41,340 nt of DNA, from assembly GCA_903847975.1 (NCBI GenBank), contig CAINFC010000083.1:1-41340 (forward strand). The letters are read 5' to 3'. This DNA is from an uncultured Acidobacteriota bacterium. Its GTDB lineage: Bacteria > Acidobacteriota > UBA6911 > CAINFC01. The position numbers and the translations under genes are program-made. The notes below the pieces were generated by a model. The model was not told where the DNA came from. It saw only the letters and a program-made list of their open reading frames with translations, and searched no databases. This document shows, one piece after another, positions 1 through 41,340 of this stretch (position 1 is the stretch's first letter; every line of letters begins with the position of its first letter).

Positions 1-77
1 GGGTAGCGCCTAAGCGGCGCAACCCCGGGCTGCGATCCGGAACCCCTATGGGGTTCCTGCTACTTTTTGCCGGGCCC
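1..77. repeat. Partial palindrome-rich repeat block, inverted copy
   Basis: This is the edge of a repeat whose longer copies lie near 16569-16858 and 36212-36465. Read on the minus strand it has the same order of elements as the left end of those blocks: the GGAACCCC/GGGGTTCC palindrome, then the CCCGGGGTTGCGCC arm with its partner GGCGCTACCC. The rest lies outside the window. It ends just before the promoter of the first gene. Confidence 0.75.
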
Positions 78-83
78 TCTTCC

Positions 84-113
84 TTGACAGCCCCTTCGGC
101 GGATTCCTATAAT
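84..113 (+). promoter_or_regulatory. Consensus sigma70 promoter of the ABC exporter
   Basis: A perfect -35 box TTGACA (84-89) and a perfect -10 box TATAAT (108-113) are separated by 18 bases. The expected transcription start is near 120, only about six bases before the ATG at 126. No Shine-Dalgarno sequence fits in between, so the mRNA is probably leaderless or nearly so. The promoter abuts the repeat block ending near 77. Confidence 0.8.
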
Positions 114-125
114 AAAAATTTCCGT

Positions 126-1946
126 ATGGCGGAACCTGACGCCCCATTCAGCCGGAAGCTGACAACGAGTCTGCGCCTGTGGAGAGCGCTCCGCCTCGTT
201 TGGCAAAGCTCGCGGCGCTGGACCCTAGCCACCCTCCTGCTCATGCCCGTCCGGGCGTTTCTCCCGCTGGTCTCTCTCTACCTGATGAAAAGAATCGTGG
301 ACAGCCTGTCGACCGGGGCAGCTGCCGGAGAGGGCCTGTCCCGGTTCGCCCCGGCCGCCTACGCCATCGGCCTGATGGCCGCCGTTACTCTTCTCAGCTC
401 TCTGGCCAACAGCGCCGCTTCCCTGGTCAGCCAGGTGCAGACCCTGGAAGTCAGCGACTTCATGCGCCGGGTGGTGCATGCCAAATCGATTTCCCTGGAT
501 CTGGCCCACTACGAGATACCACAGTACTATGACACCTTCCAGAGGGCGCAGCGCGAGGCGGCCTTCCGGCCGATGAGCGTCGTGCAGGGCCTGCTGAACC
601 TCGGGCAGAACTCTTTTTCGCTGGCGGCGCTGGTCGGTCTGCTTTCCCTGTTTCACTGGTCGATCGCTTTGGTCCTGCTGCTGGCAGTGCTGCCGGATCT
701 CCTGGTGAAGATCGGCTTTTCCAAGAAGGTATTCCGCTGGCAAAGGCTGCGCACCCCGCTGGAACGGCAGACGAACTATTTCGATTTCCTGCTGACCGGA
801 GCCGCACACGCCAAGGAAATCCGGCTCAATCAGCTGGGGCCCTTATTCATGGACCACTTCAGCCGGCTGCGGCGCCGCCTTCGCCAGGAGCAAATGTCGC
901 TTCACGTGAGCCGGGCTGTGGCCGGCTGGGGGGCCCAGATCCTGAGCATCCTGGTCATCTTTGGAACCTATGCCGCCATTGCCTTGCAGACGGCCGAGGG
1001 ACGCATGTCCCTGGGGGATCTGGTGATGTATTTTCAGGCCTTCCAGCGAGCCCAGACCATCCTTCAGGATATGCTCGGGGGATTGAACAGCCTGTACGAG
1101 GATAATCTCTTCCTGGCCAACCTGGAGGAGTTCCTGGACCTGCAGCCGTCCGTGACGGCCCCCTCCGCGCCGAAGGCCGTCCCGCGGCCGATCCGCGAGG
1201 GGTGGATCCTGGACCGGGTGAGCTTTTGCTATCCCGAAAGCCAGCGCCAGGCTCTCTGCGACGTTTCCCTGCATATCCCGCCCGGACAGGTGGTCGCCCT
1301 GGTCGGGGAGAACGGCTCCGGCAAGACCACCCTGGTGAAACTGCTCTGCCGGCTATACGACCCTACCGGAGGGACGATTCGTCTGGACGGTTCCGATCTG
1401 CGCGAGTTCGACCCGGACGAACTGCGCCGGGAAATCGGCGTGGTCTTCCAGGATTTCGCCCAGTATCACCTGACGATCCGGGAAAACATCCGCCTCGGTG
1501 ACACCCGGCTGCCCGAGGACGATCCGCGCATCGAAGCCGCGGCCCGGGAAGCCGGACTCGCCGGACTGCTTTCCCGACTGCCCCGCGGCGATCAGACCCC
1601 CTTGGGGAAATGGTTCGACCAGGGAGAGGAATTGAGCCTGGGCGAGTGGCAGAAAGTGGCTCTGGCCCGCGCCTTTCTGCGGGACACCCAGATGGTGATT
1701 CTCGACGAGCCGACCAGCTCTCTCGACGCCCGGGCGGAGTATGAGTTATTCTGTAAATTCCGGCAGCTGGTGGCCGGCCGCACGGCCATCCTGATCAGCC
1801 ACCGGTTTTCCACCGTACGGCTGGCCGATTGCATTTATGTGCTGCAGGAGGGCCGGATCTGCGAGTCCGGCTCGCACGAGGATCTGATGGATCGGCAGGG
1901 CGTTTATGCCCGCATGTTCGAAACGCAGGCCCAGTTTTACCGATAG
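126..1946 (+). CDS. ABC transporter, fused permease and ATPase (exporter type)
   Basis: The 606-residue protein has an N-terminal six-helix exporter membrane domain (about residues 20-340) and a C-terminal ATPase domain. Walker A GENGSGKTT lies near residue 394, a Q-loop near FQDF, a Walker B ILDEP near 525 and an H-loop in ISHR. The signature is LSLGE rather than LSGGQ, a tolerated variant. Such half-transporters work as homodimers in the inner membrane and export lipids, peptides or drugs; the substrate cannot be told here. There is no C39 peptidase domain. The ATG at 126 is chosen because the promoter -10 box ends at 113; an upstream in-frame ATG at 48 would lie before the promoter and inside the repeat. 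A nitroreductase follows nine bases downstream, probably co-transcribed. Confidence 0.9.
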   Translation: MAEPDAPFSRKLTTSLRLWRALRLVWQSSRRWTLATLLLMPVRAFLPLVSLYLMKRIVDSLSTGAAAGEGLSRFAPAAYAIGLMAAVTLLSSLANSAASLVSQVQTLEVSDFMRRVVHAKSISLDLAHYEIPQYYDTFQRAQREAAFRPMSVVQGLLNLGQNSFSLAALVGLLSLFHWSIALVLLLAVLPDLLVKIGFSKKVFRWQRLRTPLERQTNYFDFLLTGAAHAKEIRLNQLGPLFMDHFSRLRRRLRQEQMSLHVSRAVAGWGAQILSILVIFGTYAAIALQTAEGRMSLGDLVMYFQAFQRAQTILQDMLGGLNSLYEDNLFLANLEEFLDLQPSVTAPSAPKAVPRPIREGWILDRVSFCYPESQRQALCDVSLHIPPGQVVALVGENGSGKTTLVKLLCRLYDPTGGTIRLDGSDLREFDPDELRREIGVVFQDFAQYHLTIRENIRLGDTRLPEDDPRIEAAAREAGLAGLLSRLPRGDQTPLGKWFDQGEELSLGEWQKVALARAFLRDTQMVILDEPTSSLDARAEYELFCKFRQLVAGRTAILISHRFSTVRLADCIYVLQEGRICESGSHEDLMDRQGVYARMFETQAQFYR

Positions 1947-1955
1947 GGAGAAGTT

Positions 1956-2492
1956 ATGGAAGGAAAAAGAAACCCTGATCAAGCCATTGCCCTGATCCTG
2001 GAGCGCAAGAGCGTTCGGTCCTTTACCGGGGAAGCCGTGGCCCGTGCCGACCTGGAAACCCTGATGAAAGCCGGAATGGCCGCTCCCTCGGCCCGGAACC
2101 GGCAGCCCTGGGAATTTGTGGCTGTAACCGACCGGCCGACCCTCGACCTGCTGGCCGACGGGCTGCCTTACGCCAAGATGCTTTACCAGGCAGGAGCCGC
2201 CATCGTCGTCTGCGCCGTGGTCGAAAAGGCGCACGACCGGCTGCCGGAATACGCGGTGATCGACACCTGCGCCGCGACGGAAAACATTCTCCTGGCCGCG
2301 GAAGCCCTGGGTCTGGGTGCGGTGTGGACCGCGCTCTATCCGCGCACCGAGCGGATGGAATACGCCCGCCGGGTGCTGCGGATTCCCGACTCCGTCCTGC
2401 CGCTATGCGCCATTCCCATCGGCTGTCCCACCGGCGAGGACCGGCCGAAAGACAAATTCCGCCGGGAAAACATTCATTGGGAAACCTGGTAA
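1956..2492 (+). CDS. Nitroreductase-family FMN oxidoreductase
   Basis: This 178-residue protein has the compact nitroreductase fold: the N-terminal RKSVRSFTGEAV segment that binds the FMN phosphate, the APSARNRQPWEF motif after the first long helix, and a C-terminal GCPTGEDRPKDKFR segment. Members reduce nitro groups, quinones or other acceptors with NAD(P)H as homodimers in the cytoplasm. The length is typical of the short, clostridial-type members. A ribosome site GGGAG lies at 1947-1951, before the ATG. The gene follows the ABC exporter closely and probably shares its transcript. The physiological substrate is unknown. Confidence 0.88.
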   Translation: MEGKRNPDQAIALILERKSVRSFTGEAVARADLETLMKAGMAAPSARNRQPWEFVAVTDRPTLDLLADGLPYAKMLYQAGAAIVVCAVVEKAHDRLPEYAVIDTCAATENILLAAEALGLGAVWTALYPRTERMEYARRVLRIPDSVLPLCAIPIGCPTGEDRPKDKFRRENIHWETW

Positions 2493-2522
2493 CCGCCAGC
2501 TCTTTCCGGGAGGTTGAACGCC

Positions 2523-3866
2523 ATGAACCGCTTTTTTGCCTTCGCCCTGCTGGGCGGCATGCTGGTGGCCGCCGCTCAAACCCCGACCCCGCCCGATCCG
2601 GGAGCCCCCCGGCAGGCCATCGAAAACTGGAAGGACGCCCGCTTCGGCATGTTTATCCACTGGGGTCCGGTGAGCATCACCGGGAAGGAAATCGGCTGGT
2701 CCCGAGGCGGGGAGCGCCGCGGGCGCCCGGAATCCAAAACCGGCGAAACCCCGGTGGAAGTGTACGACCAGCTCCATAAGCAGTTCAACCCGGTGCGCTT
2801 TGATCCTGACGAATGGGTGCGGATCGCCAAGGCGGCTGGAATGAAATACATGGTTTTTACCAGCAAGCATCATGACGGCTTCTGCGAGTTCGATTCCCGG
2901 TTGACCGATTACAAGATCACCAGCCCCGAATCGCCCTACCGCAAGGATATCGTCCGGCAGCTGGCGGATGCCTGCCGGCGGGGGGGCATCCTGTTCGGCC
3001 TCTACTACTCGCAGCCGGACTGGCACCACCCGGATTACCGCAACGGCGCGCGCCACGCCGACTATATCCACTACCTGCACGGCCAGGTCCGAGAGCTACT
3101 CACCGGCTACGGAAGGCTGGACAGCTGGTTTTTCGACGGCCTGGGCGGCAAGCCGGAGGACTGGGACGCCCCCGCCCTGCTGGCCATGATGAGGGGGCTG
3201 ATGCCCAACCTGGTGATCAACAACCGCGCCGGCATGCCTGCCGACTACGACACCCCGGAAAACCGGGTCGGCTTTTTCCAGAACCGGCGGCCCTGGGAAA
3301 CCTGCGCCACCATTACCCGCCAGTGGTCCTACAAGCCCGACGATACCATGCGGACGCTGGCGGAATGCGTCCAGCTGCTGGTTTCCTGTGCCGTGGGGGA
3401 CGGCAATCTGCTGCTCAATGTGGGCCCCATGCCCGACGGGCGGATCGAGCCGCGCCAGGCGGCCCGGCTGAAGGAGACCGGAGACTTCCTGAAGAAATAC
3501 GGAGAGAGCCTTTACGGAACCCGCGGAGGCCCGGTGGTCGCCCCGGACGAAAAGAGCCGCAAGTCGGCCGCCAATGCCGGCGACCTGAAGATCGACGCCG
3601 GCCGCTGGTGGGGCGGAACCACCCATAAAGGGAATTCGATTTACGTGCACATTCTCCGCTGGCCTTCCGATACAATCACGCTTCCGGCGCTGGAGCGCAA
3701 AATCCGCTCGGTACGGGTCCTCACCGGGGGGAAGGCCTCCGTCCGGCAGACGGAGAAAGGGATTGAGATCGGCGTACCGCCGGAGAAGCGACACCCCATC
3801 GACACCATCGTCCGGCTGGAGCTGGACGGGCCGGCGGGAACTCTGCCGGTAAAAAACGCCCTGTGA
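2523..3866 (+). CDS. Secreted alpha-L-fucosidase, GH29 family
   Basis: The 447-residue protein begins with a signal peptide (MNRFFAFALLGGMLVAAAQ). The GH29 barrel follows: WKDARFGMFIHWGP, then FTSKHHDGFCEFDS, and the catalytic nucleophile Asp in SWFFDGL near residue 205. The C-terminal third (about 340-447) looks like the short beta-sandwich found after the barrel. GH29 enzymes release alpha-linked L-fucose from glycans with retention; this one acts in the periplasm or outside the cell. The ATG at 2523 is chosen over a TTG at 2514 because GGGAGG at 2508-2513 gives nine-base spacing to the ATG and none to the TTG. Which residue is the acid/base cannot be fixed by eye. Confidence 0.9.
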   Translation: MNRFFAFALLGGMLVAAAQTPTPPDPGAPRQAIENWKDARFGMFIHWGPVSITGKEIGWSRGGERRGRPESKTGETPVEVYDQLHKQFNPVRFDPDEWVRIAKAAGMKYMVFTSKHHDGFCEFDSRLTDYKITSPESPYRKDIVRQLADACRRGGILFGLYYSQPDWHHPDYRNGARHADYIHYLHGQVRELLTGYGRLDSWFFDGLGGKPEDWDAPALLAMMRGLMPNLVINNRAGMPADYDTPENRVGFFQNRRPWETCATITRQWSYKPDDTMRTLAECVQLLVSCAVGDGNLLLNVGPMPDGRIEPRQAARLKETGDFLKKYGESLYGTRGGPVVAPDEKSRKSAANAGDLKIDAGRWWGGTTHKGNSIYVHILRWPSDTITLPALERKIRSVRVLTGGKASVRQTEKGIEIGVPPEKRHPIDTIVRLELDGPAGTLPVKNAL

Positions 3867-3873
3867 CGCTGCC

Positions 3874-4041
3874 ATGAACGCACGTCTGCTGGTACGATTG
3901 CTGGTTTGCCTGGTCGTCCTGGGACTGGGCGCTTACAACTACGCGAACGGCTTTTCCGGCGGAGGAGCCCTGCTGGTGGTCGGCGGCGTCATCACCGTGA
4001 GCACCGTGGCGCAGCTCCTGCGCCGCCGCGGCCCCCGGTAA
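3874..4041 (+). CDS. Small two-helix membrane protein, 55 residues
   Basis: The gene starts seven bases after the fucosidase stop, so it is likely translated from the same mRNA. The sequence reads MNARLLVRLLVCLVVLGLG, a short AYNYANGFSGGG loop, a second hydrophobic run (ALLVVGGVITVSTVAQLL), then RRRGPR. That gives two membrane helices with a basic C-terminus, which should face the cytoplasm. I do not recognise a family. A strong hairpin follows the stop. Its regular hydrophobicity and its position favour a real gene, but no homology supports it. Confidence 0.55.
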   Translation: MNARLLVRLLVCLVVLGLGAYNYANGFSGGGALLVVGGVITVSTVAQLLRRRGPR

Positions 4042-4065
4042 AGGGGCGACCGGCGAATCCATCCG

Positions 4066-4096
4066 GGCCGTTTCCCGGGCGGCATGGGAAACGGCC
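4066..4096. terminator. Hairpin between convergent genes, possible terminator
   Basis: A perfect 11-bp stem (GGCCGTTTCCC at 4066-4076 with GGGAAACGGCC at 4086-4096) surrounds a nine-base loop. On the plus strand it is followed by GATTTTC, a weak T-run. It lies between the ends of two converging genes (stops at 4041 and 4130) and could serve both directions. Confidence 0.55.
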
Positions 4097-4129
4097 GATT
4101 TTCGGGTCACCGCGGACGGGCAGGAATTC

Positions 4130-5809
4130 CTAACGGATGAGGAGCGGCAGATAAAGCGAGTGGGCTGCGGGCGGAATGGTGAACTGAATCAGGTATGCGT
4201 CGCTGGTGCCCGTCGCTGTCCGGAGGTCGGTTCCGCCGTCCGAGTTGAAATTTGCGGTGCTTTGAAAGGTGCCGGCCAGGAAAATATGGCCGGCGGAATC
4301 AAATACCGGCGGCGCACAAAAGGTCAAATACCCTTGCGGGCCCCAGGTCCTGGCCCACAGGGTGGTGCGCTCCGAATTAAGGGCGGCGATGTGGGCCTGG
4401 GCGGACTTGATGCCATAATTCGGATTCGACGGATTGACGGGAATCCCCGAAACCCATCCTGTGGCGTAGATATGGCCGGCGGAGTCAAACGCCAGGCCGG
4501 TTGCCGATTCGTCGTTGACCCCATCCCATGTCTTGACCCACTGGAAAGTGCCGCCCGGATCATACTTGCTGATAAAGGCGTCATGGAAACCGGTCGTCGA
4601 CAGGATTACCGGCGTGCCGAGCGGATCGCCGTTGAAATTGCAATTCGTGCAGTTGAACCGGCCGGCGGCGTAGACATAACCCGATGGGTCGACAGCCACG
4701 CCCCCTCCGGCGTCGTCGCTGTCCATTCCCCCCCAGGTCCTGACCCACTGGAACTTGCCCTGCGAATCGAACCGGGTCAGAAAAACGTTCACGTAGTTCC
4801 AATCCAGGGTCGGTGCGCCATGGCCGTGTCCCAAACCCGCCGCGCTTCCTTCCGGGTCAAAGTTGATGTCGGTGCTTCCGTACATTCCGCACACGTAGAC
4901 ATTGCCAAGAAGGTCCACCGCGACCGATGTTCCGTCGTCGTAGCCGTGCCCGCCCCAGGTGTTGTTCCATAAAAATTTGCCATTCAGATCGAACTTGCTC
5001 AGGAAGGCATCGTAAAAGCCGTGGCTGGTGCGGAGGGCGGGGTGGTCCGGATCGTTCTGGTTGAAATCCACCGCGACCTTTTCGTTATAGGTGGACCAGT
5101 CTCCCTGCACGTATACGGCGCCGTTCAGACGGTCCACGGCAACGCTGTAGGCCTCTCCGCCTGTTGTGCCGCCCCAGGTGTGCACCCACTGGGTCACTCC
5201 CGCGGAATTGAACCGGACGACAAAGATGTTGTTGTCCGGCGCAAAAAGGAGCGGCGGCATGGCATTGGAGGTGTATACATAGCCGGACCCGAAGTCGACC
5301 GTACCTTGATAGAGACCGGCAACATACGGATTGCCGTCCGCGTCCACATCCACTCCGTTGGCCGATTCGCGCCCCGCGCTGCCGCCCCAGGTCCGGACCC
5401 ATAAAAAATTGCGATTGGGATCGAATTTGCAGAGAAAGGCATCCAAGGTGCTGTTGGCAGATGTTACCAGCCCGGAAGGATTCAAGTGCGCCGGATCAAA
5501 ATGCACTGTGCCTTTGAATTGGCCGGCCACGTAAACATTCCCCCACCGGTCGACGGCGATTCGATTCGCGCTGAGACTGGCGCCGGCGCCCCCCCAGGTT
5601 TTGGCAAAGGGACTGTACACCGGCGGCGTATATGCCGCGGCTGTAACCGATCCGGACCGGTGCAGCCAGGAATGAAACCCGGCGGCGCCGGATGACAGGG
5701 AATAGAAATCGGCCAACGGGCCCTGGCCCAGAGCACAGCCCATGATCGATCCTAAAATCACCAGGGAAAAGCACAGGAAAAAGGATACCCATTTTCTGAA
5801 CTGCCACAT
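4130..5809 (-). CDS. Secreted SBBP-repeat seven-bladed beta-propeller protein
   Basis: The 559-residue protein has an N-terminal hydrophobic signal segment (FFLCFSLVILGSIMGC; the Cys could be a weak lipobox). Seven repeats follow, each opening with TWGG or a variant (TWGG five times, TWDG, TWGP), then a variant of VAVD.xGNVYVAG and a small strand. Seven repeats match one closed propeller. It ends in HSLYLPLLIR. It is probably exported as a binding or scaffold protein; no enzymatic role is visible. The start is taken at ATG 5809: everything upstream in frame is translated repeat sequence, and even the first nine residues (MWQFRKWVS) come from repeat copy A. Here the repeat reads CACAT where copies C and D read CACAG, and this change creates the ATG. 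Confidence 0.8.
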   Translation of the reverse strand: MWQFRKWVSFFLCFSLVILGSIMGCALGQGPLADFYSLSSGAAGFHSWLHRSGSVTAAAYTPPVYSPFAKTWGGAGASLSANRIAVDRWGNVYVAGQFKGTVHFDPAHLNPSGLVTSANSTLDAFLCKFDPNRNFLWVRTWGGSAGRESANGVDVDADGNPYVAGLYQGTVDFGSGYVYTSNAMPPLLFAPDNNIFVVRFNSAGVTQWVHTWGGTTGGEAYSVAVDRLNGAVYVQGDWSTYNEKVAVDFNQNDPDHPALRTSHGFYDAFLSKFDLNGKFLWNNTWGGHGYDDGTSVAVDLLGNVYVCGMYGSTDINFDPEGSAAGLGHGHGAPTLDWNYVNVFLTRFDSQGKFQWVRTWGGMDSDDAGGGVAVDPSGYVYAAGRFNCTNCNFNGDPLGTPVILSTTGFHDAFISKYDPGGTFQWVKTWDGVNDESATGLAFDSAGHIYATGWVSGIPVNPSNPNYGIKSAQAHIAALNSERTTLWARTWGPQGYLTFCAPPVFDSAGHIFLAGTFQSTANFNSDGGTDLRTATGTSDAYLIQFTIPPAAHSLYLPLLIR

Positions 5810-5917
5810 AATGATTGCGTATCCCGGTTTCAGAAAGTTACACGGAAACAGCCGATGGGACGGGTGAAAGCCGATCCGGTCCGCCGGGATCCATACAATC
5901 CGCCGTTTCCGCGCAAC
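5783..5917. repeat. Dispersed 135-bp repeat, copy A
   Basis: This is a full-length copy of a family with further copies at 9541, 13539 and 17597. Two inverted pairs can be seen: ATTTTCTGAAC with GGTTTCAGAAAG in the left half, and GGAAACAGCCGAT with ATCCGCCGTTTCC across the right half, so single strands could fold. It covers the first nine codons and the upstream region of the SBBP gene. Confidence 0.85.
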
Positions 5918-5925
5918 TCTCTTCA

Positions 5926-6918
5926 TCAATAGAAAACCGTGCGTGTGCGGTGGCGGGGCTTGGCGCGTTTGTACCCGGCCTGCTGACCCCGGTTCCAAAG
6001 CAGGTAGTCCAGCTGCACCGCCGTGACGATCCGGCCCCGGCGGCCGAACGCTTCCACCATCTGCTCCACGGCATGCAGAGCGCAGGCCCGGATTTCGATT
6101 TCCTCCTCGGAACCGGCCTGGATCAGCTCCCCGTCGTCGATGCGCCGGGCCAGCGACTCCTCGTATCGCAAAATCCCGTCCAGCCGCAGGACGTGCGGAA
6201 CGAGGTTATCGGCAAAGATGGTCAGGCGGTCCAGGTCGTGAAAACGGCCCAGTCCTTTACCGTGGAAGGCCAGAGCAAGATCCGCGGCCGTCAGCTGGGC
6301 TCTCTTGAGGAAAGGAACCCTCATCCCCCGGTAGGTTTCGGCGTCACGAAAGTAGCGCATGGCCAGCAGCTGCCGGACCAGACGCTCCGCAGAGCTGCCG
6401 GCCGATTCGATCAGTCCGGAAAAGCGGCCGGCGAAGTCCTGGAGCAGGCAACGCCCCAGATCGTTCAGGGCTTCGGCAAAGAGCTGCATCAGCTCCCGGA
6501 CGACCGCCTGTCCCGGATCCTGCTGGAAGAGGCGCAGGCATTGGTCGGTCGTGATTTCCGCCAGGGACGCCGCGGAGAGCGGGCCATTCCGGTCATACTC
6601 GTCGCGCAGCAAGGAAGCGACCGTAAAGTAGCCGGATAATCCCGTCCGCTTTCTCAGCAAGGGAAAGTAGCCCGATCCGAAGTTGATGGCATCGAGTGTC
6701 AGAAAAAAGGCGGCGGTGCTTTCGCCCTGCCCGAGGAAGTGGCAAGCCGGCTCGTGCTCCGCTTCCCGGTCCGTGTCCGGGGACAGGCCGGCGATGTAGC
6801 CGGGGATCCGCTCGAGGTCAATCCGCACGAAGGCCGACTGATCCGCCACATACCGGCAGCCGCGGCGTACCTCTTCCAGCAATTCGGGGACTTCCGCCAG
6901 CGGAGCCTTGCTTTCCAT
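5926..6918 (-). CDS. Queuosine 5'-phosphate N-glycosylase (DUF2419)
   Basis: The 330-residue protein matches the queuosine-salvage family known in eukaryotes as QNG1/C9orf64 and found sporadically in bacteria. Recognisable blocks are DQSAFVRID near the N-terminus, the LTLDAINFGSGYFP block, LRLDGILRYEESLARRID in the C-terminal half followed by EEEIEIRACALHAVEQM, and DYLLWNRGQ near the end. The family hydrolyses queuosine 5'-phosphate to free queuine base for reuse in tRNA modification. The ATG at 6918 is preferred because a TATAAT box ends six bases upstream; an in-frame ATG at 6966 would precede that box. No queuine transporter or Tgt gene is nearby. The function comes from family knowledge. 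Confidence 0.82.
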   Translation of the reverse strand: MESKAPLAEVPELLEEVRRGCRYVADQSAFVRIDLERIPGYIAGLSPDTDREAEHEPACHFLGQGESTAAFFLTLDAINFGSGYFPLLRKRTGLSGYFTVASLLRDEYDRNGPLSAASLAEITTDQCLRLFQQDPGQAVVRELMQLFAEALNDLGRCLLQDFAGRFSGLIESAGSSAERLVRQLLAMRYFRDAETYRGMRVPFLKRAQLTAADLALAFHGKGLGRFHDLDRLTIFADNLVPHVLRLDGILRYEESLARRIDDGELIQAGSEEEIEIRACALHAVEQMVEAFGRRGRIVTAVQLDYLLWNRGQQAGYKRAKPRHRTRTVFY

Positions 6919-6924
6919 GTTCTG

Positions 6925-6930
6925 ATTATA
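6925..6930 (-). promoter_or_regulatory. -10 box directly before the queuosine glycosylase gene
   Basis: The minus strand reads TATAAT six bases before the ATG at 6918, which would put the transcription start at or next to the start codon. No good -35 box is seen; ACCACA at 18-bp spacing matches poorly. No Shine-Dalgarno sequence is present. Confidence 0.5.
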
Positions 6931-7026
6931 CTTTACAGGCGACCGGGCTGTGGTAAGCTTGTACAAAGAAACCGGGAGGATGGCCGTGCCGGCCGGCCGC
7001 TACGGCCGCCGGACGGATTTGGAACG

Positions 7027-7326
7027 ATGCTCAGACAGTGGAAGAAAGTGGGACGGCGGCTTTCCCTTGACCATCACAGTCAAGGAATGTTACTTGCGGC
7101 CGCCCTGTTCTTCGTCATTCTCCAGGCCTGGTGGTCCCTTCCCGGTCTGGTTTTATACGGGATCATGCACTTCCAGTACGGGGGCTCCGGAACCTTTCAG
7201 CGTCCGCCGCGGGGTGAAGGCAAAGAAGCGACCGTGGCGGATGCCGCTTTCGTGGTTCTGGGTATTCTGGGCCTGGTCCTGATGATTGCCGGAATTGCAA
7301 AACGTATGGCGGAAGTGATTCAATGA
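7027..7326 (+). CDS. Small membrane protein of unknown function, 99 residues
   Basis: A basic N-terminus (MLRQWKKVGRR) leads into a first hydrophobic segment (about residues 20-48, containing LLAAALFFVILQAWW). A polar stretch (FQRPPRGEGKEATV) is followed by a second helix (AAFVVLGILGLVLMIAGIA). This suggests two membrane passes with a short soluble loop. I do not recognise a family. The start is the first ATG after the divergent promoter region; the ribosome site is weak. It lies 70 bases before the TPR gene on the same strand. Confidence 0.6.
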   Translation: MLRQWKKVGRRLSLDHHSQGMLLAAALFFVILQAWWSLPGLVLYGIMHFQYGGSGTFQRPPRGEGKEATVADAAFVVLGILGLVLMIAGIAKRMAEVIQ

Positions 7327-7396
7327 AGACGGTCCACGAAAGAAAAGGTGTGAGATAGAATCAGGGGAAAAGATCCCGAAAAAGGAAGGTGCGGCC

Positions 7397-9496
7397 ATGG
7401 CCGACGATTCATCCCGGAACTCTTTGCCGAAAGCTTCCAGCCAGGAAACCCTGGAGCACCCCGACTTCGCCGTCGGTGCCGCGGAGGCAGAAACCCTCCT
7501 GCAGCTCTCCGGAGTGGTCGCCAACTACAGCCCGGCGAGCCTGGCAGCCATCGATTACTGGATGCAGCAGTGGAAAGATCCCAAAGGAACGGAGAGCTCC
7601 AAGGGGAAGCCTCCGATTTCCTGGGAGTGGATACTCGGCTGCTACCTGGGGGAACTTTTCTGCCAGCGCTTCGGGGCCGCCTGGCGCCCGGGAGGAATGC
7701 CGGGACAGCCCTCCCGGGATCCCCTGTGCTACCATGTCGCCTGGCCCAGCGGCTTTATGACCTGCCCGTTTGTCTATATCGCCAAGCGTATGGAATCCGG
7801 GTTGAAGAGTTCGATTTATGGACAATTCGAACAGTGCCGGCAGATCCTTCGTGAGCGGGGCGACATCGCAGACATGGCCGACGATCCGGCCGATTGGCTC
7901 CAGCAGGGGGAGGCTTTCGGCTTCCGGTTGAAATGGCCCGCGGTGGGAATCCAGTTCATTCAGACCGCATTGAAACGGAATCCCTCCCTGCCCATGGCCT
8001 GGCTTCGTCTCGGGCAGCTGTGCCTGGAAACAGCGGAGGGGGAAGCATCCGCCGTCCCCTGCTTCCGACGCGCCATTTCCATCGATCCTGCCTTTGCCGA
8101 GGCCTGGATGGCACTGGTGCGCCATCTGAAATCCAAAGGCAGGGAGGAAGAGGCCTTGGCGGAATCGAAAAAGGCCCTGCAGCCGGTTCCCGATCATCTG
8201 GAGCTGCAGGAGGTGCTCGGAGAACTGCTGCTGGCCCGTGGGGAGATTCCGCAGGCGGCGGCTGCCTTTCAGAAGGCCACCCGGGGGATGCGCCCCGCCG
8301 GAGCCTGGGAAGGCCTGGGCCTCTGCCGCCTGGCCTCGGGGGATCAGTCCGGCGCCCTGGAGGCCTTTCAGCAGGCGGTGCAAAAGGAAAGCACCCGTCT
8401 GGCCGCCGCCATGCGAATCGCCGATCTGCAGGAGAAAAGCAATCAGCTAGCCGAGTCCGCCGAATGGTACCGTCATATCCTCCAATACGGACCCCGGGAG
8501 AGCGAGCTGGTTCAGCAGGCCGGACAGCGCCTGCAGGCCCTGGAAAGCCGAACCGAATTCCTTCATGCCCGGGCGGCCCGGCTGGCCTCCTCGGGAAAGA
8601 CAAAAGAGGCGATTGAAGTTTATGAGCAGATCGTCTCCCGCAATGCCCGCGATGCGGATGCCTGGCGGGACGCCGGGGTCGGATACGCCCTGCTGAAGCA
8701 GTTCGATAAGGCTCTCTCCTGCCTCGACAAGGCGATCCAGGCGGCGCCGGGAGACCCCCGCAATTATGACCACAAAGCCGTCACCCTGGGCCGCATGGGA
8801 AGATTTCCGGCATGCCTGGATGTTCTGGATCAGGGGCTGTTTCAATGCGCACAAACGGCCCCGCTCTGGTCCCGAAGAGCCTATATTCTCGGGCGCCTGG
8901 GACGCTGGCAGGAAGCCCTGGCCAATGCCGGCAAGGCGCTGGAGCAGTCTCCGGACCTGGGCCAGTCCTGGCTGTATAAGGCCGAGGCCGAGCGTCATCT
9001 GGGGCAGACCGATCCGGCGATCGCATCCCTGGGGAAATATATCGCCTGGGCCCTTCCGGGGAATCCGCCGGGTGCCCGCGAAGCCATGCGAATGAAGTGG
9101 GAGCTGGAGCATCCCGATCGAAAGCTTGATCCGCAGCAGGCGGAAGCTTCCCAGGCTCTTGCCTTCCAGCTTCAGGAGGCCGGAAGATACCAGGAGGCGC
9201 TGCAGGCCTTTGAACAGGCAACACGGTTGGATCCTTTCCATTTTGAGATCTGGAATAATTACGGCACCCTGTGGTCTCTTCTGGGCCAGAACGAAAATGC
9301 CCTGGCCTGTTTCCGGCGGGCGGCGGAACTTCATCCCCACATCCCCACGTTTCAGACCAACATGGCTATTTCGCTGGAGAGGCTCGGTCGCCTGGAGGAG
9401 GCGCTGGCGTGCCATGAAAAAGTACTGGCTTCCTCACCCAATGAGAAGAGATGCCTGGAGGAAAGCATCCGCATCCGGGGATTGCTCCAGCGGTGA
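7397..9496 (+). CDS. Large TPR-repeat protein, 699 residues
   Basis: No signal peptide is seen, so the protein is probably cytoplasmic. The first 180 residues are a non-repeat region with FMTCPFVYIAKRM. From about residue 185 to the end come tandem 34-residue TPR helix pairs, for example AWLRLGQLCLETAEGEASAV, AWEGLGLCRLASGDQSGAL, AWRDAGVGYALLKQFDKAL and IWNNYGTLWSLLGQNENAL. TPR arrays bind partner proteins; no partner is indicated. GGAAGG at 7384-7389 sets the ATG at 7397. The next gene is convergent, with repeat copy B between them. Confidence 0.88.
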   Translation: MADDSSRNSLPKASSQETLEHPDFAVGAAEAETLLQLSGVVANYSPASLAAIDYWMQQWKDPKGTESSKGKPPISWEWILGCYLGELFCQRFGAAWRPGGMPGQPSRDPLCYHVAWPSGFMTCPFVYIAKRMESGLKSSIYGQFEQCRQILRERGDIADMADDPADWLQQGEAFGFRLKWPAVGIQFIQTALKRNPSLPMAWLRLGQLCLETAEGEASAVPCFRRAISIDPAFAEAWMALVRHLKSKGREEEALAESKKALQPVPDHLELQEVLGELLLARGEIPQAAAAFQKATRGMRPAGAWEGLGLCRLASGDQSGALEAFQQAVQKESTRLAAAMRIADLQEKSNQLAESAEWYRHILQYGPRESELVQQAGQRLQALESRTEFLHARAARLASSGKTKEAIEVYEQIVSRNARDADAWRDAGVGYALLKQFDKALSCLDKAIQAAPGDPRNYDHKAVTLGRMGRFPACLDVLDQGLFQCAQTAPLWSRRAYILGRLGRWQEALANAGKALEQSPDLGQSWLYKAEAERHLGQTDPAIASLGKYIAWALPGNPPGAREAMRMKWELEHPDRKLDPQQAEASQALAFQLQEAGRYQEALQAFEQATRLDPFHFEIWNNYGTLWSLLGQNENALACFRRAAELHPHIPTFQTNMAISLERLGRLEEALACHEKVLASSPNEKRCLEESIRIRGLLQR

Positions 9497-9540
9497 TCGA
9501 GGAAAAGAAGCGTTTCACGACCCGCGAATGAATGAAAAAG

Positions 9541-9643
9541 TGGCTGTCCCGGTTTCAGAAAGTTACACGGAAACAGCGGATGGAACGGATAAAAGCCGAT
9601 CCGATCCACCGGGATCCATAAAATCCCCCGTTTCCGCGGAACC
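9541..9643. repeat. Dispersed 135-bp repeat, copy B (left part missing)
   Basis: It matches copies A, C and D from TGTCCCGGTTTCAGAAAG through ATCC.CCGTTTCCGCG. The first 30 or so bases of the full unit are absent. It lies between the convergent TPR and TonB-receptor genes. Confidence 0.85.
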
Positions 9644-9673
9644 AATAAAGAAAGTGGGCGTCCTTGAATCCTC

Positions 9674-12600
9674 TCAGAAGTCCACGCGGAGGTTGAACTG
9701 CAGAATGCGGCCGGAGCCGTTCTGCGAGGTCACCTTGCCAAAGCTGGTAGAGGTGGGATTGGTGTTCGGCGCTCCGAAATTGGTGCGGTTCAAGGCATTC
9801 AGGAAGTCGACCGAGAAGTTCGCCTTGAGTGACTCGTGAATCGGAAACTTCCGCATGACTTTGATGTCCCACAATCGGATGCCGTCGGCCTGAATGCCGT
9901 TGATCCGCGTCGGGAAAACACGGACATGGTAGGAGCCGGGCTGATTGGCCGATCGCCCTTCGAAGCCGGTGAACCCGCTGGGGATGGTTCCGGAGCCTTT
10001 GTAGGCGATGTTGGGATCAAACCAGACGTGGATATCCTGGGCATGGGCGGTGTCATGATTCATGAGCTTCTTCAGCTGGCTCTGATCGCCGTAAAAGAAT
10101 CGGTTCCCCCAGGCGAGTACCGGCCCGTCCTGAAACTGGTAGATCCAGCTCAACTGCCAGTTGCCGGCCACATGGCGCAGGGGATGGCTCTGCAGCCAGC
10201 GGCGGTCTTTGCCGAAGGGGAGCTCGTAAATGGCGCTCCAAACCACCCGGTTAGGCCGAATGGAGGAGTTGGCTTCCCAGGAAGGGGCCGTGTCAAACTC
10301 GTTCAGGTACACGTCCTGCGTGGCGCTGGAGGAGTAGGCATAGGACAGAGAAGTCTGCAGGCCATGCGAGAAGCGCTTCTCGACTTCCAGCTCGATATCG
10401 TGATACCAGGTGCCGCCGTATCCCTTCCGGATATCCACCCCCGGGCGCAGGCCGGTGAAACTGCTGTAGACCGGAAAGGGGCGCAGCAGCTGGTTCTTGC
10501 GGATGGTGCTGCCGGTAAAGGTGCTCTGCGTCGAAAGGTAGCGGTAGAGCGCCGGAGCGCTCTGCTGCAGGGAGGCCAGGCCGGCGATACTGAAAGGATT
10601 TTTCACATTGGTGTTCATATCGGTGTCCACCGTGTTGTCGCGCACATTGCCGGTGGCCCAATAGCGGGCGGGCAGGTAGTTGATCGGCGCCGCCACCCAG
10701 ATATTGGAATAGGAGCTGTTGACGCTCGCCTTGACGACAATATCCTGGGAGAACTGCCGCTGCACGCCAAGGGAAGCGCGATACTGCATGCTCGGCCGGA
10801 AGTCCCGAGGGTAGCCGCTGTAGCTGCGTCCGGCGAAGGCCGCCACGCCGCGGGTTGTGCCGTAAGGCGTGTCGTACCGGGTTTTATCGGCGCGAATCGG
10901 AAAGGGATCCACCAGCGGGTTGGCGCTGGACGACAGGCCGGCCGCCGAGCCGGTGCCGCAGCAGAAAGTCAGGCCCAGGTCGTTCGAAACGGTCGTGACA
11001 GTCGACTGGCTGAAGCCGTCCTGCGAGGGCCGGTTGTTGTTGCTGTTGAAGGTGTCGGCGTACATGCCGAAGCCGCCGCGGATGACGGTCCGGGGAGTCA
11101 CGGTCCAGGCCAGGCCGACGCGCGGCAGGAAGTTGTGCGTCCCGCCGGTGTAGCCTTTTTCGGGGCTCCCCATGTAGCGGATGCCGCCGCGCACTTTAAA
11201 CTGGGAAGCGGGCAGCTCGGCCAGAGGGCTGGCGGCGTAGGCCGCCTCGACCAGCGTACTGAACGGCAGGGAGTCGTCATAAAAGAACGCGCCGGAGATG
11301 CCGCGATGGAACCGCTCGGAGATGCCGCCTTCGCGCTCGTAGCGCAGGCCGAAGCTCAGGTTGATTTTCTGGCGGATGCGCCAGTTGTCCTGCAGGTAAA
11401 GCGACCGGTAGCGGGTGGACCACAGTGCGGTGTCGTTGTTGTCCACCTGTATGGAATAGGGCAGGCCCATCATGAAGGACGCCCATTCCAGCCCCAGGTG
11501 GGCGGTAACCGTGTCGTTGTCCTGCTTCTTGACGTAGCGGTTGTCGAACTGGTAGAGACCCGCGGTGTATCCGGGATTAATTTGCGCATACCAGTAGCGG
11601 CGCTCGATCCACCCGTACTTCAGGGAGTGGTTGCCCTTGATGGTGTACAGCCCGATCTTCAGATCGCCGGTGGCGGCGCTGGCCACGGCGATCTTTCCCG
11701 GGAAGGCCTGGCTGATGCCGTTCATGGTGTTGAAGTCCAGCGCGGGCAGGTGGTGGTAGTCGCCGGCATAGGTATCAAGATACTGCGGCAGGCCCACGTC
11801 GGTGGGCTTGAAGGCCGCCTGGACCGGGCGGCGATTTCCGTGGTTGTAACGGTTCCAGCCCAGGGAAGCGTCGAGCACCGTTTTGCTGGTAACCGTCCAG
11901 GTCCAGTTGACGCCTGCGCCGATGTTGTTGCGCACCCCGCCGCCGGCCTGCAGGCCGGGTACGGTGGTGTAGGTCCAGTCGCCGTTGCCGTTCCAGCGCT
12001 GATTGCGGTACCAGCGGAAGAACATGCGGTGGCGGTCGTTGAGGTTGTAATCGTAGCGGTTGATGATCGAATTGAAATCTTCGATGGTCCGGGCACTGGT
12101 GAAGTAGTTGTAGCGGCCGTCGGCGGTGACGATCCCGGCGATATTGTTGGGAGTCGGGTACATCTTGGCGTAGGCTTTGTACACCGGGCTTAAAGCCGGG
12201 ACGCCCTTGTTGCCGGCGAAGGCGCTGCGCACCACCCGGCTGCCTTCCAGGCGGGCCGTGCGCGGGTCGTACAGGGTATAGCGGGTGAGATCGACCGCCA
12301 GCAGCCTGGAAAAGTCGCCCTGGTTCCAGGCCGGATCGGGCACCGTGTTAAGGCTGTCTTCCGTAGCCCGCTGGTAGATTCCGTTGTAGCTGAGAAAAAA
12401 GAAAAGCCGGTCCTTCTGCTTTAACAGCTTGGGGATATAGACCGGGCCGCCCACCGAGCCGCCGAAATTGTTGGACCGGCCGGACTGCTGGCGGGGTTGG
12501 TCCTTGGAAATTGTTCCGGCCGCCAGCTGCTGTTCGTAGGCGATCCGGGCGAAGTGGGTCATGGCATTCCAGCGCTGCTGCCAGTGCTGGTTGAACACCG

Positions 12601-13384
12601 AGCCATGGAGAGCGCTGGTACCCGCCTTGGAGCTGATGTTGATGGACGCCCCGGAGCTGTTCCCGTAGCTGGCGTCGAAGGGAGTGGTTTCCAGTTTGAA
12701 CTCGGATACCGAGTCGGCCGGCGGGGCAAAGCCCGCCAGGCGGTTAAAGCCGCCCACCGGGATGGAGTCCAGGGTGTACATGTTGCTGCCGACGTTGCCC
12801 ATGGTATTGAAGGAGGACATACCGCCGTTGTCGAAGGGACGCAGGAATCCCGGACTGCCGGTCCACTGCATGCCTGCGCCGAGCACACTCAGCCGGAGGG
12901 GATTCATGTCATTAAAAGGAAGCTGCAGGAGTTCGCGACCGGTAACGACGCGACCTCCCGAGGCGCTGCTGGTTTCCAGAAGCGGGGTAGAGTCGGTAAC
13001 CACCACGCTCTCGGTCATCTCACCCATTTCCAGACGGCAGACAAGATCGAGGCGGTCCGCAACGCTCAATTCCAGGTTCGGGTAGACGGCCTTTTTAAAG
13101 CCCTGCATCTCCACCGACACGGAGTATTTGCCGGGGTTGAGCAGCTGCAGCTCGAAGGCGCCGGCATCGTTGGACAACAGGCGGTGAACGACGCCGGTAT
13201 CGTCGGCGGTGACCACCAACTCTGCGCCGGGAATCCGCCCGCCCTGGGGGTCCAGGACAATGCCGGTCATGCTGCCGCGGGGATCCTGCGCAGCGGCCGC
13301 CCCCAGAAAGCAAAGGAAGAGCAAGGAAAAAACCGGAAGCCGGTGAACAAGTTTTTTCCTCCCGAAGTCGCAGCGAATAGCCAT
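9674..13384 (-). CDS. Oar-like TonB-dependent outer-membrane receptor
   Basis: The 1236-residue protein has a signal peptide (hydrophobic LPVFSLLFLCFLGAAAAQ). A carboxypeptidase-regulatory-like domain follows (about 35-120; GSMTGIVLDPQGGRIPGAEL), then a plug domain with SSASGGRVVTGRELLQLPF and FDASYGNSSGASINISSK, and a long beta-barrel ending in LQFNLRVDF. The terminal aromatic residue is typical of outer-membrane barrels. Proteins of this build are abundant in Acidobacteriota and are thought to import large nutrients using TonB energy; the ligand is unknown. No SusD partner is adjacent, as is usual for that phylum. This gene is the strongest taxonomic hint in the window. Confidence 0.92.
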   Translation of the reverse strand: MAIRCDFGRKKLVHRLPVFSLLFLCFLGAAAAQDPRGSMTGIVLDPQGGRIPGAELVVTADDTGVVHRLLSNDAGAFELQLLNPGKYSVSVEMQGFKKAVYPNLELSVADRLDLVCRLEMGEMTESVVVTDSTPLLETSSASGGRVVTGRELLQLPFNDMNPLRLSVLGAGMQWTGSPGFLRPFDNGGMSSFNTMGNVGSNMYTLDSIPVGGFNRLAGFAPPADSVSEFKLETTPFDASYGNSSGASINISSKAGTSALHGSVFNQHWQQRWNAMTHFARIAYEQQLAAGTISKDQPRQQSGRSNNFGGSVGGPVYIPKLLKQKDRLFFFLSYNGIYQRATEDSLNTVPDPAWNQGDFSRLLAVDLTRYTLYDPRTARLEGSRVVRSAFAGNKGVPALSPVYKAYAKMYPTPNNIAGIVTADGRYNYFTSARTIEDFNSIINRYDYNLNDRHRMFFRWYRNQRWNGNGDWTYTTVPGLQAGGGVRNNIGAGVNWTWTVTSKTVLDASLGWNRYNHGNRRPVQAAFKPTDVGLPQYLDTYAGDYHHLPALDFNTMNGISQAFPGKIAVASAATGDLKIGLYTIKGNHSLKYGWIERRYWYAQINPGYTAGLYQFDNRYVKKQDNDTVTAHLGLEWASFMMGLPYSIQVDNNDTALWSTRYRSLYLQDNWRIRQKINLSFGLRYEREGGISERFHRGISGAFFYDDSLPFSTLVEAAYAASPLAELPASQFKVRGGIRYMGSPEKGYTGGTHNFLPRVGLAWTVTPRTVIRGGFGMYADTFNSNNNRPSQDGFSQSTVTTVSNDLGLTFCCGTGSAAGLSSSANPLVDPFPIRADKTRYDTPYGTTRGVAAFAGRSYSGYPRDFRPSMQYRASLGVQRQFSQDIVVKASVNSSYSNIWVAAPINYLPARYWATGNVRDNTVDTDMNTNVKNPFSIAGLASLQQSAPALYRYLSTQSTFTGSTIRKNQLLRPFPVYSSFTGLRPGVDIRKGYGGTWYHDIELEVEKRFSHGLQTSLSYAYSSSATQDVYLNEFDTAPSWEANSSIRPNRVVWSAIYELPFGKDRRWLQSHPLRHVAGNWQLSWIYQFQDGPVLAWGNRFFYGDQSQLKKLMNHDTAHAQDIHVWFDPNIAYKGSGTIPSGFTGFEGRSANQPGSYHVRVFPTRINGIQADGIRLWDIKVMRKFPIHESLKANFSVDFLNALNRTNFGAPNTNPTSTSFGKVTSQNGSGRILQFNLRVDF

Positions 13385-13474
13385 AAATTTATTTTCCCCG
13401 TGGCTAACCCGGAGATTCGTCTTTTTTGAATCCCTATGTACCTCAGCACAGAAAAGTCAGAAACAGCGTATCAC

Positions 13475-13540
13475 CGGAAAGAAGAAAAGGAAAGAAGAAA
13501 AGGAAAGAAGAAAAGAGGAAAGAAAAGGAGAAAGAAAAGG
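13475..13540 (+). repeat. Polypurine tract with 13-base tandem units
   Basis: About 65 bases of uninterrupted A and G. The unit GAAGAAAAGGAAA occurs twice exactly and then degenerates. It runs straight into repeat copy C. Such homopurine runs can form triplex DNA and slip in replication. It lies about 90 bases upstream of the TonB-receptor start codon. Confidence 0.8.
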
Positions 13541-13642
13541 ACACCCATTTTCTGAACCGCCACAGAATAATTGGATCTCCCGGTTTCAGAAAGTCACACG
13601 GAAACAGCGGATGGGACAGATGAAAGCCGATCCGATCCGGCG
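13539..13642. repeat. Dispersed 135-bp repeat, copy C, inside the GT-A-like gene end
   Basis: It carries the left three quarters of the unit, from GGACACCC to the GATCCGATCC region. It then joins coding sequence at about 13643. The last 18 residues of the GT-A-like gene (from RRIGSAFICP) and its stop codon are read from this repeat. Confidence 0.85.
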
Positions 13643-15223
13643 GAAAAGGGCGGTATTGACATAGGTCCGACCGCATTCTCCCTTCGAGGGATTCGCGACC
13701 GCCAGGAGCCGGAAGCCGGCCGCCTCCGGCAGGATCCCGGCAGGACCCGGAGCGATCAGCTGCACGAACAGGCAGTCCCGTACTTTTTCGCCGAGGCTCA
13801 TAAAGGTGCTCGCCGCCGGACCGCAGGCCGGGCCGATTTTAACGAAGTGGAGCACCTCGCCTTCCAGCGCGAATTGCCGGACCATGGCCGCCAGATCGGG
13901 AACCGGAGTGTCCTCCCCCCGGGCAGCGGATGTTTCGACGAAGCCCGAATAGCATCGGTAGCGGGAATAGCCTTCGGGGCCGACACCCAGCGCCAGGATC
14001 CTTTTTTCCGGGGGGAGCAGCGCCTTTGCGAGCTGCAGGGGATCTCCTGTTTCAAATCCGGCATCGAGAAAGTGAAGGTGACGGCAGGGGAGCTTCCCGA
14101 GGCAGTAAGCCAGCCAGCGGGCCGGCCGGTCCGGGGATCGGACCGCAAAGAACAGGTCTTCCGATTTCCACCACCGAACCCAGCGGCACCGGACCAGGAA
14201 CTCGACCGGCCCCGAGCGGCGAATGCAATTCCCGAGGCGCCGGGAGACCGATTGGAACGCATGGCGCGTCAGCCCGCAGCGGACCCGCCAGGGGGCAGTG
14301 CGCAGCGCGATCCTCTGGACGAGGCTGCGGCGGCGCAAGGCGGTCGCCGCGCGCCACTGCCGGGCGCGCTCCGTGTCCGGCCCTTCCCCCCAGAAATCGG
14401 AATGTGCTGGCAAATCGAGAAGCTCGCGCTTCCGCTGCCACAACGGATGGTCGGTGCGATACCGTCGCTCCAGCTCTGCGGCGCTGACAACGTAGGAGCG
14501 GCCCTCCTTTTTTTTCGGTTCCCCCAGACGTACGTGACGGGCTCCCTCCCCGACCGTCATGCGCAGAAAGGCAGCCTGTTCCCGTGGATCGCGCAGGCAG
14601 GCCAGGATAAACTCGTCCGGCCGGAAGTTGGCGTACTCCCGGTCCATGCGGCGACTCTTGAGGTTTTTCACCGTCAGCCGGTTGGTCTGCAGAAGATGGG
14701 AGGGGTAGAGGCTCGCAGCAAGGCTGCAGAGGATGGCCTGCGCGTAACACTCCGATTCCTCATCCATCCCGTCATAATAGGGGAGCAGGGAAAGCAGTGC
14801 TTCGCGGTGGAAGGCATTCAGCAGGGCGTCAAAGAAGCGCAGGCTTTGCACGGGCTTCGCCGGATCATCCCAACCGCCCGTCAGCTGCCAGGAATAGCGC
14901 ACCATCCCGATGGCGGGTTCGTAGTCGAGCAGAAACTCTTCGAAGAGGCGCCAGGGATTCTGCCCGGAGTCGCCTCCGACGGCTTCCAGAAGAATGTCGT
15001 CATCCAGGAAGACATAATAACAGTAGCCTGTGCCCGGAGCTTCCCGCAGCAGGCGGTTCCGCCCCTGCGTCCATGAGCTGTCCGGGTAGAACAGGCTGCG
15101 CGGGTCAGACGATTGCTTCTGCCAGGAGAGAAAGCGCACATCGCTGTCGGTGGACTGCAGCTCCACCAATTTTTCCGGCAGGTCCCCGGCGGTCTGTACC
15201 AAGTACAGAAACCGTTTGGTCAT
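13586..15223 (-). CDS. GT-A-like glycosyltransferase with extra C-terminal domain, 3' end replaced by a repeat
   Basis: The 545-residue protein begins MTKRFLYLVQTAGD. WTQGRNRLL (about 51-59) and VFLDDDILLE, with Asp at 74-76, resemble the nucleotide-sugar site and DxD metal motif of GT-A enzymes. FRPDEFILACLRDP follows near 220. The C-terminal part (about 400-520; LALGVGPEGYSRY, LHFVKIGP) could be a Rossmann-like domain, but I cannot name it. The start overlaps the stop of the upstream STELLO-type gene by four bases (ATGA), so translation is coupled. After TYVNTALF the frame passes into repeat copy C; the wrecked paralogue near 17800 continues instead with YLPLGRELPG. The natural C-terminus is therefore lost, and the protein may or may not be active. 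The acceptor is unknown. Confidence 0.7.
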   Translation of the reverse strand: MTKRFLYLVQTAGDLPEKLVELQSTDSDVRFLSWQKQSSDPRSLFYPDSSWTQGRNRLLREAPGTGYCYYVFLDDDILLEAVGGDSGQNPWRLFEEFLLDYEPAIGMVRYSWQLTGGWDDPAKPVQSLRFFDALLNAFHREALLSLLPYYDGMDEESECYAQAILCSLAASLYPSHLLQTNRLTVKNLKSRRMDREYANFRPDEFILACLRDPREQAAFLRMTVGEGARHVRLGEPKKKEGRSYVVSAAELERRYRTDHPLWQRKRELLDLPAHSDFWGEGPDTERARQWRAATALRRRSLVQRIALRTAPWRVRCGLTRHAFQSVSRRLGNCIRRSGPVEFLVRCRWVRWWKSEDLFFAVRSPDRPARWLAYCLGKLPCRHLHFLDAGFETGDPLQLAKALLPPEKRILALGVGPEGYSRYRCYSGFVETSAARGEDTPVPDLAAMVRQFALEGEVLHFVKIGPACGPAASTFMSLGEKVRDCLFVQLIAPGPAGILPEAAGFRLLAVANPSKGECGRTYVNTALFRRIGSAFICPIRCFRVTF

Positions 15224-16248
15224 GCCTGTCGCCTTTCGTGTTCCTGCTTTCCCGCCGCAGAAGCCGCCTGCCAGTCCGCCAGCCACGCCTCCAGCCGGAG
15301 AAGCTCCCCGTTGCTGACAATTCCCAGGCGATGAAACTCACGATAAACAAGGGGCAGGCTCTCTGACGGACAGGCCGCCGTACAGGGAATATTTTCCAGC
15401 ACTTGCACCGTTTCCCGGACCTGCAGAAAAACCTCCGTCTCCTCGCGAAAATCCGTCATCAGGTCGTGGGGATTCCGCAGCTGGCGCAAGCAGGCGGGTA
15501 GAAATCCGGTATGCAGCCCGTGCTGCCAGAGGAGGCGCTGCGCCACATAGCCCCGGAGAATGTCGGCAAAACGCGAGCCCACGGTACTTGGGAGGTAAAG
15601 ATATGGAAAAGCTTCGCGGCCCCAGAAGGTGTTCTGGGAATTGACCGGCGAATAGCGGCCGGGCGGCAGAAAGCAGGGTTTCTTCTTCCGGAAGCGGACC
15701 TTCCGGCCGATGATGAGGCGGTAAATGGCATCTACGTCCGGATCACCATGGACCATACCTTGCCAAAGGCCGATTCGGACCTTTTCGGAAGGCTCTGCGC
15801 GGACCTGCTCCCGCCGCCTCCGTCCAATCTCGTCAAGAGGGAAGCCTCTCGGCCAGATGCAGGCGGTCGTGAAATAGGCATACATATTCACGAAACGGGA
15901 CCGGCCCGCGACCCGCATAGAGCAGGTGAAGTCGGGCAGATGCCAGCCCGGCAGCGGCAGGTTGTCGTCATCGGTATCGAAAATGACCCGCGCGCCACGG
16001 GCCATGGCCGCCAGGTAACCGGTATTCTTTCTCGCATAGTGATTTTCCGGCAGCAAGGGTGAAAGGCGAGGGGCTGCTTCCGCCTGCTGCTCGATCGGCA
16101 GGCAGGTGAACTGCGCGCCGGATTCCAGCGGCGGCGTCATGCGGTCGCCGGCGACGATGACGTGCCATCCGTCCTGCCGCTCGAGGGCCCGGAGGCCGTC
16201 CGATTTCGGGTGGATCGTAGTAACGACGATGAAACGGTCTGAATCCAT
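15220..16248 (-). CDS. STELLO-family (DUF288) glycosyltransferase-like protein
   Basis: The 342-residue protein opens with FIVVTTIHPKSDGLRALERQ and IVAGDRMTPP. ENHYARKNTGYLAAMARGA and VIFDTDDDN (Asp-rich motif at residues 91-96) follow. These blocks match the STELLO family, known from plants and nematodes; in plants these Golgi proteins are linked to cellulose synthase assembly. A GT-A-like catalytic role is plausible from the DxD-type motif but is not shown. The start at 16248 is the ATG nearest the motif; an AGGGGAGGA ribosome site lies 13 bases upstream, so a TTG at 16251 is also possible. It is coupled to the next gene by an ATGA overlap. The pair may modify a surface glycan together. Confidence 0.72.
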   Translation of the reverse strand: MDSDRFIVVTTIHPKSDGLRALERQDGWHVIVAGDRMTPPLESGAQFTCLPIEQQAEAAPRLSPLLPENHYARKNTGYLAAMARGARVIFDTDDDNLPLPGWHLPDFTCSMRVAGRSRFVNMYAYFTTACIWPRGFPLDEIGRRRREQVRAEPSEKVRIGLWQGMVHGDPDVDAIYRLIIGRKVRFRKKKPCFLPPGRYSPVNSQNTFWGREAFPYLYLPSTVGSRFADILRGYVAQRLLWQHGLHTGFLPACLRQLRNPHDLMTDFREETEVFLQVRETVQVLENIPCTAACPSESLPLVYREFHRLGIVSNGELLRLEAWLADWQAASAAGKQEHERRQA

Positions 16249-16361
16249 CAATGGGTGAACGTCCTCCCCTCCTCGCTTGGCCTCCGACAGCACAGAACAA
16301 GACAGAGGACCATCGGCTCGGTGCCGGCTTATGTCGTTCTGCCTGTCCTCTGCCCTCCTGG

Positions 16362-16390
16362 AGCATATTTTGACAATAGGTAAATTTCAA
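16362..16390 (-). promoter_or_regulatory. Probable promoter of the STELLO/GT-A-like pair
   Basis: On the minus strand TTGAAA (16385-16390) and TATGCT (16362-16367) are separated by 17 bases. The leader would be about 105 bases long. It contains an 8-bp inverted pair (CAGAGGAC at 16303-16310, GTCCTCTG at 16345-16352). Nothing coding is seen between 16249 and 16569. Confidence 0.4.
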
Positions 16391-16568
16391 GGGCACGTCG
16401 CGGACATTTTCCCGAACCGCAATTTACGGAAGAGGAAGCATGAGGTTCCGAAAAAATCGACGCACCCAAAAAATAAAAATGCTGTAATCCGGACAGAGCA
16501 GGATAAGGCGATCGGCTCCTGCGGAAGCAGGGCCGAGAGCTTGAAAGATCGGACTCATTTGATAAAAC

Positions 16569-16858
16569 TGTAAAAAGCCACAGGAACCCCAAAGGGGTTC
16601 TGTAACACAGCCCGGGGTTGCGCCGCAGGCGCTACCCCGGGTAGGCGGATTTTTTTGAAAATCGGCCCTGTAAGGGCTGCGCAAACACCTGGTATGGCTG
16701 GATTTTGCGCAACCCTTTCCGGGTTGTCGCCTGCGGGTGTCCCTACCCGGGGTAGGCGCGAAGCGCGCCAACCCCGGGCTGTGTTACGAAGCCCTTTCAG
16801 GGCTTTCCCAAACGGAAAGCCACAGGTATGGGACTTTTTGCCGGGCCATATTATTTGA
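16569..16858. repeat. Palindrome-rich repeat block, copy 2
   Basis: About 290 bases made of successive short palindromes: GGAACCCCAAAGGGGTTC, CCCGGGGTTGCGCC with GGCGCTACCCCGGG, GGCCCTGTAAGGGCTGCGCAA with GCGCAACCCTTTCCGGGTTG, CCTACCCGGGGTAGG, GGCGCGAAGCGCGCC, and AAGCCCTTTCAGGGCTTT. The same order recurs at 36212-36465 and, inverted and cut, at 1-77. Open frames across it are spurious. Confidence 0.85.
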
Positions 16859-16863
16859 TGGCT

Positions 16864-17105
16864 TCGCAAAAAATCGTTCTTTCGTCCGGTTCTGCCGTCC
16901 CGATAGGGACTTGCTCCGTACGGAAGCCAACCCGGCAATGAATTGCCGCGCCATAATCTTGTCGTCCCTTACGGAACTTATGCCTCGGAACAACAGTCGT
17001 GTGCCGGCAAACGCAGGGCCTGACAAGGCAGGGCCGGAGTACAGCGGTACACACGCAAGTCCCGTAAGGGACGGCAGAACAAAATGATATTTCGACTTTT
17101 TGCGA
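16864..17105. repeat. 242-bp element with long imperfect terminal inverted repeats
   Basis: The outer arms are TCGCAAAAAATCG (16864-16876) and CGACTTTTTGCGA (17093-17105). The inner arms are TTCTGCCGTCCC and further (16890-16912) with its near-complement at 17057-17079. A small palindrome CGGCAATGAATTGCCG lies inside. There is no coding capacity, so it resembles a MITE or a long structured repeat. I found only one copy in the window. Confidence 0.65.
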
Positions 17106-17112
17106 GATTGAT

Positions 17113-17595
17113 TTATTTGGATGGGAGGCGTTCCGGCTTCTGGAATTCGGCACTCATCCGCTCGGGCAGGCGCCAGACGGCGTCTCCGGCACGGTTGGTA
17201 AAGTAGAGGCGGGATTCGGAAGGCGCCAACGTATGGCCGTCGGCCCAGAAAGCATAAAAATCCGGGTGAGCGTGGACCGGGCGGCGCGCATAGGTGTGGT
17301 TGAAGCGGCTGGCGCGGGTAAGCGGCCGGACCCTCACCCAGTGCGCCCCCTGATCGCGGCTGGACCAGAGCACCATCTCCCCGCCGGTGGTCCAGGGCTG
17401 AGGCCCGGGATCCGTCGGGGCGAATGGCCGTCGCTCCCATTCCCGGCCGGGCCAGCGCAGGGTGTACCAGGGGCGCATGCCTTGACGCGGTCCGGATTCC
17501 TTGCCGGATGCGGTCAGGAAAAGAATCACCCGCCGGCCCGCGGCATCGAAGTTCAGATCTTTGACATAGACCAGCTGCCGCTCGGAGAAGGAATC
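17113..17595 (-). pseudogene. Truncated duplicate of the BNR-family gene at 29792
   Basis: This nearly identical copy of the 3' third of the BNR gene (29792-30345) ends in the same ERLPxK residues. It lacks a start and the N-terminal two thirds. It also lacks 69 bases (23 codons) present in the parent between two short GGCG repeats, which removes the parent segment from about ASDHNYDHG to WQIV without shifting the frame. Homology stops at 17595, exactly where dispersed repeat copy D starts. The duplication looks fairly recent, given the few substitutions. It is not expected to make a functional protein. Confidence 0.85.
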
Positions 17596-17596
17596 A

Positions 17597-17733
17597 GGAT
17601 ACCCATTTCCTGAACCGCCACAGAATAATTGGGTGTCCCGGTTTCAGAAAGTTACATGCAAAAAGCGGATGGGAAGGAGGAAAGCCGATTCGATCCGCTG
17701 TGATCCGTAAAAATCCGCCGTTTCCGCGTAACC
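17597..17733. repeat. Dispersed 135-bp repeat, copy D
   Basis: A full-length but diverged copy, from GGATACCCATTTCCTGAAC to GTTTCCGCGTAACC. On its left it abuts the BNR pseudogene and on its right a wrecked GT-A-like gene, so it sits at a recombination junction. Confidence 0.85.
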
Positions 17734-17743
17734 GAAAAAAACA

Positions 17744-17965
17744 GCTATCGGATCCCCCGGCAGCTCCCGCCCGAGGGGCAGGTAGAAAAGGGCGGTATTG
17801 ACATAAGTCCGACCGCATTCGCCTGCCGGTCGTCCTGCACAGAAAAGCGGCCTGCGGCGCCGGGTTGCTCAGACAGTCCAGTAAGAATTCATCCGGCCGG
17901 AAGAGTGCAAATTCCCGGTCATTGCGCTGATGACGGCGGTTCCAGGCGACAAGCAGAGGTTTGTC
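17744..17965 (-). pseudogene. Remnant of a second GT-A-like gene (paralogue of 13586-15223)
   Basis: Two fragments are visible. The first (about 17835-17965) reads NDREFALFRPDEFLLDCL then PQAAFLC, matching DREYANFRPDEFILACL and QAAFL of the intact gene. The second (about 17744-17820) reads ECGRTYVNTALF then YLPLGRELPGDP, matching the intact gene up to ALF. The roughly 290 residues between them are missing and the join changes reading frame. Identity is moderate, so this was an older paralogue rather than a fresh copy. It lies about 160 bases downstream of the last radical SAM gene, on the same strand, and may once have ended that operon. The 160 bases between hold nothing I can support. Confidence 0.75.
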
Positions 17966-18124
17966 TGAGCGTAAGACTCACTTGGCCGCGCCCGGCCGTG
18001 CCGGCCCAACCGGCGCACCTTTTGCAACATCCCGGCATTTGTTTTGCGTTTCCGTAATGAATTCCGGTTCATAACCTGGAGAACAATTGGACCGATGAGG
18101 AAACCAAGAGCAAGCCGGCCAAGG

Positions 18125-19705
18125 TTACCAGGCGGGACGGCGCTCCCGGTCACCCTTTCGAAAAGGTCCGGCAGCAGGCGCGGGGGTTCGGGGGTATGCC
18201 AGGCAGAGTCCCTGGCATTTCCTCTCGCGGAAGAGCAGGCAGGAGCGGCATGCCGGCCGGCAGGGTTCCCCCAGCCGGGAGCGGATGGGAGGGCCGAAGC
18301 AGGCTCCCAATTCCCGGCGATCGGCGAAATCGAGGAGGGCCCTGCGGGGCGATTCCGTCCCCATGCAGGGAGTGACGCTTCCGTCCGGATGGACCAGCGC
18401 GTTCTGCGTGCCGTCGCTGCGGGCAATGCCGCAGGAATGAAAAAGGTCGTGATGCGGCAGCCAGCGCCTCCAGGACTGGAGGGGAAACAGGCAGAAGGGC
18501 AGCGGCTTGGCCAGGACCAGGCAGATGCCCCGGCTCGTGCATTCCTCAATCAACCCGGAAATCATCGGGCCGAAGCGACGGATGTCCCCGGGGGCCACGT
18601 AGCGGTTCCCGCATCCTTCTGCCGGAAACGGCAGGGCGAAGTGGAGCCGTGACACCCGGAAGGATTCGCAGGGTCGCAAGGCCTCCTCGCCGTAGTTGTC
18701 TTCCAGGGAATGGGCGTTGATCCGCAGTGCGACCGAGATCCCCTTTCCGGCAAGGCCCTCCAGGGTTCGCAGGAAGCGCTTCTTCTGATCCCCCCGGTAC
18801 GTTTCCCCCTCAGCCAGGTGCAGCCCCAGGTGTAGAATGGACTCCGGCTCCAGCGCCTCCAGGATTTTCTTTCCGAACAGTCCGTTGCTGTTGAAGTACA
18901 CTTTCAGGCCCTCTTCCCGGCACTGCCGCAGACAGGAAAGAAAATGAGGATACAACGTGGGCTCCCCTCCCAGGAAGCAGATCCGCCGGCTGCCGTCCCG
19001 CCGCATCCACTGCAGGATGAGCGAAAATATTTCCTCCGGCATGGATTCCCCCGCCCGGTGACGGTTGAAGCAATAGCTGCAGTGCAATTGACAGTCATAG
19101 GTGAGAGCCACCATGAGCTGCCGCGGATACTCGGCAGCCGCCCGGGCCTCGCACCTTTCCGCGAACCGCCGGCGATCCGTCGCCGATGCGCATTCCGCAA
19201 GCGCCGCAAGGATCCGGCTGCCGTTTTCATGAAAACGGCCCAGGGAATCGAGCAGCCTCTCCGTGGCCCCCGGAACGGCAGCCGCCAGCGGCCAGAAGGT
19301 TTTCAACTCCCCGAGAAAGGACTCGTTGGCTTCGGCGAGACAGGCGCCGGGGCCCTCCGCTGCGAAGTGTCGCTCCTCCGGCGGACCCCAGGAGGGCATC
19401 CGGGGCAAAATCAGAAATTCCTGAATGACCCGGTCGGCCGCCTCCCGCACGGCGGCCTCCGGATCGGCCAGCAGCGGAGTCCAATATCGCAGCTGCCAGG
19501 GGTGGCGCAGGGGCGGCAGCCGATTCAGGAAGCGCAGCCGGTCGGCCAGGGGAGCCATGGGCAGGTTCCGGAAAAGGGCCGGATAAAACTCGGCGGGAAC
19601 CTCCCCGGAAACAAACCGGTACAGCAGGAGGCGGTCGTCCGCCCTGCCGGTATCCAGCAGCCGCCGGATTTCACGCCGGGAAGGCTGCCCATGCGGCGGT
19701 GCCAT
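18125..19705 (-). CDS. Radical SAM enzyme with SPASM-like C-terminus and N-terminal extension
   Basis: The 526-residue protein is last in the RiPP-like operon. Residues 1-195 are a helical extension with no domain I recognise. The radical SAM core starts with CxxxCxxC at Cys205, 209 and 212 (CQLHCSYC), which binds the 4Fe-4S cluster that cleaves S-adenosylmethionine, followed by FLGGEPTLYP. The C-terminal part has SPASM-type cysteines (CGIARSDG, TPCMG, CRPACRSC, KCQGLC) for extra clusters, a hallmark of peptide-modifying enzymes. The start at 19705 overlaps the upstream gene by 35 bases and has a GAGG ribosome site. It probably modifies the Cys/Tyr-rich peptide; the reaction is unknown. Confidence 0.87.
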   Translation of the reverse strand: MAPPHGQPSRREIRRLLDTGRADDRLLLYRFVSGEVPAEFYPALFRNLPMAPLADRLRFLNRLPPLRHPWQLRYWTPLLADPEAAVREAADRVIQEFLILPRMPSWGPPEERHFAAEGPGACLAEANESFLGELKTFWPLAAAVPGATERLLDSLGRFHENGSRILAALAECASATDRRRFAERCEARAAAEYPRQLMVALTYDCQLHCSYCFNRHRAGESMPEEIFSLILQWMRRDGSRRICFLGGEPTLYPHFLSCLRQCREEGLKVYFNSNGLFGKKILEALEPESILHLGLHLAEGETYRGDQKKRFLRTLEGLAGKGISVALRINAHSLEDNYGEEALRPCESFRVSRLHFALPFPAEGCGNRYVAPGDIRRFGPMISGLIEECTSRGICLVLAKPLPFCLFPLQSWRRWLPHHDLFHSCGIARSDGTQNALVHPDGSVTPCMGTESPRRALLDFADRRELGACFGPPIRSRLGEPCRPACRSCLLFRERKCQGLCLAYPRTPAPAAGPFRKGDRERRPAW

Positions 19706-20954
19706 GAAACCTCATGTAATTGCGGGCAAAGGATTCGCTTTTGGCGATATCCGCAAAGGAATAAGTGGGATGGGACAGGATCTCGTAGGGGGGCGTGTCC
19801 CGGTACTCCAACCCGAGCTTCCGGGCCTCGCGGCGCAGGGGAGTGCCGTCCAACACACAAAGCCGGTTCAGGAAGATTTTCGCTTCCCCCAGCGATTCCG
19901 CAAAGCAGATCCCTTTCATGAACTCCGCGTAATCGTCTTCCGGCAACCCGTAAATCAGGTACAGGTTGATTCTCCGCCCCAGGGAACGCAGCCGCTCGAA
20001 CCCGGCGGCAAAGGCTTCCCGGTGGAAAGGCCGCCGGATGGCCCGGTTGGCCGCCGGATTGACGGTCTGCAGCCCGACGTCGAAAACCTGGTAGCAGTCG
20101 AACAGCGGCCGGTTGCCGTCCTGAACCCGTTCCGCATCGATCTCCACCGAAACCCGGAAGCAACTTCTGCGCCTTTCCTCCGACAGAATCCGGTGCAGGG
20201 ACGCCAGCCGCTGCGGATCGTTGCCGGCCAGCACGGGATCCAGCAGGTGTACGTAATCATGCCCCTGCAACAGGGCCCAGCGGATTTCGGCCGCCACTCT
20301 CTCCGTGGAAAAAAACCGGGGGCGTCCGGCGCGCAGGGCCTCGAAGCAGAAGGCGCAGTTTCCGGGACACCCGCGGGCATGCTCGATCATCACTCCCAGC
20401 GGGCTTCCCGGCGGAATGGAAACGGCATTCTCCAGGTAGGGCGACGGCAGCTGATCCAGGTTCCCGATTTCGGCGGCCGGCGGGTTGCTGTGCCAGGAAT
20501 CCCCGCACCGGTACTGGATGCCCGGGATATCCTTCAGGGACAGAAAATCGTCTCCCGTCATGGACAGCAGGATCCGGCGGAAGGTTTCCTCTCCTTCCCC
20601 GTCGGCCACGATGTCCAGGAACGGGTACTGCTCCAGGTAGGAGAGGGTGGAGTGGGTGACCTCCTGCCCGCCGAAGAGCAGCCGGCTGGCCGGCAGGAGC
20701 TTCTTCAGTGCCCGGGCCAGGCCCAGCGACTTGGTGATGTTCCAGACATAGCAGGAAAAGGCGATCAGCTCCGGCTGAAGCCGGACCAGGTTGCCGAGGA
20801 TATCGCTGTCGGCGGTCCGCAGGTCGTATTCCGCCGTGAAAATCCGGCACTGGCGCAGCAGAGCTTTGTCCCGGGCGGCATACAGCCGCAGGGAGTGAAT
20901 CGCCAGGTTGTAATATCCCGGGGTGTTGAGAGCCACCAGGACCGCCCGTTTCAT
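19671..20954 (-). CDS. B12-binding-type radical SAM protein (second of two)
   Basis: The 427-residue protein has an N-terminal cobalamin-binding-like region (about 1-130) with LLFGGQEVT and the typical IVADGEGEETF. The radical SAM motif CPGNCAFC (Cys196, 200, 203) follows, then a barrel with VGLQTVNPAANRAIRRPF and LYLIYGLPEDD. Members of this class often methylate unreactive carbons, but some do other chemistry, and the DxHxxG lower-ligand motif is not evident. The start is taken at 20954, where ATGA overlaps the upstream stop and GGGAGG lies nine bases away; an ATG at 20960 is possible. There is a 35-base overlap with the next gene. It is probably part of the peptide-maturing set. Confidence 0.87.
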   Translation of the reverse strand: MKRAVLVALNTPGYYNLAIHSLRLYAARDKALLRQCRIFTAEYDLRTADSDILGNLVRLQPELIAFSCYVWNITKSLGLARALKKLLPASRLLFGGQEVTHSTLSYLEQYPFLDIVADGEGEETFRRILLSMTGDDFLSLKDIPGIQYRCGDSWHSNPPAAEIGNLDQLPSPYLENAVSIPPGSPLGVMIEHARGCPGNCAFCFEALRAGRPRFFSTERVAAEIRWALLQGHDYVHLLDPVLAGNDPQRLASLHRILSEERRRSCFRVSVEIDAERVQDGNRPLFDCYQVFDVGLQTVNPAANRAIRRPFHREAFAAGFERLRSLGRRINLYLIYGLPEDDYAEFMKGICFAESLGEAKIFLNRLCVLDGTPLRREARKLGLEYRDTPPYEILSHPTYSFADIAKSESFARNYMRFHGTAAWAAFPA

Positions 20955-21943
20955 CGGCATGCGCCTCCCGCCGCCTTCCCGGACCGGAGCCCGGCACCGG
21001 CGGACGCCAGTTTATGGGAAACGCAGCCTCCGGGGCACTGCCTCCGGTGCAGAAACCGGCAGCGGCCGCATCGGGGAAAGATCCCCGACGACGCATAGCT
21101 TCCCAGAAACCTGCCGTAGTGATCCATCACTTCGCCGAGGGTGGAGAAGTCGGTCAGCCGGCGATTTTGAATCGACGAGAGCGGGAAGCAGGACCAGGTG
21201 TTGAGGTCGGGATCGATGTCGATGGTCGGACCGCAGGAAAACTTCAGGTCGGCATGGGCCGCGACCAGGCGTCCCATCTCCGCGGTCCGGAACATGCAAG
21301 GCACGAAGCCGCAGTCGAAATTGAGGCGGATATCGTTCCGATCGGCTTCCGCCGCAAAAGCCGCCAGCCTTTTTCCGACGCTCCGGTATTTTTCCGGGGA
21401 AAGGAATTCGTTATCCCCGCCGTGCACCGGCTGGGCAAGGCCGATGCGCACGGCACGGTTGAACCGGAAACGGTCGATCATGCGAAAGAGGAAGGAGAGG
21501 TCGAAGTCCTCCCGGTAGATATTGAAGCCCGGCCAGATATTGGGACCCAGGTTTTCGAAGACCGTCTCCAGCTGCTGCCGCTGGGCCGGAGGCGTATCCC
21601 CCGGCTCGTTGATATTCAGGATCACCGCCAGGTTGTTCCGGAAGATGTACCGGCAGACGGAGGCATCCATCAGCCCGTTGGAAAAGATCCGAACCGTCAT
21701 TCCGCGGGAAAGGGCATGGTCGGCGATTTCCCGGAAACGGGGATGCAGCGTCGGCTCTCCGCCCAGGAGCGAATAAACCTCATGGCCGGACCGCTTCAGG
21801 AAATCGACGACATAGGCCGCGTTTTCCAGGCTGATTTCCTTTTTGGCGGTCCGGCGCCCGGAACCGTTCTTTCGGATCTTTCCTCGCGCGAAGCAATAGG
21901 GACAGGAACGGTTGCAGTAGCCGGTGATCAGCAGGTTCGGCAT
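20951..21943 (-). CDS. Compact radical SAM protein with extra C-terminal cysteines
   Basis: The 330-residue protein puts the radical SAM motif at its very start (CNRSCPYC; Cys10, 14, 17). SLLGGEPTLHP follows, then a C-terminal half rich in cysteine: CGFVPCMF, SCGPTID, SCFPL, CGRCRF and QCPGGC. This resembles SPASM or twitch auxiliary-cluster regions of peptide-modifying enzymes. It starts four bases after the stop of the small PqqD-like gene, a pairing typical of RiPP systems, where PqqD delivers the leader peptide to its partner. The start at 21943 places the cluster motif at the usual distance; longer in-frame extensions run into the PqqD-like gene. Confidence 0.87.
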   Translation of the reverse strand: MPNLLITGYCNRSCPYCFARGKIRKNGSGRRTAKKEISLENAAYVVDFLKRSGHEVYSLLGGEPTLHPRFREIADHALSRGMTVRIFSNGLMDASVCRYIFRNNLAVILNINEPGDTPPAQRQQLETVFENLGPNIWPGFNIYREDFDLSFLFRMIDRFRFNRAVRIGLAQPVHGGDNEFLSPEKYRSVGKRLAAFAAEADRNDIRLNFDCGFVPCMFRTAEMGRLVAAHADLKFSCGPTIDIDPDLNTWSCFPLSSIQNRRLTDFSTLGEVMDHYGRFLGSYASSGIFPRCGRCRFLHRRQCPGGCVSHKLASAGAGLRSGKAAGGACR

Positions 21944-21947
21944 GGAC

Positions 21948-22229
21948 TCACTCGCCCTCTTTTTCCCGGACGATGATCCGCTCGGCTTCCAGCCCGGCCA
22001 GAAAGGCTTCCACATCGCGCTCCGCCCGATCCCGGCTCACGGCGTATTCCCTCATAATGGCCCGGATGGTGTGCTCCATCGGCCTTCCCTGCACCATTCC
22101 CATCCAGACTTTGCCCCCCAGCTCGTTAAACAGGTAGTGGTTTCCGCCGGCCGGATCCAGCACCACGATCCGCCGGTCGAGTTTACGCCAGGAGAGCTGC
22201 GGTTTCAATCCTATCGCCATCGGCTTCAT
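21948..22229 (-). CDS. PqqD-family peptide-recognition protein, 93 residues
   Basis: The sequence (MKPMAIGLKPQLSWRKLD, then IVVLDPAGGNHYLFNELGGKVWMGMVQG and a helical end RDVEAFLAGLEAERII) fits the PqqD fold: three strands and a helix bundle that bind RiPP leader peptides. The length is normal for free-standing PqqD. GAGG lies five bases before the ATG at 22229. It overlaps the end of the upstream B12-type gene by 47 bases and is followed at four bases by a radical SAM gene. In known pathways such a protein binds the precursor leader and presents the core to the enzyme; here the precursor is presumably the peptide encoded at 24414-24779. Confidence 0.82.
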   Translation of the reverse strand: MKPMAIGLKPQLSWRKLDRRIVVLDPAGGNHYLFNELGGKVWMGMVQGRPMEHTIRAIMREYAVSRDRAERDVEAFLAGLEAERIIVREKEGE

Positions 22230-23856
22230 AAGCACCTCTTCCGGACTCCTCTTTCTGATTAAGAAAACGGGCCAGGTCCACGGCAGCCGTTTCCCCGTCT
22301 TCCTCCGCCCCGCCGGGCCATTGCGCCCGGAGGTGCCGCCGGAAAGCGCGCAGGCACCGGTCCAGGGCCCGATCGTCGTAAAAGGGCCGACGGTATTCGT
22401 CCAGGCGGAAGGCCGGTTCCACAAAGTCGTGCAGTTCGGCAAAGAACTTCACCAGGCGCAGCTTCGGATGCCCGATGATAAACCGGACCAGCCATCCGCA
22501 CCGGCAGACCATGGGCAATAGCCGGTAGACCTTTTCCACCCAGGCATAATCGTAGAAAGGATTCCTCACAAAATGAAAATGGGAAAAAAGCTCCGGATCC
22601 TGCCGGATGCGGGAAAGGAGAGCCGGCGACTGGAAGGGCAGGTCCTTGTGGACCAGGAAAGGGCTCGGCTGCAGGCCGGAGGAATGCTTTTCATATGCTT
22701 CCGTTCCGTACTCCGGCTGAAAGGCATTGACCACCAGCCCGACTCCGCGGTAAAAGAGAGCCAGCAGCAGCAGGAATTCCACAGTCTTTTCCAGGTCCTC
22801 GGCGGTTTCCGAAGGATACCCCAGAATAAAGGCAACGGTCGGCGCCATCCCGAGCTGCAGCGCATACTTCAGGATTTTCAGCGCCCGGCCGGGATGGATC
22901 GGCTTGCGAAACTCTTTTTGCATCCGCAGGGAGCGGCTTTCCATTCCGAAGAAGAGATAGCGACAGCCGGCAGAGGCCATTTCCCTCAGCAGCCCCGGAG
23001 TCACTTCATCCAGTCTCGCATCGCAGCCCCAGGCGAAAGAGAGCTGCCGGTCGGAAATTTCCCGGCAGAGATCGCGGACCCATGGGCGGTTCCAGGAAAA
23101 CAGGTCGTGCACGAAATGGACATGCCGTATTCCGGTCTGCTCCAGGGAAGAACCGACCTCCTCCAGGACCCGGCCGACCGATTTCTGCCGGAAGCGGCGG
23201 CCCCAGACTTTCGCCGTGGCGCAATAAGCGCAGCGATGGGGGCATCCCCTCCCTGTCTCGATCGAAAGCCCCATCTGCCGCGCCGCTCGCCGGTAGGCAG
23301 CCAGATCGATCAGGCTGTAATCGGGTCGGGGAGAGCGGTCCAGGTCGTCCATCATCTTCCGCTCGGGGTTGACCTCCACCTCTCCTCCCGCGCCGCGCCA
23401 GCTGAGGCCGGCCACTCCCCGCGGATCGCCGCCCCGAGCGATCAGCTCGCGTAGAGTCTCCTCCCCCTCTCCCCGGCAAACCATGTCGACGCAGGGACAG
23501 CGCTGCAGCAGCAGATGGTGAAGCAGCGTGGCCTGCGGCCCACCCAGCAGGATCGCGGCCCGCGGATGGTCGGCCCGGCAGCGCCCGGCGATTTCCAGCG
23601 CCACGGGCAGGGAAGAGCTGAGGCAGGAAATGCCGATCAGGTCCGGCCTGCTCCGGCCGATGCGCGAGGACGCCGCATCAAAGAAGGAGTCGCACAAGGG
23701 AAAATGCGGATCGTATTTGGTGAGCAGGTTGAAGTCCACAACCTCCGCGACGCTGCCTGTCTCCCTGGTCGCGGCGCCCAGCAGGAGCAGGGCCAGCGGC
23801 AGATCCAGGGTACCAAAGTGCGGATTGACGGGCGGATGGACGAGACATACTTTCAC
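22183..23856 (-). CDS. B12-binding-type radical SAM protein (first of two)
   Basis: The 557-residue protein has an N-terminal cobalamin-binding-like domain (about 1-150: LLGGPQATLLHHLLL and CRGEGEETL). The radical SAM motif CPHRCAYC (Cys205, 209, 212) follows, then AWGCDARLDEVTPGLL, FFGMESRS and FILGYPSETAEDLEKT, all typical of the class. The C-terminal 150 residues resemble the variable tail seen in this group. Translation starts at a GTG (23856) with GGAAGG upstream; no nearby ATG is suitable. It starts 13 bases after the Tat-PqqD gene and overlaps the small PqqD gene at its end. A methylation or other C-H chemistry on the peptide is a fair inference but not shown. Confidence 0.88.
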   Translation of the reverse strand: MKVCLVHPPVNPHFGTLDLPLALLLLGAATRETGSVAEVVDFNLLTKYDPHFPLCDSFFDAASSRIGRSRPDLIGISCLSSSLPVALEIAGRCRADHPRAAILLGGPQATLLHHLLLQRCPCVDMVCRGEGEETLRELIARGGDPRGVAGLSWRGAGGEVEVNPERKMMDDLDRSPRPDYSLIDLAAYRRAARQMGLSIETGRGCPHRCAYCATAKVWGRRFRQKSVGRVLEEVGSSLEQTGIRHVHFVHDLFSWNRPWVRDLCREISDRQLSFAWGCDARLDEVTPGLLREMASAGCRYLFFGMESRSLRMQKEFRKPIHPGRALKILKYALQLGMAPTVAFILGYPSETAEDLEKTVEFLLLLALFYRGVGLVVNAFQPEYGTEAYEKHSSGLQPSPFLVHKDLPFQSPALLSRIRQDPELFSHFHFVRNPFYDYAWVEKVYRLLPMVCRCGWLVRFIIGHPKLRLVKFFAELHDFVEPAFRLDEYRRPFYDDRALDRCLRAFRRHLRAQWPGGAEEDGETAAVDLARFLNQKEESGRGAYEADGDRIETAALLA

Positions 23857-23869
23857 GGCGCCTTCCGGT

Positions 23870-24310
23870 TCAACGAAGCCCGGGCAGGGCTTGGGGGACG
23901 GCCTTTTCCATGGAGATGCGCTGACTGTAACCGGTGAGCTGCAGAAATCCCTGACGCCGCATCCGGGTCAGGAAAAGGTCCACGTCCGCCGCGGCCTCGC
24001 CGGCTTCGAGCCCGTACTCTTCCGCCAGGAGTACCGACAGCTGGTCGGTGCAGGTTTTTCCGTCCAGGCGCCTCCAGAGCAACAGCCCCGTTTCGTTCAG
24101 GCGGATCTGACGGTTTGCGGAGACCAGAATCACCGAGTCTCCGTCGGAAACCTCGCGGATTCCCGCGGCCTTTCGGGGGATGGGAAAATCATCCACCGCC
24201 ACCACCCGGCCGGCCGGCCGGCTCTCCTGGCCCAATCCCGGAAATCCCACGCCGGGCAAAGCGCCCAGGGCCATCCCGAGAGAGGCCCGGATGAAATGTC
24301 TTCTCTGCAT
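23870..24310 (-). CDS. PqqD-like domain behind a predicted Tat signal
   Basis: The 146-residue protein begins MQRRHFIRASLGMALGALP, a good twin-arginine signal (RRHFIRA followed by a hydrophobic, Gly/Ala-rich run). Residues about 50-130 form a PqqD-like domain: GDSVILVSANRQIRLNETG then LLWRRLDGKTCTDQLSVLL and a C-terminal helix with FLTRMRRQGFLQL. PqqD proteins normally work in the cytoplasm, so an exported one is odd. GGAG lies 12-13 bases before the ATG at 24310. In-frame GTG codons near residue 36 could give a cytoplasmic form but lack a ribosome site. It lies 103 bases after the precursor gene, with a hairpin between. Confidence 0.75.
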   Translation of the reverse strand: MQRRHFIRASLGMALGALPGVGFPGLGQESRPAGRVVAVDDFPIPRKAAGIREVSDGDSVILVSANRQIRLNETGLLLWRRLDGKTCTDQLSVLLAEEYGLEAGEAAADVDLFLTRMRRQGFLQLTGYSQRISMEKAVPQALPGLR

Positions 24311-24352
24311 GGCTTTCTCCCGCTCCTTTCCAAAGATGCCTCCCGGCAATAA

Positions 24353-24370
24353 CCGGAAGCCCCCTTCCGG
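24353..24370 (-). terminator. Hairpin downstream of the precursor gene
   Basis: A perfect 7-bp stem (CCGGAAG/CTTCCGG) with a four-base loop lies in the 103-base gap after the precursor stop; a G-U and an A-U pair can extend it. On the minus strand it is followed by TTATTG, not a T-run. A partial terminator or an mRNA-stabilising hairpin that raises precursor levels over the enzymes is more likely than full termination. Confidence 0.45.
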
Positions 24371-24413
24371 CTCCTCCGGCGGCAAGCCTGCGCCGCCGCG
24401 CGGTCCGCCCTTC

Positions 24414-24779
24414 TCAGGAATAGTAGACATAATAAGTCTGATAGTAGGTCTGGTAGTAGGTGTAGTAGCTTCCGGTGACCTGGCAACTGCAGACGTTCCC
24501 CACGCAGGAGCACTCCGCGTTGCAGGAGCAGACCGCATCGCAGGTGCACACTTCGTGGCAGGAGCAGGCCCCCGCGGTTACCGTGTCGCAGGAACAGACG
24601 GCATCGCAGCAGCACTGATTGCTGCCGACCGAAGCTTCCACGGCCTTGCCGGGATCCGGGGGCCATTTCTCGAATCCCGGCGGGTGGTAGGCTTTGATCT
24701 TCTTTCCCTTCCTGATCTCCGGCTTCAGGTCCCCGGCGTCCTCCCGCTGCAGCCGAAAATTGTTCCTGTCCTTTTTCAT
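24414..24779 (-). CDS. Cys- and Tyr-rich RiPP-like precursor peptide, 121 residues
   Basis: Residues 1-55 are charged and cysteine-free (MKKDRNNFRLQREDAGDLK, then KIKAYHPPGFEKWPPDPG) and look like a leader. Residues 56-99 hold 15 cysteines: CCC at 56-58, then C-x-C pairs at 62/64, 72/74, 78/80, 84/86, 90/92 and 97/99, in near-hexapeptide units such as DAVCSC (twice), HEVCTC and NAECSC. The end (104-121) is SYYTYYQTYYQTYYVYYS, five Tyr-Tyr pairs. The start overlaps the upstream radical SAM stop by four bases, and a strong AAGGAG lies at 24787-24792. Radical SAM and PqqD-like neighbours suggest a modified natural product. A metallothionein-like role is possible but fits the context less well. 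No known class is recognised. Confidence 0.88.
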   Translation of the reverse strand: MKKDRNNFRLQREDAGDLKPEIRKGKKIKAYHPPGFEKWPPDPGKAVEASVGSNQCCCDAVCSCDTVTAGACSCHEVCTCDAVCSCNAECSCVGNVCSCQVTGSYYTYYQTYYQTYYVYYS

Positions 24780-26155
24780 GAGCCTTCTCCTTGTGTCGGC
24801 AGCCCCAGCTGCTCCAGCAGCCTGCCCTTGATGATCCCCCGTATGATCTCGCAGCGCCCGGGCACGCGTCCGTCCTCCCGGCCGGACCGGACGGCGGCCT
24901 TGGCGCGGCAGTCCCCGGCGCAGTGATACTTGGCGAAGCAGTTCCGGCACTCGTCCGGCTCCGTGTCGGAAAGCCGGCGCAGGGCCTCGATTTTCTCTGG
25001 ATCCAGAACAAAGCCCTTCCCCGCCACATGGCGTCCGTAGATAAAGCGGTCCGCGCGCCCGTCCGCCCCGGACAGAACCTCGAAGCAGGAGGTCACCTCC
25101 CCGGCGGGGGTCACCGCAAAATTCCGCCAGCCGATTCCGCAGAATGCCTTCTTGAGCTCCGGAAAGCTGCTTCCGGAAAAATGGAGCGGAATTCCACCGG
25201 ACTCCAGGATTTTAGCGGCGCGGAGAAAGCCCTCTACGAAAGGCTCCGGCTCCGGAGCCTCCCATCGGTGCCGCATGGCCCGGGCGGAAGGGAACATGGG
25301 CTCGAGATGAATTGAGCGCGGTCGGAAGCGCTCCTGCACGTGGACCACCATTTCCGGGATCCTTGCCTGGGACTCGCGGGTGACCGTGCTGCGTATGCCG
25401 TACGCTTTGTGGCGGTCATCCCAGTAGTCCAGCGTGGCTTTCACCCGGTGGTAGCTGGGGGCCCCGCTTTTCAGTGGGCGCTGGCGGTTCTGCACCTCCG
25501 GAGGGCCGTCGAAAGAAACGTTCAGGTGGTCGATCCGGTCCGCTACCCACGCCGCGGCCCGGGGGGGCATCACCCCGTTGGTGGAAAGCCCCGTCTGCAG
25601 GCCGATCCGGCGCCGCTCGGCAAGCATTTGGGCATGGTCCGTGAGCCGGACCAGCCGCGCTTTTTTCAGCATGGGCTCACCTCCGCCGTGAAATCCCAGC
25701 TGGACCTGCTTCGCGCCGGCCCGGGCGGCGTTCAGGAAAAGCAGGTCGATGGCCTCCAGGCCCAATTCCACAGGCATGGCCGCTGCACGGTCGCCGCCGT
25801 CGCCGTAGCAGTAAGGACATCCCAGGTTGCAGTCGGAGGTCAAAAACAGGGTCAGCGTGGTCGGCTGGAAAGGCTGCCGGTAGTCCTTATTCTTCTCCTG
25901 CCGGCTCCGGCGCGGAGATCGGTCATCGTCCAGGATTCCCAGCCGCCGGAGCCGCCGCAGCGTCCTCCCGTGAACGGCCCCGTCCACCGGCCTGCCCTCC
26001 TGCAGGTCGACCAGCAGGTTGACCAGACCTTTGCCGCCATATACCACGGCCTTTCGCAGGGGGGCATACACCAGCGAATCCCCGCGGTGGGGGATTTCAA
26101 AAAGCTCCTCTTCCAGCCGGAAGCGGGCGGGCAGGATATCCATCGGCGTTTTCAT
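24776..26155 (-). CDS. Radical SAM/SPASM peptide maturase with N-terminal RRE-like domain
   Basis: In this 459-residue protein, residues 1-78 (ILPARFRLEEELFEIP, then LVYAPLRKAVVYGGKG and RLRRLGILDDD) resemble a PqqD-like recognition element. The radical SAM motif CNLGCPYC (Cys109, 113, 116) is followed by GFHGGGEPMLKK and LSTNGVMPP. The C-terminal SPASM domain has FCGIGW, TSCFEV and CRNCFAKYHCAGDC then RCEII. This build matches enzymes of the anSME, SCIFF and ranthipeptide type, several of which make thioether bonds from cysteine. It lies directly before the Cys-rich peptide with a four-base overlap, so that peptide is the likely substrate. The ATG at 26155 overlaps the upstream FGE-like gene by four bases. 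The actual bond formed is unknown. Confidence 0.9.
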   Translation of the reverse strand: MKTPMDILPARFRLEEELFEIPHRGDSLVYAPLRKAVVYGGKGLVNLLVDLQEGRPVDGAVHGRTLRRLRRLGILDDDRSPRRSRQEKNKDYRQPFQPTTLTLFLTSDCNLGCPYCYGDGGDRAAAMPVELGLEAIDLLFLNAARAGAKQVQLGFHGGGEPMLKKARLVRLTDHAQMLAERRRIGLQTGLSTNGVMPPRAAAWVADRIDHLNVSFDGPPEVQNRQRPLKSGAPSYHRVKATLDYWDDRHKAYGIRSTVTRESQARIPEMVVHVQERFRPRSIHLEPMFPSARAMRHRWEAPEPEPFVEGFLRAAKILESGGIPLHFSGSSFPELKKAFCGIGWRNFAVTPAGEVTSCFEVLSGADGRADRFIYGRHVAGKGFVLDPEKIEALRRLSDTEPDECRNCFAKYHCAGDCRAKAAVRSGREDGRVPGRCEIIRGIIKGRLLEQLGLPTQGEGS

Positions 26156-29100
26156 GGGACGACTCTCACCAGTCGAAGGCCGACATAGCCGCTGCTGTCC
26201 GTGGGGCTGAGCGAACCGCGCCAGGCCGATCGAAGTTCGTAGGGCGAATACGTCCATGACCCGCCCCGCCGCACGCGGTTGGTCCCGGAGGCGGGCCCGG
26301 TGTAGTCCGTCTGCGGCGTTCCAGGATAGGAGGTCGCATAGCGGTCCCAGCAGTGCTCGCTCACGTTGCCGTGCACATCCTTCAGCCCCCAAGGGTTGGC
26401 CGGCTTTTCGCCTGCCGGATGGGTCGTTCCGCCCGCATTGGCGCCGAACCAGGCGACGCTCTCCAGGGCCGGAAGCGTGCCCGCAGCAGAGCTGGTGCAG
26501 TTTGAGCTGGAATACTTCGGCTCGGATACAGAGAACGGTCCTTCGGTAAGAGCCCGAGCAAAGTACTCCCACTCCCCTTCCGTGGGCAGGCGGTAGCCGT
26601 CGGCATCGAAATTACAGTAGATGGTGCCGGTGCTGTAATTGGCGGCATCCACCGGCTGGGTGAAGGAGGCATTGGTATAATAGGCGACCTTCAGTCCCTG
26701 CTGCAGCGACAGGAGATTGGCGAACAGCACCGCTTTGTACCAGGTCAGGAACTGCACCGGATGGGACGGCCCGGACCCGTAGGCCGTATTCGTCGGATCC
26801 GCCACCAGCGTGGGCTGCAGCGCTTTCAGGTCGGCCCACATCTGCCGGGTCACCTCGGTCTGCATAACCGCCAGGTTCCGGGTGATGGCATGCGAAAACG
26901 CCGGTCCTTCCACGCTGAGGCGGCAGGGCTCGGTCGGGGGCGATCCCTGCAGGAAAGAGCCGGCCGGCACGAGCAGCAGCGGTCCGACAATCGAATCGGT
27001 CGTCATGACAACCCCGATGGTAACACTCCGGGTCAGCGATATTCCCCCTTCGGCGGTCAGCGTGTAGGTCGTCGGAACGGATGGCGACACCGACTGGCTT
27101 CCCGTGCAGAGCACCGATCCGATTCCCGGCTCGATGCGGCAAGCCGTGGCACTGCTGACCGCCCAGCTCAGTCGCGCGGCCCCTCCCTTCTGGATCACAG
27201 CCGGGCTGGCGGTAAAGGATTCGATCGTCGAAGCGTTCCGGACCAGCCGGAAGCCCAGATCGCTGCAGCGCAGGCCCGGGTCCAGGCCGGCGCGGGATGC
27301 CAGACGAATGTTGCGCGGAAAATTGCGCCAGGAGCCACCGCGCTTGACCCGCCCCTGTCCCGAGGAAGGACCGCGATAATCGTTGCTTTCCACGGTCGGA
27401 TAGGTGCCGTACCAGTCCCAGGCCCACTCCCAGACGTTCCCCTGAACGTCCGACAGGTTCCAGCCGTTACCTGCCTTCGTCCCGACTTCATGGGTCCCAC
27501 CGCCGCGGTTGGCGCAGAACCAGGCCAGCCCTTCCAGGGCTTTCAGCGCGCCGGCCACGCAGGATCCGCTGCTGCTCTGGCTGTAGGCCGTCACCGAAGC
27601 GGTGAATGGACCGGTCGAGCCGGCCCTCGCCAGGTATTCCCATTCTCCCTCGGTCGGCAGGCGAAAACCGCCCGACTGCCAATCGGTAAAAACCAGGCCG
27701 CTGCCGTAATTACCGGCATCGAGCACCCGGGTAAAAGCTTCATCCTTAAAGTAGACTGGCGCCAGCCCGGCTTCCCCGGACCGCAGGTTGGCAAACAGAA
27801 CAGCCTCCCACCAGGTAACCTGCTGCACCGGAAAATTCGGTCCGGCCCCATAGGATACGATGGACGGGTCGGCCGGCAGCTCCGCCCGCAATTCGCGAAG
27901 CGCCGCCCACATGCCCCGGGTTACTTCCGTTTCCATGGCCAGAAGGTTCCGGCGGAGGACATGGTTGAACTGCGTCTCGCCGGAGAGGCGCCCCGCTTCG
28001 GAACCGGGGCTGCCCTGCTTGAAAGTGCCGGCCGGAAGGAAGCGCATATTGCCCAGAATGGAATCGGCCGCTTTCGGCAAGGTGGTGGTCGTGCTGCTGA
28101 GGGTGCTGGAAGTACTCGAAGTGGTCGTGGAGGGACGAACGGTCGTACTGGTGGAAGGCCGTACGGTGGTGCTGGTGGAGGGGCGAATGGTGGAACTGGT
28201 GGATGTGCTCGGCGGGCCGAGCGTGGTGGAAGGAGCCGGGCCCGCCGAAAGGTCGGTGATGACCGGGATGCTGGCCAGCACGGATACATCCGGATTGAAG
28301 CGGAGCGTTGTGCCGATCACCTGGCTGCCGGCCCGCACGGCGATCATCCCGGCAAATCCCGTAAGATCGACCCCGGGAAACATTTCACCGGCCAGCAGGG
28401 CAATCTGGCGTCGGGATTCCAAAAAATAACTGGGGCTGTACCCGACGGCCTGACCCGCGGAATTATAAAGAGTCATGCCCAGGGCAATCATCCCGGACTC
28501 GGAAGGATTGGCCAACGCCAGGCCCGCCAGCATGCCTTCCCGCTGATCGATCGGCAGCAGAAAATAGTTGGAAGGGATCGCCGGATTGATTCCGGCCTCC
28601 GATCCCTTTTTTCCGGCAGGCCGGCAGGAGTACACCACGGCCCCGCCGATCAGCCCGAGGGAGCTGACCCTTGCCCAGCCTGCGCGGACCTCCGGCGAGA
28701 CCCCGCCGCTCTCCCAGAACAGGCTGCCGTTGGCCGCCAGGGTGAACCGGAACGTGCTGGCGGTGGCCCCATCCAGGGTCAAAGAGAAAGGCGTCCCGTC
28801 CGGTTTGAACAGCTCCATCATTCCGGATACGGCGTAGTCGCTCAAATTCACCAGGGCGAAGGTACTGCGGTATCCGCCTCCGTCAGCCACCTGCGGAAAG
28901 TAGATCACACGGGAACCGGGATTGCTTCCGGTGTCGATGACCGGAATGCTGGCCAGCCGGTTCAGGGCCTCATCAAAACGAAGGGTGGTGGCCGCTACCT
29001 GGCTTCCTCCGGCCTCCACTCTGACCACCCCTTTAAATCCCGCCAGATCCTGTAAGGGAAAGAGCTCCCCGATCAGTCGGGCAAAATGGCCCATGGGCGG

Positions 29101-29706
29101 CAGAGCGCTTGTCGACCGGGCTGTTTGCCTGCCCTCCGTATCCAGCAGGGTGAACGTCAGGGGTACGGTCCGGCTGTTCGGGTTGGCAATCGCCAGCCCG
29201 GATGAAAACCCCGCCCGGGTATCCACCGTCAGCAGAAAGCTCGCCGTCAGCGGGGAGGGATCCAATCCGGCCTCTTCCACGGCTTTTCCGCCGGAAAGGA
29301 ACGAATAGGTTAAAGCTCCGCCGATGGCACCGGTTGCCTTGACGCGGGCCCATCCCACGGTTACCTTGCCGCTCGAACCGGCGCTGCGGAGAAACAGGGA
29401 GGCAAATCCGGGAATCGGATAGGTAAATGAGCTGTCGGTGACCCCGTTCCAGGTGGAAACCAGGGGGGAGCCGTCCGACTGGAAAAACTCCAGGGTAACC
29501 GCGACCTCCGCCGCCAGTGGGTTGACCAGCATGATCTGGCTGGAAAAACCGCCTCCGTCGGCCATCTGGGCAAAATACAGCTCCCTTGTTTCGCCGGTCG
29601 CGACCCTATCGGCGGTTGCCTTTACCCCATGGCGCAAAGCAAGGAGTACCAGGAGTACTGCCAGGATGGCAGAAAACCGGACGAAAAGCTTGTTCGCCGC
29701 AACCAT
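26152..29706 (-). CDS. Large exported protein with two FGE-like domains
   Basis: The 1184-residue protein starts with a signal segment (FSAILAVLLVLLALRHG). Residues about 40-485 hold four related beta-rich repeats (YFAQMADGGGFSSQ, YFPQVADGGGYRST). A Ser/Thr-rich linker follows (about 489-543; TSTTVRPSTS repeated), then an FGE/sulfatase-modifying-factor domain (545-820), an Ig-like segment, and a second FGE-like domain (905-1184). Both FGE-like domains keep EGEWEY, GNVWEW or GNVSEH, and RGGSW, but the paired catalytic cysteines of true formylglycine-generating enzymes are absent after RGGSW. They are therefore probably binding domains or another enzyme type. The stop overlaps the radical SAM start by four bases, making this the first gene of the RiPP-like operon. 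AGGGAGGG precedes the ATG. Confidence 0.85.
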   Translation of the reverse strand: MVAANKLFVRFSAILAVLLVLLALRHGVKATADRVATGETRELYFAQMADGGGFSSQIMLVNPLAAEVAVTLEFFQSDGSPLVSTWNGVTDSSFTYPIPGFASLFLRSAGSSGKVTVGWARVKATGAIGGALTYSFLSGGKAVEEAGLDPSPLTASFLLTVDTRAGFSSGLAIANPNSRTVPLTFTLLDTEGRQTARSTSALPPMGHFARLIGELFPLQDLAGFKGVVRVEAGGSQVAATTLRFDEALNRLASIPVIDTGSNPGSRVIYFPQVADGGGYRSTFALVNLSDYAVSGMMELFKPDGTPFSLTLDGATASTFRFTLAANGSLFWESGGVSPEVRAGWARVSSLGLIGGAVVYSCRPAGKKGSEAGINPAIPSNYFLLPIDQREGMLAGLALANPSESGMIALGMTLYNSAGQAVGYSPSYFLESRRQIALLAGEMFPGVDLTGFAGMIAVRAGSQVIGTTLRFNPDVSVLASIPVITDLSAGPAPSTTLGPPSTSTSSTIRPSTSTTVRPSTSTTVRPSTTTSSTSSTLSSTTTTLPKAADSILGNMRFLPAGTFKQGSPGSEAGRLSGETQFNHVLRRNLLAMETEVTRGMWAALRELRAELPADPSIVSYGAGPNFPVQQVTWWEAVLFANLRSGEAGLAPVYFKDEAFTRVLDAGNYGSGLVFTDWQSGGFRLPTEGEWEYLARAGSTGPFTASVTAYSQSSSGSCVAGALKALEGLAWFCANRGGGTHEVGTKAGNGWNLSDVQGNVWEWAWDWYGTYPTVESNDYRGPSSGQGRVKRGGSWRNFPRNIRLASRAGLDPGLRCSDLGFRLVRNASTIESFTASPAVIQKGGAARLSWAVSSATACRIEPGIGSVLCTGSQSVSPSVPTTYTLTAEGGISLTRSVTIGVVMTTDSIVGPLLLVPAGSFLQGSPPTEPCRLSVEGPAFSHAITRNLAVMQTEVTRQMWADLKALQPTLVADPTNTAYGSGPSHPVQFLTWYKAVLFANLLSLQQGLKVAYYTNASFTQPVDAANYSTGTIYCNFDADGYRLPTEGEWEYFARALTEGPFSVSEPKYSSSNCTSSAAGTLPALESVAWFGANAGGTTHPAGEKPANPWGLKDVHGNVSEHCWDRYATSYPGTPQTDYTGPASGTNRVRRGGSWTYSPYELRSAWRGSLSPTDSSGYVGLRLVRVVP

Positions 29707-29748
29707 AAAGCCCTCCCTGCCGCAAATGGGCGCGGACCATATCCTCTA

Positions 29749-29754
29749 ATTATA
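29749..29754 (-). promoter_or_regulatory. Candidate -10 box of the nine-gene RiPP-like operon
   Basis: On the minus strand TATAAT ends 42 bases before the ATG at 29706, in the 85-base gap after the BNR gene. No convincing -35 box is seen at 16-18 bases. The leader would be about 36 bases and includes the AGGGAGGG ribosome site. Confidence 0.4.
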
Positions 29755-29791
29755 AATCAAAGGAGGGGGACAGGGGTCTGAAAAATCCGGC

Positions 29792-31171
29792 TTATTTCAA
29801 CGGGAGGCGTTCCGGCTTCTGGAATTCGGCACTCATCCGCTCGGGCAGGCGCCAGACGCCATCTCCGGCCCGGTTGGTAAAGTAGAGGCGGGATTCGGAA
29901 GGCGCCAGCGTATCGCCGTCGGCCCAGAAAGCGTAAAAATCCGGGTGAGCGTGGACCGGCCGGCGCGCATAGGTGTGGTTGAAGCGGCTGCCGCGGGTGA
30001 GCGGCCGGACCCTCCCCCAGTGCGCCCCCTGATCGCGGCTGGACCAGAGCACCATCTCCCCGCCGGTGGTCCAGGGCTGAGGCCCGGGGTCCGTTGGGGC
30101 GACGATCTGCCAGAGTCCGTCTTCTTCGATGTAAAGCGAGCCGTGGTCATAGTTGTGGTCCGACGCGGCGAATGGCCGGCGCTCCCATTCCCGGCCGGTC
30201 CAGCGCAGGGTGTACCAGGGGCGCATGCCGTGACGCGGTCCGGATTCATAGCCGGATGCGGTCAGGAAAAGAATCACCGGCCGGCCCGCGGCATCGAAGT
30301 TCAGATCCTTGAGATAGACCAGCTGCCGCCCGGAGAAGGAATCGTAGACCCGGGCCGGGTTGGAGGGGCTGGCGAGCGGCAGCGACAGCGTCTCCCCTTG
30401 GATCGTCTTCCAGGTCTTCCCCTGGTCGGATGTCTCCAGGTAGTAGATGTTGGAGCGCTGGTTCAGTCCGACCGGATTGGGGTGATAATCGAAAACAGAT
30501 GCCAGGCGCGAGCCGCATCGCCAGGTGATCTGGTAGTCCCCCATTTCGATGTGGGCCAGCGGCTGCGGTTCGCCCCAGCGCACTCCGTCCTCGCTGAGAG
30601 CCCAGAACAGCCCGCGCCCCGTGCCGTACAGAGTGTGCAGGAAAAGAAACCCCCTGCCCGGCACCCACCAGGGGTGCGGGTAGGAAAAGTTTGTCTCCCG
30701 GATCCGGTCGAAGGCCTCCACCGAGTAAGGCTGTCGGCTGCGGTGAATAAAGGAGGGGCGGGCGGTTCCATGGGAGGCGGAAAAAATCCAGACGAACCCG
30801 TCGTCGTCCAGCATAATGGTCGGGTTGTCGTGGGCATCGTCGGTCTTTTTGTTCAGCAGGATCGTCGGGCGCGGGACCTGCCCGGTGGCATGATCGTAAT
30901 AGCTGACCATGTGCAGCAGCTCGTTTTTCTCCCGGGAGCGCCCCCCGTAGCAGAAGAAGGTCTTGCCGGCCTTGGCCGCGTAAAAGGCAAACGGCAGCAT
31001 CTGCTGCGGGTAGGTGGCAAAGCCGCCGCTGTACTTGTACCGGTAGGCGTCCTCCGAGGGCTGGTTGTAATACCAGATGCCCCGGTAGCCGTCGTCCCGC
31101 GCGGGCGGCGGTGCTCCGTGCGCGCCGCCGCCGGGAAAGAGCAGCAGCAGCCAGACGAGGGCCGGTATCAT
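29792..31171 (-). CDS. Secreted BNR-repeat family protein
   Basis: The 459-residue protein has a signal peptide (MIPALVWLLLLFPGGGAHG). The body matches the BNR_4 type: GYRGIWYYNQPSEDAYRYKYSGG, DDAHDNPTIMLDDDGFVW, WWVPGRGFLFLHTLYG, YYLETSDQGKTWKTI, and a Asp-box-like WSSRDQGAHW near the end. These proteins form beta-propellers and are common near polysaccharide-degrading genes in Acidobacteriota and Planctomycetes; some are lyases, but activity cannot be inferred here. The start lies 12 bases after the aldo/keto reductase stop, so the two are co-transcribed. A truncated near-identical copy lies at 17113-17595. The RiPP-like operon begins downstream with its own promoter. Confidence 0.85.
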   Translation of the reverse strand: MIPALVWLLLLFPGGGAHGAPPPARDDGYRGIWYYNQPSEDAYRYKYSGGFATYPQQMLPFAFYAAKAGKTFFCYGGRSREKNELLHMVSYYDHATGQVPRPTILLNKKTDDAHDNPTIMLDDDGFVWIFSASHGTARPSFIHRSRQPYSVEAFDRIRETNFSYPHPWWVPGRGFLFLHTLYGTGRGLFWALSEDGVRWGEPQPLAHIEMGDYQITWRCGSRLASVFDYHPNPVGLNQRSNIYYLETSDQGKTWKTIQGETLSLPLASPSNPARVYDSFSGRQLVYLKDLNFDAAGRPVILFLTASGYESGPRHGMRPWYTLRWTGREWERRPFAASDHNYDHGSLYIEEDGLWQIVAPTDPGPQPWTTGGEMVLWSSRDQGAHWGRVRPLTRGSRFNHTYARRPVHAHPDFYAFWADGDTLAPSESRLYFTNRAGDGVWRLPERMSAEFQKPERLPLK

Positions 31172-31182
31172 CGGGGGTTTCC

Positions 31183-32292
31183 TCAGCGCCTTCCCTTGCG
31201 CCCGTCCTGCTTCATCTCGTCAAACCGCTCCAGGATCGGCAGCCGCTGGGTACACTCCTCTTCGCAGCGCCGGCATCGGGTGCAGGTCTCCAGCAGGGCG
31301 GGCAGATCGGAAATCCCCCAGTGGTATTTCAGGTGCTCCTGCGAGGCGGCCGCCGAGGAGAGCATGCGCACGTTGTAGGTATCCATCAACCGGACTACGG
31401 GTATCCCCGCGGGGCAGTCGCGGCAGTAGCCGCAGCGGGTGCAGAAGTCGGCGCCCAGGCCGGAAACCTTATCCCTCCAGGCCAGCCTCTCCTCCTCGCC
31501 GAGCGGCCGGAGGCGGTCCATGGCTTCGACCGCGGTGTCGACATCTTTCCGGTTGCGGAAGCCGACCAGCGCGGTGCTGACTCCGGGGATGGAGAGGTTG
31601 AACTGCAGGCCCACGTCCACCAGCGTGGGCGCCTGCGGGCTCCGCAGCAGGGCAAAGCGCCCCGGATGGGCGGTCAGCAGCCCTCCGCCGAGGGTGTTCA
31701 TGGTCACCACCGCCAGGCCGCGCCGGGCCGCTTCGCGGATGCCCGGAGCGCGCAGGTCGTAATTGAGGATCGAGGCGCCGATCAGCATGCCGGCAAACAG
31801 GCCGTCCGCCTCCTCCAGCATCCGCACGGTATGCTCGAACTCCAGGTGCGTGGATACGCTGATGTGGCGGACGAGGCCTTCTTCTTTCAATTTGCGGAAC
31901 TCCTCGATCGCCCCGCGCGCTTTGCGCCTCGAAAACTCGTCCGGCTGGATCAGGCACCAGACATGGTAAAAATCGATGGCCTCCACCTGCAGGCGCTGGA
32001 GGGAGCGCTCGCACTGCTGGCGGATCACCGAGGGGTTTTCGGCGCCCGACTTGGTGGAAATATAAAAGGGCCGCCCGCTTTTTTTCATCTCCCGGACCGC
32101 CGTGCCGACAATTTCCTCGCTTCGGTCTTCGCAGTAGTAGGGAGCGGTGTCGAAGTAGGTGATCCCCTTCTGAAAGGCATGGTGGACCACCTCGGCCATT
32201 TCCGCGATTTTCCGCGGCGCCTCAAAACGCATGGCCCCGAAGCCGAGCGCGGATACTTCGATTCCCGTGGATCCGAAAGACCGATACAACAT
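31183..32292 (-). CDS. Aldo/keto reductase with C-terminal 4Fe-4S ferredoxin-like domain
   Basis: The 369-residue protein has an AKR barrel over residues 1-270 with GFGAMRFE, ITYFDTAPYYCEDRSEE (catalytic Asp and Tyr), STKSG and GVSTALVGFRN. The C-terminal part adds two cysteine clusters, CTRCGYCRDCP and CTRCRRCEEEC, each able to bind a 4Fe-4S cluster. Such fused reductases act on sugars or other carbonyl compounds; the natural substrate is not clear. GGGAG lies about nine bases before the ATG. It sits between a PQQ-propeller gene and a BNR gene, and spacing suggests one transcript. Confidence 0.9.
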   Translation of the reverse strand: MLYRSFGSTGIEVSALGFGAMRFEAPRKIAEMAEVVHHAFQKGITYFDTAPYYCEDRSEEIVGTAVREMKKSGRPFYISTKSGAENPSVIRQQCERSLQRLQVEAIDFYHVWCLIQPDEFSRRKARGAIEEFRKLKEEGLVRHISVSTHLEFEHTVRMLEEADGLFAGMLIGASILNYDLRAPGIREAARRGLAVVTMNTLGGGLLTAHPGRFALLRSPQAPTLVDVGLQFNLSIPGVSTALVGFRNRKDVDTAVEAMDRLRPLGEEERLAWRDKVSGLGADFCTRCGYCRDCPAGIPVVRLMDTYNVRMLSSAAASQEHLKYHWGISDLPALLETCTRCRRCEEECTQRLPILERFDEMKQDGRKGRR

Positions 32293-32329
32293 GATTGGTT
32301 TCTCCCGTGGGCAGGTGAAAGGGGAAGGA

Positions 32330-35300
32330 TTATTTTTCCCGGATCAGCTCGATGCCGCAAAGCAGCGCCGGATAGCTTCCCGGCCGCGTCCGGCTGCTCA
32401 GGCGCAGCTTGTCCCGTACCGGAATTCCCCGGAAGGTCCGGACCAGCAGCCGGTTTGTTCCACCCGCTTCCCGGGCAATGTCGAAATCCCGTAGGACGGG
32501 CCGCTCCTGCAGGTCCAGGTCGAACACCCTTTCTCCCGGCGCGGCATGCGCGATTTCCGCAAAATAAAGGTTTACCGTGTAGGCGGCATCGGTCAGGGGA
32601 GTCCGGCTCAGAGTCAGCTCCAGCGCCGAAAAGCCGACCATCGCCGAAGCGGCGATCCAGGGTTGATCCGCCGTCCGGATGGCGTAGGAATTGGAGCGTA
32701 CAAAGCCGGCCCGGCCCCGGGATAAGGAAACGGGAATGGAGGTTTGCACCACCATGCTTCCGGGGATCTCGGTTCCCGGGAAGCTCACCTGGACCGGAAT
32801 ATCCGGGCTCATTCCCCCGACGCTGGGGTAGTCGAGCCAGAGCGTGCCGTTATCCGCCATGCGGTCCCCGGGCGCACCGAAGTTGACCCCGATACGCTCC
32901 ACCGGCTTTCCGCTCCAGGCAAATTCGTTGTTGGTCCAGTACTCCAGCTCGGGCATGGAAACAAAGGCCAGAGATGTCTGGTTCTGGTAGGAGCAGGCGC
33001 ATGTCCGGGTGTAATCCGGAGCGTTCAGAACCCCGTTGGCGGCAATCAGGTTGGAGGTGCAGCCCGACTTGAATCCCCCGAAATTGCCGGTGCCGCCCAG
33101 GTTCTGCAGGTTGTAAAAGCCGGCCGCCCCGGAGCGGAAGGAGAGCAGGTGCTCGCTGGCGATATTGTAGTTGCACCCGTAGAGCCGGGTGTACTTCCAG
33201 GGGACCGGCTCCCCGGTAATGGGATCCTTGCGCCGCAGCGGCTCGGCGGTGCGCAGGTCGTAGCCGCCGTAGTCGACAATGATATTGTCCCCGTGCAGGA
33301 TGGGCGGGTTTTCGTATTTGATTTTCCGGTCCCACAGGATTCGCCCGTCCGCGGCCTGATGGACCATCATCCGCTCTCCGGGCTCGCCGGCCAGCATGTC
33401 GCGCGAGGGGCGCGTGGCCTGCAGCAGGAGGTCGTGCCGGGCGGAATAGCCCAGCCAGCTGCCGAACAGGTTCTCCGTCGTTTTCCAGATCGGCTGTCCG
33501 GTGGCCAGATCGAGCGCGGACAGAGAATAGTCTCCGCTCAGCCGGATGCCGCGTCTTTGCAGCAGGCTGTCGAGCGCTGCCGGCATCTTGTCCAGGAGAA
33601 AAAGCCGTTTGCCGTCCGAGACGATGGCGTTGTGCAGAAAGCCGTACTTCGAGGCCACGCGCCATTTCTCCCGGAAAGTGATGCGGTCCAGGACCACCAG
33701 CTCGCTGCTGGCGCCCTGGTCGAAATCGTAGGCCCCGCCGTCGCGGTTATCGTTGGCCTCCACCGATTTCAGGTATTCCGCCAGCTCCTCCACGGACTTC
33801 AGGCGCTGCCTCACCAGGGTGGAATATTTGACCAGGCCGGCTCCAGCGACCAGGCTGTCTCCGGCGACGCCGATATATCCCCATTGCGGAACGGCCTTGC
33901 CCGGCAGCCGCGTGGTTTTGAGAATCCGGCCGGTGTGGATGTCCAGGCGGTGACAGGAAACGCCCTGCAGCAGGTAGACACTGTCGGAGGTGGCCACGAA
34001 ATTGGTCCCCCGGGCGTTGGCCCCGGGGATATGCTCCTGGTTATAGAAGGGATTCAGCGGGTCGTCGGCATAGGATTCGTTGTAGTAGGTCCCGAAGGTA
34101 CCCAGGGAGCCGAACTCCGTTTTCCAGAGCACCCGGCCGGTGTAAACGTCGCGGGCGCTGAGGCAGTCGATCCCTTCGATGATCAGCTTCCCGTCCACGA
34201 TCTGCTCCGGTGGACCGTGGCCGTGCCGCGGCAGGACGTCCATGTTGGAATTGCCGCCGAACCAGAGAATGCCCAGGGGGAGCTGTACGCGCTGGTCATC
34301 TGATTTGACGGTGTTGGCCATGCTGCCGTACTGGTGGGTCCAGTTGGCAGCTCCCTTCAGCCCGCCGGTCCGGGCCAGAAGGAGGTAGTCCTCTCCCGCG
34401 GAAAGCACCTGCAGTCCTTCGTAGGAATTCGATCGGACCTGCTCTTCCACGGCTTTTCGCTTTTCGGCGGAACCCTCTACCCAGATTTTTCCGTGGTACG
34501 GATGGGCGGCCTCACCGACGCGGCGCACCATTTCCACAAGGTCGGAAATGCGGTCCGCGTTCACCACGCTCAGCGAACTCAGATAAGGTGCCAGCGTCAC
34601 GGAGGAGGGCGTACCCGGAAGAAAGGCGAGGCGATCGGCCCCCAGGCCCTCGGCATCGAACTGCCGCCGCAGGCTCTGCACCCGCGCGGCGTCCGGCTCG
34701 ACCACCACCATCTGCAGCCGCGAAGCCCGCGCCAGAGCCCGAATCCTCTGCTCCTCCCAGGGACCGAAAATCAGGGCATATCCGTCCGCTGCACCGCTCC
34801 GGGCCAGGATTTCTTCCGCCCGTTTCCTGGCCGCGGGCGGATCCGGAACCTCCTTGGGCGACTCCCGCCAGTCCGCCGGATTTTTTCGATCTGCCGAATA
34901 CATCAGGATCCGGCCGTCGGCCAGAACCGCAAACAGCCGCCCTCCGGCCGCCACCAGCCGCCCGACCTCTCCCTCGACCGGCCGGGTCCACAGCACTTCC
35001 GGGATCTCGCGGCCGTTGAGCCGGACGGCCGTCAGGCTTCCTTTGCCCCCGGCATACAGAGCCGGCCCGGCCTGGATCAGGTCGCCGGAAGCATCGACCG
35101 GCAGAGTCCAGACCACCTGCTCCGGCTTGCGGGCATCCCGGGCGGTAATCCGCTCGCCGCTGAAATAAAAGAGCTCCGGTCCGAGCACCGGGTATTTTTC
35201 GAACTCCGCTTTCAGCTTGTCGCCGGTTGCCAGCCGGAACAGGGCGGTGTTGCGGTCCCGGGTGTGGTTGACGAAAAATTCCTCATTGGCGCAGACGAAC

Positions 35301-36166
35301 GCACCCCCGCCCTTGTTGTACTCGTTCAGAAAGTAGTAGCTCATTTCACCGGTGTTTCGGTCGAAACAGGCCGGCACCGAGCGCCCCCCGGGAACCAGCA
35401 GCTTCCGGTCCAAGGCCACCAGAGCTCCCTGCGGAGCGACGCCGGCGAAGGAAAAAGCGGAATGGGGTTGCTTGATATACTGCGAACCGGTGCCGTCGTT
35501 TTTCCAGATCACCCGGCCGGTGGCGGCATCCAGGGCGTAAAGAAAAACCCCCATGGCGGGCCAGATGCTGGCAGAAAAATAGACCACGCCGTCCTTGACA
35601 ACCGCTCCGCCGCGGGCCGGCCAGGAGGAGATCAGCCGCTTGTTGCCCAGCGATTTCCGCGGCGCGGGGGCCCCGGAGAACTTCCAGGCCAGTTGGCCGT
35701 TCGCAGCGGAGAGGCAGTAAAGGCAGCCGTCGTCGCTGGTGAAGTACAGAAAGCCGCCGGCATGCGCCAGCGGCAGCCGGATCGGGCCGTCGGCGTAGAA
35801 GGACCAGAGCTCTTTCCCGGTATCCGCCTGCAGCGCCACCACTTTGTCCTGATCGTTGAAGCCGATGTAAACCGTGCGCCCGACGACGATGGGCTCGAAG
35901 ACCCGGTCGTAGGGCATGAGGTCATGATTCAGGGGGTCATCCCAGACCGGCTGACGCGCCGGGTAATGCCGGGTCCACTGCAGGTGAAGCTCTGCGGGCA
36001 GCGGTTCCGGACTGCAGGCGGTCCGGCCCGCGTCGTAGCGCCACATCGGCCAGTCGCCCGCGGAAAGAGGCAGGATGAAGGAAAGGAGCACAGCGGCAGG
36101 CAGGGCCAGGCGCGGCAGCCACCGCAGGTTTCCCTCCCACTTCCGGAACGGAGTTGAAAAAGTCAT
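32330..36166 (-). CDS. Giant PQQ-like beta-propeller protein with embedded Rossmann-like and C-terminal malectin-like domains
   Basis: The 1278-residue protein has a signal segment (LALPAAVLLSFILPLSAG). A PQQ-like propeller follows (WPMWRYDAGRTACSPEPL, VVALQADTGKELWSFY, LYALDAATGRVIWKND). Residues about 444-535 look like a class I methyltransferase remnant (KRAEEILARSG, VVVEPDAARVQSLRRQF). A second propeller-like region (LSARDVYTGRVLWKTEFG, LDLATGQPIWKT) and a malectin-like domain (about 1120-1278; AYTVNLYFAEIA) complete it. Proteins of this type occur in Planctomycetes, Verrucomicrobia and Acidobacteriota; their role is unknown. An unusual promoter lies six bases upstream. Confidence 0.85.
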   Translation of the reverse strand: MTFSTPFRKWEGNLRWLPRLALPAAVLLSFILPLSAGDWPMWRYDAGRTACSPEPLPAELHLQWTRHYPARQPVWDDPLNHDLMPYDRVFEPIVVGRTVYIGFNDQDKVVALQADTGKELWSFYADGPIRLPLAHAGGFLYFTSDDGCLYCLSAANGQLAWKFSGAPAPRKSLGNKRLISSWPARGGAVVKDGVVYFSASIWPAMGVFLYALDAATGRVIWKNDGTGSQYIKQPHSAFSFAGVAPQGALVALDRKLLVPGGRSVPACFDRNTGEMSYYFLNEYNKGGGAFVCANEEFFVNHTRDRNTALFRLATGDKLKAEFEKYPVLGPELFYFSGERITARDARKPEQVVWTLPVDASGDLIQAGPALYAGGKGSLTAVRLNGREIPEVLWTRPVEGEVGRLVAAGGRLFAVLADGRILMYSADRKNPADWRESPKEVPDPPAARKRAEEILARSGAADGYALIFGPWEEQRIRALARASRLQMVVVEPDAARVQSLRRQFDAEGLGADRLAFLPGTPSSVTLAPYLSSLSVVNADRISDLVEMVRRVGEAAHPYHGKIWVEGSAEKRKAVEEQVRSNSYEGLQVLSAGEDYLLLARTGGLKGAANWTHQYGSMANTVKSDDQRVQLPLGILWFGGNSNMDVLPRHGHGPPEQIVDGKLIIEGIDCLSARDVYTGRVLWKTEFGSLGTFGTYYNESYADDPLNPFYNQEHIPGANARGTNFVATSDSVYLLQGVSCHRLDIHTGRILKTTRLPGKAVPQWGYIGVAGDSLVAGAGLVKYSTLVRQRLKSVEELAEYLKSVEANDNRDGGAYDFDQGASSELVVLDRITFREKWRVASKYGFLHNAIVSDGKRLFLLDKMPAALDSLLQRRGIRLSGDYSLSALDLATGQPIWKTTENLFGSWLGYSARHDLLLQATRPSRDMLAGEPGERMMVHQAADGRILWDRKIKYENPPILHGDNIIVDYGGYDLRTAEPLRRKDPITGEPVPWKYTRLYGCNYNIASEHLLSFRSGAAGFYNLQNLGGTGNFGGFKSGCTSNLIAANGVLNAPDYTRTCACSYQNQTSLAFVSMPELEYWTNNEFAWSGKPVERIGVNFGAPGDRMADNGTLWLDYPSVGGMSPDIPVQVSFPGTEIPGSMVVQTSIPVSLSRGRAGFVRSNSYAIRTADQPWIAASAMVGFSALELTLSRTPLTDAAYTVNLYFAEIAHAAPGERVFDLDLQERPVLRDFDIAREAGGTNRLLVRTFRGIPVRDKLRLSSRTRPGSYPALLCGIELIREK

Positions 36167-36172
36167 GCCCAG

Positions 36173-36202
36173 ATTTTACCCTTGCCGTCAAGCTTCGGCC
36201 AA
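36173..36202 (-). promoter_or_regulatory. Promoter of the PQQ-propeller gene, leaderless arrangement
   Basis: On the minus strand TTGGCC (36197-36202) and TAAAAT (36173-36178) are 18 bases apart. The -10 box ends six bases before the ATG at 36166, so transcription would begin at or beside the start codon. No Shine-Dalgarno sequence is present. Confidence 0.45.
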
Positions 36203-36211
36203 ATTAAGATG

Positions 36212-36465
36212 GCATTGTAAAAAGAAGCAGGAACCCCAAAGGGGTTCCGGAACACAGCCCGGGGTTGCGCCGCATAGGCGCTGCCCCGGGTGGGCGGATT
36301 TGTTTAAAACCCAGCCCGGAAAGGGCTGCGCAAAAAGCTGGCATTGTTGGATAATGCGCAACCCTTTCCGGGTTGTCGTTTCCAAACATCCCTACCCGGG
36401 GTAGGCGCGAAGCGCGCCAACCCCGGGCTGCGATCCGAAGCCCTTGCAGGGCTTCCAACTTTCTG
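36212..36465. repeat. Palindrome-rich repeat block, copy 3
   Basis: It has the same sequence of palindromes as 16569-16858, in the same orientation: GGAACCCCAAAGGGGTTCC, CCCGGGGTTGCGCC with GGCGCTGCCCCGGG, GCCCGGAAAGGGCTGCGCAA with GCGCAACCCTTTCCGGGTTG, CCTACCCGGGGTAGG, GGCGCGAAGCGCGCC. It lies between the PQQ-propeller promoter and the PD40 gene end. Open frames across it are spurious. Confidence 0.85.
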
Positions 36466-36504
36466 CACCTGCATCAATTCATTCTTGCTTGCTTGCTTCC
36501 GGAT

Positions 36505-36561
36505 CTTCCCGTCTTCCTGTGTAAAAAGAGCGCTCACAGGAAGCTAAGAAAGACCGGGAAG
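36505..36561. terminator. Two-part hairpin after the PD40 gene
   Basis: An inner 9-bp stem (CTTCCTGTG at 36513-36521, CACAGGAAG at 36535-36543) is enclosed by an outer 7-bp stem (CTTCCCG at 36505-36511, CGGGAAG at 36555-36561). It lies about 75 bases downstream of the PD40 stop on the minus strand. It lacks a clear T-run, so it may be a processing or pausing structure rather than an intrinsic terminator. Nothing else is seen between 36466 and 36635. Confidence 0.45.
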
Positions 36562-36635
36562 AAAAGAGAAAGCCCCCGTCGTTAGCAGATTCTGCCTTTG
36601 TGCCGCGCCATCGCAGGATTTCGGGCCGCAGGGGA

Positions 36636-37679
36636 TTACGGGTAGACCCGGCCCGCCGCCGGACGGTCCAGGTGATACAGCAGAATGCCGTAACCCACGC
36701 CGGCTTCATCGGCACTGCGGGCCACCTGGAAGGCCATCCTTTTCCCGTCGGTCGAAACCACCGGGTTGGAGGCTTTCCACCCTTCGTAGTCGTTGAAGCG
36801 GGTCAGGCGGGTAAAGCTCTTTCCGGTACCGTCGAGCTTCAGCTTCCATATATCGATGTTGCGGAACAGGCCGGACCATCCGGCGCGGATGGCCTGCTGG
36901 TCCGACTCCACGCAGGTAAACAGGCCGTCGGGAAATATTCCCTCGACCTCGTTATAGCTACCGATGCTCTGCGACTGCGGCATTACCTGACGGCTGGCAA
37001 GATCGACGGTCCAGACGGAGGCCAGCCCTTTCGGCTCGTAGCAGGTGAAAGTCATTTTCGTATCGTTGTCGTAGAAATCCTGCGCTTCGAGCGAGCAGCG
37101 GTTGTCCGGGCTCTCATATATGGTCCGATGATTACGGAGCGCCCCGGCCGCCAGGTCGACGTCCGCCAGGATGATCCGCGAGGCGCCGGGGGGCAGCTGC
37201 GGATTCTGGGTGCTGGTTTCGGAAAAGGAAACCGTCAGATTCTTCTTGGACACCGCCGCCCCTTCGCTCATCTTCTGCCCCAGCTTGACCGGCCGGGAGC
37301 CCGGCGCCTGGCGCAGCAGCCAGAGTTCGTTTTCGTTTCCCCGGCTGGTCTTCAGGTCCTTGAACCGCTCCGGACCGATCAGCAGATAATCGCCGGAGGA
37401 CAGGTGCATCACCCGCAGAAAAGCGGCGCCCGGAATTCCGCAGGTGAGACAACGGATGGCCCGGGTGGAGAGGTCGATGACAAAAGCATCCCCGAAACTC
37501 TTGGCCATGAAGGCCACGCGCCGGTTGTCGGGCGAAAAGTCCGCCCGCTCCCCGAACCGGGTCAGGATCTCTATGTTTTTCGGAAGGTTCTCCAGCGGGC
37601 TCCCCGTCCTGCGGGGTTCCGAAAAAAGGGCGGCGCCGAGGCAGAGGGTCACGGCAATCCGGCACGAAATAAGGCGCAT
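36636..37679 (-). CDS. Secreted PD40/TolB-like beta-propeller protein
   Basis: The 347-residue protein has an N-terminal signal segment (LISCRIAVTLCLGAALF). PD40-type repeats follow: ADFSPDNRRVAFMAKSFG, WLLRQAPGSRPVKLG, VWTVDLASRQVMP and PVVSTDGKRMAFQVARS. Similar proteins are annotated as oligogalacturonate lyase-like or TolB-like; the catalytic set of the lyase cannot be confirmed by eye. AAAGGAG lies ten bases before the ATG. It follows the UroD-like gene by 12 bases in the sugar ABC operon, which points to a role in handling plant-type or other oligosaccharides. Confidence 0.75.
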   Translation of the reverse strand: MRLISCRIAVTLCLGAALFSEPRRTGSPLENLPKNIEILTRFGERADFSPDNRRVAFMAKSFGDAFVIDLSTRAIRCLTCGIPGAAFLRVMHLSSGDYLLIGPERFKDLKTSRGNENELWLLRQAPGSRPVKLGQKMSEGAAVSKKNLTVSFSETSTQNPQLPPGASRIILADVDLAAGALRNHRTIYESPDNRCSLEAQDFYDNDTKMTFTCYEPKGLASVWTVDLASRQVMPQSQSIGSYNEVEGIFPDGLFTCVESDQQAIRAGWSGLFRNIDIWKLKLDGTGKSFTRLTRFNDYEGWKASNPVVSTDGKRMAFQVARSADEAGVGYGILLYHLDRPAAGRVYP

Positions 37680-37691
37680 ATCGATTCTCCT

Positions 37692-38702
37692 TTATTGAAA
37701 ATCCCGGAAGGCTTCGTACATGGCCCGGATATTCTCCAGGGAAACGTCGGGGCCGATCTCTCCGCAGGCAATCACACCCCCTCGATCCGTGCGGCAGGCA
37801 TCCAGAGTCTGAAACACCTCTTCCTTCACTCCTGCCGGGGAGGCTTCCGCCAGGACATGCTGCCGGTCGATATCGGTGCGCACCGCGATCCGGCCGCGCA
37901 GGTGGCGGCGCACCCAGTCGAAGCCCAGCAGCGCCACCTGGCAGTTGAGGACATCCACACCGATTTCGATCAGGTCCCCGACGATCTCGCGGATGCAGCC
38001 GTCGCTGTGAAACCAGACGTCCATGCCCGCTTCCTTGACCCGGCGGAACATTTCGGCATAGCGCGGCTTGAAGACCCGGCGCCAGGTCTCCGGCCGGATC
38101 ATCAGGCCGCTCTGGGTTCCCCAGTCGTCGGCAAAATGCAGCCCGTCGTACTCCAGCCGGATCCACTTGTCGATCCAGGTCAGGTTGAAGCGGAGCATGT
38201 CGTCCAGCAGCCGGCCGAAGGCCGCCGATTCCCGGCCAAGTTCCATGAAAACGTTCTCGAACCCGTGTAGAAAATGGATCGCTTCGAAGTAGTTGATCCA
38301 TGCCCCCCGGGCGTACCAGCGGTCGTCAAAGCCGCACATGTGTCCGGAATAGAGGCGGGCCTGCGGGGGACCGGCCGAAAAAACCTCCGGCCAGCGGTAT
38401 TCGGAATATCGGTCGAGGTCCCGCAGGGGGCCTTCCGGTATTCCGCAGACTCCCTCCCACTCGCAGTGCCAGAGAACCCCGAAATCGTCGGCGTGCACCC
38501 CCTGGCGGTACGGCGGCGGATAGGAACCGCGCGGAAGATCGGGAAGGAAGTCCCATCCGAAATCGTCCCGGAACTCGCGCAGGATTTCCTCCAGCGTGGA
38601 GCCGTAGCGGATCTGGGCGGCCGGCAGGACGGCATGGGAGACGGGCACGCGGTCCGGTCCCTGGAATCGAACGGCGCGCTTCACGCGCTCCCGGCTGTTC
38701 AT
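37692..38702 (-). CDS. UroD-superfamily protein (not heme uroporphyrinogen decarboxylase)
   Basis: The family N-terminus MNSRERVKRAVRFQGPDRVPV is present, with a barrel containing DGLHFADDWGTQSGLMI, KEAGMDVWFHSDGCI and GGVIACGEIGP. These are features of the broad UroD/MtaA group rather than of true HemE, whose Arg-rich substrate site is not seen. Acidobacteriota and related bacteria often carry such genes in carbohydrate operons; the reaction is unknown. An ATG at 38729, two bases after the permease stop, is an alternative start; 38702 is preferred because it matches the family's usual first residues. Confidence 0.8.
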   Translation of the reverse strand: MNSRERVKRAVRFQGPDRVPVSHAVLPAAQIRYGSTLEEILREFRDDFGWDFLPDLPRGSYPPPYRQGVHADDFGVLWHCEWEGVCGIPEGPLRDLDRYSEYRWPEVFSAGPPQARLYSGHMCGFDDRWYARGAWINYFEAIHFLHGFENVFMELGRESAAFGRLLDDMLRFNLTWIDKWIRLEYDGLHFADDWGTQSGLMIRPETWRRVFKPRYAEMFRRVKEAGMDVWFHSDGCIREIVGDLIEIGVDVLNCQVALLGFDWVRRHLRGRIAVRTDIDRQHVLAEASPAGVKEEVFQTLDACRTDRGGVIACGEIGPDVSLENIRAMYEAFRDFQ

Positions 38703-38731
38703 GACCTTTCCCCCGGCCTGCGGTTCCATGG

Positions 38732-39721
38732 CTATTGACTCCCTTTGGGTTTTTGCACGGTGCTGAGCAGCACCGCCAGAAGGATGATTCCCCCGCGGAT
38801 CACATCCTGCACGTAGGGATTGACGCCCAGGAGAACCATGCCGTTCCCCAGGAGCCCCACGAACAGCACGCCCAGCACGGTGCCGTGGATGTTCCCCTCC
38901 CCGCCGAAAAGGCTGGTGCCGCCGATCAGGGCGGCGGAAATGGCGTCAAACTCCCAGCCCACGCCGACGCCGGCATAGCCCGAGGTGAGCCGCGAGGTGA
39001 GCAGCACGCCGCTCACGGCGGAAAGAAAGGCGGTGATCCCCAGCAGGGAAGCGCGAATGCGCCCCACGGCAATCCCGGAAAGGCGCGCCGCTTCGGCATT
39101 CCCGCCGATGGCGTAGACCGAACGGCCGTATACCGTCCGGGTGCTCAGAAACCAGAAAAAGGCCACGGTTCCCAGAAAGATCCAGACCGGTACGGGCACT
39201 TCCAGGATATGGCCGCCCCCCCAGAAGGCGAAGGCCGGATCGGTCACCGGTATAGGGTAGGCGTTGGTTAGTACAAAGGCCGCGCCGCGAAGCGAGAGCA
39301 TCAGCGCCAGGGTGACGATCAGGGCGGGAATGTTCCAGCGCACCCGGATCCATCCCGCCAGAAGCCCCACCGCCGTAGCCTCGGCAATGGTCAGCAGGCA
39401 GGCGGTCCACAGAGGCAGTCCCAGCTTGACATGCAGCACGGCCAGCAAGGAGGAGCTCAGGGCCACCACCGAGCCTACGCTCAGGTCCACATCCCCGGCA
39501 ATCAGCGCCAGGGTCATGCCGCAGGCGATCATCCCGATGAAGCTGATCTGCCGCAGCACGTTGAGCATGTTGCGGGCGGTCAGGAAGTTGGGAGCAGTAA
39601 GGCTAAGAATGAGAAAAAGAAGCACCAGGGCCAGCAGCAGGCCGCTGCGGGCCAGAAAAGTCCGCCAGTTCCTTTCGGAACCTGCAAGGAAAGGCGTCTC
39701 CGGGGGCAGGTTTGGATTCAT
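38732..39721 (-). CDS. Ribose/sugar-type ABC transporter permease (RbsC-like)
   Basis: The 329-residue inner-membrane protein has eight to ten hydrophobic segments. The family motif near FIGMIACGMTLALIAGDVDLSVGS, GNAEAARLSGIAVGRI, SRLTSGYAGVGVGWEFDAISAALIGGTS and GGEGNIHGTVLGVLF are all diagnostic of BPD_transp_2 sugar permeases. It dimerises to form the channel used with the double ATPase encoded just upstream. The start at 39721 overlaps the ATPase stop by four bases (ATGA). Longer in-frame extensions run through the ATPase gene and are not used. Confidence 0.92.
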   Translation of the reverse strand: MNPNLPPETPFLAGSERNWRTFLARSGLLLALVLLFLILSLTAPNFLTARNMLNVLRQISFIGMIACGMTLALIAGDVDLSVGSVVALSSSLLAVLHVKLGLPLWTACLLTIAEATAVGLLAGWIRVRWNIPALIVTLALMLSLRGAAFVLTNAYPIPVTDPAFAFWGGGHILEVPVPVWIFLGTVAFFWFLSTRTVYGRSVYAIGGNAEAARLSGIAVGRIRASLLGITAFLSAVSGVLLTSRLTSGYAGVGVGWEFDAISAALIGGTSLFGGEGNIHGTVLGVLFVGLLGNGMVLLGVNPYVQDVIRGGIILLAVLLSTVQKPKGSQ

Positions 39722-41256
39722 GCTGTTTTTCCCATGAGCTTGGAGGAAGGGTTCTCCTGCATGACCAGGGCCAGGAGCTGCTCGAGCCCGGCCTGGCAGG
39801 CGGGCACTTCCGCGGTCAGGCGCCCCTGGTTGAGCACCAGTATGCGATCGGCCACCCGCAGGATCTCCTCCATTTCCGAAGAGACCAGCAGGATGGCGAT
39901 TCCCTGCCCGGCCAGGTCCGCAATCAGCCGGTAAACCTGCTCCTTGGCATGTATGTCCATGCCGCGGGTAGGCTCGTCCATCAGCAGAATCCTGACTTCG
40001 GCGTTCAGCCACTTGCCGATCACCAGCTTCTGCTGATTTCCGCCGCTCAGGGCCCGCGCCCGGGTCTTCAGTCCGGGTGCGGCAATCTGCAGCAGCCGGA
40101 ACATATGCTCCGCCAGGCGCCGGCGCCTGCCGGTCGAGAGAACCTGCAGCCGGCTGATCCGCCCGGGGCAGGCCATCGAAAGGTTGTCCTCCAGGTCGAG
40201 CATCGGCACCAGCCCTTCGGCCTTGCGGTCCTCCGGGGTGAATCCGACTCCCCGGTTCTTCATCCGGATCGGGTCGGGACGCGGGATCTTTTCCCCATAG
40301 ACCAGGATTTCGCCCTGCTCCAGCGGCGCCAGCCCGAAGAGGGTGCGCAGCAGTTCGGTGCGGCCCGACCCCAGCAGTCCGGCCAGGCCCAGGACTTCTC
40401 CCCGGTGCAGATCGAAGCGGATCTCCCGCAGCCGGCCGCAGCTGTGGAGGTTTCGCACGCTAAGGACCGCCTCACCCCGGCCTTCGGAGGCGGCCCGCTC
40501 CCGCGGGCGCCACTCCCCGCCGACCACCATCTCGGCCAGGCACCCGGCAGAGGCCCCTTCCGCCGGGATGGTCCCCACGGCCCGCCCGTCGCGCAGAACC
40601 GTCAGACGGTCGGCGACCCGCAGGACTTCCGGAAGACGGTGGCTGACGTAGATGATGGCCACCCCCGTCTCCGCCAGGCGCCGGACCAGAGTCAGCAGAT
40701 GGTCTACCTCCGACTGGGGCAGCGCGCTGGTCGGCTCATCCAGGATCAGCACCCGCGGATGGAACGATAAGACCCGGGCGATTTCCACCATCTGCCGCTG
40801 GGCCACGCTCAGCCGGCGGACCGGCGTGTCGGGATCCAGGGCGATGGCCATCCGGTCGAGCGCGGAGCAGGCCCGGCTCCGGGCCGCGCAGCGGTCGATC
40901 AGCCGAAACCCGAGGCAGCGGCGCTGCGGCCACCGACCCAGGAGGATGTTCTCCGCCACCGTCAGGCTGTCGACCAGGCTGATTTCCTGGTAAACGGTGG
41001 CAATCCCCGCCTGCAGTGCCGTGGAGGGAGTATCCAGCTCCACCGGCTTCCCGTCGAGATAGATGCGCCCCCGGTCGGGGGCCGTGGCTCCGCTCAGGAT
41101 CTTGACCAGCGTGGACTTTCCGGCGCCGTTTTTTCCCAGCAGGGCGCGGACTTCCCCGGCCCTCAGCTCGAAGTCGAAATCCGCCAGGGCCTGCACCCCG
41201 GGATAGGATTTACAGACCTGCTCGGTACGGAGCACCGGTTCGCCGGCCGAGGTCAT
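39718..41256 (-). CDS. Ribose/sugar-type ABC transporter double ATPase (RbsA-like)
   Basis: The 512-residue cytoplasmic protein has two ATPase domains. The first has Walker A GKNGAGKST, signature RLSVAQRQM and Walker B LILDEPTSAL. The second has a degenerate P-loop GLLGSGRTELL, signature ALSGGNQQKL and LLMDEPTRGMD. This is the usual build of sugar importers of the RbsA, MglA and XylG group. GAAGG lies about six bases before the ATG. It is preceded by the end of a sugar-binding protein gene and followed by the permease, completing a CUT2-class importer. The sugar cannot be deduced. Confidence 0.94.
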   Translation of the reverse strand: MTSAGEPVLRTEQVCKSYPGVQALADFDFELRAGEVRALLGKNGAGKSTLVKILSGATAPDRGRIYLDGKPVELDTPSTALQAGIATVYQEISLVDSLTVAENILLGRWPQRRCLGFRLIDRCAARSRACSALDRMAIALDPDTPVRRLSVAQRQMVEIARVLSFHPRVLILDEPTSALPQSEVDHLLTLVRRLAETGVAIIYVSHRLPEVLRVADRLTVLRDGRAVGTIPAEGASAGCLAEMVVGGEWRPRERAASEGRGEAVLSVRNLHSCGRLREIRFDLHRGEVLGLAGLLGSGRTELLRTLFGLAPLEQGEILVYGEKIPRPDPIRMKNRGVGFTPEDRKAEGLVPMLDLEDNLSMACPGRISRLQVLSTGRRRRLAEHMFRLLQIAAPGLKTRARALSGGNQQKLVIGKWLNAEVRILLMDEPTRGMDIHAKEQVYRLIADLAGQGIAILLVSSEMEEILRVADRILVLNQGRLTAEVPACQAGLEQLLALVMQENPSSKLMGKTA

Positions 41257-41266
41257 GCTGCCCTTC

Positions 41267-41340
41267 TCACCGGTTGTACTCCTGCAGGTATTTCTGAACC
41301 TCCGCAGGCTTGCTTCGCGAATAGAAAGCGTTGGGCACGA
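41267..41340 (-). CDS. C-terminal end of the periplasmic sugar-binding protein (partial)
   Basis: Reading the minus strand from the window edge gives a frame ending VPNAFYSRSKPAEVQKYLQEYNR and a stop, ten bases before the ATPase start. The position and strand, directly upstream of RbsA-like and RbsC-like genes, fit the substrate-binding lipoprotein or periplasmic protein of a CUT2 sugar importer. Only 24 residues are visible, so the assignment rests on context. Confidence 0.6.
   Translation of the reverse strand, partial: VPNAFYSRSKPAEVQKYLQEYNR

Follow-up and report, generated by a model that had tools for sequence, protein, structure and literature searches.

SuiB, anSME, SkfB and PqqE modify the side chains of peptides, with SuiB joining an aromatic side chain, and relatives of CteB and PapB make non-alpha thioethers of cysteine. 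The substrate rules of some of these and related enzymes are described: PapB accepts Cys-Xn-Asp with n = 0-6 (PMC9413430), NxxcA links Cys23 to Asn20 and PqqE joins an aromatic side chain (both PMC8326336), and ApyD methylates tyrosine at its beta-carbon (PMC10635010). A nine-gene operon of an uncultured Acidobacteriota bacterium appears to combine the workings of a ranthipeptide pathway with those of a tyrosine-modifying one, a likeness from which no membership of either is claimed. Judged from its sequence, the operon probably encodes a RiPP-type pathway, in which the radical SAM enzyme (rSAM) H would make cysteine thioethers, the rSAM C would act on tyrosine, B12 enzymes would methylate, and PqqD-like proteins would bind the leader of a precursor peptide, G.

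The window analysed here is the whole of contig C83, 41,340 nucleotides from a genome of 8.13 Mb. From position 29706 to 18125, nine adjoining open reading frames without internal stops (GC3 0.74-0.81) lie on the minus strand in the order FGE-like, H, G, F, E, D, C, B and A. With H starting at 26155, D at 22229, C at 21943 and B at 20954, the starts that agree with both the relatives and the upstream sequence, the junctions from the FGE-like gene to A measure -4, -4, +103, +13, -47, +4, -4 and -35 bases. All eight values are exactly those listed in an earlier note on this DNA, which had also counted five radical SAM, two B12-type and two PqqD-like proteins: Pfam finds Radical_SAM in A, B, C, E and H, B12-binding in B and E, and PqqD in D and F. 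The same note had seen no protease or exporter gene in the operon, and none is there. Direct repeats flank the operon.

The first gene (26152..29706, minus strand, like all the genes described below) encodes an FGE-like surface protein of 1184 residues (Pfam PF03781, 5.8e-70), with a signal-like N terminus, a repeated domain, a Ser/Thr linker and two FGE-sulfatase domains. Its gene is joined by an ATGA overlap to that of H (24776..26155; 459 residues), a SPASM radical SAM protein (CNLGCPYC; Radical_SAM 1.7e-11) with an RRE-like N-terminal region, predicted to be the thioether maturase of the Cys block. The SPASM domain model TIGR04085 matches H above its cut-off, and H has ten invariant cysteines, as in SPASM enzymes. 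The nearest described protein is CteB, both by sequence (5WGG, 3.9e-21) and by fold (5WHY, 1.1e-22).

The precursor G is followed by F (23870..24310; 146 residues), a PqqD-domain protein and probable second RRE or chaperone, with a twin-arginine-like N terminus (MQRRHFIRASLGMALGALPG) that the Pfam TAT_signal model matches at 0.046, below its cut-off. E (22183..23856; 557 residues; PF02310, PF04055) is a B12-binding radical SAM protein, predicted to be a C-methyltransferase. A search of the genome contigs with E gave no match, and E was rejected as a marker on its own because B12-binding rSAMs are common. D (21948..22229; 93 residues; PF05402) is a free-standing PqqD-like RRE, predicted to bind the leader; it is lasso B1-like, scoring 39.9 and 39.3 bits against lasso PqqD models with cut-offs of 70 and 80. 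C (20951..21943; 330 residues), the marker rSAM, is SPASM-like, with 7-8 further cysteines conserved in the alignment with its relatives, and is predicted to act on a tyrosine or aromatic C terminus. It is 32-42% identical to members of its family, and its structure model (pLDDT 87.7) is closest in fold to SuiB, anSME and SkfB, with PqqE lower. B (19671..20954; 427 residues; PF02310, PF04055), a B12-binding radical SAM protein and predicted methyltransferase, scores 111.9 bits against the KedN5 model (cut-off 700) and 246-263 bits against homologues in four related loci (L072, L073, L076, L093). The last gene, A (18125..19705), encodes a radical SAM protein of 526 residues (CQLHCSYC; PF04055, 3.1e-12) with an N-terminal extension of ~190 residues and a Cys-rich C-terminal part. 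Homologues of A accompany D, B and C in L072, L073 and L076, and C in L103.

G (24414..24779; 121 residues) combines a Cys block and a Tyr tail (YYTYYQTYYQTYYVYYS). Its ATG overlaps the stop of H by four bases (ATGA) and is preceded by a GGAGAAGG ribosome site. The peptide reads MKKDRNNFRLQREDAGDLKPEIRKGKKIKAYHPPGFEKWPPDPGKAVEASVGSNQ, then CCCDAVCSCDTVTAGACSCHEVCTCDAVCSCNAECSCVGNVCSCQV, then TGSYYTYYQTYYQTYYVYYS. The leader holds KPEIRK at residues 19-24, and the Cys block spans residues 56-99, with 15 cysteines in 44 residues. Seven CxC units followed by five YY pairs occupy the last 71 residues, which hold 10 of the 11 tyrosines; the Cys/Tyr-rich character first ascribed to the peptide holds. 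Shuffled versions of G contain on average 2.9 CxC (maximum 9) and 1.3 YY (maximum 6); given these maxima, composition is the main anomaly within this single peptide. More telling than the shuffle statistics is that the CxC unit is found again in ~40 proteins of relatives. No Pfam or NCBIfam model matches G, and a sequence search with it gave one weak match only, which pointed to the WD40 tail proteins described below. G is without a Tat signal, unlike the substrates of most relatives, and neither the same full gene set nor a G-like precursor layout was found among the loci seen.

The leader offers a second link. Among 1.13 million ORF residues there are three occurrences of KPEI[KR]K; its carriers among precursors are G, the L060/L080 peptide (...SLFSCTYYRASYLYNYYYYYYYYYY) and the L103 peptide (...GGGYYH), each with a C-family rSAM nearby. 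This common leader ties G to the precursors of the C/D type by more than composition. Three related loci (L060, L103 and L083) encode short peptides that combine a Y.KP[ET][IV] leader with a Tyr end, and the Y.KPEI leader of the first two resembles YxxPxL, the leader motif of lasso peptides. In the tail proteins described below, PE[IV]Y is followed by the twin-arginine motif RRxF, and in 29 of 42 the two together cover exactly 20 residues. Two features expected of a RiPP pathway are found in the operon: a gene-encoded precursor with a leader, adjoining its presumed maturases, and two proteins matching Pfam PqqD (D, 1.8e-12; F, 9.8e-14) that are predicted to bind that leader. The reading of a RiPP-like pathway with the 121-residue peptide as its substrate, made earlier from the window itself, gains from the KPEI leader, the PqqD domains and the position of H next to G.

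Several described systems resemble parts of the operon. H is like the SCIFF and ranthipeptide maturases CteB and PapB in its SPASM architecture and N-terminal RRE-like part, and G, as the substrate of PapB does, has many regularly spaced cysteines near Asp or Asn. However, H scores 91.8 bits against the SCIFF maturase model TIGR03974 (cut-off 425) and 93 bits against the PapB model NF047865 (cut-off 340); G matches no NCBIfam model, that of the six-Cys SCIFF precursor included, and its units read [VI]C[TS]C[DN]x[VI], not CxxxD/E. The operon also differs from both systems in its CxC units, its four additional rSAMs and its Tyr tail, and in its relatives the motif forms the tail of large exported proteins. 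NxxcA, a ranthipeptide system of Streptococcus orisratti, shares the [DN]xxC register with the units of G, but has a single bridge, no CxC repeats and a different cluster. Ranthipeptide chemistry, a Cys thioether to a non-alpha carbon, is inferred for the operon from its CteB, PapB and NxxcA relatives only.

Other likenesses concern the remaining enzymes. ApyD, the B12-rSAM of aminopyruvatide, is the best NCBIfam match of E and also acts on a Tyr-rich substrate end, but E reaches 250.5 bits against a cut-off of 750 (NF050148) and the window is without MNIO, P450 and ApyS partners. The PqqA/PqqD/PqqE and SuiA/SuiB systems share with the operon the fold of C, a (proposed) aromatic target end and a separate PqqD-like RRE; C has no sequence-level membership of either, and the window has repeated Tyr targets and several other rSAMs. 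The GeoRSP and SynChlorMet systems of NCBIfam likewise combine several SPASM rSAMs with a PqqD-like protein, but their models score far below cut-off (e.g. TIGR04303, 30.6 of 400 bits; TIGR04248, 15.7 of 100). Among the peptide-maturase and precursor models of NCBIfam none reaches its cut-off, and only the generic SPASM domain model does, which bears out the earlier view that the operon fits no class that can be named. As all rSAM scores lie far below the cut-offs of named families, the reaction types are taken from distant relatives; read in that way, thioether, methyl and Tyr chemistry, as proposed earlier, are the likely kinds.

Relatives were sought first with H and C in Acidobacteriota genomes. 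Three of the loci found have a Tat-signal WD40 protein beside the enzymes, with a tail of C[TS]C[DN]xVC[TS]C repeats and the end HYWHPN or HYWYPT. A profile of C then located 239 places in GTDB species genomes, and 80 loci from many phyla were read. C marks an rSAM family without a name that extends across many phyla, and its loci fall into three types. Type 1 holds H, F, H2, D, C and K, where K consists of two rSAM halves, the second HutW-like, together with one or several Cys-tail substrates. These are Tat-signal proteins, often with WD40 repeats, whose tail has [VI]C[TS]C[DN]x[VI] repeats and a YWYPN end; four or five rSAMs per locus are normal here. In type 2, a Tat-leader peptide of Tyr repeats lies near C, often directly upstream, and the second rSAM is nearest to the dynobactin and darobactin maturase models. 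Type 3 holds D, an HPr-kinase-like gene, A, B and C; in the cases examined, its clusters also hold a lasso B2-like protein, an asparagine synthetase or a nucleotidyltransferase, and some of these lasso-like clusters have a short Tyr-ended peptide. No precursor was recognised in the type 3 loci L072, L073, L076 and L093.

The window operon joins H, F, D and C of type 1 to A, B, C and D of type 3, with E in addition, and is without H2 and K, the rSAMs found in most type 1 loci. Like other members of the family it has the SPASM rSAM C near a repeat-bearing substrate, G, which has both Cys and Tyr repeats. The mixed gene content could also mean that two unrelated modules adjoin: a Cys-peptide unit of the FGE-like gene, H, G and F, and a lasso-like or non-peptide unit of E, D, C, B and A whose own precursor is missing or elsewhere. 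The co-occurrence of A, B, C and D without H in lasso-like clusters (L072, L073, L076), the 103-base gap before F and the absence of the type 1 partners H2 and K would fit such a division. We consider it unlikely, since the KPEI leader that G shares with C-type precursors and its Tyr tail are both tied to the second module, the genes from F to A are spaced by +13 to -47 bases, and most type 1 loci have C together with H. Nor does the second module make a lasso cluster of the window. D resembles B1, and homologues of A, B, C and D sit with Transglut_core3, Asn_synthase, NTP_transf_5 and HPr-kinase-like genes, but D stays at 39.9 of 70 bits, neither B2 nor asparagine synthetase is present among the window proteins scanned, and G has no lasso-type core.

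The gene content of the relatives indicates which enzyme goes with which part of G. A Cys-tail protein is present in 28 of 37 C loci with H or H2 versus 3 of 45 without (Fisher 5e-11), and Tyr-repeat peptides in 0 of 37 versus 17 of 45 (1e-5), with thresholds that were set while the loci were explored and among loci that are related and not phylogenetically independent. A 29th Cys-tail locus with H or H2 came from inspection. Of the three exceptions without H or H2, one (L077) is an artefact read antisense to a Tyr repeat, and the other two (L136, L146) carry K. A search with the tail profile is the cleaner test: among 297 Acidobacteriota genomes, seven are positive, and all seven belong to the ten with H (hypergeometric 3e-12); in six of them a single contig holds both the tail and the best match to H. 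H lies less than 200 bases from the substrate in 23 of 28 loci. Eleven loci that carry H, H2 or K, complete or truncated, have no tail in the stretch read; four of these genomes have a tail elsewhere, and in L088 a diverged tail adjoins H. On these results H goes with the Cys motif, and C comes with an aromatic end.

The Acidobacteriota loci that have H only (L021, L025, L026, L022, L023) carry the Cys motif without C and without an aromatic end or YWYPN: their substrates end in CTCDQICTCVPIV, or another domain follows the Cys motif. These loci bear on whether G could instead be a metallothionein-like or redox Cys protein, its cysteines unmodified, with the rSAMs acting on the Tyr tail only or elsewhere. 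CxC pairs are typical metal ligands, and G has 15 cysteines in 44 residues. That reading is nevertheless quite unlikely: the Cys motif recurs with CteB-like H, including at H-only loci where no other maturase is seen, and the D/N after the second cysteine is conserved, which metal binding does not need. As D or N follows CxC in 133 of 205 cases, the [DN]xxC and CxxD registers are both possible for the thioethers expected of H.

Operons that keep the enzymes and lack any such peptide had been named beforehand as evidence against one pathway; most relatives keep Cys- or Tyr-repeat substrates, but some C-family loci (e.g. L070, L074, L075, L090) have no recognised aromatic substrate, and C could, given these, act elsewhere than on Tyr.

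Precursors of this general kind can also yield cofactors: PqqA gives PQQ, and the crosslinks made in QhpC serve an amine dehydrogenase. A small redox cofactor cut from G to serve a different enzyme, the FGE-like protein perhaps, would account for the PqqD-like proteins, the closeness of the fold of C to PqqE, the weak match of H to the QhpD model TIGR03906 (83.9 bits, cut-off 453) and the coupling of the FGE-like gene to H. We regard this as very unlikely. The ORFs and Pfam matches of the operon include no dehydrogenase, protease or PQQ-type late gene, and the seven units of G, with Tyr repeats that reach 30 per 40 residues in relatives, fit a polymeric product better. The FGE-like gene, moreover, has 41 matching places in its own genome, where its paralogues form a large family, and it may be coupled to H by chance; after this result its standing as a pathway enzyme was downgraded and is uncertain.

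In the RiPP-type pathway that we prefer, D, perhaps together with F and the RRE-like N terminus of H, would bind the KPEIRK leader. In the [VI]C[TS]C[DN]x[VI]C units, H, of the CteB/PapB type, would join cysteine sulphurs to nearby Asp or Asn side chains and so form non-alpha thioethers. C, of the SuiB/PqqE/anSME fold group and possibly with A as a partner, would act on the tail tyrosines, most likely by C-C or C-O cross-linking. E, which is ApyD-like, and B would add methyl groups, for which the Tyr beta-carbon is a plausible site in the case of E. The product would probably be released or exported by general machinery. It may be a redox- or metal-active or a rigid extracellular element and not an antibiotic, which is the least certain step.

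Open-access literature contained no paper on rSAMs with WD40 proteins, on Tyr-rich RiPPs with rSAMs or on the precursor motifs, and the family marked by C is apparently undescribed, as judged by NCBIfam release 20, Pfam and that literature only; its precursors fall under none of the NCBIfam models. The earlier note had assigned the enzymes to one small peptide. As far as G is concerned this stands, but most relatives have the motif as the tail of a large protein exported by Tat, so the operon is no lone curiosity but one hybrid within a wider family. More tentatively, and with some doubt, the operon and its relatives may form a categorically new class that crosses phyla, in which several rSAMs would turn repeated CxC and Tyr/YWYPN tails, mostly those of Tat-exported beta-propellers and other large proteins, into cross-linked extracellular elements of redox-active, metal-binding or structural character, G being a rare free peptide with both blocks. 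If the preferred reading of the operon is right, a large set of unnamed rSAM maturation systems is defined, and the substrate motif of H (CxC units) and the proposed one of C (aromatic ends) can be read from gene content alone. The set would supply further enzymes as candidates for making thioethers, cross-linking Tyr and methylating Tyr, for which the minimal loci of H plus substrate (L021, L025, L026) and the small Tyr-peptide loci are simple test systems. It would also suggest that exported proteins often have their tails modified by radical chemistry of the RiPP kind.

The nine-gene operon is bracketed by direct repeats (window 17113-17595 and 29792-30343), which form one block of 300 nt with 95% identity and another of 185 nt with 94% identity, ∼70 bases being absent between them. 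The BNR-repeat gene (29792-31171) has a fragment of its 3' part duplicated at the downstream end of the operon. The arrangement suggests that the 12 kb stretch with the operon was inserted or duplicated en bloc. Elsewhere in the window, a 1278-residue protein (32330-36166) combines a PQQ-type beta-propeller with a malectin domain; its neighbour (31183-32292) is an aldo-keto reductase that contains 4Fe-4S motifs.

The FGE-like surface protein (26152-29706) has 41 matching sites in its own genome, a count in which the repeat domain and the FGE domain were matched separately; judged by these matches, it is a member of a large expanded family.

The PqqD-like protein F (23870-24310) and its counterparts in loci L024, L027 and L061 start with twin-arginine-like motifs (RRHFIR, RRAFFR, RRRFLR), which is unusual for a cytoplasmic leader binder. 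A twin-arginine-like leader is also found on extreme Tyr-repeat peptides of relatives (L100:8954-9412, L107:7376-8035, L118:6351-6949 and L123:13053-13304), which contain 24-30 Tyr per 40 residues (for example, YYNYYSYYYYYNYYSYSGYYNYYDYY). Close to these peptides lie genes for a C-family radical SAM enzyme and a second radical SAM enzyme; comparison of the peptides with NCBIfam returned nothing beyond a weak Tat-signal match for L100.

K proteins of ∼910 residues, that at L024:14575-17298 and similar ones, carry two radical SAM cores in a single chain, a fusion of PapB-like and HutW/HemN-like enzymes; in Chloroflexi loci such as L129, K is divided over two genes. Radical SAM genes of the A, B and C types are present in the lasso-like clusters L072, L073, L076 and L093, in which a precursor was looked for and none recognised. 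WD40-like proteins (L022:11356-13146 and L023:9718-12798) contain a CTCNxVCTCIPV motif followed by a C-terminal domain (LPIQTWNYKW...IGPMAQDF), which resembles the self-cleaving S74 chaperone domain. Autocleavage may generate the mature C terminus of these proteins.
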